DNA of 64,000 bases from Arthrobacter sp. H35-D1 (GTDB lineage Bacteria; Actinomycetota; Actinomycetes; Actinomycetales; Micrococcaceae). Of this stretch, positions 1-64,000 are shown piece after piece. Both the position numbers and the translations under genes were made by a program. The notes beneath the pieces were generated by a model. The model saw only the letters and a list, made by a program, of their open reading frames with translations. It was not told where the DNA came from and did not search any database. Numbering within the stretch: position 1 is the stretch's first letter; each line of letters starts with the position of its first letter. The stretch spans positions 1 to 64,000 of the forward strand of contig NZ_JASISP010000005.1 of the NCBI RefSeq assembly GCF_030063185.1. The letters run 5' to 3'.

Positions 1-128
1 GGCTCAAGAAAAAACTCAACAACGCCCTCAACACCAACCTCCACACCACCGCACCCACCACCAACCCCACCCACACAAGCCCACTAGAACAATTCCTCAT
101 CACCTACACCCACAAACACCACAAATAA
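1..128 (+). CDS. C-terminal fragment of an unidentified protein
   Basis: A frame open from the left edge (first full codon at base 3) runs 41 codons to TAA at 126-128. The fragment is rich in Thr, Asn, His and Lys and ends in a short basic tail (TYTHKHHK). Codons are almost all C-ending (ACC, AAC, CAC), as in coding DNA of a high-GC actinobacterium, which is the main reason to regard it as the true end of a gene. The family cannot be recognised from this tail. It lies outside the copper cluster, which has its own promoter downstream. Confidence 0.5.
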   Translation, partial: LKKKLNNALNTNLHTTAPTTNPTHTSPLEQFLITYTHKHHK

Positions 129-585
129 CGCCATGGAACAGCCAGTCAGCCAACACTCAGATCACGTCAGGCTGGGGCCGCAGCCATTTACATGGCATAG
201 CAACCAAGCTCGGGCATACCCCGCCCAAGCATTCGTGTCCACGCGCTGACCGGGCCTCAGGACATGGACCTTGTCCCCTTTATGCTTGACCCCTTCATGC
301 TGGGGTGGCTCGAACGGGTCATCAATACTCAGGACCATAGGCAGCCCAGGATTGCCGAACACCCCGAGAAGATCGATGCAAATATGCTCGCATTCACACC
401 GTTCCCTGCAAGCCACCGGCTGCAGGCCTGGTTGGACGCCCCGGACGCTCCTGATCGTCACCCCCGCTGACGCACCCATCACCAAACCACGCGACGCTCA
501 ACACGAATGCGACCTCGTCGTCTCAACACAACGGGGAACCCAATGACGTTCCGATGCCCGCGCCAACATCAAGGGTTCGCGCACC
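129..585. other. Spacer without a convincing gene
   Basis: About 460 bases between the left-edge gene fragment and the copper-cluster promoter. Short open frames exist on both strands, but none has a good ribosome site or a recognisable product. It may contain decayed coding sequence, but nothing supports a specific assignment. Confidence 0.5.
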
Positions 586-615
586 TTGACTCGAAATACC
601 CCCGGAGGGTATATT
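586..615 (+). promoter_or_regulatory. Promoter of the copper cluster
   Basis: A -35 element TTGACT (586-591) and a -10 element TATATT (610-615) are separated by 18 bases, a good match to a housekeeping SigA-type promoter. Transcription would start near 622 and leave a leader of about 100 bases before the first gene at 724. A palindromic operator lies between the two elements and overlaps the -10. Confidence 0.75.
596..612. promoter_or_regulatory. CsoR-type copper operator
   Basis: The 17-base dyad ATACCC-CCGGA-GGGTAT has perfect 6-base arms and a C-run/G-run core. It has the form of operators bound by the copper-sensing repressor CsoR, such as those before copZA operons. It fills the spacer of the promoter and overlaps the -10, so a bound repressor would block RNA polymerase and Cu(I) would release it. 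No csoR gene is in the window, so the regulator must be encoded elsewhere. Confidence 0.75.
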
Positions 616-723
616 TGACGTGTTGTCAGTGAAGTAGTTTGTCTCGACTGAGGATCATTCCGGTCGCCACTGCCGTTCATCCCGCAACGCACAATTCACC
701 TCTACTCAAAGGAATTAGCTGAC

Positions 724-1053
724 ATGTGCGGAATCGAAACCCGTGAAGATCTCAATCTGACCCCTGCCACTGACAGTGGCTGTTCGTGCTGCTCCACAGA
801 CTCGAGCGCCGTGGTCTCGACTCCCGCCGTTCCGGGTGGGACTGCCGGCACGAAGTACGAGCTGGAGGGCCTGACGTGCGGGCATTGCGTGCAAACCGTG
901 GAAACGGCTGTCTCAGCGGTACAGGGAGTGGAGTCGGCCACCGTTGAGTTGGTGGCCGCTGGCATCTCATCGCTGACCGTCACCGGTGATGCTGGCATGG
1001 CATCGGTGCAGGCCGCCGTCGACAATGCCGGCTACACCCTTACCGGAAACTAA
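724..1053 (+). CDS. Heavy-metal-associated (HMA) copper-binding protein, CopZ-like
   Basis: A 109-residue protein. Residues about 43-109 form one HMA domain with the metal-binding CxxC at C52-G-H-C55 (motif LTCGHC), the fold used by copper chaperones to pass Cu(I) to P-type ATPases. The first 40 residues are an unusual Cys-containing extension (C2 and G-C20-S-C22-C23-S) not found in plain CopZ and possibly a second metal site. An AAAGGA sequence about 10 bases upstream supports ATG 724. It is the first gene after the CsoR-type promoter and precedes the copper ATPase, which itself lacks an HMA domain, so this protein may act as its detached metal-binding domain. Metal selectivity is inferred from context. 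Confidence 0.85.
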   Translation: MCGIETREDLNLTPATDSGCSCCSTDSSAVVSTPAVPGGTAGTKYELEGLTCGHCVQTVETAVSAVQGVESATVELVAAGISSLTVTGDAGMASVQAAVDNAGYTLTGN

Positions 1054-1094
1054 CCATCTGCTGCCCTTTTCCGCACCGCTGAGCTAGGAGTGAC

Positions 1095-3239
1095 GTGGAC
1101 AACCACAACAAACCCACCGGCCACCAAGCGACTGACACCGCACCGGAACGGGTCTTGCCTGTAAATCAAAAAACCGCAAGTCATACAGTGCTGGATCAGC
1201 CCTCGATGCAGCACGGCGACATGGCTCATGACGACCATGCCGTGCACAACGAGGGACAACATGCCGGTCATAGCACCGCCATGTTCAAGAACCGCTTCTG
1301 GCTGACCCTGCTCCTGTCCATCCCTGTCGTGTTCTTCAGTCCCATGTTCGGGAATCTCCTTGGCTACGCCGTGCCCGAGTTCCCAGGTTCGGTCTGGATC
1401 CCGCCTCTGCTGGGAACCATCATCTTCTTCTACGGTGGCCAGCCGTTCCTCAAGGGTGGATGGCAGGAAATCAAGTCCCGCCAACCGGCCATGATGCTGC
1501 TCATCTCCATGGCCATCACGGTCGCCTTCATTGCTTCTTGGGTGACGAGCCTGGGCCTTGGCGGCTTCGACCTGGATTTCTGGTGGGAGCTGGCACTGCT
1601 GGTGGCCATCATGTTGCTAGGGCACTGGATTGAAATGCGCGCACTCGGCTCAGCCAGAGGTGCCCTCGATGCACTGGCGGCCCTGTTGCCGGATGAGGCT
1701 GAGCGGGTTGTCGACGGCGGCACCGAAACCATCAGCATCGCACAGCTGAACCCCGACGATATTGTCCTGGTCCGTCCCGGCGCAAGGCTGCCCGCTGACG
1801 GAGAAATCACCGACGGGTCCGCTGAAGTAGACGAGTCCATGATCACCGGCGAGTCCAAAACCGTCCCCCGCTCGATCGGGGACCCCGTGGTGGCTGGCAC
1901 TGTTGCAACGGATAGTTCTCTCCGCGTAAGGGTGACAGCCGTCGGGGATGACACAGCGTTGGCGGGGATTCAGCGGCTGGTGTCCGAAGCCCAATCCTCC
2001 ACATCCCGGGCACAGGCACTGGCCGACCGTGCCGCAGCGTTCCTGTTTTACTTCGCCGCCGGGGCCGGCGTCATCACCTTCATCGTTTGGTCGCTGCTGG
2101 GCAGCATTCCCGACGCCGTAGCCCGCACCGTGACAGTGCTCGTCATTGCCTGCCCCCACGCCCTGGGTCTAGCTATCCCCTTGGTCATTGCCATCTCCAC
2201 CGAGCGTGCGGCCAAGGCAGGGGTATTGATCAAGGACCGGATGGCTTTGGAGCGGATGCGGACCATCGACGTCGTCCTCTTCGACAAAACCGGAACCCTC
2301 ACCAAGGGCGAACCGGCCCTCACGGACGTCGCCGCCGTTGATGGACTGACAACGGATGAGTTGTTGACTCTAGCGGCCGCTGTGGAATCAGACAGCGAAC
2401 ACCCCGTGGCCCGCGCCATCATTGCAGCCGCGAACAAGGCCGACACTCCAGCCTTGGCAGCCACGGCGTTCCATTCGATGACCGGCCGCGGAGTCCAAGC
2501 AACCATTGATGGTTCCACCGTGGCCGTCGGCGGTCCGGCACTACTGACGGAACTCGAACTCACCGAACCAGAGCAGATCGCAACTGCGACAACAGAGTGG
2601 ATGAACCGCGGGGCCTCGATTCTGCACGTCATCAAGGATGGTGCGGTGATCGGCGCCGTCGCCTTGGAAGATGAAATCCGTAATGAATCCCGACAGGCAG
2701 TCCACGCCCTGCAGACCCGGGGCATCAAAGTTGCCATAATCACCGGTGACGCCCAGCAAGTCGCCACGGCTGTGGCCGCCGAGCTCGGCATCGACGAGGT
2801 CTTTGCCGAAGTCCTGCCCCAAGACAAAGATCAGAAAGTGGCCGAACTCCAAGGCCGCGGCATGAAGGTGGCCATGGTCGGTGACGGCGTCAATGACGCA
2901 CCCGCACTCGCCAGGGCAGAAGTTGGCATCGCGATCGGTGCCGGAACGGACGTCGCCATGGAATCCGCCGGAGTGGTTCTGGCCGGAAACGACCCCCGCG
3001 CCGTGCTCTCCACAGTCGACCTGTCCCAAGCCAGTTATCGTAAGATGTGGCAAAACTTGGTCTGGGCCACCGGCTACAATATTATCGCCGTCCCCCTGGC
3101 CGCCGGAGTGCTGGCCGGCGTCGGGTTCGTGCTCTCACCCGCCGCCGGAGCAGTACTCATGTCCCTGTCCACTATTGTCGTGGCACTGAACGCCCAACTG
3201 CTGCGCCGACTCAAGCTCAACCCGGCCGAGGTGCGCTAA
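1095..3239 (+). CDS. copB: Copper-translocating P-type ATPase, CPH (CopB) type
   Basis: A 714-residue P1B-type ATPase that exports copper across the membrane using ATP. It shows the actuator TGES (251-254), the transmembrane metal motif CPH (C353-P-H355), the phosphorylation motif DKTGT (D397) and the hinge GDGVNDAP (596-603). CPH instead of CPC marks the CopB subgroup. There is no N-terminal HMA domain; the first 65 residues are His/Met-rich (for example MQHGDMAHDDH), as in CopB proteins. The GTG start at 1095 has TAGGAG four bases upstream. It is second in the copper operon, 41 bases after the HMA protein. Substrate (Cu+ or Cu2+) cannot be decided from sequence. Confidence 0.93.
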   Translation: MDNHNKPTGHQATDTAPERVLPVNQKTASHTVLDQPSMQHGDMAHDDHAVHNEGQHAGHSTAMFKNRFWLTLLLSIPVVFFSPMFGNLLGYAVPEFPGSVWIPPLLGTIIFFYGGQPFLKGGWQEIKSRQPAMMLLISMAITVAFIASWVTSLGLGGFDLDFWWELALLVAIMLLGHWIEMRALGSARGALDALAALLPDEAERVVDGGTETISIAQLNPDDIVLVRPGARLPADGEITDGSAEVDESMITGESKTVPRSIGDPVVAGTVATDSSLRVRVTAVGDDTALAGIQRLVSEAQSSTSRAQALADRAAAFLFYFAAGAGVITFIVWSLLGSIPDAVARTVTVLVIACPHALGLAIPLVIAISTERAAKAGVLIKDRMALERMRTIDVVLFDKTGTLTKGEPALTDVAAVDGLTTDELLTLAAAVESDSEHPVARAIIAAANKADTPALAATAFHSMTGRGVQATIDGSTVAVGGPALLTELELTEPEQIATATTEWMNRGASILHVIKDGAVIGAVALEDEIRNESRQAVHALQTRGIKVAIITGDAQQVATAVAAELGIDEVFAEVLPQDKDQKVAELQGRGMKVAMVGDGVNDAPALARAEVGIAIGAGTDVAMESAGVVLAGNDPRAVLSTVDLSQASYRKMWQNLVWATGYNIIAVPLAAGVLAGVGFVLSPAAGAVLMSLSTIVVALNAQLLRRLKLNPAEVR

Positions 3240-3322
3240 ACCCGCTCCACCGGAACCACCCAGTTTGGCCCAGTACACTTCACAACGACCATCATCACCC
3301 AGCCGCCAGGAAGGTTCCGGCC

Positions 3323-3844
3323 ATGCATGCACGCAGCTTCTTGCCGCTGCAGGGAACCTTGCTGCGCTGGGGCGGGCTGCTCATTCTCATGCTCGTCTTG
3401 GTGGTCGGACTGCTGGGCATGCACGTGATCGGCAGCGGGCAGACAGCGGCGTCGTCAGCACCGGTCTACGCTAGTAGCGCCGGCGCGACAGAAATTACCG
3501 CCAATATGACAGCAGTCGACCCTGCTGCGGCTATTCCTGTCGCTGCGCACTCTGCAGCGACACCTGCCCTGACGGCCTCCGATCATGTCCAGGCTTCTGC
3601 AGTTCCCGACTACCAAGGCAGCAATGCGGTCTGCGGGTGTGCACCGTCGGGCTGTGACACATCGATGGCCAGCCACGGGGCTTGCATCCCCGCCGCAGGG
3701 GCTGCCACACCAGCGGCTCCACCGCCCGGGCTGGTTCCTGACCCTGCCGCCGGCCCCACCGAAACTGGTCATGCCAAGCCCAAGCCGGCGGACCTCGTCT
3801 TCAACGCCCCGTCCCTGACTCAACTCTGCATCAGCCGAACATAG
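3323..3844 (+). CDS. DUF6153 family membrane-anchored Cys-containing protein
   Basis: A 173-residue protein of the DUF6153 type found beside copper genes in actinobacteria. One membrane segment spans about residues 14-36, followed by an Ala/Pro/Thr-rich extracytoplasmic region with a Cys cluster (C-G-C, then C, then C) around residues 105-125 in a CGCAPSGCD context. The frame is open much further upstream, but the start is ATG 3323, preceded by AGGAAGG at 3308-3314; the upstream part is a shadow of the ATPase gene. The function is unknown. The Cys pattern outside the membrane suggests metal binding or thiol exchange, which fits with CcdA in the same cluster; this is inference. Confidence 0.75.
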   Translation: MHARSFLPLQGTLLRWGGLLILMLVLVVGLLGMHVIGSGQTAASSAPVYASSAGATEITANMTAVDPAAAIPVAAHSAATPALTASDHVQASAVPDYQGSNAVCGCAPSGCDTSMASHGACIPAAGAATPAAPPPGLVPDPAAGPTETGHAKPKPADLVFNAPSLTQLCISRT

Positions 3845-3950
3845 AACGACGGCCCTGCCTGCCACCCTGTGGCGGGACATCGTCTACGCACCCCACCACG
3901 GGGTGACGGCTCCCCTGTAGTGAAACCCTTTGAGTTGAGGACTGTTCCCC

Positions 3951-4553
3951 TTGAAAAAAATTCTGACCTTTTCCGCGACCGCACTTGCCGCGATAATTGC
4001 CCTATCCGGCTGCTCCACCGGCACCGAAGGCGGTGCCATGCCCGGCATGGACCACGGCAGCTCGGCCATGTCCACCGCACAGGGTCCCTCCATCGACGGG
4101 GAGCACAATGCAGCAGACACGATGTTCGCCCAAATGATGCTGCCCCACCACTCCCAGGCGGTGGAGATGAGTGACATCATGCTGGCAAAGCCCGGCATGG
4201 ACGCAAAAATCATCGCCCTGTCCAAGGACATAAAAGCCGCCCAGGCCCCGGAGATCACCACCATGACGAACTTTCTAAACTCTTGGGGTGAACCCACCGC
4301 CATGACGGGGGACCACGCTATGGAGGGCATGATGACCAGCGCCGATTTGGACAAACTGAAGGCCGCCGAAGGCACCGAAGCCGCAAGGATGTTCCTGATC
4401 CAGATGACTGCCCACCACGAAGGCGCCTTGCAAATGGCCAAGACCGAGGTCGTAGACGGCAAGAACTCTGATGCCGTCTCGCTGGCCAAAACGATCGTTT
4501 CCAGCCAAGAAGCCGAAATCAACGACATGAAAGATCTGCTGGCAGCCCTCTAA
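3951..4553 (+). CDS. DUF305 family lipoprotein
   Basis: A 200-residue secreted lipoprotein with a signal peptide ending in lipobox L-S-G-C21. The mature part is a four-helix DUF305 (ferritin-like) domain with paired histidines in MLPHHSQAVEM (H66-H67) and MTAHHEGALQMA (H155-H156), plus a Met/His-rich N-terminus (MPGMDHG). These His and Met residues are plausible copper ligands. The start is TTG 3951, with GTTGAGG about 10 bases upstream. DUF305 proteins are common in copper-resistance loci, but their biochemical role is not settled. It lies between the DUF6153 gene and the BNR-repeat lipoprotein and should be lipidated by Lgt, which is encoded in the same cluster. Confidence 0.88.
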   Translation: MKKILTFSATALAAIIALSGCSTGTEGGAMPGMDHGSSAMSTAQGPSIDGEHNAADTMFAQMMLPHHSQAVEMSDIMLAKPGMDAKIIALSKDIKAAQAPEITTMTNFLNSWGEPTAMTGDHAMEGMMTSADLDKLKAAEGTEAARMFLIQMTAHHEGALQMAKTEVVDGKNSDAVSLAKTIVSSQEAEINDMKDLLAAL

Positions 4554-4573
4554 CGGACCACCCGCGCCAACTA

Positions 4574-4609
4574 TCGGTGGCGGTACGGCCCAGTTGCGGC
4601 CGCCACCGA
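4574..4609. terminator. Hairpin between the DUF305 and BNR-repeat genes
   Basis: Perfect 10-base arms TCGGTGGCGG (4574-4583) and CCGCCACCGA (4600-4609) enclose a 16-base loop. A T-run at 4628-4635 lies too far away for a classical intrinsic terminator. It may act as a partial terminator or a processing site within the operon. Confidence 0.45.
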
Positions 4610-4646
4610 CCCAGTTCACCCCGTTACTTTTTTTTGGAGACCACTA

Positions 4647-5537
4647 GTGACCCCCCGCACTCTCTTTTCACGCACTCGCCTCTCGATCGCCGGCGCGGCG
4701 CTTGCCTTCCCGCTGGCATTGGCCGGCTGCACGTCAGCCACCACCTCCACCACCTCCGATGCACCCGCGACCATGCCGGCCCCTGCCGGGCATGTCCATG
4801 CGATTTCGGTGGACCCGGTAACCACTGAAGTCCTGCTCGCCACCCATGACGGTCTCTACGACGCCACCGGCGAATCCTCTGTCAAGGTCGGCACGAACAC
4901 CATTGACCTCATGGGATTCACTCCCACTGCCGATCCCCAAGTGTTCTATGCCTCCGGCCACCCCGGGCCCGGCTCGACACTGCCGAACCCCGTCGGACTC
5001 ATCCGCTCCACGGATGCCGGCAAAACGTGGGAGCCTCTCTCACGCCAAGGCCAATCTGACTTCCACGCGCTGACCGCCTCACGAGACAACCTCGTCGCCT
5101 TCGACGGCGAACTGCGCACCAGCACCGACGGCATCACTTGGGACACCTCCACAGCGACCTTCGCCCCTGCCGTACTGGCCAGCAACCCCTCCACACCGAT
5201 AGTCCTGGCCACCACCGAGGAAGGCCTGCAACGCTCCACCGACGGCGGGAAGACCTGGGAACCCGTCCCAACCGCCCCACTGATGCAATTTGTCGCCTTC
5301 GCCGCCTCGGCCCAGAAGGCCCCCACCGACGTCGCGGGGGTTGCCCCGGATGGCAGCGTCCATGTCTCCACCGACGCCGGACTCACCTGGACAGCCACAG
5401 GAACGGTGGAAGGAGAAGTCCAAGCCATCACCGCCCTGGCCGGTGACGCTGGCAAACCGGCAATCTGGGCATCCACAACTACAGGTATCCAGAACTCCAC
5501 CGACGGCGGAGCAACCTTCAGCTCCGCCACACCCTAA
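4647..5537 (+). CDS. F510_1955-type BNR/Asp-box repeat lipoprotein
   Basis: A 296-residue lipoprotein with lipobox L-A-G-C28. The mature region is a beta-propeller built from BNR/Asp-box repeats: [36 protein letters not shown] and STDGGATF recur at regular spacing. This is the sialidase-like F510_1955 family, named as glycosyl hydrolases although no catalytic sialidase residues can be assigned here. GTG 4647 is preceded by TTGGAGA. It sits between DUF305 and ccdA, and such propeller proteins recur with CcdA and DUF3105 in copper clusters of Gram-positive bacteria, so a structural or metal-related role outside the membrane is more likely than glycan cleavage. Confidence 0.8.
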
Positions 5538-5541
5538 CGTC

Positions 5542-6291
5542 GTGGACATCGGGGAATTCTTCGCCACCAACGTCACCGACGGTGCCCTGCTCTTGGCCAT
5601 GTTGCTGGCCCTCGTCGCCGGCATAGTGTCTTTCCTGTCGCCGTGCATCTTGCCGCTGGTGCCCGGATACCTGGGCTATGTATCCGGGCTGGCCAATCCC
5701 AACGAGCCGGGGAACCGCCGCCGCGTCTTGACCGGGGTGGGGTTGTTCATTCTGGGCTTCGCCGCCGTGTTCACGCTCTACGGTGCCGCATTTGGCCTGA
5801 TCGGATCATGGCTGCTGCGCTGGCAGGACCTGCTCATGCGCTTCCTGGGAATCGTGGTCATTCTGATGGGTCTGGTGCTGCTGGGCGGTTTCTCTTGGCT
5901 CCAGCAGAGCCGCAAAATGAATCTCACCCGCCGCACCGGTCTCGGCGGCGCCCCGGTATTGGGCGTCGTGTTTGGACTGGGGTGGACCCCCTGCATGGGC
6001 CCCACGCTCAGCGCCGTCCTTGCCCTGAGCGTCTCAACGGGCAGCGCCGGGCGCGGGGCCTTGCTGGCCTTCGTCTACTGCCTGGGCCTCGGCATTCCCT
6101 TTGTCCTCGTGGCTCTGGGACTCGGCTGGGTCACTCGTGTATTGGGCCTGGTCCGCCGGCATATCCGCGTGGTCAACATCCTCGGGGCAGCGATGCTGAT
6201 CGCCCTGGGCCTGATGATGGTCACCGGCCTGTGGATGAAATGGATCTATCAATTGCAAAACCTCGCCGGCACCTTCATCACCCCCGTCTAA
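5542..6291 (+). CDS. ccdA: CcdA-type thiol-disulfide transmembrane protein
   Basis: A 249-residue integral membrane protein with six to seven hydrophobic segments. Members pass reducing equivalents from cytoplasmic thioredoxin to extracytoplasmic thiol proteins through two membrane cysteines, seen here in [14 protein letters not shown] (C35) and GWTPCMGPT (C151). The GTG start lies four bases after the preceding stop codon, so translation is probably coupled; no clear Shine-Dalgarno sequence is present. No cytochrome c maturation genes (resB, ccsA) are nearby. Its job is therefore more likely to keep Cys residues of this copper cluster reduced than to serve cytochrome c, an inference from context. 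The frame is open upstream to 5290, but that part lies inside the previous gene. Confidence 0.88.
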
Positions 6292-6316
6292 CCGGCCACC
6301 AACAAAGGATTTCACC

Positions 6317-7894
6317 ATGAACAACACCCTCAACCGACGCTCCTTCCTTGGACTGTCCGTCGCCGCTGCCGCCATGGCCGCGCTCAGTGCCTGCACTCCC
6401 GCCATCAAAGCAAGCCAACAGAACCGGATACTGCCCACGGATCCGCTGATCGCGGACACCGAAGCCAGCCGGGCTGCAACCGGGAAAACCATCACCGCGA
6501 CGCTGACACCGGCACCACTGACCACCACGCTGGCAGGCAAAACCATCACCACCGCCGGCTACAACGGCACCCTCGTGGCACCAACCCTGCGCGGCGCAGT
6601 GGGCGACCAACTCAAGGTCGCTGTTGCCAACAAGCTCAGTGACGGCACCAGCGTGCACTGGCACGGACTGGCCCTGCGCAACAACGACGACGGCGTGCCC
6701 GGCATCACCCAGGACGCATTCGCCCCCGGGTCCGAGAATGGCTACGACTTCAAGCTCTCCCACCCCGGAACCTACTGGTACCACTCACACGTGGAAATGC
6801 AGCGCGAACAAGCCCTCTACGGGGCGCTCATCATCGATGATCCCAATGAGACGCTCGTTTATGACAAGGAATGGGTGATCATCCTTGATGACTGGCTCGA
6901 CGGAGTCACCGGAACACCGGAGGACGTCATGAAGGAACTCTCCCAGGGCATGGGCGCAGGCATGGGAGAGGGTGGAATGGACGGCATGGACCACGGCAAC
7001 ACGGACCAAGGAACAAAGGACCCGGGAACCATGGACCAAGGTGGCGGCATGACTATGGGGCACATGCTCATGGGTGCCTCCAGCGACTTTTTGGGCGGCG
7101 ACGCCGGTGACGTCGCCTACCCCTTCCATCTCTTCAACGGCAAGGACCCGGGAAATCCGGAAACATTCATGGCCAAACCGGGTGAGAAAGTCCGCCTGCG
7201 CATCATCAACGCTGCCGGGGACACCGCCTACCGTCTCGGCGTCCCCAACCAGCAGCTGACCCTGACCCACACCGACGGGTTCCCCATCCGGCACACCGAG
7301 GTCGACGCCGTCGTCCTCGGCATGGGTGAGCGCATCGACGCCCTCCTGACAGTTAAGGAAGGCTTTACCGCCGTTCTAGCACTGGCCGAAGGGAAAGGGC
7401 AAATGGCCTACGGGCTCATCACCACAGGGGCCGGGACCGCCCCAGCCCGGGAGAGCCTGCCCACCACCCTCACCGGCACAGTGGTCGACGGCGGCCAACT
7501 CACCGCGGACCCCTCCGTGACCCTGCCCGCCAAGAAACCCGACCGGGTCCATGAACTACGGCTCACCGGCGGAATGATGAAGTACGACTGGAGCATCAAC
7601 GGACGCCGCTTCGATATGGCCAAACCGTTCGAGAATGCCTTTGACCTCAAAGCCGGGGAACGGGTGGAAGTGAAGTTCATCAACGACACCATGATGTGGC
7701 ACCCCATGCACATCCACGGCCACACCTTCCAAATCGGAACCGATGGGGCCCGGAAGGACACCGTCATTGTCCGGCCCATGGAAACCGTGACCGTCCAGTT
7801 CGATGCAGACAATCCGGGCCAGTGGCTCTTCCACTGCCACAACGCCTACCATGCAGAACGCGGCATGATGGGCATCTTCTCCTATCTCAGCTAA
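6317..7894 (+). CDS. Multicopper oxidase with Tat-type signal and lipobox
   Basis: A 525-residue multicopper oxidase likely to oxidise Cu(I) to less toxic Cu(II) outside the membrane, like CueO. The N-terminus has a twin-arginine motif (NRRSFLG, R7-R8) and a lipobox L-S-A-C26, so the folded enzyme would be Tat-exported and lipid-anchored. Copper motifs are complete: HWHG (114-117), YWYHSH, HPMHIHGH (462-469) and HCHNAYHAERGM (506-517), giving type 1 ligands C507, H512 and M517. A Met/Asp/Gly-rich insertion at about 208-252 (GMGAGMGEGGMDGMDHG) resembles the Met-rich copper-binding segment of CueO. The ATG at 6317 follows AAAGGA. It is in the copper operon, after ccdA and before lgt. Confidence 0.93.
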   Translation: MNNTLNRRSFLGLSVAAAAMAALSACTPAIKASQQNRILPTDPLIADTEASRAATGKTITATLTPAPLTTTLAGKTITTAGYNGTLVAPTLRGAVGDQLKVAVANKLSDGTSVHWHGLALRNNDDGVPGITQDAFAPGSENGYDFKLSHPGTYWYHSHVEMQREQALYGALIIDDPNETLVYDKEWVIILDDWLDGVTGTPEDVMKELSQGMGAGMGEGGMDGMDHGNTDQGTKDPGTMDQGGGMTMGHMLMGASSDFLGGDAGDVAYPFHLFNGKDPGNPETFMAKPGEKVRLRIINAAGDTAYRLGVPNQQLTLTHTDGFPIRHTEVDAVVLGMGERIDALLTVKEGFTAVLALAEGKGQMAYGLITTGAGTAPARESLPTTLTGTVVDGGQLTADPSVTLPAKKPDRVHELRLTGGMMKYDWSINGRRFDMAKPFENAFDLKAGERVEVKFINDTMMWHPMHIHGHTFQIGTDGARKDTVIVRPMETVTVQFDADNPGQWLFHCHNAYHAERGMMGIFSYLS

Positions 7895-7906
7895 GGCCCA
7901 ACCACC

Positions 7907-8839
7907 ATGATTCCCACAACACTGAATAGCATGTCCATTCCTTCCCCCACCGTGGCAGCGTTCCAACTCGGACCGCTGACCATCCGCTACTACGCCCTGT
8001 GCATCCTGGCAGGAATCATCATTGCAGTCTGGCTCGCCGGCCGGCGGCTGACCGCCCGGGGAGGAACTCCGGGGGTGATCCTGGACATTACGATGTGGGC
8101 GGTCCCCTTCGGGATCGTCGGCGGACGCCTCTATCACGTCATCACGGACCCCGAGCTGTATTTTGTACCCGGGAAAAATCCGTGGAACGCGCTGAAAATT
8201 TGGGACGGCGGGCTGGGCATCTGGGGTGCCATCGCGTTGGGCCTGCTCGGGGCCTACATTGGCTGCCGCCGCCACAACGTGCCCTTTGCCACACTCATTG
8301 ACGCAGCGGCGCCAGGACTGCTGATCGCTCAGGGCCTGGGCCGGTGGGGAAACTGGTTCAACAACGAACTCTACGGCGGCCCCAGCACTGCGCTGTGGAA
8401 ACTGCAGATCCACCAGATGGACTTCACCACCGGCCGAGCCGTCCTCGACAATTCCGGGGTGCCAGTGGTGCTCGGCTACTTTCAACCAACGTTTCTCTAC
8501 GAATCCTTGTGGTGCCTGGCCGCAGCCGCGGTCCTGCTGGTCCTGGACAAAAAATTCCGCTTCGGTGCCGGATCCGTATTTGCGCTCTACGTGGTTTTTT
8601 ACACTTCCGGACGGTTCATGTTCGAACTACTCCGCTCCGACTACGCCAACACCATTCTGGGACTGCGGGTGAACACCTGGGTCTCGGGCCTGCTGCTGCT
8701 CGCCGGGACTGCCTGGTTCCTTGCCACACGCCGCAAGGCCCGCTCCACCATCAATTCCTCCACCGAAGATTCAGCGCCCACGGCCAGTTCCTCCGACGCC
8801 GTTGTAAAGCCGTCTTCCTTGGGAGCCCCCAATGAATGA
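7907..8839 (+). CDS. lgt: Prolipoprotein diacylglyceryl transferase (cluster copy)
   Basis: A 310-residue membrane enzyme that transfers diacylglycerol from phosphatidylglycerol to the lipobox Cys of prolipoproteins. It has the Lgt signature around GRWGNWFNNELYGG (about residues 145-160), an early RYYALCILAG segment and about seven membrane helices, with a Ser/Thr-rich C-terminal tail. ATG 7907 gives the longest form; ATG 7931 is an alternative, and neither has a strong ribosome site. It starts 12 bases after the multicopper oxidase and overlaps the DUF3105 gene by 8 bases, so it belongs to this operon. Its presence with three lipoproteins suggests a dedicated copy beside a housekeeping lgt elsewhere. 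Confidence 0.93.
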   Translation: MIPTTLNSMSIPSPTVAAFQLGPLTIRYYALCILAGIIIAVWLAGRRLTARGGTPGVILDITMWAVPFGIVGGRLYHVITDPELYFVPGKNPWNALKIWDGGLGIWGAIALGLLGAYIGCRRHNVPFATLIDAAAPGLLIAQGLGRWGNWFNNELYGGPSTALWKLQIHQMDFTTGRAVLDNSGVPVVLGYFQPTFLYESLWCLAAAAVLLVLDKKFRFGAGSVFALYVVFYTSGRFMFELLRSDYANTILGLRVNTWVSGLLLLAGTAWFLATRRKARSTINSSTEDSAPTASSSDAVVKPSSLGAPNE

Positions 8840-9479
8840 TGCCAACGACCACCAAGCCCAACGCCAAGCCGAACGCCAAGCAAAAGTAAATGCAGTGTTG
8901 ACCGCGCACCGGCGCAAGCAACGCAACCGGAGCCTCTTCGTCTACGGCGGCCTTGGCCTGCTGGCGATCGCCGTCATCACCATCGTCGCGTTCGTCGTTA
9001 CCGGTTCCGTTCAATCTCGGACTGCCACGGAGGAGGCTGCCAAGAAACCTATCGCCGGCATCGAGACCTACTCGAACCTGACCCGCAACCACGTCAAAAC
9101 TGCGGTGGGCTACCCGCAGGTCCCGGGTGTCGGCGGGGACCACTCGGCAACCTGGACCAACTGCGGTACATACCCGGAACCTGTAAATGAAGAGCGGGCA
9201 GTCCACTCCCTTGAACACGGGGCAGTGTGGATCACTTACAAGCCCGGCATCTCCCCCACAGATCTGGGGACGTTGACAACTCTGGTCAAGAACAAGCCTT
9301 ATGTCCTGCTCAGCCCCAACCCGGACCAAACCTCCGCTGTCACCGCCTCCGCGTGGGGCACCCAGCTCAACGTCCCGAGCGCCGACGATTCCCGCCTGCC
9401 CGTCTTCATCAAGGCCTACGCCATGGGCCCGCAAACACCCGAACCCGGGGCAGCCTGCTCCGGTGGCACCAACGGTTGA
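8832..9479 (+). CDS. DUF3105 family membrane-anchored protein
   Basis: A 215-residue protein with a charged N-terminus rich in Gln/Arg/Ala (coiled-coil-like, residues 5-32), one membrane helix at about 37-58 and an extracytoplasmic DUF3105 domain. The domain shows conserved His and Cys positions in RNHVKTAVGYPQVP, GGDHSATWTNCGTYPEPV and VHSLEHGAVWITY. These residues could bind metal, but no activity is established for the family. The gene overlaps lgt by 8 bases, implying translational coupling. DUF3105 genes recur in copper and mercury clusters of actinobacteria. Confidence 0.85.
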   Translation: MNDANDHQAQRQAERQAKVNAVLTAHRRKQRNRSLFVYGGLGLLAIAVITIVAFVVTGSVQSRTATEEAAKKPIAGIETYSNLTRNHVKTAVGYPQVPGVGGDHSATWTNCGTYPEPVNEERAVHSLEHGAVWITYKPGISPTDLGTLTTLVKNKPYVLLSPNPDQTSAVTASAWGTQLNVPSADDSRLPVFIKAYAMGPQTPEPGAACSGGTNG

Positions 9480-9506
9480 CCCACCACACCCCTTAGGAGA
9501 CATCCC

Positions 9507-9752
9507 GTGAACAACAATCTCCCCGACAACGACGTTGCCAAAGACTTCCGGCACCACCGCTTTCTGGTCCGAATGGGACAACTGATAATAGCAGTCGGGG
9601 TCTTGGTGGGACTCTCCCACTGGATCGTCCACGTCGCCCTAACTGGGGGCCCACCCGGAATCCAGGACCTCTTCATCGGCTATCCCACCGCCGCAGTCCT
9701 GATGATCGTCGGAGCCGTTCTCGCCGGACGGGCCACTCCCAAGAAACGCTGA
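9507..9752 (+). CDS. Small two-helix membrane protein
   Basis: An 81-residue protein with two predicted membrane helices (about 25-47 and 56-75), a charged N-terminus and a basic tail (TPKKR). The GTG start at 9507 has TAGGAGA six bases upstream, and it follows the DUF3105 gene by 27 bases, so it is the last gene of the copper operon. It is not recognised as a named family. The strong hairpin 100 bases downstream probably ends the transcript. Confidence 0.7.
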   Translation: MNNNLPDNDVAKDFRHHRFLVRMGQLIIAVGVLVGLSHWIVHVALTGGPPGIQDLFIGYPTAAVLMIVGAVLAGRATPKKR

Positions 9753-9851
9753 CAGGTGCACTGAGAGGCACCCGCAACCACGTGGACCCCGGAATCGGCT
9801 ATGGGGCGCCGTCCGACCTCCGCAGCACCCATTTGCGCGCAGAGGCCAGCA

Positions 9852-9889
9852 GGCCCTGGATTCCCCGGCTGGCCGAGGGATCCAGGGCC
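9852..9889. terminator. Bidirectional terminator hairpin between convergent genes
   Basis: Arms GGCCCTGGA (9852-9860) and TCCAGGGCC (9881-9889) pair perfectly. A further TCCC/GGGA pairing inside, separated by one bulged T, extends the stem. It lies between the end of the copper operon and the convergent M23 peptidase gene and can serve both strands. Confidence 0.7.
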
Positions 9890-9916
9890 CATCATCCGTC
9901 GGTGTTGCGCAGCCGG

Positions 9917-10744
9917 TCAGATGAAGGGTGCGGGATCAATGGTTTGGCCGTTCTGCATGACTTCAAAATGCAGGTGGCAGCCGGTGGAGTTTCCCGTGGT
10001 CCCGACGCCGGCAATCTGCGCACCCGCACCGACCTGCTGGCCTACGCTGACGGCAATGGAATCCAAGTGGTTGTATGTAGTTTTGATGCCGCCGCCATGG
10101 TCGACGACGATGCGGTTCCCGCCCCCGTACTGGCTCCAACCTGCTTCCGTCACCGTCCCGGCTCCGGCGGCGAACACCGCGGTGCCGCACGAACCGGCAA
10201 AATCAGTCCCCGTGTGCAACTCCGCGGCCGCGCCCGTCAATGGATTAGTGCGGTACCCGAACGGCGAGGTGACCGTCAGCGCGGCCAAGGGCGGGCGCAG
10301 CCCCGACAACGTCTGGACCACCGGGACCTGATCCACAGCCGCCGGTGCCGGGGTTGGAGCGGGGGCCGGGAGCGAAGATTGCTCCGCAGCGGCAGGCTGC
10401 ACTGCACTGGCAGGAGACGCCGGGGGTGCGGGTTTGCTGAAGACCTTCGGCTTGGCAAAGCTCACCTCAACATCCTTGTCGGCAGTCACGTCCTGCTGCA
10501 GCGTTGCTGAAGGCACGGACGCCCCGACGGTGACAGCCGGTGCAAGACGGTGGGATTCAGCATGGGCCACCGGCAGAGCGGTCAGGGCAATGGCTGCCGC
10601 CACTGCGACGATACCCAGCTGCTTGCGGCCCTTGCCGCCTCTACGGGCTGGTTCAAGTCCCGGGACCCAATGGCGTCCCGGCAATGCTGGCGAAGATTTG
10701 ATGGGTGTGGCGCGGCGGCGGCCGTGCTGGCGTGCGACAGACAA
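9917..10744 (-). CDS. Secreted M23 family (LytM-type) cell-wall peptidase
   Basis: A 275-residue exported protein. The signal peptide is at about 40-62 (cleavage near VAHA-E), followed by an Ala/Pro-rich linker (about 100-140) and a C-terminal M23 domain. Zinc and catalytic residues are visible: H177 and D181 in HTGTDFAG, and H257/H259 in HLHFE. M23 enzymes cut peptide cross-bridges of peptidoglycan during growth and division. The start is TTG 10744, with GAGAGG about 9 bases upstream; that ribosome site is the 3' end of the ydaO-type riboswitch, so ligand binding could control translation as well as transcription. It converges on the copper operon. Confidence 0.9.
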   Translation of the reverse strand: MSVARQHGRRRATPIKSSPALPGRHWVPGLEPARRGGKGRKQLGIVAVAAAIALTALPVAHAESHRLAPAVTVGASVPSATLQQDVTADKDVEVSFAKPKVFSKPAPPASPASAVQPAAAEQSSLPAPAPTPAPAAVDQVPVVQTLSGLRPPLAALTVTSPFGYRTNPLTGAAAELHTGTDFAGSCGTAVFAAGAGTVTEAGWSQYGGGNRIVVDHGGGIKTTYNHLDSIAVSVGQQVGAGAQIAGVGTTGNSTGCHLHFEVMQNGQTIDPAPFI

Positions 10745-10754
10745 AATGGCAATC

Positions 10755-10945
10755 CTCTCGACGCCGGCGAAGTTAGCTGTCGGATTCGGGCGAGGTGCCT
10801 CCCCGGCCCGACCAACACACGGCCGTGAGGTCCATGGTGTGCTGAGCGGGCTTCACCCCAAGGTGCACTGTGGCACCGGTGGTGGTTCCTCCGCCCCCGT
10901 CGGGAAGCTGAACGGTCGCGGTCCGCCGACGGGGTTTGGCGAAGC
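10755..10945 (-). ncRNA. ydaO-type c-di-AMP riboswitch
   Basis: The leader of the M23 peptidase gene, read on the minus strand, carries the conserved blocks of the ydaO/yuaA class: a GGAGGAACC segment, GGGGTGAA, GGCACCTC, then CCCGAATCCGACAGCTAAC followed by TTCGCCGGCGTCGAGAGG. Actinobacterial members of this class usually precede cell-wall hydrolases (rpfA, NlpC/P60, M23) and turn expression off when c-di-AMP is high. The last part overlaps the ribosome-binding site. Boundaries are approximate. Confidence 0.85.
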
Positions 10946-11007
10946 GGGCCACGAACATACCCATCAAGGGCATGTATTTTTTCAAGCCTAGCCGCCAACG
11001 GTAAAAA

Positions 11008-11013
11008 GTTATA
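11008..11013 (-). promoter_or_regulatory. Possible -10 element for the riboswitch-peptidase transcript
   Basis: On the minus strand TATAAC lies in an unusually A/T-rich patch about 65 bases before the riboswitch core, a suitable place for a promoter. No convincing -35 element was found 16-18 bases upstream. Confidence 0.35.
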
Positions 11014-11121
11014 ATTTCGTTACACATAGATTCCGGGCACTTTCCAGTCGCCAGTTCCTCCAGCTGGCGGCCATGATGGCACCGGGGATCACAGGAGGCA
11101 AAGGCCTTTCCACTAGAACGT

Positions 11122-11832
11122 TCAGCTAGCTGGTTTGGCCTCGGTCACGGGCCGGCTGACCAGCCAAGCGATCCACAGGCCAAAGGCATACAGCGGAACA
11201 CCCATGATCAGGCGCATGGCCCCCAGGGCGTCGACTTGTTCCGTGAGGTAAAGCGGAAGTTGCACCACCAGGCGCGCCGCCATGACGGCCACCACGATCC
11301 ATGTCGCGACGCGGTAGGCACGGAGCCGTTCAGGTTTGTCACGCCAACGCACACCCTCATTGCGGGCATAACCGAACAACAGACCCAAAACAGGCCACCG
11401 CACCGCAATGGAAACCACCATGGCGAGGATGTAGGCGCCATTGGTGATGAATCCCACCAAGTAGTAATTCTCGGCTTTGCCGGTCTTCATGGCCAGGAAC
11501 GCGGAGAGTGCGACGCCGGCGATTCCGGCCAGTGCCTGGGTCAAGGGCGTGCGCTGGATCAGTCGCGCCACGAGGAAGACTACGGCCATGGCCACTGATC
11601 CGACGAGCGCAATGGTGAGGTCCCGGGTGATGGTGAAAGCCACCAGGAAGACAAGCCCGGGCAGCACACTTTCTGCAATGCCCCTGACTCCCCCGGCGGC
11701 GGCCAGCAGGTCAATGTGACCGTTTTCCTTGCGCGTCAGGGCGCTCTTGGCGGCCATTTCCTGGGCAATCTCAGCGAAACCACCGTTGGGCTCTTGCGCT
11801 GGCGGATTCTCTTCGGGGCTCTGCTGACTCAA
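11122..11832 (-). CDS. DUF3159 family integral membrane protein
   Basis: A 236-residue protein with a hydrophilic N-terminus (about 40 residues) and five to six membrane helices, matching the DUF3159 family found throughout actinobacteria. Motifs include GGVRGIAESVLPGLVF and a RNEGVRWRDKPERLRAYR loop. Its function is unknown. The TTG start directly follows the TAG stop of the upstream OB-fold gene, so translation is probably coupled. In many actinobacteria it forms a unit with the OB-fold, DUF3710 and dut genes, as here. Confidence 0.85.
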   Translation of the reverse strand: MSQQSPEENPPAQEPNGGFAEIAQEMAAKSALTRKENGHIDLLAAAGGVRGIAESVLPGLVFLVAFTITRDLTIALVGSVAMAVVFLVARLIQRTPLTQALAGIAGVALSAFLAMKTGKAENYYLVGFITNGAYILAMVVSIAVRWPVLGLLFGYARNEGVRWRDKPERLRAYRVATWIVVAVMAARLVVQLPLYLTEQVDALGAMRLIMGVPLYAFGLWIAWLVSRPVTEAKPAS

Positions 11833-12162
11833 CTAGGTCTCCTGGGTTCCGATGATCTCGTAGCGTGGGTTGTACATGGTGGGCAGTCCGTCGCGAAGCG
11901 AGACCATGCCCTCGACCCGCAAACGCGTTCCTGCCACAATGCCGGGCACGCGCCGTCGTCCCGTCCACACCAAGCGCAGGCGGTGATTGATGCCGTCGGC
12001 GCTACTGCGGCGAGTCTCGCGGTCGGTGACTATTGCGGTATAGGCAGGCACCATCGACGCCGGCAGGATGGTGACGGCGTCAATGATGCCTGTGCACACT
12101 GCGCGTCCGCGGGCGGGCAACTCGCTGATGGCTGTAAGGCCAGGCCAGTCGCCCTGCTGCAT
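11833..12162 (-). CDS. Small OB-fold nucleic-acid-binding protein
   Basis: A 109-residue protein with an OB-fold pattern: strands around GRAVCTGIIDAVTI, AYTAIVTD, HRLRLVWTGRR, AGTRLRVEGMVSL and PTMYNPRYEII. It is encoded between DUF3710 and DUF3159, the position of the small OB-fold protein in other actinobacteria. The chosen start is ATG 12162; an in-frame TTG at 12171 would add three residues and leave only two bases after the DUF3710 stop. Neither has a clear ribosome site, so coupling to the upstream gene is likely. Nucleic-acid binding is a family-level inference. Confidence 0.8.
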   Translation of the reverse strand: MQQGDWPGLTAISELPARGRAVCTGIIDAVTILPASMVPAYTAIVTDRETRRSSADGINHRLRLVWTGRRRVPGIVAGTRLRVEGMVSLRDGLPTMYNPRYEIIGTQET

Positions 12163-12173
12163 GGGTGCCAAAG

Positions 12174-12965
12174 TCAGCCGATCGCTGTGATTTCGGGTCC
12201 GCGCTGCAACGGCTCCCCACCTTGGGCCGGAGCAGCCGGATCGGTGGGCATGGCCCCGTCGGGACTGGAGGCAGCATCCTTGGGCAGGCGCAAAAGCAGC
12301 AGGTCGCGCGGAGGCAGCGGGGTCTCGCCGCGGACCACAACGACGCCGCGGAACAAGTCCTCAAGTTCCTGGGCAGCTTCGCTGTCCACCGCGGCGTTGC
12401 CACCCAAAACCCCACGCAGGAACCAGCGCGGGCCGTCGATGCCCAAGAAACGGGCCACGCGGAAACCATTGCTTCCTTCGCTGGTCTGGACCGGAACCTT
12501 CGCCAAGACTTCTTTGCCGAAGATGCCGTCGAGAATTTCAATCTCCCCGCCCTGTGCACCGACCGACAGGCCGATCTGCTCGCGGATGTCACGCCACAGC
12601 TCTTCCGAGCGCGATGCGGCAAAGGCCTGCAGTTGCAGGCTTGAGCCGTTCAAATCAAGGGTCACGGCAATGACGCGCGAGGTGCTCTCCTCCACTTCAA
12701 GGCGCAGCGACAGGCCTTCGCGGGGTGTGACGAGCAGTGCACCCAAGTCCACGTAGCCGTCGGTGTTCTCGACCTCGGACAGGTCCAAAGGACCGTGCAT
12801 TGCACGGTCATAGACGGTGTCGGAGGGGTCGGGAGGGAGATTCAACATCTCCTGGCCTGCACCGTCCGCTGCGGATCCTGTACCGTCCGGATCGACGGCA
12901 GCAAGGCCGGACTCCGCCGCCTCGTCCGAGCTGTTCTTGTTTTTCTTGCCAAACCCAAAAGCCAT
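12174..12965 (-). CDS. DUF3710 family protein
   Basis: A 263-residue soluble protein. After a Lys/Asp-rich N-terminus it has the DUF3710 core with YVDLGALLVTPREGLSLRLE, LQAFAASRSEELWRDIREQI and RVARFLGIDGPRWFLRGVLG. The ATG at 12965 has AAGGAG nine bases upstream. No function is known; its constant pairing with dut and the OB-fold gene suggests a conserved housekeeping unit. It lies 53 bases after dut and just before the OB-fold gene on the same strand. Confidence 0.87.
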   Translation of the reverse strand: MAFGFGKKNKNSSDEAAESGLAAVDPDGTGSAADGAGQEMLNLPPDPSDTVYDRAMHGPLDLSEVENTDGYVDLGALLVTPREGLSLRLEVEESTSRVIAVTLDLNGSSLQLQAFAASRSEELWRDIREQIGLSVGAQGGEIEILDGIFGKEVLAKVPVQTSEGSNGFRVARFLGIDGPRWFLRGVLGGNAAVDSEAAQELEDLFRGVVVVRGETPLPPRDLLLLRLPKDAASSPDGAMPTDPAAPAQGGEPLQRGPEITAIG

Positions 12966-13018
12966 GGGATTAAGACTCCTTGTAAAAAGTTGGAACGCGA
13001 GATAATTGGGGCGGCTGC

Positions 13019-13552
13019 TTAGCCGTTGCTGGACCTTGGCGCCGCTTCGCTGTGGGGTGCCGGGGAAAATCCACCGGTGGACCCGAACCCGCCGGTGCCG
13101 CGCACTGAAGCCGGCAACTCGTTCACCTCAATGAACTCCGCCATTTCCACGCGCTGAATCACCATTTGTGCAATTCTATCGCCCCTGGTCAGCGAGATGG
13201 AATGCTGGGCGTCAGTGTTCAAGAGAGTCACTGAAAGCTCGCCACGGTAGCCGGCGTCCACGGTGCCTGGACTGTTGACAATGGTCAGCCCTTGCTTCGT
13301 GGCCAGGCCGGAACGAGGGTGGACCAGGGCCACAAAACCAAACGGCAGCGCAATGCTCACACCGGTGGGGACCAAGGCACGCTCTCCCGGCGCCAGCACC
13401 ACATCGATCCGCGTGCGCAAATCGGCACCTGCATCACCCGGGTGGGCGTAGCTGGGAGGCTCGATTCCGGCGTCGATCATGCGCAACTGCACGCTCAGTG
13501 TGGGGCGTCCGTCGTCGGAGCCGTGGCTTGAGGGAAAAGTCTGTTCGGTCAC
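13019..13552 (-). CDS. dut: dUTP diphosphatase (dUTPase)
   Basis: A 177-residue trimeric dUTPase that hydrolyses dUTP to dUMP and pyrophosphate, keeping uracil out of DNA and feeding dTMP synthesis. All five family motifs are present in order: [33 protein letters not shown] and the C-terminal GTGGFGSTG that closes over the active site. The length is slightly above the usual 150 because of N- and C-terminal extensions. The start is GTG 13552. It is the first gene of the dut-DUF3710-OB-DUF3159 unit and is divergent from the DUF3093 gene. Confidence 0.95.
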
Positions 13553-13647
13553 AACAACCCACTCTATCCCGAACAGGCGCGCGGCGCCTGCCCGGGCGTC
13601 GGGGCGGCCGAGGTGATTTACTACCGGAAAGGTGAAAAGCTATAGGC

Positions 13648-14172
13648 ATGTCATCACCTTCGCCGCAGAGCGCAACGTCCCCCTCAACGGCTCACTACAT
13701 TGAGAAACTCTGGCCCGGTTTCTGGGGATGGGTCATTGTGGTTGGGCTCTCCGCGGCCGGCATCCTGATCTTCATCCCGATCAGCCCGACGGCCGGCTAC
13801 GTGGCTTTCTTCGTCTTGCTTATCGGCCAGGCCACCCTGCTCATCGGCTCGACCCCGACCATTGAGGTGACCCCTGAGACACTGCGGGTGGGAAGGGCCC
13901 AGATTGAGCGCCAGTATGTTGGCGACGTGACGTTCTACCACGGCGAGGACGCCACTGAACAGCGCGGCACCAAGCTCAACGGCTTGGCTTACCTGTGCAT
14001 CCGCGGCTGGATCAAGCCTGTCGTGAAGGTGGAAATCACCGACCCCTCCGACCGCACCCCCTACTGGCTGACGTCCTCGCGCAACCCGGAACACCTTGTC
14101 GCTGCCCTGCGGGGCACCGCACGGCCCAGCACAGGACAGCCCAACGCCGGACAATCCAGCCCGGAAGCATGA
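13648..14172 (+). CDS. DUF3093 family membrane protein
   Basis: A 174-residue protein with two adjacent membrane helices (about 25-65), then a soluble domain with EVTPETLRVGRAQIERQYVG and PYWLTSSRNPEHLVAAL, characteristic of DUF3093. These proteins are found beside dut in actinobacteria, divergently oriented as here. Function is unknown; the layout (paired helices, then a compact beta-rich domain) resembles PH-like membrane proteins. The start at ATG 13648 has GAAAGG within 20 bases upstream. Confidence 0.85.
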   Translation: MSSPSPQSATSPSTAHYIEKLWPGFWGWVIVVGLSAAGILIFIPISPTAGYVAFFVLLIGQATLLIGSTPTIEVTPETLRVGRAQIERQYVGDVTFYHGEDATEQRGTKLNGLAYLCIRGWIKPVVKVEITDPSDRTPYWLTSSRNPEHLVAALRGTARPSTGQPNAGQSSPEA

Positions 14173-14226
14173 ACCCGCAAGCCTGAGTCAACTTGCAGAA
14201 CCCCGATCCCCCAAGCCGCCGGGCAT

Positions 14227-14496
14227 TCAGCCTTCACAGTCGCTGCAGTATTTCAAGTCGGACTTTTCACGCGCCAGCTGTGACCGGTGCCGGACCAGGA
14301 AGCATGAATTGCAAGTGAATTCATCAGTCTGTTCGGCCAGTATCTCCATGGCCAATTCCTCGGCGGGCGTCTGGCTCCCGGGGAGTTCGTAGTTCTCCGC
14401 CCCCTCGGTTTCCGTCAGATCGATCACAGCGTTCATTGCAGTGCCGGGGCCGGCGGGGCGTTGGGCCGTCCTTGGCCTGTGGTAGCCGGTTGTCAT
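14227..14496 (-). CDS. DUF4193 family zinc-ribbon-like protein
   Basis: An 89-residue protein whose C-terminus carries the invariant DUF4193 pattern DEFTCNSCFLVRHRSQLA ... YCSDCEG: two CxxC pairs that probably bind one zinc ion. The N-terminal half is acidic and less conserved. The frame is open further upstream, but ATG 14496 is chosen because AAGGAAG lies directly before it. DUF4193 proteins are small, abundant and actinobacteria-specific; their role is unknown. It is convergent with the DUF3093 gene and divergent from sepH. Confidence 0.88.
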   Translation of the reverse strand: MTTGYHRPRTAQRPAGPGTAMNAVIDLTETEGAENYELPGSQTPAEELAMEILAEQTDEFTCNSCFLVRHRSQLAREKSDLKYCSDCEG

Positions 14497-14747
14497 TGTT
14501 ACTTCCTTAGAATCACCGCAAGGGCGGCAGTAGATAAATACTGCCAACACCATAAAATGTTAAACACCTGGCGGATGCCAGTCCCTGCCCGAGTTCGCAG
14601 CAGGCTTAAGTCACTTTTTGTTGTGCCACCCTGCGCGTGGCCCGTTTTTTACAGTGATCTTGCGCCACGCCTGCAACGGTAGTAGGTAATTTGGCCCATA
14701 GATGGCAAAGTTTCGGAGTGTAATGAAAGACTTTTTGGGAGGACGGC

Positions 14748-16118
14748 ATGGCTGATCTGCGGCTGGTGGGTGTCCACGACGACGGCGGACACCTGTTGCT
14801 CAGTGGTCCCGATGGAGACATCTACCTACTTCCCTTGGATGAGGCGCTGCGCACAGCGGTGGGTAAAACGCCCCACCGCTCCGTCCACATGCTCCAGCAA
14901 TCCGGGGCCCGCATGACGCCGCGGGAAATCCAGTCGTTGGTCCGGGCCGGAGCCACCGCAGCGGATGTCTCCGAGCAATCGGGGCTGTCCCTCGAGCAGG
15001 TGCGCCGTTACGAAGGTCCCGTGCTCGCAGAGCGCGAGTACATCGCCGGCCAGGCACGGGCCGTGGAGGTTGCCGCTCCCACCGCCCACAACGACGGTTA
15101 CAAGTCTGCCTTTGGTGAGAGCCCTGCATCCTTGGATGAAATGGTGCGGCACCGCATTGCGGCCTTCGGCATCGACCCCAAGTCGCTGCGCTGGGATGCT
15201 TGGCGCGACAAGGCCGGCGACTGGACCATCAGCGCAGAATTCGAACCTGGCACCGCGATGGCAGCGACCAGCATTGGCGAGGCGCCCCCGGCCCTGTGGC
15301 GTTTCCACGCCGCACGCAAAACCCTGCACAACGCGAACCGCTGGGCGCAGCAACTCAGTGAACTCGAGCCCCTGGACAGCCCTGTCTCGGCACGTCGACT
15401 CAGCGCAGTCATCGACAAGCCCTTTGATGTCGAGGCCGACGCCGATCCCTCCGACATTGACACGGAGCCTTCCGGCGAAGGAACAGACAACCTCGATTCA
15501 CGCCCCACGGAGACGTCACCTGTCGAGGAAGAGGCACACCGCGGCCACGGCCTCCTTGACATGTTGCGATCCCGTCGCGGCGTGCGCCTGGGACTGGACG
15601 AAGACGGCGACGACGAACTGGCCGCCATGATCGGCAAGTCGGTTCCCGGTGCCCACCCCCGCGATGAAGAGCTTTATGGCGCCAAAACCGAGGACTTTGA
15701 TCCGGATATGGCCGCATCTGCAACCGACGGCGCCGGCACCGCCGCTGCACCTGCTGCAAGCAGCAAGGACAGGCTGCGTTCCATCCCGTTCCTGAAACTG
15801 GCACCGCGCCTGTCCGAGCACCACCAGCACGGCTCCGACACCCTTGGCAGTGTCGCCGAAGTCAGCAGCGAAACCAGGGAGGTCGTCGTGTCGGGCGAAC
15901 GCTCCTACGACAGTGAATCCTCGGGCAACGCTTCCACGGAAAAGGCTGCCGCAGAAAACAACGCAAGCCACAGTGGTTCCAATGACAGCACTCGCACGGA
16001 GAACGGGCCCAGCGACAGCGAAGTGGCTGCGCGATTGGAACGCAAGGCCTCCACAAAGCCCAAACGCTCCAGCGTGCCCAGCTGGGACGAAATAGTCTTC
16101 GGCACCAAGGGCGACTAG
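14748..16118 (+). CDS. sepH: Septation protein SepH
   Basis: A 456-residue SepH protein. In Streptomyces and mycobacteria SepH binds FtsZ and stimulates its assembly at division sites. The conserved N-terminal part (about 1-200, DUF3071) starts MADLRLVGVHDDG and includes a helix-turn-helix region around MTPREIQSLVRAGATAADVSEQ (about 56-95) and a WDAWRDKAGDW segment. The rest is long, acidic, Ser/Glu-rich and likely disordered, ending in a short conserved C-terminal stretch (RSSVPSWDEIVFG). GGAGG lies 5 bases before the ATG. Confidence 0.9.
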   Translation: MADLRLVGVHDDGGHLLLSGPDGDIYLLPLDEALRTAVGKTPHRSVHMLQQSGARMTPREIQSLVRAGATAADVSEQSGLSLEQVRRYEGPVLAEREYIAGQARAVEVAAPTAHNDGYKSAFGESPASLDEMVRHRIAAFGIDPKSLRWDAWRDKAGDWTISAEFEPGTAMAATSIGEAPPALWRFHAARKTLHNANRWAQQLSELEPLDSPVSARRLSAVIDKPFDVEADADPSDIDTEPSGEGTDNLDSRPTETSPVEEEAHRGHGLLDMLRSRRGVRLGLDEDGDDELAAMIGKSVPGAHPRDEELYGAKTEDFDPDMAASATDGAGTAAAPAASSKDRLRSIPFLKLAPRLSEHHQHGSDTLGSVAEVSSETREVVVSGERSYDSESSGNASTEKAAAENNASHSGSNDSTRTENGPSDSEVAARLERKASTKPKRSSVPSWDEIVFGTKGD

Positions 16119-16166
16119 CTCCGGAGGGCAACTCTGCCGTGCCGTTCTCCGTGCTTTTCATCTAAT

Positions 16167-16502
16167 GTGGAGGTGCGTTCCCCGCTAAACGTGCGATCGA
16201 GCATGGTCATTCTCGCATCCGTTCTCGTGGTCACTGTCCTGGCGTTTGGGTTGGTTGTGCTTGCCATCCATGCCATCCTGCTCTTCATCGCGCTTGTGGC
16301 GGCCCAACTGCTCTTCGTCGCAATATCGGGAACGCCGCCCGCGGGAGGGAGCGGCGATTTGGAGGCGTCGGCCGTCGGAGCAGTGCCACTGGTGGCTCGG
16401 GCATCCCTGACCAGCTCGACGATCTTTGCGGCAGTCCATGGCGTGCCGATTCTGCTGCCCTGCATGTTTACTCTCGGCTTGGCCCTGACTTTCCTGGGCT
16501 AA
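16167..16502 (+). CDS. Small hypothetical membrane protein
   Basis: A 111-residue open frame with two strongly hydrophobic segments near the N-terminus (about 13-55) and a third at the C-terminus (about 85-111), separated by a Gly/Ser/Ala-rich loop. The GTG at 16167 is the longest start; ATG 16203 at the first hydrophobic segment is an alternative. It follows sepH on the same strand by 48 bases. No family is recognised. Membrane-like composition and the absence of a better frame opposite favour a real gene. Confidence 0.45.
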   Translation: MEVRSPLNVRSSMVILASVLVVTVLAFGLVVLAIHAILLFIALVAAQLLFVAISGTPPAGGSGDLEASAVGAVPLVARASLTSSTIFAAVHGVPILLPCMFTLGLALTFLG

Positions 16503-16548
16503 AAAAGGCGGAACCAAACAAGGAGAGGCCAAACAAGGACGAGCTCCT

Positions 16549-17151
16549 TCACGGCTGTGCGCCATGCTCACGGGGCAGCAGCACTGGTCTTTTGTGCACG
16601 ATTGCACGGAGGGCCATGGTTTGTGCTTTCCCCACGAGATGCCGGGGGTCGCCGGCGTTCGCGCCGATCATCGCCAGCGCTTTCTCGAAATGATGGTCGG
16701 CAGCGTTCTTGTCATGGAGCGCTGGTGCCCACAACAAAGCAAACCCGGCACGCTTTGTAAACTCGCCCCCGCTGTTGGCCCACGGCTCGAGCATCGACCA
16801 CGCAGCAGGAGCCGTGCCGAACAGCGTGAAACACACGGGGTCCACCAGGGCCCAGTTATCGAAGTCGGAGCACCAGTCATTCATTTGATCCACGTCAACA
16901 AGCTGCGGGTCGTCAATATGCGCGGTGATGGTGCGTGCCTCGTAAAGTTCTGACGTCCACAGCGCCAGGGCAAGGCCGTGGTTCGGGCGCAGCGGTTTGG
17001 CCATCGCTTTCATACTGGCCATGGTGATGCCGACCGCTTGATCGGTATGGATCCCGTAACGGGTGCCCAGTTCGGCCCGCACATTGGGATCGCCTTCGCC
17101 ACGGAGTTGTGTGAGGATGGCGGCCGCGCGTACTTCCAGGTCGTCGCTCAT
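16549..17151 (-). CDS. AlkD-like DNA alkylation repair (HEAT-repeat) protein, short
   Basis: A 200-residue protein of the PF08713 DNA alkylation repair family, which builds a HEAT-like superhelix and in AlkD removes alkylated purines. Family landmarks are LALALWTSELYEARTITAHI, NDWCSDFDNWALVDPVC and KRAGFALLWAPALHDK. Full members run to about 230-240 residues with a further helical pair after the ALR motif; this one stops shortly after MALRAIVHKRP, so the C-terminus may be eroded. It lies 51 bases after a VOC protein gene on the same strand, in a stretch that interrupts the conserved sepH neighbourhood. Glycosylase activity is uncertain. Confidence 0.75.
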   Translation of the reverse strand: MSDDLEVRAAAILTQLRGEGDPNVRAELGTRYGIHTDQAVGITMASMKAMAKPLRPNHGLALALWTSELYEARTITAHIDDPQLVDVDQMNDWCSDFDNWALVDPVCFTLFGTAPAAWSMLEPWANSGGEFTKRAGFALLWAPALHDKNAADHHFEKALAMIGANAGDPRHLVGKAQTMALRAIVHKRPVLLPREHGAQP

Positions 17152-17202
17152 GCGTCGCTTCCCAAGGCCTCGTCTGTCGAGATCCGTCAGGGCATTCCGC
17201 TG

Positions 17203-17598
17203 TCAGTACTTTTCACCGGTGCGCCATGCCATTTCCTGCAACGTCAGGGTGTTGCCGTCCGGGTCGCTGAGCGAAGCGAACTTTACGCCTCCGCCAACAT
17301 CAACAATTTCACTGACATCAGTCCCGCGCCCCAGGAGGTGGTCTCGGGTCTTTTCAATGTCTGCCACCACCAGATGCAAAGCCTTGACCGTGCCTGGGAA
17401 CCTGTCGTCATAGGCGGGCATGCCCGTGCCCAAACCGATCGAACACGCAGACCCTGGCGGTGTCAGTTGCACCACTCGAACACCTTCAGCGGGACGCACA
17501 TCAACATCCTCGACGAACCCGAGCTTTCCGACGTAGAAGGCTTTGGCCCGGTCAACATCGCTGACAGGGATCGGTATCAACTCGAGCTTCATGTTCAT
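17203..17598 (-). CDS. VOC family (glyoxalase/bleomycin-resistance fold) protein
   Basis: A 131-residue protein with the beta-alpha-beta-beta-beta repeats of vicinal oxygen chelate proteins: SDVDRAKAFYVGKLGF at the first unit, VVADIEKTRDHLLGRG at the second, and a C-terminal SLSDPDGNTLTLQE typical of the family. The start is ATG 17598, preceded by GGAGTG; the longer frame upstream lacks support. The substrate cannot be deduced. It lies between the frameshifted alkyl sulfatase and the AlkD-like gene on the same strand. Confidence 0.82.
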   Translation of the reverse strand: MNMKLELIPIPVSDVDRAKAFYVGKLGFVEDVDVRPAEGVRVVQLTPPGSACSIGLGTGMPAYDDRFPGTVKALHLVVADIEKTRDHLLGRGTDVSEIVDVGGGVKFASLSDPDGNTLTLQEMAWRTGEKY

Positions 17599-17806
17599 CA
17601 CGGCACTCCTTGGTGTTCGCTGGACGAGAGCAGATGTGGCTCTCGTTCGTGACGCCACATGCGTGCCTAGGTCTCATGGCTGGACGCGTCCAACCATGTT
17701 CACAGCATATAGAAGTAGTCGGGGATGCGGGAGGCCACTCGCTCGGTGGGTGTGGCAAACCAGGTGTTGCTCGACGCTCTCGATGGCATGCTCTACACGG
17801 GAACGC

Positions 17807-19818
17807 TCACGCCCGAACAACATATAGGTGCCGAATGGTCCTGCTGGTGGACACCGCCATCCGGGTCAGACGAACTTGATCCGGGGTCCGTTTTGGTTTG
17901 CTTGAATCGTCAGGAGAGACGATGTTGAAATCTGGGTCGCCGGCATCGAGCACGCCCATCAGTGTCCGTAGTGCGGAGGCGTCCCCGGTGATGTCAAGAC
18001 CCGGGGACTCCGTGTCGCCTCCGAGGAGTTGCAGCATCCGCATCTTCGTCAGGCCGATGCTCGCCGCGGCGGTGTCGTCGGCCGGTCGTCCAATATAAAC
18101 CAAGACACCGTTGCGCAGGGTGAGACGGTAGTTGGCGTCGCCAGCGTTGTCTGTGAACCTCACGTCAAAAGCGAGATCCAAGCTCCACGCTTTCGGGCCG
18201 TTGACGGAGATCGCGATCGCGTCAAACTGTTGGGCGGGGGTCAATTGCGCGAGCATCGCAGGTGACGACGTCACCGTGGGAGTACCGAAGGTCCCCTCCC
18301 GCAGCTCCGTGGCACCGGAAAGAAAAAGTTTCGCCACGTGCCGTTCTCGGAACCGTAAGCGAGTTGCTCCAGCGTGTCTGCATACAGCTCCCGTGCTCCT
18401 GAATGTTTCTCATCGGTGAACACGGCGTGATCCAACAAGGTGGCCGCCCAGCGGAAGTCCGCGTCGTCGTGCGCCACCTGCGCCAACTCGACGATCCGGT
18501 CCATTCCGCCGATGGCCTCCACGTATCGGCGGGAGAGCTCCGCAGGCGGGTGCGGCCACAGCCGGGCGGGGTTGCCGTCGAACCATCCCCTGTAGCGTTG
18601 GTAGATGGCCTTCACGTTGTGGCTGCCCGAGCCATAGTAGCCGTGGGTGTTCCATGCGGATTCGAGCGCAGGAGGCAGCGTGATCAGCTCGGCGATTTCG
18701 GCGCCGGTGCATCCCTGGTTCAGCAGCCGCAACGTCTGGTCGTGCAGATAGCCGTAAAGATCTCGCTGCGTCGACAGGAGTTCAATGACTCGATGTGAGC
18801 GCCACGTCGGCCAGTGGTGCGAGGCGAAGGCAACATCGGTGCGGTCGCCGAACGTTTCGATCGCTTCGGTGAGGTAGCCGGACCAGACGTGCGGGTCGCG
18901 CACGATGGCTCCGCGCAGGGTCAGCCGATTGTGCAGCGTGTGGGTGGCGTTCTCAGCCATGCACAGTGCCCGGTAGTCGGGAAAGTAGAAGTGCATCTCA
19001 ATGGGAGCTTCGGTGCCCGGTGCCATCTGGAACTCGATCTCGATACCGTCGATGGTATGTTTTTCGCCGGTGGTCGTGATCTCGAGAGTGGGCACTATCA
19101 GTCCGATCTCTCCGGGCGACGTCGTCTGGCCCAGCCCTGCACCGACCGCACCTTGCGGTCCGCGTTCGAGAGCTGCCCCGTACATGTAGCTGGCGCGGCG
19201 GCTCATGAGCGTTCCCACGTACACGTTCCCTGCCACCGCGTGTTCGACCAGGCCTTCGGGCGCAATGATCTGGATGGTCCCGGCGTCAACCTCAGCGTGT
19301 GTCGCGACACCGAACACGCCACCGAAATGATCGACGTGGCTGTGGGTGTAGATGACAGCCACGACCGGACGATCACCGCGATGGTGCCGGTACAGTCCGA
19401 GTGCGGCGGCGGCCGTTTCGGTGCAGATCAGCGGATCGGTCACGATCACGCCGGTATCTCCCTCGATGAACGTGATGTTCGAGAGGTCCATGCCGCGTAC
19501 CTGATAGATCCCTTCGACGACCTCGTACAAGCCCTGTTTTGCCACCAGGGTGGATTGCCGCCACAGGCTTGGGTTCACCGTGGACGGGGCATCGCCGGAC
19601 AAAAACGCGTAGCTGTCGTTGTCCCACACCACTCGCCCGCCTGCTGCTCGGACGACGCCGGGCTCGAGCGCGCCAAGAAAACCCCTGTCGGCATCGTCGA
19701 AATCTTTTCGGTCATCAAACGGATACTTCTTCGCAACGGAGGCGTTCGCGTCGACGATGTGCTGGCTTGCCGGACCGAACTGTAGGGCCAGCCTATGTGC
19801 CGGTTGCGGCCGTTTCAT
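17807..19818 (-). pseudogene. Alkyl sulfatase (SdsA1-like), frameshifted
   Basis: Two overlapping minus-strand frames encode one alkyl sulfatase. The first (19818 to 18271) carries the metallo-beta-lactamase core: THSHVDHFGG zinc motif, AENATHTLHN and the dimerisation region YYGSGSHNVKAIYQRYRGWFDG. It reaches LEQLAYGSENGTWRNFF and then drifts into non-family residues. The family sequence resumes in another frame at about 18325 (LSGATELREGTFG) and continues through the SCP2-like C-terminal domain to 17807. The break sits in an AAC-T5-C-T3 tract near 18318-18332; restoring one base would give NFFLSGATELR. Intact homologues are about 650 residues and hydrolyse primary alkyl sulfates such as SDS. 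The C-terminus runs past the usual end. It is either a recent pseudogene or a sequencing indel. Confidence 0.85.
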
Positions 19819-19901
19819 CCCCCGAACCGGGCGATTCCCGTCGATACAACCACGTTGGGCCTGTTGCCCCCTCCTCGCTGTCCCCTCCGTGGGCAGGGCC
19901 G

Positions 19902-21164
19902 CTAGCGGCGTTTGGCGCCCTTTCTTGGGGCTCCTGCCTTCTTCGGTGTCACGGGGATGCGCAACAACGGCACCTCGCGCTCGGCCTTGGTGATGGAACC
20001 ATGCTGGCCCACCACCTCCATGGCTTGGGCACGCACCCTGCGCAGATCATAAAACGCGATGGACTCCCTGGCCAGGATCAGGACGTCGCCGATGCGGGCA
20101 CTGACGGTGTGGGCAACCTCGCCAAAATAGCCTGCCGCCACAGCCTGTTCCCGTGTCAGGACCCAGGCTTTCTTGCCGAAACGCTCAAGCCAGGCTGCCA
20201 TGAGTTCCCCGCGTGCTTCCTCCGTGGTTCCCGGCTCCAGGTACAGGTGCACCATGCGCGGCTCCCCTGCCGTGTGGCGGACTCCTGCCACAAGTTCAGG
20301 GAACACCGAGTAGTCGATCCTGGCTGAACGGGGCACATCCACCATGCCGTGGTCGGCCGTCAAAAGGATCAGGGCATCCGCCGGTGCGGTGGCAGCAAGA
20401 CGCTTCATGCCGGCGTCGAGCTCTTCCAGCTGATGCTCCCACTGCGCGGAATCCGCACCGTGGGCGTGGCCCGCCTTGTCCAGCTCGCTCCAGTACAAGT
20501 ACACAAGTCCCCGAGGTGACGCGGCCAAAGCAGCAGCCGCCTCTTCCACCCGGGCGTGCGTTGAGGTGGCGCCGCGGAACTCGCTGCCTCGCAGCGCTGC
20601 CCGGGTCATGGGCGAATCGGCAAAGCGCGGCAGGCTCACCGTGGTGCAGGGCACCGAGGCGGACAACTTTTCAAAGACGGTGGCACAAGGCTGCCATTGC
20701 AACGGATCGACGCCGGCGTCCCAGTTGCCCAGCAAGTTCACGACGCGGTCCTGGCGCGGGTCGAGCACGTCGTAACCCACCATGCCGTGCCGCCCGGGAA
20801 CGGCACCTGTGCCCAGGGAGGTCAGCGACGTCACCGTCGTGCTGGGAAACGCAGCCTGCAAGGTCCGGGGGTGCCCGCCATCGTTGTCCTGCGCCATGAC
20901 GCCGCGCAAAAACGGTGCGTGGGCAGAACGCTGCTTCAGCAGGGCCTTGCCCAAGCCGTCGGCAAGCACCACGCAGATCCGCGGGGCTGCCGGCAGGTTC
21001 AGCACATTTTCAAAGGAATCATCGCCCAGCACCGCCGCGGCACTGCTAAGTACATCGCCAATGCTGGCCTTGCCGTAGGCGGGCGCTGCGGGCAACGCGG
21101 GCTGGCCGGCCGAGAGCGCGACACCCGTGGCCGAGGCACCGCCCACTGCGTCATATTTGCTCAC
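19902..21164 (-). CDS. Alkaline-phosphatase superfamily phosphodiesterase (nucleotide pyrophosphatase type)
   Basis: A 420-residue protein of the type I phosphodiesterase/nucleotide pyrophosphatase group. Metal and nucleophile motifs are visible: VVLADGLGKALL, FPSTTVTSLTSLGTG with the likely nucleophilic Thr, GRHGMVGYD, SELDKAGHAHG and TADHGMVDVP. No signal peptide is apparent, so it is likely cytoplasmic. The frame is open upstream to 21665 through the DUF5998 gene, but the protein family starts near GTG 21164, 40 bases after the DUF5998 stop. It ends in a basic Lys/Arg tail. Substrate is unknown. Confidence 0.82.
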   Translation of the reverse strand: MSKYDAVGGASATGVALSAGQPALPAAPAYGKASIGDVLSSAAAVLGDDSFENVLNLPAAPRICVVLADGLGKALLKQRSAHAPFLRGVMAQDNDGGHPRTLQAAFPSTTVTSLTSLGTGAVPGRHGMVGYDVLDPRQDRVVNLLGNWDAGVDPLQWQPCATVFEKLSASVPCTTVSLPRFADSPMTRAALRGSEFRGATSTHARVEEAAAALAASPRGLVYLYWSELDKAGHAHGADSAQWEHQLEELDAGMKRLAATAPADALILLTADHGMVDVPRSARIDYSVFPELVAGVRHTAGEPRMVHLYLEPGTTEEARGELMAAWLERFGKKAWVLTREQAVAAGYFGEVAHTVSARIGDVLILARESIAFYDLRRVRAQAMEVVGQHGSITKAEREVPLLRIPVTPKKAGAPRKGAKRR

Positions 21165-21204
21165 AGTGTCGGTCCTGTCCACAGTGTCAGTCCCGTCCGC
21201 GGCG

Positions 21205-21885
21205 TCAGCGGCGGTAATGGGAGCGGCCCAAGCGCGCACCAAAGGCGGGGAACCTGGTGGTCCCCAGCGCCATGTGGGCGGGGGCACCGGTACCGGTGTT
21301 GACGGCGCGCAGGGCACGGGCAAAAGCCTTGGCGTCGGCCACCGCCTGCAGCCCCTCCGCCTCGGCGCTGATGCGCAGCGCAATGTCCTCTTGGGCGATC
21401 GAACCCGAGTAACCGTGGTCGGCGTCGCAGGCGGGGTCCCCGCACGACGCCGGGGCCATCTCCACCCGCTGTCCACCGGACCACGCGATGGCAAGGGTGA
21501 GCTCGCGCGCCGGGTCCGAGGGCTTGTAGTCCTGCGGCTGGGAGTAGATGTAGCTGAGCACCACCGAGTTGATCTGGGTGACGGGGACGGACTCGGTGGA
21601 CACCTGGGCCACGATCTGCTCCCCCGAATCATCGAGTTGGTGGTCGTCCACATGGGTGATGACAAGCATGTCAGTGGTCAGCACAAGCACTGTGATGTGT
21701 CTGTGCACTTCAGTGCGGTCAAAGTGGGTTTCCAAGTGGATCAGGTGCGCAAGGCTTTCCTGGCCGTCAAGGGCATCGTTGACCACGTCGGCAACCAGCC
21801 GAGGGTAAAATCCTGACCGCTGGAGTGCGGTTTCCAAATCGCGGCCCTTGGTATTGGCCGGGGCACCGGCGCCGAAGCTGTTCAT
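21205..21885 (-). CDS. DUF5998 family protein
   Basis: A 226-residue soluble protein with the DUF5998 pattern: DLETALQRSGFYPRLVADVV near the N-terminus, a central THVDDHQLDDSG and TESVPVTQINSVV strand region, and a Cys/Asp stretch SCGDPACDADHGY. These proteins are actinobacterial and of unknown function. It is encoded just upstream of the phosphodiesterase-type gene on the same strand, a pairing common in Micrococcales, and downstream of the GNAT/acyl-CoA-synthetase fusion. Confidence 0.82.
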   Translation of the reverse strand: MNSFGAGAPANTKGRDLETALQRSGFYPRLVADVVNDALDGQESLAHLIHLETHFDRTEVHRHITVLVLTTDMLVITHVDDHQLDDSGEQIVAQVSTESVPVTQINSVVLSYIYSQPQDYKPSDPARELTLAIAWSGGQRVEMAPASCGDPACDADHGYSGSIAQEDIALRISAEAEGLQAVADAKAFARALRAVNTGTGAPAHMALGTTRFPAFGARLGRSHYRR

Positions 21886-21979
21886 TGTCCCATTTTCGCA
21901 TTTTGGCGGCGACGTTGCGAACTGGGCGCCTCCCCCGGCCAGCCCTGTTGCCCCGCTTTCATGGAATTGCCCCGCTGCC

Positions 21980-24655
21980 CTAGAAAATCATGGCTCGTCT
22001 CGCGCTGTCGGTCCGCTGGGCGGAGTTGCCAATGCGCACATCGACTGCGAGGACGGTGACGGCCGTGGGGCCAACCAAAATCGGCTTGAACTCGATGAAG
22101 GCAACGTCGGGGTGTTCGTCCTTGAGCATGGCCACCCGGGCCACCAGGTCCTCCAGCGCCTTGATATTGCCGGATGGCAATCCTTCGTAGCCAAAGAGCT
22201 TCACGGCAGCCCGCGGCGAGCGAATGAGCTCGGCCGTGTCGGCCACCGACAGCGGCGGCACCCTGTGCGCCCAGTCGTCCAGCAGGTTCACCGCGTCCCC
22301 TGTCAGCCCGAAAGACACCACCGGCCCCAGCGAGGGGTCCTCGATGGCCCGCAAAGTGCACGACTGGCCCACTTCGGCCATGGCCTGCACTTCCAGCTCC
22401 TTGTCCCCGTACGGTTTCAGGAACCTGCGCATCCGGACAATGTTGCGCCGCAGCGACTCCGCATTTTCAATGTTGATCCGCACACCGCCCAAATCCATCC
22501 TGTGGCGCAGCGAGGGATCAATGGTCTTGATTGCAACGGGCCAGCCCAGCCGCTCGGCCTCGGCCACGGCCTGGTCGTCGCTGGCAAAGGGCGCCGACTC
22601 CAGCACGTCAATGCCGTAACGGCCCAAAAGTTCCCCAGCCTGCCCCGCATCCAGCGTGAGAAGTTCAGCCCCCTCCACCTCGGCCAGCCAGCCGTCCAGC
22701 AAGGCTTCGGCACCGCGCGTGTCGACACCCTGCGGAACGTCAAAAACGGGTTTTTCAAGCGTCAGCCATTGCGAGTAGCGGGTCACGGCCGCCAGTGCGG
22801 CAATGGCAGCGCCCGGGCTGGAGAACGCCGGCAGCGTCCCGGCCATTTGCCGGTTGATGTGAATGTCCTTGTTGATAGTGCCCGTAAAAACGGCGATGAC
22901 GGGCTTCCCCGACTCCGCCGAGCACTGCTGCAGCGTTGCGGCAATCACGTCCACCGTCAGCCCCACCACCGGAAGCAGCGTCACGATCGCCGAGTCCACA
23001 CCCTCGCGACCCAGCACCTCAAGCACGGCGCGCTTGAGCAGCGGCAATGCCTTCGACTGGCCCGTGTCCAGGACCAGGTTCGACTCGACGGCTGCCACCT
23101 TGAGCCCATGCTGTTCGGTGGCATCGGCCACCACCGTGCCGAGCGCGCCGGAGTTGGCCACAATGGCAAGGCCGGACCCCTTGGGCAGCGGCTGCCCCAC
23201 CACGATCTGGGCCACGTCGGAGAGTTCCTCGATGGTATTCACCCGCACGACGCCGGACTGGCGCAGCATGGCATCCAGCGCACCGGCCGGGGCCTGGGTG
23301 GTGCGGACGCCGTGGCCCGGCGGCAGCCGCAGCCCCATGGAGTCCGACTTGGCAACGATGACGGGCTTGCTTCGGGACAGGCGCCGGGAAATGCGGGAGA
23401 ACTTGCGCGGGTTGCCAATCGATTCAAGGTACAGCCCGCACGCACTCGTGTTGGGGTCGTCCTCCCAAAACTGCATCATGTCATTGCCTGAGACGTCTGC
23501 CCGGTTGCCCGCCGAGAGCACGGTGGACATGCCCACATCGCGCCGGCTCAAGGAGGCAAACAAGGAAACCCCCAACGCCGCGGACTGGCTGAAGATCCCC
23601 AGTCCGCCTCTCACCGGCAGGGCAGGCGCCATCGAGGCGTTCAGCAACACGGCAGGGTCGGTGTTGGCCACGCCCAGCGAAGCGGGACCCACCACCCGCA
23701 TGCCGTTTGCCCTGGCTTGGCGCACCAGTGCACGCTGCCGCGCAAGGCCGCGTTCGCCGTCGTCCGCAAAACCCGCCGTGGCGACGACAAGGCCCTTCAC
23801 CCCGGCCCTGCCGCACTGCTCCACCACGGCCGGGACCTGGCCGTACGGCACGGCGATGACGGCCAGGTCCACAGGCCCCGGAACCTCGCCAATGCTGGCG
23901 TATGGCATCATGCCGGAGACCTCCAGGGCATTCTGGTTGACGGCGTGGACGGCACCGGTGAATTTGCCCTCGACCACGTGCTCAAGGAGCTGCTGGCCCA
24001 CGCTCCCCCACGCCCGGCTGGCACCGATCACGGCCACGGAGGCCGGTGCCAGGAACCCGGCCAGGCTGAGGGCCTCGGCTCTGTGCTCCCGGGATTCCAT
24101 GACGGCGCGGGACTTTTCCGTGGGGTCGATGTCAAAACGGAGCGACACCACGCCGTCGTCAAAGTGCCGTTGCACCTCATAACCGGCATCGGAGAAAACC
24201 TGCATCATCTTCCGATTCTCCGGCAGGACCTCGGCCGAGAACTTGCTGATCCCGTTCTCCCGCGCCGCCACCGCCAAGTGTTCGAGCAGAATCGAACCGA
24301 CGCCCCGGCCCTGGTGGGCGTCGGAAACATTGAACGCCACTTCGGCGTCCGAGGGGTCATCGAGCCTGTCATAGCGCCCAATGCCAATAATGCCTTCACC
24401 GCGCGTTATGACAAATGCCACACGGTCGTGGTAGTCAAGCTCGGTAAATCGGCGCAGCTCCTTGGCCGTGAGCTTGGATTTGTACGTAAAGAAGCGCAGA
24501 TAGATGGAATTTTGCGACTGCGCCATGTGAAATGCCTGCACGGCGTCCGCATCGGCTGCCGTCATGGGCCGCAAATGGCCCGTGCTGCCGTCACGGAGAA
24601 CAACATCGGCTTCCCAATGGGCCGGATATTCGGGCGCGAGCTCTTGCTTCACCAT
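21980..24655 (-). CDS. GNAT acetyltransferase fused to ADP-forming acyl-CoA synthetase-like protein
   Basis: An 891-residue fusion. Residues about 15-180 are a GNAT domain with the acetyl-CoA loop [14 protein letters not shown]. Residues about 200-330 form a CoA-binding Rossmann domain ([16 protein letters not shown]), about 340-600 a succinyl-CoA ligase-like region ([27 protein letters not shown]), and about 660-885 an ATP-grasp domain ([19 protein letters not shown]-like end). E. coli PatZ, a lysine acetyltransferase that controls acetyl-CoA synthetase, has the same parts in reverse order, and Streptomyces PatA-type enzymes have GNAT first as here. Lysine acylation of metabolic enzymes is thus the likely role. 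ATG 24655 is 85 bases from the divergent parC start. Confidence 0.85.
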
Positions 24656-24740
24656 AGAATCACTGTACCGACATGATCTTGCTTTGTGCATGCATGCCAG
24701 AGACGCAACACTCCCAGGCAGAAAAGGAACCACCGCAACC

Positions 24741-27374
24741 ATGGCCAAGCGCCAACTTCCCGCAGACGGCACCTTCCCCAAGGATTTCACCGAAAACATT
24801 GTTGATGTTGATGTTTCAAGTGAAATGGAAGGCTCCTTCCTGGAGTACGCCTATTCGGTGATTTACTCCCGGGCGCTGCCCGATGCCCGCGACGGGCTCA
24901 AGCCTGTGCAGCGGCGCATCTTGTACATGATGACCGACATGGGGCTCCGTCCCGAGAAGGGCCATGTCAAGAGCGCCCGCGTGGTGGGCGAGGTCATGGG
25001 CAAGCTGCACCCGCACGGGGACACGGCCATTTACGACACCATGGTGCGCATGGCGCAGGACCATTCCCTGCGCCTGCCGCTCATCGACGGGCACGGCAAC
25101 TTCGGTTCGCTCGACGACGGCCCCGCAGCCCCCCGCTACACGGAGGCGCGTCTAGCCGCCCCCGCCCTGGAGCTGACGGGGAACCTGGATGAGAACGTGG
25201 TGGACTTCATCCCCACCTACGACAACGAGTGGACGCAGCCTTCGGTGCTGCCCGCCGCCTACCCGAACCTCCTGGTCAACGGTGCCAGCGGGATTGCCGT
25301 AGGCATGGCCACCAACATGGCCCCCCACAACCTTGGCGAGGTTGTTGCCGCCGCGCAACACCTGATCGCCAATCCCGAAGCCACGCTCGAGGACATCATG
25401 GCGTATGTGCCCGGGCCCGACCTGCCCTCGGGCGGGCGCATTGTGGGCCTGCAGGGGATCCGGGACGCCTACGCCACGGGCCGCGGTTCCTTCAAGACCC
25501 GGGCCAAGATGGCTGTTGAGCAGATTTCCGCGCGGCGGGTGGGCCTTGTGGTCACCGAGCTGCCGTATTTGGTGGGCCCGGAAAAGGTCAAGGAAAAGGT
25601 CAAGGATGCCGTCAACAACAAGAAGTTGGTGGGCATCGCCGACTTCATCGACCTGTCCGACCGCAAGCACGGGCTGCGGCTGGTCCTGGAGATCAAGAAC
25701 GGCTTCAACCCGGCCGCCGTCATGGAGCAGCTGTACCGCTACACGCCGCTGGAAGAATCCTTTGGCATCAACAACGTCTGCCTCGTCGAAGGCCAGCCGC
25801 AAACCCTGGGACTGCTTCCGCTGTTGCAGGTGTTTGTGGCCCACCGCATTGACGTGGTGCGTCGCCGCACCACCTTCCGCCTGGCCAAGAAACTTGACCG
25901 CCTGCATCTGGTGGAGGGCCTGCTCATCGCCATCCTGGACATTGACGAGGTCATCCAGATCATCCGTTCCTCGGACCAGGTGGCGGCCGCACGCGAACGC
26001 CTGATGGCCATCTACGACCTCTCCGAGGTCCAGGCGGACTACATCCTGGCCTTGCGCCTGCGCCAGCTCACCCGATTCTCCATGGTGGAGCTGGAAGCAG
26101 AGCGCGAACAGCTGCGCCGCGAAATCGAAGCCTTGCAAGCCATTTTGGATTCCAAGGAGCTGCTGCACCAGCTGGTCTCGGACGAAATGGGCGAGGTTGC
26201 CAGCAAATACGCCACGCCGAGGCGCACGGTGCTGCTTGAATCCGAGGCCATGGCCCCGTCCGTGGCCAAGGCGTTGGCTGCCGGCGCAAACGGCAAGGCC
26301 GCCAAGGCAAACCCACTGGCACTTGAGATTGCCGACGATCCCTGCTGGGTGCTGCTGAGCGCCACCGGGCAGATCGCCCGGACAAGCACCGCCGATCCAC
26401 TCGCGGATTCCGGGGGCCGCAGCAAGCACGACGTTTTCTCTTCCGTGCTGAAATCCACCGCCCGATCGGAAATTGGCGCACTGACCTCGCTGGGGCGCAT
26501 GCTCCGCTTGCAAGTGGTGGACATGCCCGTGCTGCCGCCCACCAACTCCCTGCCCAACCTGTCCGGCGGCGTGGCAGCCAAGGACTTCATCACGCTGACC
26601 AAGGGCGAAACCCTTGTCGGCTTCGTGCCGTTGAACAGCATCTTTGCCGTGGGCACGGCCTCCGGCGTGGTCAAGCGCGTCAGCCCCGACTATCCGCTGA
26701 ACCGCGACGACTGGGAGTACATCTCCCTCAAGCCCAAGGACTTTGTGGTGGGCGCCGGCGTTGCCGGGGACGACGACGAACTGGTGTTTGTCACCCTCGG
26801 CGCCCGGCTGCTTCGCTACAGTGCCGCCACGGTTCGTCCGCAGGGGCGCACTGCAGGAGGCATGGCCGGCATCAAGCTCACCCCCGGAGACGCCGTGTTG
26901 TCCTTTGGAATCGTCTCCCCCGCCGATCCTGAAGCAGTGGTGGTCACGGTGGCAGGCGGACAGGAAGCCCTGCCGGGCACGCCGTCGGGCTCCGCCAAGG
27001 TGACGGCATTTTCCGACTACCCGGCCAAGGGCCGCGCCACTGCAGGGGTGCGGGTGCACCGTTTCCTCAAGGGCGAAGACCGGCTGCTGGCGTCCTGGGC
27101 CGGGCATGGTCCGGCCAAGGCGTCCACCCTGTCAGGGGTGGCACGGGCGCTGCCGGTTGAACACGGCCACCGCGACGGCTCGGGCGTGGCGCTCAGTGCG
27201 GCCATCGACTTGATCGGGCCCAGCCTGACCGGACCCGGCCAGGCCTCCAACTCCGATGCAGCTGCCGTCCCGCCGGCAACTGCAAGTCCCCCGAAGACCC
27301 CGGCCGCTCCCGCCAGCGACCCCCAGCCCATGCACGACAGCACCCAGGAGGCCTTTGAACTCCCGCTGGACTAG
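24741..27374 (+). CDS. parC: DNA topoisomerase IV subunit A
   Basis: An 877-residue type IIA topoisomerase A subunit. It shows [20 protein letters not shown], the catalytic tyrosine in APRYTEARL (Y133) that makes the covalent DNA link, and [17 protein letters not shown]; a coiled region around 430-480 and a C-terminal beta-pinwheel follow. The canonical GyrA box is not evident, supporting ParC rather than GyrA. The partner parE lies about 10 kb away on the other strand. The start is ATG 24741, preceded by AAAAGGA; the long upstream frame is dismissed because it overlaps the divergent gene. ParC/ParE decatenate daughter chromosomes and are quinolone targets. Confidence 0.92.
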
Positions 27375-27544
27375 GTCGGGATCAGCCGACCGCAGGGCAG
27401 GCGCACTGTCAGCAAACGACCTGCCTGACTTGGATTTCCCGGTGCCACTGAATCGTCCATGAAACCGGGCGCCCGCAGCCGAAACCCAGACGTGCAGTCC
27501 GGCCCGCGCCGTGTCATGCTGGCAGCGTCGGCGGGAGGCAGCCT

Positions 27545-28353
27545 GTGAAGACATGGGGCATTGGCGATCCCTTGGCGCGGGCTGCTGTGCGCGCCGTGCA
27601 GCAGGGAGGTGTCGACGTGCTCCACCAGCTTCTGACCGCACAGCCGGGCCCGGCCACCGCAAGGATCGGCAAGCGCAGTCCGGGCGGAATGTCTGGCACC
27701 CTGCTGCATGTGGCCACGGACTGGCCCGGCCACTTTCCCCGTGGCGCCGCATCCGTTGCCGTGCTCGCCCAGGGGGGCGCCGATGTCAACGCCAGGTTTC
27801 GGGGTCCATGCGGCGAGACGCCATTGCACTGGGCCGCCAGCAGTGGCGACGTCGCGGTCCTCGACGCGCTCTTGGACGCCGGTGCGGGGATCGACGCGCC
27901 GGGAGCCGTGATCGCCGGCGGGACGCCCCTCGATGACGCGACCGCCTTCGCACAGTGGAATTCGCACCGTGGAAGACGGCGCGGCGTCTGGTCGCCCGCG
28001 GCGCACGTGTCAACCTCTTCACTGCGGCATCGCTCGGGCTCATGGACCAGCTCAGATCAGATCGGCTCAGATCCGCCCAACTCAGCGACGGGTTCTGGGC
28101 CGCCTGCCACGGCGGGCAGGTCACCGCAGCACAGTACCTGCTCCGCCACGGTGCCGTGCTTGACTGGCTCCCCGCCCGGGAACCATTGACGCCGCTTGAT
28201 GCTGCCGCGCGCAGCGGAGCCACCGAGGTTCTCACGTGGCTTCACGGCGAACGTGCCAACACCGCCAGCCGCCTGCGAGATGACTGGGCACGGTCTCGAA
28301 CCTCCATGCGGCGTGGCGAGGCAACGCGGCGGGGCGTCGGGGCGTCGGCATAG
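27545..28353 (+). pseudogene. Ankyrin-repeat protein gene, frameshifted by a 14-bp duplication
   Basis: The first frame (from 27545) encodes four helical-pair units ending GETPLHWAASSGDVAVLDALLDAGAGIDAP and GGTPLDDATAFA. The second frame (to 28353) continues the repeats: KTARRLVARGARVNLFTAAS, FWAACHGGQVTAAQYLLRHGA and TPLDAAARSGATEVLTWLHG. Removing either copy of the 14-base tandem repeat at 27947-27974 joins them into one protein of about 260 residues (DATAFAPWKTARRLV). Ankyrin repeats mediate protein-protein contacts, so no enzymatic function can be given. The start near 27545 (GTG or ATG in that area) is uncertain. It follows parC on the same strand and precedes the DinB gene closely. Confidence 0.82.
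27947..27974 (+). repeat. 14-bp tandem duplication that breaks the ankyrin gene
   Basis: Copy one TTCGCACAGTGGAA (27947-27960) and copy two TTCGCACCGTGGAA (27961-27974) differ by one base. Fourteen is not a multiple of three, so the extra copy shifts the frame. With one copy removed, the flanking frames are continuous. Confidence 0.85.
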
Positions 28354-28362
28354 ACTGGCCAC

Positions 28363-28881
28363 ATGGCTATCATTCCCGATGAGAAAGACTGGACCTGGGT
28401 TCTGCAGCGAGTGTGCCCGGAGTGCGGATTCAATGCCTCCGACGCCACACCCGCCACGGCGGCAACCATGATTCCGGCGCTCCTGCCGCGATGGCAGAAC
28501 GCCCTGCGCGGGGCCAATGTCGAGGAAAGGTCCACTCCCGGCAAGTGGTCGGTGCTCGAGTACAGCGCCCATGTCAGGGACGTTTTCGAAGTGTTCATCG
28601 GCAGGCTCGAACTCATGCTCCGGGACGAGAACCCCACCTTCGCCGACTGGGACCAGGACACGGCAGCCCTCGACGGCGGCTACTCCTGCCTTGATCCGGA
28701 CGAGGTTGCCGGTGAGCTGGTGCAAAACGGCTTGGATGCGGCGGCCGCCTTTGCCGCCGTCGATGAAGACCAGTGGGAACGCCGGGGGCTGCGCAGCAAC
28801 GGTGCTGAATTCACCGTGGTGACCCTGGCCGGCTACTTCCTGCACGACATTTTCCACCACTTGCACGACATCAACGCCTGA
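28363..28881 (+). CDS. DinB family protein
   Basis: A 172-residue four-helix DinB-fold protein. The likely metal-binding histidines are in WSVLEYSAHVRDVFEVF and at the C-terminus FLHDIFHHLHDI. DinB-like proteins include mycothiol- and bacillithiol-dependent transferases, and many of unknown activity. A CPECGF motif near the N-terminus may add a Cys site. The ATG at 28363 lies 10 bases after the broken ankyrin gene. Specific activity is not assignable. Confidence 0.8.
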   Translation: MAIIPDEKDWTWVLQRVCPECGFNASDATPATAATMIPALLPRWQNALRGANVEERSTPGKWSVLEYSAHVRDVFEVFIGRLELMLRDENPTFADWDQDTAALDGGYSCLDPDEVAGELVQNGLDAAAAFAAVDEDQWERRGLRSNGAEFTVVTLAGYFLHDIFHHLHDINA

Positions 28882-28902
28882 GCGGATCAACGCCTGGTCA
28901 AA

Positions 28903-29901
28903 TCAAGCCCTCGGCGGGTCCAGCTTCTTGTCCCAGGCGATGGTGCGCCGCAGCGGCCGGTAGCCCATCCGTTCGTACAGGCCCTGCGCACCGGTGGGGT
29001 TCTCCGTGTCCACGTCCAGGCAGGCGTAATCCATCCCGGCCGCCTTGTACCGGGCCATGGCGTCGGCCAGCAAAGTGCGGGCAATCCCGCGGCCGCGCCA
29101 CCTCCGGCGCACGCCCAACAGCTCGGTGTAGCCTTCCTCCCGGCCCTCCTTGGTGAACCGCTCGGGATCGTACTGGGACAGCTGGTAGCCGGCCAACTCC
29201 CCGGTGGCGGCATCGAGCGCCACGGCAGACCACTCCGGCCGAAACTGCTCGTTGCGCAGCAGGAACTCCCACTGCTGGACGCTTCTGGGTTCGGAGCCCC
29301 AATGGTCGGCAAAGGCCTCGTTGTGCGCCAACCGCACGTCTTCCGCAAATTCCTGCGCGAACGTCACGATGCGAATGCCCTCGGGCACAGCCACCACCGG
29401 GGCGCCAGCCAATGGTCGGCGCATCTCGGCGAAGTACCGAGACACGGAGTAGCCCGCCTGTTCCAGGAGCGACGTGGGAGCCGCATTGCCTTCTTCGGCG
29501 TAGCTGCGCGCTTGCGGGGAGAGTTGGCCCTCGGCGGCGAACCTCGCCTGGACCTGTCCTTTCTGCCATGCAAGCATGGCCGCTCCCAGTCCCCGGTGCC
29601 GCCATTGCGGGTCGACGCCGCCGAAGATGTAGGCCTTGTCGCTGGAGCGGTTCTTCGACACCCGACCGAAGGCGCGGACAGCGCCGGACCCGTCCACGCC
29701 GGCCAGGGTGTTCGCCGCTGCCGGATTGACCGTGTCCGCAAAGCAGACAGCCAATTCCGAGCGTGTCTCGTGCCAGTGCGTGTGCTCGGCCCCTGCGATT
29801 CGCACCACCAGTTCCAGCCAACGGTCAAGGTCGGTTGCTTCCAGCGGGCGGAAGGCAAGTCCTTCGGCACCGGGCACGATTCCATTCGTCGTTGGGGGCA
29901 T
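28903..29901 (-). CDS. Tandem-GNAT acetyltransferase
   Basis: A 332-residue protein with two GNAT folds. The N-terminal one (about 15-165) has PQWRHRGLGAAMLAWQ, and the C-terminal one (about 180-325) has the well-preserved acetyl-CoA loop RRRWRGRGIARTLLADAM and ends with YERMGYRPL. The tandem layout resembles mycothiol synthase MshD, but several actinobacterial GNAT groups share it and the sequence alone does not prove that role. It is convergent with the DinB gene and lies 10 bases after the end of cydDC in the minus-strand direction. Confidence 0.82.
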   Translation of the reverse strand: MPPTTNGIVPGAEGLAFRPLEATDLDRWLELVVRIAGAEHTHWHETRSELAVCFADTVNPAAANTLAGVDGSGAVRAFGRVSKNRSSDKAYIFGGVDPQWRHRGLGAAMLAWQKGQVQARFAAEGQLSPQARSYAEEGNAAPTSLLEQAGYSVSRYFAEMRRPLAGAPVVAVPEGIRIVTFAQEFAEDVRLAHNEAFADHWGSEPRSVQQWEFLLRNEQFRPEWSAVALDAATGELAGYQLSQYDPERFTKEGREEGYTELLGVRRRWRGRGIARTLLADAMARYKAAGMDYACLDVDTENPTGAQGLYERMGYRPLRRTIAWDKKLDPPRA

Positions 29902-29910
29902 TCCCCCAGC

Positions 29911-32900
29911 CTAAACGCCTGCTCCCTGGCGCACCATGCCTGCCTTGCCCGTTCCTGCGCCGCCCGTTCCTGCGCCGAGCACCAGGTGGGTGTCGCCGGC
30001 CGCGGCCAGTTCGGCGTCGTGCGTCACCAGGACCACGGCCGCACCGGAAAGGGCGACACGCAGGTCCGCCACCAACTCCCCCGCCTCGTCTTCGCCCAGG
30101 TGGGCGGTGGGTTCGTCAAGAAGCACGACGTCGGCCCCGGCCACGAGTGTGCGTGCCACCGACACACGAGTCCGCTGCCCACCCGAGAGATGATGTCCGC
30201 CGGGGCCCACGCGCGTGCCAAGCCCCAAAGGCAGCTGCGCCAGCCACGGGCCAAGACCCACCACGTGCAGGGCCTGCTCCAATTCGGTGTCCGTGGGAGG
30301 CGATGCTGCGGGCCGGGCCAGGGCCAGATTGGAGCGGAGCGTTGAATTAAACAAGTAGGCGTCTTGCGGGCACCAGGCAATGCCGCCGAGGGTTTGGGCC
30401 GATGCCGGCCTTTCGTTGAGCAGGTACCGCCCGCTTTCGGGTTGGAGGAAGCCCAGCAGAACGGCCAGCAGGGTGGACTTCCCCGAACCCGAGGGCCCGC
30501 TGACGGTCCACCAGTTTCCCCGCTGCGTGCCACCGCCGACACCTGTGAAGACCGCTTCGTCGGTGTTCGGGTAGCGGGCGGTGATGGACTCGACCGCCAG
30601 TTCCAACACAGGATTCTCCGCGGCGGATCGCGCCACGGAGTCCCCCGGCTCGATGACCGTGGCGGGCGCGGCAAGCAGGGGGAGCGTCCTGGCCATCAAG
30701 GCCGACAATGCAGGCAGCGCCGAGACTGCTTCCAGGTATTGGCCCAGTGGTTCGGACAGGGCCAGCATGAGCAGGGCGGCCACAGCTACGGCGCGCGGAT
30801 CCGTCCCTGCGGCAATGCCGGCCAGGGTGACCGCCACGGCCGCCAGGCCTGTCACGAAGAAAACGGCACCCTGGCCCAGTCCGTCGGACCAGGCCAGGCG
30901 GCGCAGCGGCTTTGCCACGGTTCCGTCCGCTGCGCTGAACTTGGCTGCCTGGGCGGCACCCACACCGTTGGCTCCCAGTTGCTCGGCGGCGGCAAACAGG
31001 GTTGTCACCCGGCCGGCCAGCCAGATGCGATGCACGGCAGCAGCCGCCGAGGCGCGCCGCTGCGCGGCCAGAACCACCAGCGGCAGCACCAGCAGGCCAA
31101 GCACGCCCACCACCGCGACGATCCACGTGACTTCGGGAACCAGCATGGCAAGGGCCGCCAGGATGGCGCCATAGGAAATGACGGCGGCAGGGATGGGCAC
31201 CACCGCACGCGGCACGGCGTCGCGCAGCTCGTCCACATCCGCCACGAGGGTGCCGAGGGCGCCGCCCGAGCGGGTCAGCTTGCCCCAGTGCAAGACGGAG
31301 GACCCGAGGGAGTCCCACAGCTTCAGGCGGAGTTCGGCGGCCCAACGGAACACGGCGTCGTGGGTCAGCAGACGATCGCAATAGCGCAGGACGGAGCGCC
31401 CGATCCCGAACGCCCGCACACCCACAATCAAGGTCAAGAGGTACAAAATGGGAGGCTGCTGGGCAGCCCACACGATGAGCCAGCCGGAAATTCCCGACAG
31501 CGCCGCGGCACTGAGAGTGGCCAAGGCGGAAACCAGCACGCCTGCAGCAAACCGCGGGGAACGCAGTGGAAGCAGCCGCAAGTGGCGCCACAGCAGGCGC
31601 GGGCGACGGGCCTTTTCGGCCTGCCGTTGTGCGCTCTGCTGGACGGCGGGTTCCGGCTCCCAGGCTGCAGGGAGCGCTGGCACAGCAAGCTCTGGCACGA
31701 GGAGTTCCGGCACTGCGAGTTCCGGCACCGCGAGTTCCGGCGCAGGGAATGTTGGCTCCGGGAGTGGCTCGGCACCCAGCATCGTTGCCAGGACCTGATC
31801 GTGTGTGGCCACCACAACGGCCACGCTGCCGTGCTGGTTGGCCAGGGCCCGGCGCACGGCAGCGGCGGAAACAGGGTCGAGGTGGGCTGTGGGCTCGTCA
31901 AAAAGCGCCAGCTCCACGCCGGGATCCACTGCCATGCGGGCCAAGGCGCGGGCCACTGCCACCCGGCGCAGTTCACCGGGGCTGCAGTCCACCACCGTGC
32001 GCTGCGCCAAATGTGCCGCGTTGACATGGCCAAGGGCCGTCAGGAGCGTCTCGGTGTCCGTCTTGAGCTGCTGCGGTCCGGCGGCGTACAGCTCCACTTC
32101 CGCCAACACGGTGTCCTCCGTGAAGGCTGGGTGTTGGGAGACATACACAAGGGACTCCCGTGAACGCACAAACAACTGGCCACCCGTCACGGCGCCGTGT
32201 TCCCCGCCGACGGGAAGCGTCCCTGCAATCGCGGCCAAAATGCTTGACTTGCCCGTGCCGCTGGGTGTTGCCAGCACCAGTGCCGCACCGGGCATGAGCG
32301 TGGCCGAGAATCCGTCAACGGCCGGCACGCCTCGTCCCGGATACTGCACCGATAGGTCCCTGGCCAGCAAAACAACCTTGCCGTCCCCAGCCGGCACGTC
32401 GGCGTTGGGCAGGTCGGCGTTGGGGACGTCGACGGCCAGTGGGTCCGCGGCAAGCACCTCGACGACGGGCGCGTCGGCAGCAGACCGCGGAAGCTCGGCG
32501 TCGAGAATTTCGGCGTCGAGAATTTCGTTGACGCGGCGCAGGGCTTCCACGCCGTCTTCGCTGCCGTGGTGGGCCGCCCCGACGTCGCGCAGCGGCCTGA
32601 AGCACTCGGGTGCCAGCATGAGCGCCAGCAGTCCGGCCTCCAGCGTCATGCCGCCGTCCACGAGCCTGACGCCGATGAACACCGCCACCACCGCCACCGA
32701 GATGGTGCTGATCAGCTCCAGTGCCATGGAGGACAGAAAAGCCGTGCGCAAGGTCGCCATGGTGGACTTGCGGTAGGCCTCGCACACATCGGACAGGGCT
32801 TTTCGCTGCGCCGATGCGCGGCGCAGGCCCACCAGGACGGGCAAGCCCCGAGCCAGTTCAAGTAGGTGGTTCGAGAGCCTGTCCAAGCCGCGGGCGGCCA

Positions 32901-33474
32901 TTTCCACCCGTTCCTGGGTGTGGAAACCGATCAAGATCATAAACACCGGAACGAGCGGCACTGTCAGGACCACGATGAGCGCGCTGACCCAGTCGGAAAT
33001 CAGGATCTGCAGGCCGATCATCAATGGAAGCACGGCACAGGTGACAAGGGCCGGCAGATAGGCGCTGAAATAGTTGTCAAGGCCGTCGAGGCCGCGGCTG
33101 GCCAACATGCCCTCCGCCCCCACGCCTTCGCGACTTCCAGTTGCCCCGCCGCTCCCACCGTTGTTGCCGGGACGGCCGGCGAGGCGGTGCGCCACCAATT
33201 TGCCCCGCAACTCTTCCTTGGCGCCGAGCGCGGCGCGCCGGGCCATGATGGCCTGGCCCCACACCGCAGCTCCCAGAAGCCCTGCCCCCACACTGCCCTG
33301 AACAAGCAACTTGACCGGGTCAAGGGTGGACCCGGACGCCCACTGGCCGAGGGCATGGGCCAAGGCTCCCATGAGCAGGACGAGGGCCACGGCCTTGACG
33401 GCGGCCAATCCGGCCAGGCCTGCCAAGGCAACTCGAGTCGACTTGACATCAGGGAGTGCGGGGCGGGGGCTCAT
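29911..33474 (-). CDS. cydDC: Fused CydD-CydC thiol-reductant ABC exporter
   Basis: A 1187-residue single chain in which both half-transporters of CydDC are fused, as in many actinobacteria. Order: membrane domain 1; ATPase 1 with Walker A near 400 (PSGTGKSS), signature CSPGELRR near 495 and ALFDEPTAHLD; a linker of repeated PEL(A/L)V units at about 578-600; membrane domain 2; ATPase 2 with GPSGSGKST near 990, LSGGQRTR near 1100 and VVLLDEPTAHLG. It exports glutathione-like thiols or exchanges heme-related reductants needed to assemble cytochrome bd; the actinobacterial substrate is unknown. The ATG at 33474 is one base from the cydB stop, so the three cyd genes form an operon. The frame upstream of it is a cydB shadow. 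Confidence 0.93.
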   Translation of the reverse strand: MSPRPALPDVKSTRVALAGLAGLAAVKAVALVLLMGALAHALGQWASGSTLDPVKLLVQGSVGAGLLGAAVWGQAIMARRAALGAKEELRGKLVAHRLAGRPGNNGGSGGATGSREGVGAEGMLASRGLDGLDNYFSAYLPALVTCAVLPLMIGLQILISDWVSALIVVLTVPLVPVFMILIGFHTQERVEMAARGLDRLSNHLLELARGLPVLVGLRRASAQRKALSDVCEAYRKSTMATLRTAFLSSMALELISTISVAVVAVFIGVRLVDGGMTLEAGLLALMLAPECFRPLRDVGAAHHGSEDGVEALRRVNEILDAEILDAELPRSAADAPVVEVLAADPLAVDVPNADLPNADVPAGDGKVVLLARDLSVQYPGRGVPAVDGFSATLMPGAALVLATPSGTGKSSILAAIAGTLPVGGEHGAVTGGQLFVRSRESLVYVSQHPAFTEDTVLAEVELYAAGPQQLKTDTETLLTALGHVNAAHLAQRTVVDCSPGELRRVAVARALARMAVDPGVELALFDEPTAHLDPVSAAAVRRALANQHGSVAVVVATHDQVLATMLGAEPLPEPTFPAPELAVPELAVPELLVPELAVPALPAAWEPEPAVQQSAQRQAEKARRPRLLWRHLRLLPLRSPRFAAGVLVSALATLSAAALSGISGWLIVWAAQQPPILYLLTLIVGVRAFGIGRSVLRYCDRLLTHDAVFRWAAELRLKLWDSLGSSVLHWGKLTRSGGALGTLVADVDELRDAVPRAVVPIPAAVISYGAILAALAMLVPEVTWIVAVVGVLGLLVLPLVVLAAQRRASAAAAVHRIWLAGRVTTLFAAAEQLGANGVGAAQAAKFSAADGTVAKPLRRLAWSDGLGQGAVFFVTGLAAVAVTLAGIAAGTDPRAVAVAALLMLALSEPLGQYLEAVSALPALSALMARTLPLLAAPATVIEPGDSVARSAAENPVLELAVESITARYPNTDEAVFTGVGGGTQRGNWWTVSGPSGSGKSTLLAVLLGFLQPESGRYLLNERPASAQTLGGIAWCPQDAYLFNSTLRSNLALARPAASPPTDTELEQALHVVGLGPWLAQLPLGLGTRVGPGGHHLSGGQRTRVSVARTLVAGADVVLLDEPTAHLGEDEAGELVADLRVALSGAAVVLVTHDAELAAAGDTHLVLGAGTGGAGTGKAGMVRQGAGV

Positions 33475-33475
33475 G

Positions 33476-34540
33476 CTACGCCTTCGTTCCTTCGCTTGCG
33501 AGGGCCTTTTCAGGGGCCACGGCCGGGCCAAAGTCCAACGGCTCGGGCAGGTGTGCCACCGTGATGCGCTTGCGGAAGACCCAGTACGTCCAACCCTGGT
33601 AGGCGAGCACGAGCGGAACACCCACTGCGGCCACGATCGACATCAGGCCCAGCGTGTAGCTCGAGGACGAGGCGTTCTCCACTGTCAGGTTCCACAACGG
33701 ATCCAGCGTTGAGGGCAATACCACGGGGTAGACGGCGCTAAAGATGGCGGCGGCACCGGCCAGCAGGAACACGCCCATCCCGAGGAAGCTGAAGCCCTCT
33801 CGATCGGCACGGTTCGCCCGCCAGGCGGCCACAGCTGCTCCAACGGCGACGGCAAGGAGTATCCAGCTGAACCACTTGCCATGTTGCACGGCAACGGTGA
33901 TGGCCCACAATGCCAGCGGCAGCAGCCCAACGGGCATCCAGCGCCCGACGAGGCGGCGGGCGCGGTGGCGGATGTCGCCGTCGGTCTTCAGCGCCACAAA
34001 AGCCGCTGCGTGGATCAACGCAAAGCCGACCACGGCAAGGCCGCCCAGCACGGCGTACCAGGTAAACCAGGCAAAGGGTCCGCCGACCCTGTCGCCGTTG
34101 GCGTTCAGCGGCAGTCCCGTGGTGGTCAACGCCAGCATGGCGCCGATGCCGAAGGCTGCCACGAAGGAGCCCAGCGCAATGGCCCAGTCCCACGTCTTCC
34201 GCCAACGGTTGGAGTGCACCTTGCCGCGGTACTCAAACGCCACGGCGCGGAAGATCAGGCCCAACAGGACGAAGACCAGCGGAATGTACAGTGCTGAAAA
34301 GAGCGAGGCGTACCAGAATGGGAAGGCGGCAAAGGTGGCGCCGGCGGCTGTCAGCAGCCACACTTCGTTGCCGTCCCACACGGGACCGACGGTGTTGAGC
34401 AGGACGCGGCGTTCCTTTTCATCACGGGCGAAGGTCTTCATGAGCATGCCGACGCCCAGATCGAATCCTTCGAGGAAGAGATAGCCAATCCACAGCACGG
34501 CAATGAGTATGAACCATAAAGTAGGCAGAAAATCCATCAT
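33476..34540 (-). CDS. cydB: Cytochrome bd ubiquinol/menaquinol oxidase subunit II
   Basis: A 354-residue membrane protein with eight to nine helices, the second subunit of the bd-type terminal oxidase that reduces O2 with high affinity without pumping protons. Conserved elements are the start FILIAVLWIGYLFLEGFDLGVG, the VGPVWDGNEVWLL loop and the RAVAFEYRGK segment. AAAGGA precedes the ATG. It is between cydA (57 bases upstream) and cydDC (one base downstream). Confidence 0.95.
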   Translation of the reverse strand: MMDFLPTLWFILIAVLWIGYLFLEGFDLGVGMLMKTFARDEKERRVLLNTVGPVWDGNEVWLLTAAGATFAAFPFWYASLFSALYIPLVFVLLGLIFRAVAFEYRGKVHSNRWRKTWDWAIALGSFVAAFGIGAMLALTTTGLPLNANGDRVGGPFAWFTWYAVLGGLAVVGFALIHAAAFVALKTDGDIRHRARRLVGRWMPVGLLPLALWAITVAVQHGKWFSWILLAVAVGAAVAAWRANRADREGFSFLGMGVFLLAGAAAIFSAVYPVVLPSTLDPLWNLTVENASSSSYTLGLMSIVAAVGVPLVLAYQGWTYWVFRKRITVAHLPEPLDFGPAVAPEKALASEGTKA

Positions 34541-34597
34541 TTGTCCTTTAGTTCCAGCAGCTCGTCAAGGGCAGTGCACGGTGGGAGGTGCGGAAGA

Positions 34598-36178
34598 TCA
34601 ATACGCAAACGCAAGTACATCGTCCTCATCCTCCCCACCGGGGCCGCTGCCGCCGTCGGGCCGGGTCGTATCCAGCTCCGGCATGGCAGAGACCACGCCG
34701 CCGCGGATGTACTTGGTCAACAGGACAACCTCCACCACCAGCAACACCGCGTACACCGTGGTGAGCGTCACGAGGGAGAAGATCACCTCCCCTGCCGACA
34801 CCCCGGGGGAAACGGCGGAGGCAGTGAACATGAAGACCTGGTCAACCCCGCTCATGGAGGGGTTGGGTGCAACCACGAACGGCTGGCGGCCCATCTCGGT
34901 GAAGATCCAACCGGCCGCATTCGCACCAAAGGGTGCCAGCATGCCCACAAGCGCCAGCCGCATCAGGGGCTTGGAACGCGGCACCGTACCCTTGCGGGTG
35001 ACCAACAAGGCGATGCCTGCCGCCATTGCGGCGAGACCGCCGAAGCCGATCATCATGCGGAAGCCCCAATAGGTGACGGGCATGATCGGCACGTAGTTGA
35101 TTTCCTGGCCTGCACGGTCGCCGTACATCGGATCGTCGGGCAGGTATTTGCCGTACTTTTCCTGGTATTCCGGAACAAGGGTGTTGACTCCCTTGATCTC
35201 CGTGGTGAAGTCATTGTGTGCCAGGAACGACAGCAGTCCGGGCACCTCCATGACCGCCACCACATCCGAGCAGTCGCGACTGCCGACATCTCCGAGCGAG
35301 AGCACGGAGAAACTGGTCCCGTCGTGGCAGGCGGCCTCCGCTGCGGCCATCTTCATGGGCTGCTGTTCGAACATCAGCTTCCCCGACAAGTCACCGGACA
35401 CGGCGGACCCGGCAAAAGCAATCATGGCCACCACCGCCCCAATGCGCAAGGACTTGATCCAGACGGCGTGGTCCTTCTTGTCCCGGCCGGCGATGGCGGC
35501 GGATTCACCCACCACCACACGGCCTTGGGCGTCGACGGTGTCGATCCCATCCTTGCGCCGGCGCCACAGCTGGTACCAGGAAATGCCCAGCAGGAAGCCG
35601 CCGGCCACGGCCAGGGCGCCGGTGATGGTGTGGAAGAACGCCACCATGGCAGTGTTGTTGGTAAAGACCGCCCAGGCGTCCACCATTTGCGGACGACCTT
35701 CGATCATTTCCACACCCACGGGATGCTGCATCCAGGAGTTGGCCACGAGGATGAAGTAGGCCGAGACGATCGATCCGACCACGGCGATCCAAAGGCAGGC
35801 CAAATGCACCTTGGCCGGCAATTTCTTCCACCCAAAGATCCACAGGCCCAGGAAAGTGGACTCCACAAAGAACGCCAACAACGCCTCCATGGCCAGCGGC
35901 GCACCGAAGACGTCGCCCACAAAGCGGCTGTATTCACTCCATGCCATACCGAACTGGAACTCTTGGACGATACCGGTGGCCACACCCATGATGAAGTTGA
36001 TAAGGAACAGCTTGCCCCAAAATTTAGTCATCCGCAGGTATTCTTCTTTACCTGTTTTAAGCCAGCGCGTCTGCAGGATGGCCACCAGGGTGCCGAGTCC
36101 GATTGTGAGCGGCACCATCAAGAAGTGGTACACCGTCACGATGCCGAACTGCCATCTGGCAATTTCCAGAGCTTCCAC
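34598..36178 (-). CDS. cydA: Cytochrome bd oxidase subunit I
   Basis: A 526-residue subunit carrying the quinol site and hemes b558, b595 and d. Heme ligands are visible: H18 (VYHFLMVP) and H183 (FFHTITGAL); the GRQP signature appears in EMGRQPFVV. The Q-loop (around KGVNTLVPEYQEKYG) is of the short type usual for actinobacteria. The acidic C-terminus ends EDEDDVLAFAY. It is first in the cydA-cydB-cydDC operon, with a start 186 bases from the divergent blaI-type gene. The spacer contains two dyads that suggest repression by that regulator. Function is aerobic respiration at low oxygen or under stress. Confidence 0.96.
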   Translation of the reverse strand: MEALEIARWQFGIVTVYHFLMVPLTIGLGTLVAILQTRWLKTGKEEYLRMTKFWGKLFLINFIMGVATGIVQEFQFGMAWSEYSRFVGDVFGAPLAMEALLAFFVESTFLGLWIFGWKKLPAKVHLACLWIAVVGSIVSAYFILVANSWMQHPVGVEMIEGRPQMVDAWAVFTNNTAMVAFFHTITGALAVAGGFLLGISWYQLWRRRKDGIDTVDAQGRVVVGESAAIAGRDKKDHAVWIKSLRIGAVVAMIAFAGSAVSGDLSGKLMFEQQPMKMAAAEAACHDGTSFSVLSLGDVGSRDCSDVVAVMEVPGLLSFLAHNDFTTEIKGVNTLVPEYQEKYGKYLPDDPMYGDRAGQEINYVPIMPVTYWGFRMMIGFGGLAAMAAGIALLVTRKGTVPRSKPLMRLALVGMLAPFGANAAGWIFTEMGRQPFVVAPNPSMSGVDQVFMFTASAVSPGVSAGEVIFSLVTLTTVYAVLLVVEVVLLTKYIRGGVVSAMPELDTTRPDGGSGPGGEDEDDVLAFAY

Positions 36179-36236
36179 TAGTTACCCCTCGTTCATGTAA
36201 ATGTGCGGGCCGTTGGAGTGCAGTACGAAGACAACT

Positions 36237-36253
36237 TTCTACGTACTGTAGAA
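36237..36253. promoter_or_regulatory. Dyad 1: probable BlaI-type operator
   Basis: TTCTAC-GTACT-GTAGAA has perfect 6-base arms and a 5-base spacer. It lies between divergent cydA and the blaI-like gene, centred 24 bases from the second dyad. The TAC...GTA core matches the general form of BlaI/MecI/CopY operators. Confidence 0.75.
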
Positions 36254-36260
36254 GTACTAT

Positions 36261-36277
36261 TTCTACCCCGTGTAGAA
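36261..36277. promoter_or_regulatory. Dyad 2: probable BlaI-type operator
   Basis: TTCTAC-CCCGT-GTAGAA repeats the arms of dyad 1 exactly with a different 5-base spacer, so the arms are what is conserved. About 87 bases before the blaI-like start and 83 bases before cydA. Confidence 0.75.
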
Positions 36278-36364
36278 CTTTGTTGTCAAAACCTGTACAT
36301 TTATAGCTGTTGGTGTTTGATGCGCCACAACTCAATGCCGGGCAGTGAAATCAGAAGGATGTAA

Positions 36365-36739
36365 ATGGCAACGCTTGGAGATCTCGAGAGGGCGGTCATG
36401 GACCTGCTGTGGGAACATCAGGAAGCCATCACGGCAAACACCCTGCGTGACCTGCTCACCCAACGCACCACGGGCGACGATACTGTTGCGGCCCGCCCGC
36501 TCGCTGTCACGACGGTCTTGACAGTTTTGTCCCGGCTGGAGAAGAAGGGACTTGTTGAGCGTGAGCGCTCTTCACGCCCGCACCGCTACCACGCTGTCAC
36601 AAGCCGCGAAGACCACACGGCTGAATTGATGCTCGAGGTACTGGGCTCGGCCCCGGACCGCGAAGCCGTGTTGGCCCGTTTCATTGGAACTGTCAGCTCA
36701 GGTGAAGCGGAAACCCTGCGGAAGCTGCTGGGACGATAG
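36365..36739 (+). CDS. BlaI/MecI/CopY family transcriptional repressor
   Basis: A 124-residue winged-helix repressor. The recognition helix region is RPLAVTTVLTVLSRLEKKGLVERE, followed by the wing RSSRPHRYHAV and a C-terminal dimerisation helix set. AGAAGGA is present 6 bases before the ATG. It is divergent from cydA across a spacer with two perfect dyads, so it likely represses itself and possibly cydAB-DC. The next gene encodes an M56 metallopeptidase, as in blaI-blaR pairs, where protease activity removes the repressor. No beta-lactamase gene is nearby, so the target set is not penicillin resistance. The inducing signal is unknown. Confidence 0.9.
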   Translation: MATLGDLERAVMDLLWEHQEAITANTLRDLLTQRTTGDDTVAARPLAVTTVLTVLSRLEKKGLVERERSSRPHRYHAVTSREDHTAELMLEVLGSAPDREAVLARFIGTVSSGEAETLRKLLGR

Positions 36740-36808
36740 CTGGGAACACGGTCCTCGGTGGCGTCCCTCGGCACCGGCCGGCCAGCAGGACACGGTAAGT
36801 TGTAGAAC

Positions 36809-37759
36809 ATGTTTTGGACCTCCTGGTTCCTCGCCATCCTTGCCGTTGCCTTGGCTTGGCCGGTTCCCGTTTTCCTTGCCCGCGCGGCTTGGCCTGCTCG
36901 GGCCCCTGTTGCTGCCATGGTGTTGTGGCAGTCCATAGCGCTGGCTGGCGGCCTGTCCATGATTGGGGCCATGCTCTGCTACGGACTGGTGCCGCTGGGC
37001 GACAACCTTGCCAGCGGCCTGCAGGGGTTGGCACAGATTGTTGTTGGCCGTCAATCCCTTGACACGCTGGGCTTGGTCCACGCCTTTGCGCTGAGCGCCG
37101 CAGCACTCTTGTCCGCCCATCTGATCTTCACGCTGTGGCTGACGTTCTTCCGCATTGAGCGCCAACGGAGACGCCACCGCGACTTGCTCAATCTACTCAG
37201 CTCCCCCTCCATCGACAGGCCCGACACGCTTGTCATCAGCCACCAGGCTCCCGTGGCGTACTGCCTGCCCGGTGGCTCGCGTTCCGTCACGGTCCTGTCT
37301 GAAGGGCTGCTTGACTTGCTCAGCCCGGAGGAACTGCGCGCCGTGTTGTTGCACGAGCAAACCCACCTGAGCCAGCGCCACCACCTGCTGTTGTGGTCCT
37401 TTGCCGCATGGCGATCCGCCCTGCCGTGGCTGCCGACCTCAAAGCTGGCCCAACATGCAGTGTCCTCGTTGATTGAGATCCTGGCAGACGAGGTGGCCTT
37501 GCGCTCCGTGAGCAAAGCCACTCTCGTCACGGCAATTGCGCTGGTGGCCAGCGGCTCCGCGCAGCTGCCAGCAGATTCGCTCGTTGCAGACAATGCGGCG
37601 AAGATCGACACCCCGGAAACCACCTCCGCCCGGCTGGGCAGGTTGCTCGCCCCGGCACCGGCCTTGTCGGCCGGCAGACAGGGACTTGTTGTCGCAGGGG
37701 CCTTGCTGCTCCTGGCCCTGCCAACAGCGCTGCTGCTGGTGCCCGGCATCCTGGCTTAG
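36809..37759 (+). CDS. M56 family (BlaR1-like) membrane metallopeptidase
   Basis: A 316-residue membrane protein with helices at the N-terminus (two to three), a zinc site HEQTH (HExxH) in the central peptidase domain, and a final helix at the C-terminus. It lacks the C-terminal penicillin-binding sensor domain of BlaR1, as do most actinobacterial partners of BlaI repressors. It may cleave or inactivate the upstream repressor on a signal sensed in the membrane. It begins 69 bases after the repressor gene; a half-dyad GTAGAA lies immediately before its ATG (36802-36807). Confidence 0.85.
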   Translation: MFWTSWFLAILAVALAWPVPVFLARAAWPARAPVAAMVLWQSIALAGGLSMIGAMLCYGLVPLGDNLASGLQGLAQIVVGRQSLDTLGLVHAFALSAAALLSAHLIFTLWLTFFRIERQRRRHRDLLNLLSSPSIDRPDTLVISHQAPVAYCLPGGSRSVTVLSEGLLDLLSPEELRAVLLHEQTHLSQRHHLLLWSFAAWRSALPWLPTSKLAQHAVSSLIEILADEVALRSVSKATLVTAIALVASGSAQLPADSLVADNAAKIDTPETTSARLGRLLAPAPALSAGRQGLVVAGALLLLALPTALLLVPGILA

Positions 37760-37799
37760 GCCGGCCCGGCGCAAGCTGCCGCAACTTGAGCCGGGCCAA

Positions 37800-37836
37800 C
37801 CTCCCACCCCCGACGAGGACGTTGGGGAATGGGAGG
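37800..37836. terminator. Hairpin between convergent M56 peptidase and parE
   Basis: CCTCCCA (37800-37806) pairs with TGGGAGG (37830-37836), with an inner CCCC/GGGG pairing and a small bulge. It is placed between two convergent genes, so it can end both transcripts. Confidence 0.55.
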
Positions 37837-37845
37837 CTGATTGCG

Positions 37846-39957
37846 CTACGCGTCGATGCGTTCCTGGTCCAACAAGTCGCTGCCCGCGACGATGAACTCC
37901 TTGCGTGGCGCCACTTCCGATCCCATCAACAGCTCAAAGGTGTGCTCTGCCCGGTCCGCATCCGCCGTCGTGACACGGCGCAGCATCCGATGGCGAGGAT
38001 CCATGGTGGTTTCCGCCAGCTGGTCGGCATCCATCTCCCCCAAACCCTTGTAGCGCTGGATAGGCTTCTTGTATTGCTTTTTGGATTTCTCCAGCTTGCT
38101 CAGCAGGTCGTGCAGTTCCTTCTCAGAGTAGGTGTAGACCATCTCGTTCGGCTTGGAGCCTGCATTGATGACTTCCACCCGGTGAAGTGGCGGGACGGCC
38201 GCATAGACGTTGCCGGCGTCGATCATGGGACGCATGTAGCGGAAGAACAGCGTCAGCAGGAGCGTGCGGATGTGGGCCCCGTCCACGTCGGCGTCCGTCA
38301 TGAGGATCACCTTGCCGTAGCGGGCCGAGGCAAGGTCGAAGCTGCGCCCCGATCCTGCCCCCAGGACCTGGATAAGTGCGGCACACTCGGCGTTGGCCAG
38401 CATGTCGCCCACAGACGCCTTCTGGACGTTGAGGATCTTGCCGCGGATGGGTAGCAATGCCTGAAAGTCGGAGGACCGGGCTCGCCGGGCCGTGCCCAGG
38501 GCGCTGTCGCCTTCGACGATGAAAAGTTCCGTCTCGGCAATGTCGGTGCTGCGGCAGTCTGCCAGTTTCGTGGGCAGCGACGAGGATTCCAGAGCCGTCT
38601 TGCGACGTTGGGTTTCCTTGTGCACGCGGGCCGAAATGCGGGACTTCATTTCCGAGACAACTTTTTCCAGCAAGGTGGCGGCTTGGATCTTTTCCCCGCG
38701 CGCGGTGGATTCCAGCTTGGCCTTCAGTTCCTTCTCGACGACCTTGGCCACGATGTTCTTGACCGCCGGCGTGCCAAGGATTTCCTTGGTTTGGCCTTCA
38801 AACTGGGGTTCGGCCAGGCGCACGGTGAGCACGGCCGTCAGGCCGGCCATGACGTCGTCCTTTTCGATTTTGTCGTTGCCGGCCTTGAGCTTGCGTGCAT
38901 TGGTTTCAATGACTTTGCGGAAAGTTTTCAAAAGGGCTTGCTCGAAGCCCTCCTGGTGGCGACCGCCCTTGGGCGTGGCAATGATATTGACGAAACTGCG
39001 CATGGTGGTGTCGTAACCGATCCCCCACCGCAACGCGATGTCCACCTCGCAGTCGCGCTCAATCGCGGTGCTCTCCAAATGGCCCTGTCCGTTCAGGACC
39101 GGGACCGTCTCGGTAAAGGTGCCATGGCCCTGCAGCCGCCAAATATCGGTGACGTCACCGCCAACGGAGAGGAAATCAACAAATTCGGAGAGGCCGCCGT
39201 CGTGGTGGAAAAGTTCCTCGTGGGTGGCAAATTCCCCCGGCGTACCTGCCAAGCGTCGCTCGTCCACAACCTTGATTTTTAGGCCTGGGACCAAGAAAGA
39301 CGTTTGGCGGGCACGGGAAACAAGCTCCTCGTAGGAGAATTTGGCGTCCTTCGTAAAAATTTGCGGGTCGGCCCAGTACCGGATGCGGGTGCCCGTGACC
39401 CCACGCTTGGTGCTGCCAACAATGTCCAAGCTCGAGGCCTCGGTGAATGGCGCAAATTCCACTGTGGGGCTCAGCGTCCGCCCGACGTCCTTGAAGTGCC
39501 CGGGTTCACCACGGCGGAAGCTCATTTGGTACGTTTTCCCACCCCGGTCCACCAGCGCATCCATGCGCGATGACAGCGCATTGACCACACTGGCGCCCAC
39601 GCCGTGCAGGCCACCGGAGGCTGCATAGGAGCTGCCGCCGAACTTGCCGCCGGCATGAAGCTTCGTCAGCACCACTTCCACGCCAGACAACCCGGTTTTG
39701 GGTTCGACGTCCACGGGGATGCCGCGACCGTCGTCGTGCACCTCGACGGAGCCATCCTTGTGCAGGATGACGGAGATGTTTTGCCCGTACCCGGCGAGGG
39801 CCTCATCGACTGAGTTGTCGATGATTTCCCACAGGCAGTGCATGAGGCCCCGGGAGTCGGTGGAGCCGATGTACATGCCCGGGCGTTTTCTGACGGCCTC
39901 CAGGCCCTCCAGGACGGAAAGGTGGCGGGCGCTGTAATCGGAACTCTGGCGTGCCAC
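37846..39957 (-). CDS. parE: DNA topoisomerase IV subunit B
   Basis: A 703-residue ATPase subunit of topoisomerase IV. The GHKL ATP site shows EIIDNSVDEALAG, HDDGRGIPVD and GGLHGVGASVVNALS; the TOPRIM domain shows EGDSALG, GKILNVQ and DADVDGAHIRTLL. The longest frame starts at 39975 (TTG), but AAGGAG falls inside it and points to GTG 39957 (protein begins VARQSSDYSARHLS), which is used here. The A subunit parC is encoded 10 kb away on the opposite strand. The enzyme unlinks replicated chromosomes. Confidence 0.93.
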   Translation of the reverse strand: MARQSSDYSARHLSVLEGLEAVRKRPGMYIGSTDSRGLMHCLWEIIDNSVDEALAGYGQNISVILHKDGSVEVHDDGRGIPVDVEPKTGLSGVEVVLTKLHAGGKFGGSSYAASGGLHGVGASVVNALSSRMDALVDRGGKTYQMSFRRGEPGHFKDVGRTLSPTVEFAPFTEASSLDIVGSTKRGVTGTRIRYWADPQIFTKDAKFSYEELVSRARQTSFLVPGLKIKVVDERRLAGTPGEFATHEELFHHDGGLSEFVDFLSVGGDVTDIWRLQGHGTFTETVPVLNGQGHLESTAIERDCEVDIALRWGIGYDTTMRSFVNIIATPKGGRHQEGFEQALLKTFRKVIETNARKLKAGNDKIEKDDVMAGLTAVLTVRLAEPQFEGQTKEILGTPAVKNIVAKVVEKELKAKLESTARGEKIQAATLLEKVVSEMKSRISARVHKETQRRKTALESSSLPTKLADCRSTDIAETELFIVEGDSALGTARRARSSDFQALLPIRGKILNVQKASVGDMLANAECAALIQVLGAGSGRSFDLASARYGKVILMTDADVDGAHIRTLLLTLFFRYMRPMIDAGNVYAAVPPLHRVEVINAGSKPNEMVYTYSEKELHDLLSKLEKSKKQYKKPIQRYKGLGEMDADQLAETTMDPRHRMLRRVTTADADRAEHTFELLMGSEVAPRKEFIVAGSDLLDQERIDA

Positions 39958-40153
39958 GTGGACATACTCCTTCAAGTTTTTTGTTGGCCGGTCTCTACCA
40001 AGGTTAATGGGTGCGCCGACATTTGCCGGCCAAGCATGGCTGCGTTGTCCCCTGTTGCCGCGGATACGCGGTTAGCGAAAGTTGCCCGCGGAGGGAAGCA
40101 AGTCCAAGAAAAAGTGGTTGTATGAAGTACAAGACCTAATGAAGGAGGCCATC

Positions 40154-40378
40154 ATGACCACCACGACCGTCACCAGCCCTCAGCTGACCACCCTTGATCG
40201 CTGCGACCGCTGCAGTGCCCAAGCCTATGTGCGCGTGGTCTTGGAATCCTCCGGCGGTGAGCTGCTCTTCTGCGGCCACCACGCCCGCGCAGTGGAATCC
40301 ACACTGAAGCCCTTGGCTTCTGAATGGTACGACGAGACAAGCCGGCTGAACGAAAAAGATCCGCTGCCCGTCGAATAA
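40154..40378 (+). CDS. DUF7455-type small Cys/His protein
   Basis: A 74-residue protein with LDRCDRCSAQAYVRVVL and LLFCGHHA, giving a CxxC plus CxHH pattern that should bind one zinc ion. It is widely conserved near sigA in actinobacteria but has no known function. The frame is open upstream, but AAGGAGG at 40142-40148 sets the start at ATG 40154. A long hairpin follows 27 bases after the stop. Divergent from parE. Confidence 0.85.
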   Translation: MTTTTVTSPQLTTLDRCDRCSAQAYVRVVLESSGGELLFCGHHARAVESTLKPLASEWYDETSRLNEKDPLPVE

Positions 40379-40404
40379 GACCTCGAGCCAACATGGCCGC
40401 CTGA

Positions 40405-40440
40405 AAGTGAAGGGCCCTGGACATCCAGGGCCCTTCACTT
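40405..40440 (+). terminator. Intrinsic terminator of the DUF7455 gene
   Basis: Perfect 16-base arms AAGTGAAGGGCCCTGG and CCAGGGCCCTTCACTT enclose the loop ACAT. The T-run after it is short, as is common in actinobacteria. Confidence 0.85.
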
Positions 40441-40483
40441 GTTTAAGACTGGCCCACCCTGGCCAAACATACTGGAGGCCGCA

Positions 40484-40645
40484 GGTGGGCCCACGACTCC
40501 GAGGGGCCCCAATGCCAGCTCGCTAGCCACAGTACCTGGGCCCCTGCGCCCGAGGTAGGGCGTGGGTGGGCCCACGATTCCGAGGGGCCCAATGTCAGCT
40601 CGCTAGCCAACGCATATGGGCCCACGCGCCCGAGGGGCCCCAATG
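40484..40645. repeat. Two-unit, 81-bp imperfect tandem repeat
   Basis: Unit 1 (40484-40564) and unit 2 (from 40565) both run GGTGGGCCCACGA..CCGAGGGGC, then CCAATG.CAGCTCGCTAGCCA, then TGGGCCC...GCGCCCGAGG. CGAGGGGCCCCAATG recurs a third time at 40631. The units contain the palindromes GTGGGCCCAC and GGGGCCCC. It lies between the DUF7455 terminator and the end of sigA; the short open frames through it are repetitive and not believed. Confidence 0.8.
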
Positions 40646-40673
40646 GTGAACGCGCCAGCGGACACCATTGGGG
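40638..40673 (-). terminator. Terminator of sigA
   Basis: CCCCAATGGTG (40638-40648) pairs perfectly with CACCATTGGGG (40663-40673) around a 14-base loop, 13 bases after the sigA stop in the minus-strand direction. Confidence 0.7.
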
Positions 40674-40685
40674 AGGGCGTGGGGA

Positions 40686-41951
<1,266 letters not shown>

Positions 41952-42306
41952 AGAAAACCTTTCTTACGGCGGTCTGTGGAGTTACCTTCGGGCAACACCA
42001 CTATGACCCTGTCAAGTCCATGTTGCTTGGCGCACGACATTTGCTTGGAGGGTCAGAGGGTATAACTCCCTCTGCGGCGGTATTGTTCCCGCCGGCCTGG
42101 AAAACTCTTCCAAGCCCTCTTGCTCAAACTCAGTCAATGCATCAACACGAACCCAACCGGGTCTTGTCCTCTAGTGTCTCACGGTTTGCTGCGTGACTCT
42201 TGCCTGTTGCACCCTCGCGGCGGGTTGGTTGTTGCAATAAAGATCACAGCTCGGGCCGGGCCGGCGTGCGGCCCCGCCCGGGCAGTGATGGGCGCCCGTG
42301 AACGTG
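41952..42306. other. Leader/promoter region of sigA, no gene seen
   Basis: About 355 bases between the DUF4192 stop and sigA start on the minus strand. It contains a TTGACA-like sequence near 42012-42018 and small inverted repeats (AGAGGG/CCCTCT near 42054-42072). No gene is supported. The open frames on either strand in the DUF4192 end are shadows. Confidence 0.4.
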
Positions 42307-43671
42307 TCACGCCGCGACGTCGGTCCCGTAGCCGCGCCAGGCGGTCCGGGAGTTCTTGGCACACTCGGCAATGTGCCCCACGGCCAGCAACTCGTCGAGC
42401 AGGGCGGCCAAGCGGTAGCCCGGCTGGTGTGCCTGGCAGGCTTGGAAGTAGTGCCCGGCCCAAGTTCCGCGCCCCTTGCACCACTGGATCCAACCGAGCA
42501 GGCACAACACCGGTGCCTTGTCTGAGGCTTCCGTGGAAGCTGCCAGGAACTGCAGCAACGGTTCGGCACGGTCCAGGCGCACCCAGTCGGGCCCAGCCGT
42601 CTCGGCCGTCCCCACCACTTCTGCCAGCCCAGCCGCTTCTGCCACCCCGGCCACTCCGACCAGCCCAACTGCGCACCCGTCATCAATTTCGTCGATTTCG
42701 CCCACCAAGACCCTGCCAAAGTCATGGACTGCCCGCTTCAGGTCCTCATCGGACAAGGACTCGATCACGTCCTCGAGGACGATTTCGCTCCCCGCGGCCT
42801 GCTTTGCGTCAAAGTTGGCACCCAAGCAGGGCAGCACGGGATTTTCAACGCTTGGTGGCGACGGGTCCGGGGACACGAGTCCAAGCCCCGCCGCACCTGC
42901 CAGCGACCATTCAGGGGACGTGGCCAGGGCCACGATGACGGCATCCCTGACCGCTATGTCCGCCAAGGAGGCCAACAGGTAGGCGGCTAGGCCCGGTCCG
43001 GGAGTTGTCGGCCAGTCGTGCAAGGCTTGTTCCCACAGGCCCAGGCTGGTGCCCAGTTGCCGGGCCACGGAGCCCCTCATGGCCAAGGTTTCCTGCAGCA
43101 CTGTGCCGGCGGAGGCGACTGAAACGGCAAACTCGGCGTCCCGGAGTGCCGTCAACTCCTGAATTTGCGCCTTGGGGTTCTCCCTGACCATGCTTCCCCG
43201 GAAAATGAACTCGGTATTGACATAGCTTTCCTTGATGGAGGCAATGCCCTTGCCCGGCCACGGGCAACACCGCGGATCCATGCATTCCATGCTGCGCCAA
43301 TGTTCCGCACCGACGTACCAGCCGTCCCTGACGGGGAGACCGATGGCGGCGAAGGCGGCCTTGAATTCATGATAGATCCCGGCCTGCGGCGAGTCTTGCC
43401 CCTGCTCCCACTCGTCCGGGCCAAAGATTGCCAACAGACAGCCGTCGGCGTCCCTGTCACTGGCCAGCTGGACTGCGGCAAGCTCGGCAAAACAGACCGG
43501 TTCCACCGTGTCCACCGGCGGCAGGTCCAGGCGCATGGTGGCTCGCAGCCGCTTGCCCTGCATCCCAATGCAGACAATGCTGTTCTCCGGCCAATACCCC
43601 ACGATATGGGGGATGAATGCCAGGAGGTCCTCACCGGCACTGACGCTTATCTTCTCTAGTTGTTTTCCCAT
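42307..43671 (-). CDS. DUF4192 family protein
   Basis: A 454-residue protein with the DUF4192 hallmarks: SAGEDLLAFIPHIVGYWPENSIVCIG near the N-terminus, GWYVGAEHWRSMECMDPRCCPWPGKG in the middle, and a C-terminal helical region ending with the LLGWIQWCKGRGTWAGHYFQ and LAALLDELLAVG blocks. Function is unknown; family members are actinobacterial and often near sigA. A low-complexity Gly/Ala/Val/Glu insertion (about 330-360, GVAGVAEAAGLAEVVG) is atypical. ATG 43671 starts MGKQLEKISV. Confidence 0.87.
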   Translation of the reverse strand: MGKQLEKISVSAGEDLLAFIPHIVGYWPENSIVCIGMQGKRLRATMRLDLPPVDTVEPVCFAELAAVQLASDRDADGCLLAIFGPDEWEQGQDSPQAGIYHEFKAAFAAIGLPVRDGWYVGAEHWRSMECMDPRCCPWPGKGIASIKESYVNTEFIFRGSMVRENPKAQIQELTALRDAEFAVSVASAGTVLQETLAMRGSVARQLGTSLGLWEQALHDWPTTPGPGLAAYLLASLADIAVRDAVIVALATSPEWSLAGAAGLGLVSPDPSPPSVENPVLPCLGANFDAKQAAGSEIVLEDVIESLSDEDLKRAVHDFGRVLVGEIDEIDDGCAVGLVGVAGVAEAAGLAEVVGTAETAGPDWVRLDRAEPLLQFLAASTEASDKAPVLCLLGWIQWCKGRGTWAGHYFQACQAHQPGYRLAALLDELLAVGHIAECAKNSRTAWRGYGTDVAA

Positions 43672-43807
43672 GCCTCAAGGCTGCTGGCCCGCAGGCAGCG
43701 AAAACAGGGCATTCGGGCGAAAGCGTCGAATCTGTGGATAACAGGGGTCTGCTTCACCATGAAACGGTTCACAAGCGTCCGCCGGCGGGCACCACGTCAA
43801 TGACGCG

Positions 43808-45166
43808 CTAACCCTTCCTGTCCAGGCGCTCCTGTTTTAGTTCCTGGCGATATTGCTGGCGTCTGCGGCGACTGTCGGCGATGACCTCCCGCACCGGCGG
43901 CACGCGCTCCCCGTGTTCTGCCATGGCTCGGCGCACTTTCCGCCTGAGTCCAACAACGGCAATCATGCCGGTGCCCAGCACCAAGAACTGGAAGGAGAAG
44001 GCGATGCGGAAGGCGTCAAGGGAGTACAGTCCTTCCGGAGAGAAACCGGCGCCATTGAGCAGGTCAAGGATGAGGCCGATCATGTACATGGTGACAAGGG
44101 CAGCAAAAAAGCCACCCACATTGACAATGCCGGTGGCGGTGCCAATCCGGTGGGACGGATTGAACGTCCTGGCGAAGTCAAAGCCGATCATGGAGGCGGG
44201 GCCGCCGAGGGCCAGGACCAGCACCAGCACCACGAGCAGCCACAGCGGTGCCGGGCCCGCCTGCAACAAGACCGCAGCCCAGGCGACAATGGTGGTTGCC
44301 GCCACCGCCAGCACAAGGGTGGAGCGGCGCAGCGGGTGCCGGCCCACCCAGCTGCCCAGGAAAGGTCCGCAAATGAGCCCGACCACCACAAACAAACTCA
44401 GCAGCACGCTGGCAGTGGCCGGGCTCAGGCCCTGACCGGAAACCAGGAACGGATAGCCCCAGGTCAGGACAAACACGTTGCCGGCGAACTGGGTGGCAAA
44501 GTGGCTCCACATTCCAAGCCGGGTGCCGGGTTGCCGCCACGCAGTGGCCAGATCGGCTGCCGTGTCCTTGAATCCTTGGGCTGCCATGGGCGCCAAGGTG
44601 TCCGCGGGGGCATTGCGGACCAACGCCGCCGACAGGATACAGGCCAACACGCCCAAGGCTGCCAGCCCCACAAACGCAGGGCTCCAGCCGGCATTGTGCA
44701 GCACGAAGGCAAAGGGGGCGATGCTGATGAGCTGGCCGAATTGGCCAAGCTGCCCGGTCATTTGGGTCAGCACGGGCGCCTTGCGCGGGGGGAACCAAAA
44801 GGGGATGAGACGGATCACGGCAATGAACGTCATGGCGTCCCCCGCCCCGACGAAGACCCTGCCTATCACTCCGGCCGGGACGGTGGTGGCCGCTGCCAGT
44901 TGCAACTGGCCCACGGTCATCAGGGCCGCGCCGGTGGCGATCATGACCCGCGGGCCGAACCTGTCCACCAGGACGCCGACGGGAATCTGCAAGCTGGCGT
45001 ACACCACGAGTTGAATGACAGTGAACGCCGAAAGGGCCGACGCCGTGGCGTCAAAGCGGTCCGTGGCCACAAGCCCGGCGACACCAAAGGATGTTCTCTG
45101 CGTGACGGCAATCAGGTAGGCAAAAACTCCAACACCCCACACCAACCACGCACGTCTACTATTCAC
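43808..45166 (-). CDS. MFS transporter
   Basis: A 452-residue major facilitator protein with twelve membrane helices. The between-helix 2-3 motif is GVLVDRFGPRVMIATG and a C-terminal half follows after a cytoplasmic loop near residue 200-215. A basic tail ends it (RRRRQQYRQELKQERLDRKG). No substrate-specific motif was identified; the layout is like sugar-phosphate or organic-anion porters. It is between DUF4192 and a PAC2 gene on the same strand. Confidence 0.85.
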   Translation of the reverse strand: MNSRRAWLVWGVGVFAYLIAVTQRTSFGVAGLVATDRFDATASALSAFTVIQLVVYASLQIPVGVLVDRFGPRVMIATGAALMTVGQLQLAAATTVPAGVIGRVFVGAGDAMTFIAVIRLIPFWFPPRKAPVLTQMTGQLGQFGQLISIAPFAFVLHNAGWSPAFVGLAALGVLACILSAALVRNAPADTLAPMAAQGFKDTAADLATAWRQPGTRLGMWSHFATQFAGNVFVLTWGYPFLVSGQGLSPATASVLLSLFVVVGLICGPFLGSWVGRHPLRRSTLVLAVAATTIVAWAAVLLQAGPAPLWLLVVLVLVLALGGPASMIGFDFARTFNPSHRIGTATGIVNVGGFFAALVTMYMIGLILDLLNGAGFSPEGLYSLDAFRIAFSFQFLVLGTGMIAVVGLRRKVRRAMAEHGERVPPVREVIADSRRRRQQYRQELKQERLDRKG

Positions 45167-45220
45167 CGGAACAGTTTATGCCAGTTTCAGACTCTGTAGT
45201 TTTTACGTTCTTGCCTGTTT

Positions 45221-46171
45221 CTAGGCTCCGCGCTGCGGCCCTCCATCACGGCTTGCCAAATATGCCTCGACGGCGGCACCGAGTTCATCGGCGTCGGGCA
45301 GTTCATCATTTTCCCCTGCCAGCAGCGAACGGCGGGCCGTGCCTTCGGTGCGTTCGTCGTACTGTTTTTCCAGGTTTGCCACCACGGCGGCAACGTCGCT
45401 GGAGCCTTCAACCTGCTCGGCTATTTGGCGTTCCACGGCGCGTCCGGCCTCCCGCAGCCGTTCGCTGGGCAGCATCAGCGAGGCCGCGGCGCCCAAATAT
45501 TCCAAACCGGCCACGGCGGCCGGCGGGTATTCGGCGTCGGAGAGGTAATGCGGCACATGGACTGCATAGCCCACCACGTTGCGGCCGGCGGCGTCCAGCT
45601 TGATTTCCAGGAGATGTCCGATCGCCGACGGGATGTCCATGGTGGTTTTCCACGTCGAAATGCCCTCGATCAGGTCCGGACGGTTCCCGTGCACCGTGGC
45701 CCCAATGGGCCTGGTGTGCGGGACGGGCATCGGCACCGAATGCACCCATGCCACAAGATTGACGTCAAAACGTTCGACGAGGCCCAGCACGGCGCGGCTA
45801 AACCGTTCCCATTGCAGGTCCGGTTCATGTCCGGACAAGAGGAGGAACGGCGTGCCGAGAGCGTCCACCATGCGGTGCAGCACCAGCGTAGGAGCCCGAT
45901 AGTCGCTGAGGCGGTCCTCCGTGAACGTCACGCGTGGCCGGCGCGAGCGGTAGTCAACGAGCTGGTCAACGTCGAAGATTGCCACCGGCTCCCCTGCCAG
46001 CTGCTCCGTGAGTTCGGTGGAGATCTGGTTCACGACGTGGCCCGCGTCGGAGAAGCCGGTAATGGACATGAGCAGGTTTATCCCCTTGAGGTCCTCGGCG
46101 GCCAGCAGTTCCTCATTGAGGACATAGAGGGACTCGGGGTCGTGGAACGGGGTGTACTCGGTGACATTCAT
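45221..46171 (-). CDS. PAC2 family protein
   Basis: A 316-residue protein with the PAC2 (proteasome assembly chaperone 2-like) domain: LLMSITGFSDAGHVVNQIS, FDVDQLVDYRSRRPRVTF, LLLSGHEPDLQWERFS and VNLVAWVHSVPMPVPHTRP. Actinobacterial PAC2 proteins are of unknown function; a link to proteasome assembly is not demonstrated. A mixed-charge C-terminal tail (about 235-316) follows the core. ATG 46171 is selected because GAGGAT is just before it; a longer frame lacks support. Confidence 0.87.
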   Translation of the reverse strand: MNVTEYTPFHDPESLYVLNEELLAAEDLKGINLLMSITGFSDAGHVVNQISTELTEQLAGEPVAIFDVDQLVDYRSRRPRVTFTEDRLSDYRAPTLVLHRMVDALGTPFLLLSGHEPDLQWERFSRAVLGLVERFDVNLVAWVHSVPMPVPHTRPIGATVHGNRPDLIEGISTWKTTMDIPSAIGHLLEIKLDAAGRNVVGYAVHVPHYLSDAEYPPAAVAGLEYLGAAASLMLPSERLREAGRAVERQIAEQVEGSSDVAAVVANLEKQYDERTEGTARRSLLAGENDELPDADELGAAVEAYLASRDGGPQRGA

Positions 46172-46312
46172 GGTTATCCTCAGCTGCTTGCGTCTTTGCA
46201 CAGCACAACGCTGCTTGCGTGCTGATCATTCCATGCTGCAGTGCTTCATGCGCACGGCTATGATGCGCCGGCTCTTCGAGCTCAGGCCTTCGATGCATCA
46301 GCCCTTCAGGCG

Positions 46313-47446
46313 CTACGCCTTGGTACTGCCCTGGACAAAGGGCGGCTTGACCACTTTCACGCCCAAGCGACGCCCACGGATGTCAAGGGCCAGCGCCTGA
46401 CCCATTTCAATGCCCGGCTCCACCAAGGCAAGTGCGACGCCGTTGCCCAAGGTTGGCGAAAACGTCCCCGACGTTGTGTGGCCAACAATGTTCCCTGCAA
46501 GGTCCAGGACCTCCACTCCGGCTCGAGGGACGCCGCGGTCAGTCGCCAGCAGTCCGACAGACTTGCGGGGCGCGCCGTCGGCCTTTTGCGCGGTAAGCGC
46601 TTCCTTGCCCCAAAACGCGTCCTTCTTCCAGCCCACGGCCCAGCCAACGCCGGCCTCGACAGGGGTGATCTCGGTGGAGAGTTCGTGCCCGTGCAGTGCG
46701 TAGCCCATCTCGGTGCGCAGGGTGTCGCGGGCACCAAGCCCGGCCGGGCGGCCGCCGGCATCTTCCACTGCCGCAGCCAGCGCCTCCCACACCGCAGGAG
46801 CGTCCTCCCATGCCGGCACCACTTCGTAGCCAAGCTCGCCCGTGTAGCCGGTGCGGCAAATGGTCAGCGCAATGTCGGCGCCATTGATTTTAACCGTCGC
46901 ATCGACGAATGACATGTAGTCGGCGGGTTGTGGCAGGTCCACGGCCGCCATGACGGTGTTGGCCAGCGGGCCCTGGACGGCGAAGACGCCAAAGCTGCGG
47001 TGCAGATCGGCGATCTCCACCTCGGCTCCCCCGGCGGCCCGAGCAGCTTCCAGGGCAGCCACCACGGCAGCGGTGTTGGCGGCATTGGGGATCAGGAACA
47101 ACTCGTCCCCGGCGCGCAAATAGGCAATGAGGTCGTCAATGACGGTGCCGCTCTCCGTCAGTGCCAACGTGTACTGGGCGCTGCCGGGCTTGACCCGGCC
47201 GAGATCGTTGGAGAGGCATCGGTTGGCAAACTCCACGGCTCCGGCGCCGCGAATCGCAACCTTGCCCAAATGCGAGACGTCAAAAAGGCCAACGGCAGCG
47301 CGCACCGCCTTGTGCTCGGCCACCACGCCACCGCCGTCGTACTGCAACGGCATCAGCCAGCCGCCAAACTCGGCCATTTTTGCCCCGTGGTCAAGATGCC
47401 ACTGGTGCAGCGGGCCCTGCAGGAGTTCTTCGCTCTTTTCGCTCAT
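46313..47446 (-). CDS. gcvT: Aminomethyltransferase (glycine cleavage system T protein)
   Basis: A 377-residue T protein: transfers the aminomethyl group from lipoylated H protein to tetrahydrofolate, releasing ammonia. Motifs include [49 protein letters not shown] and [20 protein letters not shown]. gcvP and gcvH are not in the window. No glycine riboswitch was seen in the 145-base gap to the divergent pepA. Its place beside pepA matches the order in Mycobacterium tuberculosis. Confidence 0.95.
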
Positions 47447-47591
47447 GGCTCATACGGTACCGCAGCCCGCGCCGGGCAACACCTGCCAATCGGTGCCGGC
47501 GGGCATTCGGCAGGCAATTGGCCGGCGATGGGGCTACGATCAAAAGCATTCATGACCGTTCATCTACATACAACGTGAGGACAGTATTTCA

Positions 47592-49115
47592 GTGAGTGTG
47601 AAAGAAAACATCAGCTTCCGCGTGATCGGCACCGAGCTGGCAAAGGTCTCCGCCGACGCCCTCGTCATTGCCGTGAGCAAGGGCGAAGACGGCCCCGTCC
47701 TTTTGGATGCACCCCTCTCCCCCGCGGCCCTCTCCTCGCTCAAGGCATCCCTGCCCGCCTTGGGCGTCACCGGTGCGGCCGACCAGGTGGTGCGCCTGCC
47801 CGGGATGCCCGAGACCGGTGCCGGCATTCTGGTGCTGGCCGGCGTCGGTCCCGTCAAGAACGGCGCTCCCAGCGAAGAGGCACTGCGCCGCGCTGCCGGG
47901 GCCACCATCCGTCAGCTGGCCGGGATCAAGCACGTGCTTTTCGCGGTGCCGACGACGACGGTCACCGAAGTCGCCGCCCTGGCTGAAGGTGCCGCGCTGG
48001 GTGCCTACCAGTACGCCAGCTTGCATTCGAGCACCAAGGGCCGAAAGGATCCGGTGGCGAAGGTCACGATCCACTCCACCCAGGCGAAGGATCCGGAACT
48101 GGCTGCGGCACTGGAACGCGCCGCCATTGTCTCCAAGGCCGTCAACGCCACGCGGACACTTGTCAACGAACCGCCCAGCAAGCTGTACCCGGCAACTTTC
48201 GCCGAAGCCGCGAAGGATCTGGCCAAGGGCTTGCCCGTCAAGGTCACCGTTTTCGACGAAAAGCGGCTCCTGAAGGACGGTTACGGCGGCATCATGGGCG
48301 TGGGCCAGGGCTCCTCGCGCCCGCCCCGCCTGGTGAAGCTGGAGTACAAGTCCGAGCGCGCAGTGGCTGATCTGGCCTTGGTCGGCAAGGGCATCACCTT
48401 TGACAGCGGCGGCATCTCCATCAAACCGGGCGCGGGCATGATGACCATGAAGTGCGACATGGCCGGTGCCGCTGCCGTGCTGAACACAGTGTTGGCGGTG
48501 GCAGGGCTGGGACTGCCCGTCAATGTCACCGGCTGGTTGTGCATTGCCGAGAACATGCCCTCGGGCACGGCCATTCGGCCCTCCGACGTCCTCACGATGT
48601 TTGGCGGAAAGACCGTTGAAGTCCTCAACACCGACGCCGAGGGCCGCCTGGTGATGGCCGACGGGCTCGTGGCAGCTTCCCAGGAGTTCCCCGACGTCAT
48701 CATCGACGTTGCCACGCTCACGGGTGCGCAGGTGGTGGCCTTGGGTCACCGTACGGCCGCAGTCATGGGCGACGAAGGCGTCAGCGCCGCACTGAAGGCA
48801 GCGGCCGACAGGGCCGGCGAACTTCTCTGGCCCATGCCGCTGCCGGAGGAACTGCGCCCGTCGCTGGATTCCCCGGTGGCGGACATGGCCAACATCGGTG
48901 AACGCATGGGCGGTATGATGACAGCGGCCGTGTTCCTCCAGGAGTTCATCGGCAAGAGCAAGAGCGGGGAGACCATCCCGTGGGCCCACGTGGACATTGC
49001 CGGGCCCGCGTTCAATGAAAGCGCACCCTACGGCTACACGCCCAAGCAGGGCACCGGCATGGCTGTCCGCACCCTTGTCAGCTATGTGGAAGACGTCGTC
49101 GCCCGCAGCGCCTGA
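47592..49115 (+). CDS. pepA: Leucyl aminopeptidase (M17)
   Basis: A 507-residue cytosolic aminopeptidase of the M17 family that removes N-terminal residues from peptides using two metal ions. The metal and catalytic motifs are VGKGITFDSGGISIKPG, MKCDMAGAA and the signature NTDAEGRLVMADGL. The N-terminal domain (to about 170) is less conserved. The GTG start at 47592 follows GAGGA by about 10 bases; a second GTG two codons later is possible. A perfect hairpin follows the gene. Confidence 0.95.
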   Translation: MSVKENISFRVIGTELAKVSADALVIAVSKGEDGPVLLDAPLSPAALSSLKASLPALGVTGAADQVVRLPGMPETGAGILVLAGVGPVKNGAPSEEALRRAAGATIRQLAGIKHVLFAVPTTTVTEVAALAEGAALGAYQYASLHSSTKGRKDPVAKVTIHSTQAKDPELAAALERAAIVSKAVNATRTLVNEPPSKLYPATFAEAAKDLAKGLPVKVTVFDEKRLLKDGYGGIMGVGQGSSRPPRLVKLEYKSERAVADLALVGKGITFDSGGISIKPGAGMMTMKCDMAGAAAVLNTVLAVAGLGLPVNVTGWLCIAENMPSGTAIRPSDVLTMFGGKTVEVLNTDAEGRLVMADGLVAASQEFPDVIIDVATLTGAQVVALGHRTAAVMGDEGVSAALKAAADRAGELLWPMPLPEELRPSLDSPVADMANIGERMGGMMTAAVFLQEFIGKSKSGETIPWAHVDIAGPAFNESAPYGYTPKQGTGMAVRTLVSYVEDVVARSA

Positions 49116-49162
49116 GCAACGAAGGACTGACCCGCGAAAGTCGGTGCAGCCCCATCCAAAGC

Positions 49163-49195
49163 CAGTGCAGGCCCGGTTATGCCGGGCCTGCACTG
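49163..49195 (+). terminator. Terminator of pepA
   Basis: Perfect 14-base arms CAGTGCAGGCCCGG and CCGGGCCTGCACTG with loop TTATG, 48 bases after the stop codon. No strong T-run follows. Confidence 0.75.
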
Positions 49196-49411
49196 CCGGC
49201 GCCAACAAAGTGAGTATGACCACATTCGCCTTTAGTGTGACTTGGGTGTGGGTGTTGCATGCGTCAACTGACGTAAGGTAAATGCTGAAAGTATTTGTCT
49301 TTGACCGGAAGAAGCAGCCCCTCCTTGCTGGAAGAGCCCGCTTCTTTCAATAATTGATGAAAAAAGCGCACAATCAACAGGTGCGCCAACCTAACGCGAG
49401 GGAGCGTCTAA

Positions 49412-50794
49412 GTGGCCGAACAGGCAGCTGGGCAAGAATTCGATATTTTGGTTCTCGGCGGTGGCAGTGGCGGTTACGCTACGGCGCTGCGTGCCGTCCA
49501 ACTGGGCATGACCGTTGGTCTCGTGGAGAAGGGCAAGTTGGGCGGCACCTGCCTGCACAACGGCTGTATCCCCACCAAGGCATTGCTGCACGCAGCAGAA
49601 GTTGCCGACCTTGCGCGTGAGGGCTCCTCCATTGGCGTCAACAGCACGCTCGAGAGCATCGACCTGGTGGGCGTCAACAAGTACAAGGACGGCATTGTTG
49701 CCGGCAAGTACAAGGGCCTGCAGGGGCTCATCAAGGGCAAGGGCATCACCGTCATCGACGGCGAAGGCCGCTTGACCGCAGCCAACACCGTCACCGTCGG
49801 CGGAGTGAACTACACGGGCAAGAACATTGTTCTGGCCACCGGTTCCTACTCGCGCAGCCTGCCTGGCCTGGAGATCGGCGGCAAGGTCATCACCTCCGAC
49901 GAGGCCCTGACCATGACTGAGCTGCCCAAGAGCGCCATCGTCCTCGGAGGCGGTGTCATCGGCGTCGAATTTGCTTCAGTGTGGAAGTCCTTCGGCGTCG
50001 ACGTCACCATCATCGAGGGCCTGCCGTCGCTGGTTCCGAACGAGGACGCGTCCATCATCAAGATCCTGGAGCGCACGTTCCGCAAGCGCGGGATCAAGTC
50101 CAACACGGGCACCTTCTTCCAGGGCATTGAGCAGAACAACGACGGCGTCAAGGCCACCTTGGTGGACGGCAAGACCTTCGAAGCGGACCTCATGCTCGTT
50201 GCCGTGGGCCGCGGCCCCTCCACCGCGGGCCTGGGCTTTGAGGAAGCAGGGGTCACCGTTGACCGCGGCTTCGTCATCACCAACGAGCGCCTGCACACCG
50301 GTGTTGGCAACGTCTATGCCGTGGGCGACATTGTCCCCGGCATCCAGCTCGCACACCGCGGCTTCCAGCAGGGCATCTTCGTCGCCGAGGAAATCGCGGG
50401 CATGAACCCCGTCATCGTGGAGGACATCAACATCCCCAAGGTCACGTACTGCGACCCGGAGATTGCTTCCGTCGGCTTGAACGAAAAGCAGGCCAAGGAA
50501 AAGTTCGGCGACGGCAACGTCGAGACCACCGAGTACAACTTGGCAGGCAACGGCAAGAGCGCCATCCTGGGCACCGGCGGCATCATCAAGTATGTCCGCG
50601 AAAAGGACGGCCCCGTGGTGGGTGTGCACATGATCGGCACCCACATTGGCGAGCAGATCGGCGAGGCACAGCTCATCGTGAACTGGGAAGCGTACCCCGA
50701 GGACATTGCCGGCCTCATCCACGCGCACCCCACGCAGAACGAAGCCCTCGGTGAAGCGGCCATGGCCTTGGCCGGTCGCCCGCTCCACGGCTAG
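49412..50794 (+). CDS. lpd: Dihydrolipoyl dehydrogenase (E3)
   Basis: A 460-residue flavoprotein that reoxidises dihydrolipoyl groups of 2-oxo acid dehydrogenases with NAD+. Seen are the FAD motif VLGGGSGGYATALRA (15-29), the redox pair GGTCLHNGCIPTK (C47, C52), the NAD motif VLGGGVIGVEFAS and the C-terminal HAHPTQNEALGEA with the catalytic His-Glu pair. GAGGGAG lies 7 bases before GTG 49412. It is followed by the gene for the E2 component after a strong hairpin, so the two are separate transcripts. Confidence 0.95.
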   Translation: MAEQAAGQEFDILVLGGGSGGYATALRAVQLGMTVGLVEKGKLGGTCLHNGCIPTKALLHAAEVADLAREGSSIGVNSTLESIDLVGVNKYKDGIVAGKYKGLQGLIKGKGITVIDGEGRLTAANTVTVGGVNYTGKNIVLATGSYSRSLPGLEIGGKVITSDEALTMTELPKSAIVLGGGVIGVEFASVWKSFGVDVTIIEGLPSLVPNEDASIIKILERTFRKRGIKSNTGTFFQGIEQNNDGVKATLVDGKTFEADLMLVAVGRGPSTAGLGFEEAGVTVDRGFVITNERLHTGVGNVYAVGDIVPGIQLAHRGFQQGIFVAEEIAGMNPVIVEDINIPKVTYCDPEIASVGLNEKQAKEKFGDGNVETTEYNLAGNGKSAILGTGGIIKYVREKDGPVVGVHMIGTHIGEQIGEAQLIVNWEAYPEDIAGLIHAHPTQNEALGEAAMALAGRPLHG

Positions 50795-50805
50795 CAAGAG
50801 ATTTC

Positions 50806-50841
50806 CTTAGTGCACCCGGCGCCCGCGCCGGGTGCACTAAG
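50806..50841 (+). terminator. Terminator of lpd
   Basis: Arms CTTAGTGCACCCGGCG and CGCCGGGTGCACTAAG pair over 16 bases around a 4-base loop, starting 11 bases after the stop codon. Confidence 0.85.
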
Positions 50842-50936
50842 CTACAAAACAATACATAATTTGCAGAATTTCCTAGCGATGCACTTCAGTGCACCATTAG
50901 CGAAATGCAGCACACAAGAAGGAGAACGGGGACGAA

Positions 50937-52691
50937 ATGTCTGAATCCGTGAACTTGCCCGCCTTGGGTGAAAGCGTCACCGAAGGTACCGTCACGCGAT
51001 GGTTGAAGCAGGTCGGGGACCTTGTCGAAGTCGACGAGCCCTTGCTGGAAGTTTCCACCGACAAGGTTGACACAGAAATCCCGTCGCCTTTCGCCGGCAC
51101 TTTGGAAGAAATCCTCGTACCCGAGGACGAGACCGCTGAAGTCGGTGCCCCCCTGTGCCGCATCGGTTCCGGCGAAGCCGCCCCGGCAGAGTCGCCGGCC
51201 GAACCAGCTGCCGCCCCGGAAGAAACGCCTGCCGCTCCTGCCGAAGCTCCTGCAGCTCCTGCGGAAGCACCTGCAGCCTCGGAAGATGCGCCTTCCGGCG
51301 ATGCCCACGAGCTCATCTTGCCCGCACTGGGCGAGTCCGTCACCGAAGGCACTGTCACCCGTTGGCTCAAGGCCGTGGGCGACACCGTCGAGGTCGACGA
51401 GCCGATCCTTGAGGTCTCCACCGACAAGGTTGACACCGAGATTCCGTCCCCCGTGGCAGGTATCTTGCAGGAAATCCGCGTACCCGAAGACGAGACTGCC
51501 GAAGTTGGTGGCGTCCTGGCCCTGATTGGTTCAGGCGCTCCTGCGGCCAAGCCCGCCGCGGCAGCTCCGGCAGCCGAGGCGGCTCCCGCAGCGGAGCCGG
51601 CAGCCCCTGCCGCTCCAGCTGCCAAACCTGCACAGGCACCCGCCGCTCCGGCAGCCAAGCCCGCAGCAGCTCCGGCCAAACCGGCGTCGGCCCCCGCACC
51701 GGCAGCACCTGCTGCACCGGCGGCCAAGCCTGCAGCTGCTCCGGCCGCTGCGGCATCTTCGGGCTCCGAGTCGAACTACGTGACTCCGCTGGTACGCAAG
51801 CTGGCCAACCAGCAGGGCGTGGACATCTCCACCGTCACCGGAACCGGTGTTGGCGGGCGCATCCGCAAGCAGGATGTGCTCGCTGCAGCGGAGGCTGCCA
51901 AGGCCGCTGCTCCGGCACCGGCAGCAGCCTCGGCACCGAAGTCCGCTCCCGCCGTCGTACCGTCTTCATTGCGCGGCACCACAGTCAAGGCCCCCCGGAT
52001 CCGCCAGGTCATCGCCCGGCGCATGCGCGAGTCGCTGGAAGCTTCCACGCAGCTCACCCAGGTGCACGAGATTGACATAACGCGCATCGTGAAGCTGCGC
52101 ACCAAGGCCAAGGATCAGTTCCAGGCCGTCAATGGCGCCAAGCTGACGTACCTGCCGTTCATTGCCAAGGCCGTGGCGGAGGCGCTCAAGCAGCACCCCT
52201 CGGTCAATGGTGAGTACGACGAGGAAACCCAGCAGATCACGTACCACAATGCCGAACACTTGGGCTTTGCCGTGGACACTGACAAGGGCCTGCTGGTTCC
52301 CGTCATTGCCAATGCAGGCGATCTGAACCTGGCCGGGATGGCCAGCAAGATTGCTGACGTTGCCGCTCGCACCCGCAGCGGCAAGATCGGTCCGGATGAA
52401 CTTGCCGGCGGCACGTTCTCGATCACCAACATCGGCAGCGTCGGGGCACTGTTCGACACCCCGATCATCAACCAGCCCAACGTTGCCATCCTGGGCACCG
52501 GCGCGATCGTCAAGCGCGCCGTGGTGGTGGCCGATGCCGACGGCGACGACACCATCGCCATCCGCCACATGATGTACCTGTGCCTGACGTACGACCACCG
52601 CCTGGTGGACGGCGCGGATGCCGGTCGCTTCCTGCAGACCTTGAAGGCCCGCTTGGAAGATGGGGCGTTTGAGGCAGACCTGGGTCTGTAA
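50937..52691 (+). CDS. sucB: 2-oxo acid dehydrogenase E2 (dihydrolipoamide acyltransferase)
   Basis: A 584-residue E2 subunit. Two lipoyl domains (residues 3-80 and 122-200) each carry STDKVDTE with the lipoylated lysines K43 and K164. An Ala/Pro-rich linker, a peripheral-subunit-binding domain ([18 protein letters not shown] and GRIRKQDVL) and the catalytic domain ending with [10 protein letters not shown] (H554, D558) follow. In actinobacteria one such E2 serves pyruvate dehydrogenase and supplies lipoyl domains to 2-oxoglutarate dehydrogenase, so the name sucB is conventional rather than proven. The ATG has AAGGAG upstream. lipB and lipA, which make its cofactor, lie 3 kb downstream. Confidence 0.93.
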
Positions 52692-52724
52692 CATCCCTGG
52701 TTCGCTAATGCAGTGAACGTTCGA

Positions 52725-52772
52725 CGGCGGCCGGTGACTTGAGCAATCAAGTCACCGGCCGCCGGTGTTTTT
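52725..52772 (+). terminator. Terminator of the E2 gene
   Basis: An 18-base perfect stem CGGCGGCCGGTGACTTGA / TCAAGTCACCGGCCGCCG with loop GCAA is followed by GTG-TTTTT, a textbook intrinsic terminator. Confidence 0.92.
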
Positions 52773-52847
52773 CCTGTCGGTGTCATGTGTGCCACATTAA
52801 GCGGACTGCCTTAGACACTGTGTCACCAAGTTGCGTAAGCTAACCCC

Positions 52848-53207
52848 ATGACAGTACTTACAAGCATTCTGGTGTTCCTGCACATCCTCGGCGCAGCAGC
52901 CATTGTTGGCGGCTGGTTTGCCACGTTCAAGAAGCCCACCGTTTTGCCCATCCAGCTGTGGGGCGCCATCGCCCAGCTTGTGACGGGCCTTGCCCTTGTG
53001 GGCGTTTTTGAGGCCACCGGCAGCCCGACAACGGCTTTCCACATCAAGATGGGTGTGAAGATCATCATCGCCATCGCGGTCCTGGTTCCGGCCATCATTG
53101 GCTACCGCAAGGCGAGGGCCAACCAGAAAGTTCCCAAGGGCCTGGCCCATGCAGTGGGCGGCATGGCCCTGATCAACATCGGCGTGGCGGCCCTCTGGTC
53201 CGTCTAG
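52848..53207 (+). CDS. Small four-helix membrane protein
   Basis: A 119-residue protein made almost entirely of four hydrophobic helices with short loops (ATFKKPTVLP, RKARANQKVP). It starts MTVLTSILVFLHILGAAAIVG. Similar small membrane proteins occur next to dlaT/sucB genes in actinobacteria, but no function is known. It is flanked by terminators on both sides, so it is probably a single-gene transcript. Confidence 0.75.
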   Translation: MTVLTSILVFLHILGAAAIVGGWFATFKKPTVLPIQLWGAIAQLVTGLALVGVFEATGSPTTAFHIKMGVKIIIAIAVLVPAIIGYRKARANQKVPKGLAHAVGGMALINIGVAALWSV

Positions 53208-53221
53208 CCCGCACACCCTTT

Positions 53222-53279
53222 GGCACTTTCGGTGCCTGTGACGTGGATTGTGTCCACGCCGACAGGCAGCGAAAGTGCC
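53222..53279 (+). terminator. Long-stem hairpin after the membrane protein gene
   Basis: Nested arms GGCACTTTCG/CGAAAGTGCC, TGCCTGT/ACAGGCA and CGTGGA/TCCACG form one long interrupted stem 14 bases after the stop codon. Confidence 0.8.
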
Positions 53280-53372
53280 TTGTTTATGTTTAGGGCATAG
53301 GCTGGAAGGGATCGCTGGGCTACCGCACAGCCGATCAATAGTGCCCCTCATTTACGATTCATAGGAGTGAAC

Positions 53373-53801
53373 ATGGCTACAACTCGCAACGCCCATGCAG
53401 GCTGGGTCGGCGACCTTCCCACAGGTGCCGGACAGGTTACGTTGGACAGCTCGGAAATTGGCAGCTTTGACATCACCTGGAAGGCACGCGCCGAAGCTGC
53501 CGAGGGCGGGACCAGCCCGGAAGAGCTGATTGCCGCCGCACACGCATCATGCTTTGCCATGGCGTTCAGCCTCTTCCTTGGCGAAGAGGGCAAGGCTGCC
53601 GACTACGTCAACACCGCGGCTGCCGTGACCTTCGTGCCAGGCACCGGCATCACCACCAGCCACCTGACACTTGCCACCAAGATTCCCGGCATCAGCCAGG
53701 AAGACTTTGACCGCATCGCCAATGCAGCCAAGGCCGGTTGCCCCGTTTCTGCAGCACTTGCAGGTGTTGAGATCACCCTCGAGGCAACGCTCGAGGCATA
53801 A
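53373..53801 (+). CDS. OsmC family peroxiredoxin
   Basis: A 142-residue OsmC/Ohr-type protein that reduces organic hydroperoxides via two cysteines, C60 (AAAHASCFAMAFS) and C123 (AKAGCPVSAAL). GGTSPEELIAAAHASCFAMA is the family signature. TAGGAG lies 5 bases before ATG 53373; a GTG two codons upstream is less likely. In actinobacteria the dihydrolipoyl cofactor recycled by Lpd and E2 can reduce such peroxiredoxins, an attractive link with its neighbours but inferred. Convergent with a kinase gene. Confidence 0.92.
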   Translation: MATTRNAHAGWVGDLPTGAGQVTLDSSEIGSFDITWKARAEAAEGGTSPEELIAAAHASCFAMAFSLFLGEEGKAADYVNTAAAVTFVPGTGITTSHLTLATKIPGISQEDFDRIANAAKAGCPVSAALAGVEITLEATLEA

Positions 53802-53842
53802 CCAAGCCTTCAAGGTTGGGACCGGCAAAGTCGTTGGTCCAC

Positions 53843-53880
53843 AGGTGGCAGCTGCTTGTGCGGCTGCCACCTACTTTTTT
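53843..53880. terminator. Terminator between convergent osmC and kinase genes
   Basis: AGGTGGCAGC (53843-53852) pairs with GCTGCCACCT (53863-53872) and is followed by AC-TTTTTT, a good intrinsic terminator for the plus strand. Confidence 0.85.
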
Positions 53881-53907
53881 GCCTCGGCCTCCGCTGTCCG
53901 GCACGCC

Positions 53908-55692
53908 TTATCCGGCACCCAGTATTTCTTCAATCACCCACCTCCCTTCCACCTTCACCATGACGATTTCCAGCACCTGCTGCTGTGGTTTCTCTTGCCG
54001 GTGGACAACGTTCCCTGCGGCATCCTGTTCAATGAAGGCGCTCGTGGTGACCGTGGCCCCGACCGTCGTGCGCGACGCACCGGCACCGCGTGTTTGTACA
54101 CCGCGTGTTTGTTCAATGCTGGCGTGTTCAATGCTTGTCTGAAGCCCGCTGAACATGTGGCCGCGTTCTTCCAGGCTCGCCAGAACGGCAAGATCCGCGT
54201 CTCGGGCCGGGGAACCTGGGGCATTGACCTTGGACAACAAGGCGGCATTTGCCGTGGACAGCGCATACGAGCGCAGCCAGGCCAGCGCAGGCAATGCATC
54301 CAGCGGCGCCTCCGCCGCCAGCCCCGTTCGAATCACCGCGGGCAAAGCCACCGACCACCCGCTCTGGGATGCACTGGCCGTACCGTGGGAATTCGTTCCA
54401 GGCGTGTCGCCCTGCCCCTGTGCACCGGGGCCCAACCATGCACCGTTGACCGCCGCCAGAGCCAAACATGCCGCCACCGCGACAACCAGGGCGAGCATGA
54501 CCACTCGTCGTCCGGCTCTTCTCCCCGACCCATGACCGGCTCCTGTCCCCGGCCGTATACCCGCTCCGGTGTCCGCTCCAGTCCCGCGCACGCGGGCCTT
54601 GGCCACTCCACTGCCCCACAACGGGCCCATGCGCCTGCCTTGGCGATTGAGCCACAGTTCGCGCAGCCGCAACCACCGTGGCAGCACAGGGAAAGGCACC
54701 AGCAACCCTGCCCGCTTCCGCCTGCGAATTGCGTGGGGCCGCTGGGCGCCGGTAGCCCGTCCGCCGCGACGCACCCTGGTTGCGCCGGCATGGCCCTTGG
54801 CCCTCCGATCCCTGGCCTCTTTGCGGGTCAGCAGCTCCGGCAGGACGCTCGGATGCACGGCATGCCCGAGTGCCACGGGAACGGCAGCGGAACTGCGGAA
54901 CACGGCTTGCGCAAACGCGGCGGCCGTGGGCCGGCGGGCGGGATCTTCATCCAGCCCCGCTTCCAGGGCAGCCACCAGCTCCCCGGGCACGTCCCCCACG
55001 AATGCGCCCAACGGCAACCTGTCCCTCGTGGGCGGCGCCGGCCGCCCCGTCAGGGCGTACCAGCCCACGGACGCCAAGGCATATACGTCGGCGGCTTCAT
55101 CACGGAGCGTGTCCGTGCTGCAGTAGAAGCCTGGTGTTCCCGCCAACGGCCGTTCTTCCTGGCCGAGCAACCTCCCGAAGCCAAAGTCGGATAGTAGGGG
55201 CTTGCCGGCGGAACTAAGCAACACATTCCCCGGGGACACGTCTCCGTGCACGGCACCCCTGGCGTGCAAGAAGGCCAGAACCTGGCCCATCGGCGTCAGG
55301 ACAGTCACCGTTTCCCCCACCTCCAGCGTGCCCCGGCTGCTCACCACCTGCTCCAATGACCCTCCTGCGGCATGGTCCATGAGCAGCACCCAGGCACCCG
55401 AGAAATCCTGCACCACCCCATGGACTGGAATGAGATGGTCATGCCGGAATTGGGCAAGCACCCTCCACTCCTGTGTGATCTGGCTTTCATTGTGACGAAG
55501 CAGAGCATCGTTTGTGTCTGCTCCGTCACCCGCAGCAACGGTGAGGGTTTTGGCGGCAAGGCAAGGGCCGCCGTCGTCCGGGGCAATGAGCCACACACTC
55601 CCATTCGCCCCCTGTCCCAAGCAGCGCACAGGCTCATGGCCGGGCACCCGCGGCGACTGCCCGGTTGCTGCGTCGATTCCCACCTTGTCCAT
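53908..55692 (-). CDS. Membrane Ser/Thr protein kinase with modified catalytic loop
   Basis: A 594-residue kinase-like protein. The kinase domain (about 20-275) has a glycine loop LGQGANGSVW, ATP lysine K48 (LAAKTL), a catalytic loop HGDVSPGN (H149-G-D151 to N156) and DFG at D169. The usual HRDxKxxN is changed: Arg by Gly and the Lys by Ser, though the catalytic Asp and Asn stay; some actinobacterial kinases share this. A basic linker and one membrane helix (about 395-420) precede an extracytoplasmic domain. Activity is likely but not certain. The start is 112 bases from divergent lipB. Confidence 0.85.
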   Translation of the reverse strand: MDKVGIDAATGQSPRVPGHEPVRCLGQGANGSVWLIAPDDGGPCLAAKTLTVAAGDGADTNDALLRHNESQITQEWRVLAQFRHDHLIPVHGVVQDFSGAWVLLMDHAAGGSLEQVVSSRGTLEVGETVTVLTPMGQVLAFLHARGAVHGDVSPGNVLLSSAGKPLLSDFGFGRLLGQEERPLAGTPGFYCSTDTLRDEAADVYALASVGWYALTGRPAPPTRDRLPLGAFVGDVPGELVAALEAGLDEDPARRPTAAAFAQAVFRSSAAVPVALGHAVHPSVLPELLTRKEARDRRAKGHAGATRVRRGGRATGAQRPHAIRRRKRAGLLVPFPVLPRWLRLRELWLNRQGRRMGPLWGSGVAKARVRGTGADTGAGIRPGTGAGHGSGRRAGRRVVMLALVVAVAACLALAAVNGAWLGPGAQGQGDTPGTNSHGTASASQSGWSVALPAVIRTGLAAEAPLDALPALAWLRSYALSTANAALLSKVNAPGSPARDADLAVLASLEERGHMFSGLQTSIEHASIEQTRGVQTRGAGASRTTVGATVTTSAFIEQDAAGNVVHRQEKPQQQVLEIVMVKVEGRWVIEEILGAG

Positions 55693-55803
55693 GTATCAGT
55701 TCTAGTCCGCTTTTTGAATTCGTGCGTCAAGTTATCCACAGGCGACCGAAACGGTGTGAATTCTGATTTAGGTGTGGATGCAATGTCCTCTAAAGTGTCC
55801 TGT

Positions 55804-56520
55804 ATGACTGTTGAGTTCTGCGAAGTCGGATTTGCCCCGAATTTTATCGATTACAACGATGCTTGGGAGCAACAACGCCAGGTCCACGCCGATGTGGTTG
55901 CTGGCAAATCACCCCATACTGCCCTTTTACTGGAGCATGCACCCGTCTACACGGCAGGCAAACGCACCGAGGACCATGAACGGCCCTTTGACGGAACGCC
56001 TGTGATCAACGTGGACCGCGGCGGCAAGCTCACCTGGCACGGCCCCGGACAATTGGTCATGTATCCGATTGTGCGCTTGGCCGACGCCCACAGCATCCGG
56101 GCCTACGTCCACGCCCTGGAAGACATCATCATTGAGGTGTTGGGCCACTGTGGCGTGGTGGGCGTTCGCGTCGACGGCCGCGCCGGCATTTGGCTGCCGG
56201 CCGATGACAAGGGCGGGGACCGAAAGATTGCCGCCATTGGCATCCGGGTCCACGACGGCGTCACCATGCACGGCATTGCCATCAATGCCAACAACAGCCT
56301 GGATCCGTATGCGCAGATCATCGCCTGCGGCATTCAGGATGCAGGAACCACCACCTTGCAGGCCGAAACCGGCAAGAACATTTCCCCGCAAGATCTCGTG
56401 CCGCTGGTCAAGGACGCCACCGCGCGTTTCCTTGCCCCGCTGATCGCCGAGACCCAGCCTGAACAGGCAACAACCGCTGGTTCCGCGAAAGCGGCCCAGT
56501 CAGAAGGAGCACTGCTGTGA
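55804..56520 (+). CDS. lipB: Octanoyl-ACP transferase (octanoyltransferase LipB)
   Basis: A 238-residue enzyme that moves octanoyl groups from acyl carrier protein to lipoyl domains, the first step of lipoate synthesis. Active-site parts: [25 protein letters not shown], the conserved lysine in [13 protein letters not shown] and the cysteine in [13 protein letters not shown] 55804 starts just before the conserved region ([14 protein letters not shown]); an in-frame ATG at 55783 adds seven residues. Neither has a strong ribosome site, so the transcript may be leaderless. It overlaps lipA by 4 bases. Confidence 0.93.
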
Positions 56521-57533
56521 CGTTGGCACCTGAAGGACGCAAGCTGTTGCGCATTGAGCAGCGAAACTCGGCCGTCCCCGTGGAGCGCAAGCCCGAATGG
56601 ATGAAGGCCAAGGTATCCATGGGCCCCGAGTACATCGCCATGAAAAACCTGGTGAAGAGCCAAGGCCTGCATACGGTCTGCGAAGAAGCAGGCTGTCCCA
56701 ACATCTTCGAATGCTGGGAAGACCGCGAGGCAACGTTCCTCATTGGCGGCTCCGAGTGCACACGTCGTTGCGACTTCTGCCAGATCGACACCGGCAAGCC
56801 CTCGCCCATTGACATGTTTGAGCCCACCAAAGTTGCCCGCTCCGTCGTGAAGATGAACTTGCGCTATGCCACCGTCACCGGTGTGGCCCGCGACGACCTC
56901 GAAGACGAAGGGGTTTGGCTCTACGCCGAGACAGTGCGCAAAATCCATGAGCTCAACCCGAACACCGGCGTCGAGCTCTTGATCCCCGACTTCTCCGGCA
57001 AGCCCGAGCACATCACAGCCATCTGTGAATCCAAGCCCGAGGTGTTCGCCCACAATGTGGAGACCGTGCCGCGCATCTTCAAGCGAATCCGCCCGGCCTT
57101 CCGCTACGAACGCTCGCTCGATGTCATCACCCAGGGACGGGACCAAGGCATGGTCACCAAGTCCAACCTGATCCTTGGCATGGGTGAAACCCGTGAGGAA
57201 ATTTCCCAGGCCCTGCAGGACCTGCACGACGCCGGGACCGACTTGATCACGATCACCCAGTACCTGCGCCCCTCCGAGCGCCACCTGCCGGTGGACCGTT
57301 GGGTCAAGCCGCAGGAGTTCGTGGAGCTCTCGCAGGAAGCGGAGGAAATCGGTTACCTGGGCGTCATGAGCGGGCCGTTGGTTCGTTCTTCCTACCGCGC
57401 CGGACGCCTCTGGGCCACTGCCATGCGCAAAAAGGGTCTTGATATTCCCGAGCACCTGGCGCATATTGCCGAAGGCATCGAGGATTCAGGTTCCACGCGC
57501 CAAGAAGCAGCATCGCTCATCGCCGCCCAGTAG
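56517..57533 (+). CDS. lipA: Lipoyl synthase LipA
   Basis: A 338-residue radical SAM enzyme that inserts two sulfurs into octanoyl-E2 using two [4Fe-4S] clusters. The auxiliary-cluster motif [12 protein letters not shown] and radical SAM motif CTRRCDFC are both intact. The GTG start overlaps the lipB TGA (GTGA), with AAGGAG upstream, so translation is coupled. The substrate, lipoyl domains of the E2 gene, is encoded close by. Confidence 0.97.
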
Positions 57534-57596
57534 CGGAAAGCGTTGGCAATTTCCCGCGCAGCATTCTCCTCCAACACCCGCTAGAATTGAATTACT

Positions 57597-58367
57597 ATGG
57601 CCAAAACGACTGACTCCGCACCCAGCAACGCTGACAAGCCCAAGCGTTCCCTCTTTTCCCGCAGCCCCAAGGCTGAGAAGCCGAAAAAGACGAAGAAACC
57701 CAGCCGCGTCAAGCAAATGGTGGACATCTTCAAGATGACCCGCCGCCATGACCCCATGGTCACGTGGCTGATGCTTGGTGCCTTTGTTGGGCTGATCCTT
57801 GTCTCCGTACTGGTGGCGATGCTGCTGTCTCCCGGCAACTGGATCACCGGTTTGCTCGTGGGCATTCCCTTGGGTTTGCTGGGTGCATTGTTGATCATGT
57901 CGCGCCGCGCCGAACGTGCGGCTTATTCACAGATCGAAGGCAAGGCCGGTGCTGCTGGCGCGGCACTGGGTTCGCTGAAGAAGGGCTGGATCTTCGACGA
58001 GCAGCCTGCCTCGGTTAATCCGCGCACCCAGGACGTGGTCTTTCGCGCCATCGGCAAGCCTGGCATTGTTCTTGTCACCGAAGGCCCCTCGAACCGGGTC
58101 AAGGGCCTGGTCGATGCAGAGCGTCGCCGGCTGAACAGGATTCTGCCCAACGTCAAGATCACGATCATCGAGACTGGCAAGGGCGAGGGCCAAGTGCCGA
58201 TCGCCAAGGTCACCAAGAAGATGGGCAAGCTCAAGAAAGAGCTGACAAAGGTTGAAGTGGGCGCCGTGAACAAGCGCATCACCTCCATGGGCAACAAACT
58301 ACCCATCCCCAAGGGCATCGATCCCTACAAGGCGCGCCCGGACCGCAAGGCAGCACGCGGCCGCTAA
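57597..58367 (+). CDS. DUF4191 family membrane protein
   Basis: A 256-residue protein: Lys/Pro/Ser-rich N-terminus (1-50), two membrane helices (about 57-100), then a basic soluble domain with GKPGIVLVTEGPSNRVKGLV and KKMGKLKKELTKVEVGAVNKR. Homologues follow lipA in actinobacteria (the position of Rv2219 in M. tuberculosis). Function unknown. It lies 63 bases after lipA and has a strong terminator. Confidence 0.88.
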   Translation: MAKTTDSAPSNADKPKRSLFSRSPKAEKPKKTKKPSRVKQMVDIFKMTRRHDPMVTWLMLGAFVGLILVSVLVAMLLSPGNWITGLLVGIPLGLLGALLIMSRRAERAAYSQIEGKAGAAGAALGSLKKGWIFDEQPASVNPRTQDVVFRAIGKPGIVLVTEGPSNRVKGLVDAERRRLNRILPNVKITIIETGKGEGQVPIAKVTKKMGKLKKELTKVEVGAVNKRITSMGNKLPIPKGIDPYKARPDRKAARGR

Positions 58368-58377
58368 ACAGACATGC

Positions 58378-58412
58378 AAAATGCCCGGCGGGATGACCTG
58401 CCGGGCATTTTT
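58378..58412 (+). terminator. Terminator of the DUF4191 gene
   Basis: AAAATGCCCGGC (58378-58389) and GCCGGGCATTTT (58400-58411) pair over 12 bases, with inner GGG/CCT pairing and a T-run built into the right arm. Confidence 0.88.
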
Positions 58413-58436
58413 GTGCCCTGGTTCCACGGGCCCGGA

Positions 58437-58856
58437 CTACGCGGGCTGAGACTCCATGGATCCTGGCTGGGGCTCTTCGAGCTCCTCGGGTGTGAGCGGG
58501 CAAAGGACGCAGAACTCGTTGCCTGCAGGGTCGGCCATGACGACCCAGCTCGTCGTGGCCGGCTGACCGACGTCGACCCTTCTTGCACCGAGCGACTCGA
58601 GCCGCTTCACCTCGACGCCCTGGTCGTGCGGTCGCAGGTCCAAATGCAGCCGGTTCTTCACGGATTTGCCTTCCGGCACACGCAGGAACAGCAGGTCGGG
58701 AGCCACGCCGTCCTCCGGACTGCCCGCGGGCGGCTCCAGCACCACTTCTTCGTCGGTGGCGTAGGTTCGTCGCCAGCCCAGGGCTTCTTGCCAGAAGGCC
58801 GCCAAGCTCGACGGGTCGACGCTGTCGATGCAGAGGCACTGGATACGCAGGAGCAT
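58437..58856 (-). CDS. VOC family protein (glyoxalase-like)
   Basis: A 139-residue protein with the glyoxalase-like pattern of PF18029: SVDPSSLAAFWQEALGWRRTY, APDLLFLRVPEGKSVKNRLHLDLRPHD (wider loops) and VMADPAGNEFCVL near the end. ATG 58856 begins MLLRIQCLCIDSVD; the short upstream extension is not supported. Substrate unknown. It is convergent with the DUF4191 gene, and an RDD gene follows on the same strand upstream. Confidence 0.85.
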   Translation of the reverse strand: MLLRIQCLCIDSVDPSSLAAFWQEALGWRRTYATDEEVVLEPPAGSPEDGVAPDLLFLRVPEGKSVKNRLHLDLRPHDQGVEVKRLESLGARRVDVGQPATTSWVVMADPAGNEFCVLCPLTPEELEEPQPGSMESQPA

Positions 58857-58947
58857 GCTGTGAGTGTGCCACAGCCGTGGGGTGGGCGCCACAGAATTCC
58901 AACAACCGCAGGCAACCGGGGAAAATGGCTATGGAGACGCCTAGACC

Positions 58948-59385
58948 CTAGCGGCGGACCAGGATGGTCTTCATGGCCTTGTCGTGCAGGCCACGGTGGT
59001 CTGCATCAACAATGATGGCAGGGATCACCAGGCACACGAGCAGCGCGCGAACTACACCTGCCAGCAAGCCCGGGGGCCCGCCGTTGAGCGTGGTGACGTG
59101 GATGCCCATGATCCTGTGGCCCACGCTGTAGCCAAGAGTGCCCACCAGGACCATTTGCTCGGCTGCAAAAATGGCGAGGATTGCATTGGGATTGCTGTCC
59201 AAGAACGCGGCGGCAATCAGGTACGACAGCCCCCAGTCAATGCAGAGGGCCAGGATGCGCCGACCGGCACGAGCAATGGATCCACGCCCCGATTCGGGCC
59301 TGCCCAAACGCTCGCCCGGGAATTTCGATATATTGGATGTGTCCGGCCCGCTGAGCCATGAACCTATGTCTTTACGATCTACCAC
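58948..59385 (-). CDS. RDD family membrane protein
   Basis: A 145-residue RDD protein with a hydrophilic N-terminus and helices from about 40. Landmarks are the RILALCIDWGLSYLIAAAF helix with the Asp of the RDD name, GYSVGHRIMGIHVTT, and GGPPGLLAGVVRALLVCLVIP. RDD proteins are suspected of Na+/H+ or small-molecule transport, but most are uncharacterised. Its position upstream of glnA, divergent, corresponds to that of Rv2219A. Confidence 0.87.
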   Translation of the reverse strand: MVDRKDIGSWLSGPDTSNISKFPGERLGRPESGRGSIARAGRRILALCIDWGLSYLIAAAFLDSNPNAILAIFAAEQMVLVGTLGYSVGHRIMGIHVTTLNGGPPGLLAGVVRALLVCLVIPAIIVDADHRGLHDKAMKTILVRR

Positions 59386-59443
59386 TCCCCCAGCCTACCG
59401 GCGCAGGGAGGAACCAGGGTATCGGACGCCGGTCCGGACGCGT

Positions 59444-59481
59444 GTAACGTGCTGGAAACATTACGGACACGGTCGAGAAAT
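59444..59481 (+). promoter_or_regulatory. Two-unit GlnR-type binding box before glnA
   Basis: GTAAC-n6-GAAAC-n6-GACAC-n6-GAAAT fits the GlnR consensus gTnAC-n6-GaAAC repeated twice. The first unit is perfect; the second differs at one or two positions. It is 90 bases before the glnA start and 59 bases from the divergent RDD start, a usual position for activation of glnA. Confidence 0.8.
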
Positions 59482-59570
59482 AGCGTCGTTCTAGTCTTAT
59501 GAGAAGTTGCACATGCCCACGGCCGGTCACCGCCGGCCAAAGCCCCCAGCACCAAGTACCAAGGAGCAAG

Positions 59571-60995
59571 ATGTTCAAGAACGCGGAAGAAGTCCTGCAG
59601 TTCATCAAAGACGAGGATGTAAAGTTCGTCGACATTCGATTCACCGACCTTCCCGGCGTCCAGCAGCACTTCAACGTGCCAGCCAAGACCGTGGACCTTG
59701 ACTTCTTCGTCGAAGGACAGCTGTTCGACGGCTCCTCCATCAGGGGCTTTCAGGGCATCGCAGAATCTGACATGCAGCTCATCCCGGATCCCAAGACGGC
59801 CTTCGTTGACACTTTTCGCAAGGAAAAGACGCTGGCGCTGAACTTCTCCATCGTGAACCCGCGCACCGGTGATCCTTACCACCGCGATCCGCGCGGCGTT
59901 GCCGAGAAGGCTGAAGCCTACCTGGCCTCCACAGGCATTGCCGACACCGCATTCTTCGGTGCCGAAGCCGAGTTCTTTGTCTTCGACAACGTCCAGTACG
60001 AGTCCTCGGCCAAGGGGTCTTTCTACAAGATCGACTCCGAAGAGGCCTACTGGAACACCGGACGGAAGGAAGAGGGCGGCAACCTCGGCTACAAGACCCC
60101 GGAGAAGGGTGGCTACTTCCCCGTGGCCCCGATTGACCACCAGGCCGACCTGCGCGACGCCATGTGCATCGAACTGGACAAGGCCGGCCTTGCCGTTGAG
60201 CGCTCACACCACGAGGTTGGTGCGGCCGGCCAGGCTGAGATCAACTACACGTTCAACACACTGGTCCATTCTGCCGACGACCTGCAGAAGTTCAAGTACG
60301 TCATCAAGAACACCGCCTGGGCCTGGGGCAAGTCCGTCACATTCATGCCCAAGCCGGTCTTTGGCGACAATGGTTCCGGCATGCACTGCCACCAGTCGCT
60401 GTGGAGCAACGGCGATCCCCTGTTCTACGATGAGAAGGGCTATGCAGGTCTCTCCGACATGGCCCGCTGGTACATAGGCGGCCTACTGAAGCATGCCGAC
60501 GCCGTGTTGGCGTTCACCAACCCCACCGTCAACTCCTACCGCCGCCTGGTCAAGGGCTTCGAAGCACCGGTGAACATGGTGTACTCGCAAGGCAACCGCT
60601 CCGCCGGCATCCGCATCCCGATCACGGGCTCGAACCCGAAGGCCAAGCGCCTGGAGTTCCGCGCCCCGGACGCCTCCTCCAACCCGTACTTGGCGTTCTC
60701 GGCCCAGCTGATGGCCGGCCTTGACGGGATCCGCAACCGCATCGAACCCCCCGCTCCCATCGACAAGGACCTGTACGAGCTCCCCCCGGAAGAAGCCAAG
60801 GACATCCCCAAGGCCCCCGAGTCGCTCGAAGAGGCCCTGATCGCCCTTGAGAACGACAACGAGTTCTTGCAGGCAGGCGGCGTGTTCACCCAGGACCTGA
60901 TCGACACTTGGATCGACTACAAGCGCGAGTACGAGATCAAGCCGTTGCAGTTGCGCCCGAACCCGTACGAGTTCGAGCTCTACTACAGCTGCTAG
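59571..60995 (+). CDS. glnA: Glutamine synthetase type I
   Basis: A 474-residue GSI-beta enzyme, making glutamine from glutamate, ammonia and ATP. Seen are [24 protein letters not shown], the metal-binding [11 protein letters not shown] and [11 protein letters not shown], and the NRSAGIRIP loop. The adenylylation site is Y402 in DLYELPPEE, so activity is likely controlled by GlnE. AAGGAG precedes ATG 59571 by 4 bases. A GlnR-type box lies 90 bases upstream, suggesting nitrogen control. Confidence 0.97.
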
Positions 60996-61006
60996 GCCAC
61001 CACATG

Positions 61007-61041
61007 CAAAAGGGCCGGAACACCTTGTTCCGGCCCTTTTG
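61007..61041 (+). terminator. Terminator of glnA
   Basis: CAAAAGGGCCGGAACA and TGTTCCGGCCCTTTTG pair perfectly over 16 bases around a CCT loop, 11 bases after the stop. Confidence 0.9.
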
Positions 61042-61100
61042 TTGTCATAGGTGCCAGCGCGTCACCGTCAGGTGACGATGCGCGCAGGACCTGGTTCCGG

Positions 61101-61259
61101 TTACTTGGACATGGCCTTCCGTCGCACCCAGCCGACCGCGGCTGTGGCGATGAACAGCACAATTCCAATGACGGCCAGCCAAAACAAACCTTTGATGACA
61201 AAGCCCAAAAGAACGAGGACCAGCCAGATAACAAGCAAGACAACTAGTATTTGCAGCAT
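61101..61259 (-). CDS. 52-residue hydrophobic membrane peptide
   Basis: Reading the minus strand from ATG 61259 gives 52 residues ending in TAA at 61101: MLQILVVLLV then a long hydrophobic stretch, a Gly-Phe-Val-Ile-Lys break, a second hydrophobic stretch and a basic C-terminus (VGWVRRKAMSK). Two membrane helices are likely. It fills the gap between glnA and csbD. Codons are mixed; a GGGA ribosome-like site lies close to the ATG. Function unknown. Confidence 0.65.
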   Translation of the reverse strand: MLQILVVLLVIWLVLVLLGFVIKGLFWLAVIGIVLFIATAAVGWVRRKAMSK

Positions 61260-61308
61260 TCCCAAAATCTACCGCCATGGCATGCGGAACGCCAGCCGGT
61301 GGTAAATG

Positions 61309-61343
61309 AGTCAGGACCGGAACGAATTCTCCCGGTCCTGACT
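61309..61343 (-). terminator. Terminator of the CsbD gene
   Basis: AGTCAGGACCGG (61309-61320) pairs with CCGGTCCTGACT (61332-61343), 12 perfect bases around an 11-base loop, placed downstream of the minus-strand csbD stop. Confidence 0.8.
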
Positions 61344-61365
61344 GTTGCCATGCGAGTTCTAGCAG

Positions 61366-61551
61366 CTAGTTGCCGGTAACGTCCTTGGCTGCATCCTTGA
61401 CATGCTCTCCGGCCTGCTTGGCTTTCGCCGCGGCCTGGTCGGCTGCACCCTCTGCTTCAAGCTTCTGATTGTCCGTTGCATCGCCGGCAGTTTCCTTGGC
61501 TTTGCCCTTCATTTCCTGTGCCTTGTTGCCGATCTTATCTCCGAGTCCCAT
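61366..61551 (-). CDS. CsbD family stress-response protein
   Basis: A 61-residue, highly hydrophilic Lys/Ala/Glu-rich protein of the CsbD family (MGLGDKIGNKAQEMKGKAKE, ending HVKDAAKDVTGN). CsbD proteins are induced under general stress; molecular role unknown. AAGGAGG at a 5-base spacing fixes ATG 61551. It has its own terminator. Confidence 0.92.
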   Translation of the reverse strand: MGLGDKIGNKAQEMKGKAKETAGDATDNQKLEAEGAADQAAAKAKQAGEHVKDAAKDVTGN

Positions 61552-61755
61552 GGGGACCTCCTTCAATATGAATCCAACGTGGTTACGGTTCAGAATTTAC
61601 GGACTGAAACTGGGAATTACCTGTGTGCCGAAAAGGACGTCCACCCGTGGCCGGCCAGTCCGGAGACATGCTGGCACTGGCGCAAATGCCGGGACTATGG
61701 TTGTAGGACACATTTGCCGGGAGGCAATGCCACCAGCGAGTGCCAGGAGGCAACA

Positions 61756-63018
61756 ATGACCACCACATCAACAGTTTTCAAGAACGCCCACGTGTTCGAC
61801 GGCGAGGATTTCCTCCCCGAACCCACCGACGTCGTCTTTGCCGACGGCGTAGTTGCCGCCGTCGGGCCTGGTGCCGGCGACGCCGAACAGCATGCAACAG
61901 CAATGGTTGTCGACTGCACGGGCAAAACGCTGCTTCCCGGCATGATCGACCTTCACATCCATGCCACCTCATCCAACCCAGGGTCCGTGCAGGCGTTCAT
62001 CGAGCCGTTCTCGCTGCAGTTCTACGAGTCCGTACGCAACCTCGAGGCCACACTTCGCGCTGGTATCACCTCCGCCCGCGACGCTGGGGGCGCCGACCTG
62101 GGCGCCAAGGTCGCCCAGGAATCCGGGCTGCTCCAGGGACCCAGGCTGAGACTCGCAATCAGCATCATGTCCCAAACCGGCGGCCACGGCGACTTTTGGA
62201 TGCCCTCAGGAGTCTCCTCCCCCGCGCTGGGCCCACACCCCGGCCGGCCCAGCGGTGTGGCAGACGGCGTCGAGGAAGTCCGCAAGGCCGTGCGCACGCT
62301 CCTGCGCGCCGGTGCCGACCAGATCAAGATCTGCTCTACTGGAGGAGTCCTCTCCCCCACCGACGACCCGCGCCACTCGCAGTTCAGCCTCGAAGAGATC
62401 AAGGTCATTGTTGAGGAAGCCGAGACCCAAGGCAAGTACGTCATGTCCCACGCGCAAGGCACCGCGGGGATCCGCAACGCGCTGGACGCCGGCGTGCGCA
62501 CCATCGAGCACGGCATCTACCTTGACGACGAGACCATCCAAGCGTTCCTGGACCGCGATGCGTACTTGGTCCCCACGCTGGCCGCCCCCGCTGCGGTCAT
62601 CAAAAAGGCCGAGGCCGGCAACAGCGGCTTGCCGCAACAGGTGATCGACAAGGCCTACCGGGTGTACGACGACCATCTGGCCTCGGTGAGCCGTGCCATC
62701 GAGGCGGGCGTGAAGATCGGAATGGGCACCGATTCAGGAGTTGGCGTCCATGGCGAGAACCTTGAGGAACTAGCCCTGTTGGCTGGCGCAGGGATGTCGC
62801 TGCGCCAGGTGTTGGCCTCCACAACCTCGATCGCCGGTGAACTCATCACCCCTGTCGGTGCAGTGGGCAGGCTGGCCGAGAACTACCTGGCCGACGCCGT
62901 CGTCCTCAACGGAAAACTGGAGTCGACCGACCAACTGTCCGGCCTCCGTTCCATGATCGAGCGGGTCTTCCAGAACGGCGTCCAACAATTCGAAACCGAA
63001 ACCTCCCAGCAGCACTGA
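61756..63018 (+). CDS. Metal-dependent amidohydrolase (imidazolonepropionase/prolidase-like)
   Basis: A 420-residue amidohydrolase-superfamily enzyme. Metal-binding features are in order: DLHIHAT (HxH), the likely carboxylated lysine in QIKICSTGG, the His of SHAQG, the His of EHGIYLD, and the Asp of GTDSG. These match the Sgx9260/prolidase-type group that cleaves N-acyl or peptide-like bonds. AGGAGG is 5 bases before ATG 61756; the longer frame upstream is not used. The substrate is unknown. It is 16 bases before a membrane transporter gene, so the pair may import and cleave one compound. Confidence 0.88.
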   Translation: MTTTSTVFKNAHVFDGEDFLPEPTDVVFADGVVAAVGPGAGDAEQHATAMVVDCTGKTLLPGMIDLHIHATSSNPGSVQAFIEPFSLQFYESVRNLEATLRAGITSARDAGGADLGAKVAQESGLLQGPRLRLAISIMSQTGGHGDFWMPSGVSSPALGPHPGRPSGVADGVEEVRKAVRTLLRAGADQIKICSTGGVLSPTDDPRHSQFSLEEIKVIVEEAETQGKYVMSHAQGTAGIRNALDAGVRTIEHGIYLDDETIQAFLDRDAYLVPTLAAPAAVIKKAEAGNSGLPQQVIDKAYRVYDDHLASVSRAIEAGVKIGMGTDSGVGVHGENLEELALLAGAGMSLRQVLASTTSIAGELITPVGAVGRLAENYLADAVVLNGKLESTDQLSGLRSMIERVFQNGVQQFETETSQQH

Positions 63019-63034
63019 TCCAAGGACAAACAAC

Positions 63035-64000
63035 ATGTTTGAATCACCGGTCTATGTGGTCACCATCATTTTGGCGTTGCTGGCCTTCGCCGAAGTCCTT
63101 TCCCTCGTCACCAAAGCGTGGGTTCCCTCGCTGCTGGTGATCATTGCCGGTTACCTGGTATTGCTGTGGACCGGGGTCCTGCCACCGGACCTGATCCCCA
63201 AATCGGCATTCACCACCGTGGGAGTCGTGCTGGTCGGCGCCGTAATCGCCCACATGGGCACCCTGATCCCGCTGCGGCAGATCAAGACGCAGTACAAGGC
63301 CATCCTGATCGCCCTGACCGGGATTCTCTTCGGCGCGGGGCTGATTCTGGCGGTGCTGGGGCCCGTGCTGGGCTACCCGACCGCCGTCGCCGGGACCGGG
63401 CCGGTCACCGGCGGTCTCATCGCCTACCTGATCACCGCACAAAAGCTCACCGAGGCCGGGCTGCCGTCACTGGTGGCGGTCGCTGCGATAGTGCTCGGGC
63501 TGCAGAGCCTTGTCGGCCTGCCGCTGGCCAACATCCTGCTGCGCAAGTACGCGACCAAGCTCCGCGACAACGGCGCGTTCGACGTCCCGGAGGCACCTGC
63601 CCCGTCCGCCTCCCCTAGGGACGACGCAGGGGCCGATTCCGCGGTGGCCGTCCAACAGGTGCTCGCGGCACCTCCCAAGCGCACGTTCCAGCTGGTCCCG
63701 GAGAAGTACCAGCAACCCTCGACCCTGCTATTTCTGCTGTTCATCGCCGCCAGCCTGGCGACCTGGTTGGATTCGCTGACCGGGCTGAACTACGGTGTCT
63801 GGGCGCTGCTGCTGGGCTTGCTGGGCCGCGTACTAGGGGTCTTTCCCGAAAAGGCTATGGAGAAGGCCAACGCCTTCGGTTTCGGGCTCATCGCCGTCAT
63901 CGTCGTCATCATGGCGTCCGTAAGCGCCGTAACGTTCGAGACAGTCAGGGCGACCATCGGACCGGCGATCCTCATCTTGGCCGTCGGAGCAATCGGCATT
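63035..64000 (+). CDS. Multi-pass membrane transporter, N-terminal 322 residues (cut by window end)
   Basis: An open frame from ATG 63035 (AAGGAC upstream) to the window end with no stop. It encodes several hydrophobic helices (for example TIILALLAFAEVLSLV, SLLVIIAGYLVLLWTGVL), a GP-rich segment (GPVTGGLIAYLITAQKLTEAG) that looks like a transport hairpin, a soluble Ala/Pro/Asp loop around residues 190-220, then a second set of helices. The two-half architecture resembles anion or glutamate-type secondary transporters, but no family is assigned with confidence. The amidohydrolase directly upstream suggests a shared substrate. Confidence 0.7.
   Translation, partial: MFESPVYVVTIILALLAFAEVLSLVTKAWVPSLLVIIAGYLVLLWTGVLPPDLIPKSAFTTVGVVLVGAVIAHMGTLIPLRQIKTQYKAILIALTGILFGAGLILAVLGPVLGYPTAVAGTGPVTGGLIAYLITAQKLTEAGLPSLVAVAAIVLGLQSLVGLPLANILLRKYATKLRDNGAFDVPEAPAPSASPRDDAGADSAVAVQQVLAAPPKRTFQLVPEKYQQPSTLLFLLFIAASLATWLDSLTGLNYGVWALLLGLLGRVLGVFPEKAMEKANAFGFGLIAVIVVIMASVSAVTFETVRATIGPAILILAVGAIGI

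Follow-up and report, generated by a model that had tools for sequence, protein, structure and literature searches.

The actinobacterial multicopper oxidase MmcO of Mycobacterium tuberculosis is a Tat-exported lipoprotein needed for copper resistance and is not known to have an lgt gene of its own. In Listeria and Enterococcus, a lit2-lgt2 copper-resistance element was reportedly described by Armbruster et al. in 2019. In these genera lgt2 is co-transcribed with lit2 and copper genes and is copper-induced (PMC8275575, PMC8689077). The Enterococcus tcrYAZB-cueO copper island also carries an lgt (PMC4511184), and in Pseudarthrobacter sp. AG30 a multicopper oxidase (MCO), lgt and CopD are found beside csoR-copZA (PMC6256500). 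The first-pass annotation of the DNA studied here had stated that no description of such genes as one system was known, a statement that these precedents do not support.

The window, that is the whole 64,000-nucleotide stretch analysed, corresponds to positions 1-64,000 of the forward strand of NZ_JASISP010000005.1 from Arthrobacter sp. H35-D1. It carries a ten-gene run that is probably a mobile, CsoR-type-regulated copper-detoxification unit, whose action would lie chiefly on the external side of the membrane. Its features are the following:

586..615, + strand, promoter-like site TTGACT-18-TATATT, containing the CsoR-type palindrome TACCCCCGGAGGGTA at 597-611
724..1053, + strand, CopZ-like heavy-metal-associated domain protein (PF00403, 49.1 bits)
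1095..3239, + strand, CopB-type P1B ATPase with a CPH motif and His-rich N-terminus (TIGR01511, 586 bits)
3323..3844, + strand, gene 3, DUF6153-like membrane-anchored protein (DUF6153, 21.2 bits, below the cut-off of 27.7)
3951..4553, + strand, DUF305 (CopM-like) lipoprotein (PF03713, 143.8 bits)
4647..5537, + strand, F510_1955 / BNR lipoprotein with a conserved His/Met set (NF045728, 245.4 bits, above the cut-off of 175)
5542..6291, + strand, CcdA (DsbD_TM) thiol-electron membrane protein (PF02683, 53.2 bits)
6317..7894, + strand, MCO, Tat-type lipoprotein with a Met-rich insert (family match, Cu ligands and Met-rich stretch)
7907..8839, + strand, second Lgt, of the Lgt2 clade (TIGR00544, 148 bits, cut-off 118.9; tree)
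8832..9479, + strand, DUF3105 membrane-anchored protein (PF11303, 145.8 bits; conserved His/Cys)
9507..9752, + strand, gene 10, small membrane protein in which two His are conserved (no family)
9917..10744, - strand, exported M23 peptidase, convergent to the run (PF01551, 107.4 bits)
10958..10972, no strand, candidate CsoR-type box for the M23 gene with one mismatch, a stringency at chance level over the window
11035..11147, no strand, junction between the putative mobile unit and the chromosome, from homology limits

In the lit2-lgt2 element, a second lgt lies by a copper pump, a metallochaperone and a copper oxidase on mobile DNA (PMC8275575, PMC8689077); similarly, the genome studied here has a second lgt, and a copper ATPase, a metallochaperone and an oxidase stand in one run. 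A Listeria plasmid stretch that we read encodes an MCO, an HMA protein, a CopY-type regulator and Lgt. The Lgt lineages differ, and the window has CcdA, F510_1955, DUF305 and DUF3105, whereas the Listeria/Enterococcus element has DUF2933. No Lit-like match was found among the ten proteins with Pfam and NCBIfam, and with a different lgt lineage and no lit, the benefit cannot rest on Lit alone. The AG30 locus also combines MCO and lgt with a CsoR-type copper operon, in a genus that carries window-type units, whereas DUF305, F510_1955, CcdA, DUF3105 and M23 are unnamed there, a difference that concerns the paper's description only (PMC6256500). The Enterococcus island is likewise a mobile copper island with lgt and a multicopper oxidase, but it belongs to Bacillota and is under CopY-type and two-component regulation (PMC4511184). 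Finally, CopM of Synechocystis is an exported DUF305 protein of copper resistance, soluble there and both periplasmic and extracellular, whereas the window DUF305 protein has a lipobox (PMC4335983).

All ten ORFs in 724-9752 lie on one strand, with intergenic gaps, from gene 1 to gene 10, of 41, 83, 106, 93, 4, 25, 12, -8 and 27 bp; the starts of gene 3 (3323) and ccdA (5542) were corrected. Scanning the proteins against Pfam and NCBIfam gave HMA/CopZ-like, P1B ATPase, DUF305, F510_1955 (BNR), DsbD_TM/CcdA, multicopper oxidase, Lgt and DUF3105 matches; only gene 10 and the sub-threshold gene 3 fell outside these families. Lipoboxes were read in the DUF305 protein (LSGC), F510_1955 (LAGC) and the MCO (LSAC, behind the twin-arginine RRSFLG). 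The ten-gene copper-related run with three lipobox proteins, its own Lgt and CcdA, as first annotated, is confirmed. The ATPase has the motifs CPH, DKTGTLT and GDGVNDAPAL and nine His within its first 62 residues, and CPH marks the CopB type. The Cu-ligand motifs of the MCO are complete, although TIGR01480 does not place it in the CopA/PcoA copper-resistance class (261.3 bits, cut-off 478.95); the DUF305 protein scored 89.6 bits with the CopM model NF049983, below its cut-off of 90. Potential ligands are conserved among relatives: the His/Met set of F510_1955 is nearly invariant (candidate metal-site residues: His49, His51, His67, Met89, His105 and His140), Met33, His34, Cys111 and Cys121 of gene 3 are conserved in up to 14 rows, and His38 and His42 of gene 10 are kept in 17 of 17 rows. 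Copper binding is predicted from these residues, and copper oxidation by family.

The palindrome TACCCCCGGAGGGTA, which follows the CsoR operator consensus, has no other exact match in the window. As a promoter, the site at 586-615 cannot serve as proof by itself, since it was the one match found in 500-11000 where 1.9 were expected in shuffles; no further promoter inside the run was found in that interval with this weak scan. Over 89 loci (1.56 Mb), CsoR-type palindromes numbered 44, versus 3.2 per mononucleotide shuffle, and 29 of them lay beside copper-type genes. A predicted CsoR-type operator sits at the promoter-like site of the run; CsoR would bind there, and the ten genes would be co-transcribed. 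The three CsoR-family genes of the genome are all on contigs other than that of the window. This speaks against the first view of the unit as self-contained, a view rejected also because the only lspA found in the genome is at C55:87765, outside the window, and because the run encodes no thioredoxin partner for CcdA; the ten genes include none of TlpA, ResB and CcsA, which stand with CcdA in certain relatives. What stands is one copper-related unit whose gene order is conserved, with genes for export, anchoring and, judged by family, copper oxidation.

The unit reaches past 724-9752, to the palindrome and promoter-like site on one side and to the convergent M23 gene on the other. An M23 cluster neighbours the unit in relatives (11 loci). 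The one-mismatch box at 10958-10972 was rejected as proof on its own, because 15 CsoR-type matches with at most two mismatches were found over the window and 14.8 expected; the sequence around it aligns with locus L027, where an exact box stands at that place. The M23 and NlpC/P60 hydrolases are likely members of the CsoR regulon. Homology to the unit ends at about 11025-11035, and homology with five congeners begins at 11137-11147. Three features had escaped the first-pass annotation: the palindrome at 597-611, the M23 gene at 9917-10744 and, near 11.1 kb, the junction with the chromosome.

Comparison with relatives, which had been proposed as a check, showed that the gene order is conserved (HMM-supported ORFs were forced in gene calling at the compared loci). 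The same order is annotated behind csoR on the mobilizable Pseudarthrobacter plasmid pMK-1, and nearly the same on the conjugative plasmid pA; a plasmid collection searched with window positions 1-700 gave no match. Horizontal mobility of the unit is, as part of the whole explanation, probable.

In the proposed scheme, copper from the cytoplasm would go from CopZ to the CopB-type ATPase for export. Beyond the membrane, it would be bound by the conserved His, Met and Cys of the anchored products, namely DUF305, F510_1955, DUF3105, the DUF6153-like protein and the small membrane protein, and the Tat-exported lipoprotein MCO would convert Cu(I) to Cu(II). CcdA may give electrons to extracytoplasmic thiols, with TlpA as partner in relatives, and the putatively copper-controlled M23 peptidase may adjust the wall. 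The second Lgt, encoded 12 bp behind the MCO gene, would raise the capacity for lipidation at times when several lipoproteins are induced together by copper, and housekeeping LspA would cleave them.

For this Lgt, a rather unlikely alternative is that it replaces a copper-impaired housekeeping Lgt, as a copper-tolerant or substrate-special enzyme, instead of adding capacity. The two lgt products of the genome are 52% identical over the match, the second falling in a Micrococcaceae Lgt2 clade apart from the housekeeping enzyme (support 95/97.8), and its linkage with a Tat-type lipoprotein MCO would also fit replacement. However, the core residues Y29, R146, N149, E154, G157, Y232 and R236 (aligned to 5azb) are invariant in six Lgts, and all residues compared are the same as in the housekeeping copy, including a Trp at the position of an E. 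coli His. No distinguishing active-site change was seen among them, which argues against replacement.

It is unlikely that lgt is a passenger, a spare gene picked up by copper plasmids or islands with no copper-specific role in the unit, even though its presence varies. A named-genome scan covered 80 loci, and in 16 of them the MCO gene stood immediately ahead of lgt; together with the order on pMK-1, this makes the arrangement more than a chance one. Among 100 family genomes, the window's own included, 21 close MCOs (at least 59% identity) were found: F510_1955 was within 6 kb of 16, and a second lgt was 16-39 bp from 9, this spacing holding in all nine linked loci. Such regular spacing speaks against a passenger, as does the 8-bp overlap of the window lgt with the following gene. 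In these genomes, 12 of 18 second-lgt places were within 5 kb of a close MCO or F510_1955, and of the 16 F510_1955 places in a separate phylum draw, 3 had an lgt at a distance of 10 kb or less (0.14 expected, P 3.4e-4). Conversely, 12 close MCOs had no second lgt within 5 kb; none was seen in the 11 of these loci that were read, where the housekeeping Lgt seems to suffice. In six of the 11 the N-terminus shows a Tat lipobox; the N-terminus was not visible in the other five. Lgt is therefore an accessory of the copper unit, and not the fixed part first supposed. With lgt within 10 kb, a lipobox was present in 21 of 22 MCOs, 30 of 35 F510_1955 and 26 of 31 DUF305 proteins; F510_1955 also had one, by regular expression, in 7 of 14 places where no lgt was seen, so that its lipidation is independent of a nearby lgt. 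Half of 24 plasmid lgt stretches, chosen and not random, had no clear copper-type neighbourhood (12 read so), and a 16-row Lgt2-type subclade lies beside MarR/MFS/PBP or other genes, both as expected of a passenger.

Against a passenger role stand the separate lgt lineages at copper loci, and the copper-induced lgt2 of Bacillota (PMC8275575, PMC8689077). The subclade was seen in a tree of 99 of 129 rows, near-copies removed by hand, in which the label "Cu" is a loose one, given wherever one of eight marker families scored more than 40 bits at up to 6 kb (thin grounds for L116, L120 and L156). Clade tests used 73 of the 129 rows, long-branched, doubtful and further near-copies being also left out; both trees were built without Firmicute chromosomal Lgts. 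For groups named after the first tree was seen, the copper-linked Lgts of Rhodococcus (AU p 3e-4), Cryobacterium (1e-3) and Leifsonia (7e-12) were each excluded from the Lgt2 clade, so lgt has joined copper loci repeatedly, Bacillota included. A single origin of copper-linked Actinomycetota Lgts was rejected in a joint test (p 8e-6) that also expelled a non-copper subclade; the separate tests are cleaner.

Least probable is that the unit serves chiefly the supply and assembly of copper enzymes or cytochromes, detoxification being secondary: CtaG and TlpA directly follow it on pMK-1 and pA, and ResB and CcsA adjoin lgt or MCO in some relatives, but all four are absent from the ten genes, and a response to excess copper is the better fit for an exporting ATPase with CopZ, DUF305 and a CsoR-type box.

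A probable detoxification unit with an accessory Lgt extends the published lgt2/lit2 copper-lipoprotein link from Bacillota to Actinomycetota, and makes it testable in soil bacteria why copper resistance keeps acquiring its own Lgt. Tentatively, copper may repeatedly select a dedicated lipoprotein-making arm, in which separate Actinomycetota and Bacillota lgt lineages would act as copper-regulon enzymes, together with copper-controlled wall hydrolases, and maintain the anchoring of Tat-type MCO, DUF305 and F510_1955, the last as a novel kind of copper-binding propeller, under conditions in which the housekeeping enzyme fails to do so. F510_1955, named a glycosylhydrolase, may itself be such a propeller, and the locus points to it as a candidate copper-binding family; its profile matches in PDB cover Asp-box repeats, common also to sortilin and Ycf48.

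The run is a mobile copper-resistance unit of a generally known kind, in a variant that carries its own Lgt lineage. The genome amounts to 4.46 Mb in 86 contigs, and the window begins contig C55 (192,784 bases). Ten genes follow one another on one strand, with intergenic gaps of -8 to 106 bp.

724-9752, plus strand, ten-gene copper-type run
7907-8839, plus strand, Lgt of the run (second Lgt)
9917-10744, minus strand, predicted exported M23 peptidase, convergent to the run

In order, Pfam and NCBIfam assign an HMA/CopZ-like protein, a P1B ATPase, a DUF6153-like protein (scoring under the cut-off), DUF305, F510_1955, CcdA, a multicopper oxidase (MCO), Lgt and DUF3105; the tenth, a small membrane protein, matched no family in either database. 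The ATPase has the motifs CPH and DKTGTLT and nine His within its first 62 residues, and the MCO has HWHG, HSH, HPMHIHG and HCHNAYHAERGM, with a Met-rich stretch of 9 Met per 57 residues. Also kept are M..HH.....M in DUF305 (two copies), His87, His104, Cys111, His125, His129 and Cys209 in DUF3105, His38 and His42 of the small membrane protein (17/17), and the core residues common to the Lgt of the run and the E. coli structure 5azb. The assignment of the unit to copper is strong. The single lspA copy of the genome and its three CsoR-family genes all lie outside the window. A 46-nt stretch (76%) common to the DUF305 (4020-4065) and MCO (6959-7004) genes encodes a GMDHG motif; it is perhaps a shared copper-binding segment, or else a low-complexity coincidence.

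Upstream of the run, TACCCCCGGAGGGTA at 597-611 is the sole exact match to the palindrome TACCCCNNNNGGGTA within 64 kb; allowing one mismatch gave 2 matches (both strands of one site), for 0.24 expected. It sits between the hexamers of a promoter-like site at 586-615, the sole match in a scan of 500-11000, although with 1.9 expected this site is at chance level when taken alone. A survey with a slightly looser CsoR-type palindrome covered 89 loci (1.56 Mb: the best 80 of 189 relatives, eight plasmid loci and the window), some of them near-copies of one another, and found 44 palindromes versus 3.2 per mononucleotide shuffle. A copper-type gene adjoins 29 of the 44.

The first-pass annotation, which saw one self-contained system here, had proposed comparing gene order among relatives, and the order proved to be kept. 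With the Lgt of the run as query, 100 genomes of the family yielded 18 places in 17 genomes (62-100% identity, at least 396 bits), cleanly split from the remaining Lgt matches, all of 295 bits or less. In a named-genome scan retaining the best 80 of 189 relatives, the MCO gene directly precedes lgt in 16, and in 8 of these 16 loci DUF305, F510_1955, ccdA, MCO and lgt form an unbroken series in the same order. Plasmid pMK-1 reads csoR, HMA protein, ATPase, hypothetical, DUF305, F510_1955, ccdA, MCO, lgt, DUF3105, hypothetical, CtaG, TlpA, and plasmid pA has nearly this order. Copper-type genes lie within 9 kb of lgt in all five Micrococcaceae plasmid records read (5 of 13 listed); the neighbourhood is of copper or metal type in 12 of 24 hand-chosen plasmid lgt stretches and not in the other 12. 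Two loci labelled as Acidobacteria MAG, L023 and L060, yet carry the Micrococcaceae-type second Lgt and copper unit; the label is probably wrong and L023 mis-binned, the counterpart genome G029 grouping in the family of the window.

Counts independent of lgt were obtained with MCO and F510_1955 as queries in the same 100 genomes. A second lgt lies 16-39 bp away (match coordinates) in 9 of the 21 MCOs of at least 59% identity, the window's own counted, and F510_1955 is within 6 kb of 16 of the 21. Conversely, 12 of the 18 second-lgt places have such an MCO or F510_1955 no more than 5 kb away, and 10 of 55 F510_1955 places have a second lgt within 5 kb. Twelve MCOs have no lgt within 5 kb; lgt was absent from all 11 of their loci read, which by eye hold DUF305, F510_1955 or ATPase in all but one (at L196 only F510_1955 is visible), and for 6 of the 11 the N-terminal sequence displayed includes a Tat lipobox. 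Judged by these counts, lgt is an add-on to an MCO/F510_1955/DUF305/ATPase core. In a separate draw of 296 genomes of the phylum, 15 had F510_1955 above the cut-off; of 16 places outside the window's genome, three had lgt within 10 kb (3.6, 2.3 and 8.8 kb; 0.14 expected, P 3.4e-4), and 11 had a DUF305 or P-type ATPase match above 100 bits.

A first Lgt tree (99 of 129 rows) placed the Micrococcaceae second Lgt in one 50-row clade (SH-aLRT 99), apart from the housekeeping Lgt of the family; its support was 95/97.8 in a careful tree of 73 rows. By a loose rule, 34 of the 50 rows are at copper-type loci, and this label changes 10 times on the whole first tree, 8 of them forced by well-supported branches. 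Placement inside the Micrococcaceae clade was rejected for the copper-linked Lgts of Rhodococcus pyridinivorans (AU p 3.0e-4), Cryobacterium arcticum (1.0e-3) and Leifsonia shinshuensis (6.6e-12), p values that are somewhat optimistic because the groups were defined with the first tree at hand. Those of Lactococcus, Niallia, Listeria and Enterococcus fall among Bacillota rows. Judged from these trees, the rejections and the Bacillota placement indicate that lgt joined copper loci separately in at least four groups: Micrococcaceae, Microbacteriaceae, Rhodococcus and Bacillota. A 16-row subclade (99) of the second Lgt adjoins MarR, MFS, penicillin-binding-protein or other genes (loci L038-L064, e.g. 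L046, L062, L055). In two of the 17 second-Lgt genomes, G084 and G071, no housekeeping-type match reached E 1e-20. G084 has a completeness rating of 100%, and the extended frame of its match contains a single TGA. Perhaps these genomes have the second type as their sole Lgt, or else a contig is lacking.

Lipoboxes, called by regular expression, were found at loci with lgt within 10 kb in 21/22 MCO, 30/35 F510_1955, 26/31 DUF305 and 24/25 TlpA proteins; where no lgt was seen, they were found in 7/14 F510_1955 and 3/4 DUF305. The Lgt of the run likely serves the lipoproteins of the unit, and its role may lie in capacity, copper tolerance or substrate preference.

In F510_1955, His51, His67, Met89, His105 and His140 are invariant in 49 sequences and His49 is present in 48, with the same picture in 23 relatives aligned to the window. 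The best PDB profile matches span the later Asp-box repeats, a type that sortilin and Ycf48 share with xyloglucanases, and the family label was the sole support found here for the glycosidase naming. The protein is interpreted as a propeller and a candidate copper binder.

That no description of the run as one system is known stood for the whole unit: our literature search found none. It likewise yielded no account of lgt being recruited repeatedly or of F510_1955 acting on copper, although one paper names F510_1955. It did not stand for a part, as MCO and lgt beside csoR-copZA are published for Pseudarthrobacter AG30 (PMC6256500). Other papers report lgt in Enterococcus copper islands (PMC4511184) and the co-transcription of lgt2 with lit2 and copper genes (PMC8275575, PMC8689077); a term search of an Arthrobacter copper-tolerance genome paper found neither lipoprotein nor diacylglyceryl (PMC9436591).

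The left end of the unit is beyond the contig. On the right, unit homology extends to about 11035 (locus L027) or 11025 (L023), and homology to five congeners begins at 11137-11147. In congener G397, a gene that we take to be TrkA-like directly follows the DUF3159 gene, and the corresponding DNA of the window's genome stands at the start of contig C10; the unit was thus inserted between the two genes. Contig C10 also holds, next to what is likely the far flank of the insertion, an ORF (258-905) that begins with a lipobox-like LTGC signal; runs similar to half CsoR boxes are close by.

In relatives, too, the M23 gene is a neighbour of the unit, and a CsoR-type box often accompanies the start of the gene: at nine loci (L023, L027, L028, L029, L037, L061, L069, L072, L124), including the near-copy pairs L028/L029 and L069/L072, box and ORF are no more than 160 bp apart. 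In the window, a one-mismatch candidate box at 10958-10972 falls in sequence alignable to L027, where the same place holds an exact box. A box also separates an NlpC/P60 gene from the unit at L050, L069, L072, L074 and L076. Farther along, synteny with congener G052 is broken over about 3.8 kb (16117-19896), which holds a DNA-alkylation-repair-like and an alkyl-sulfatase-like gene.
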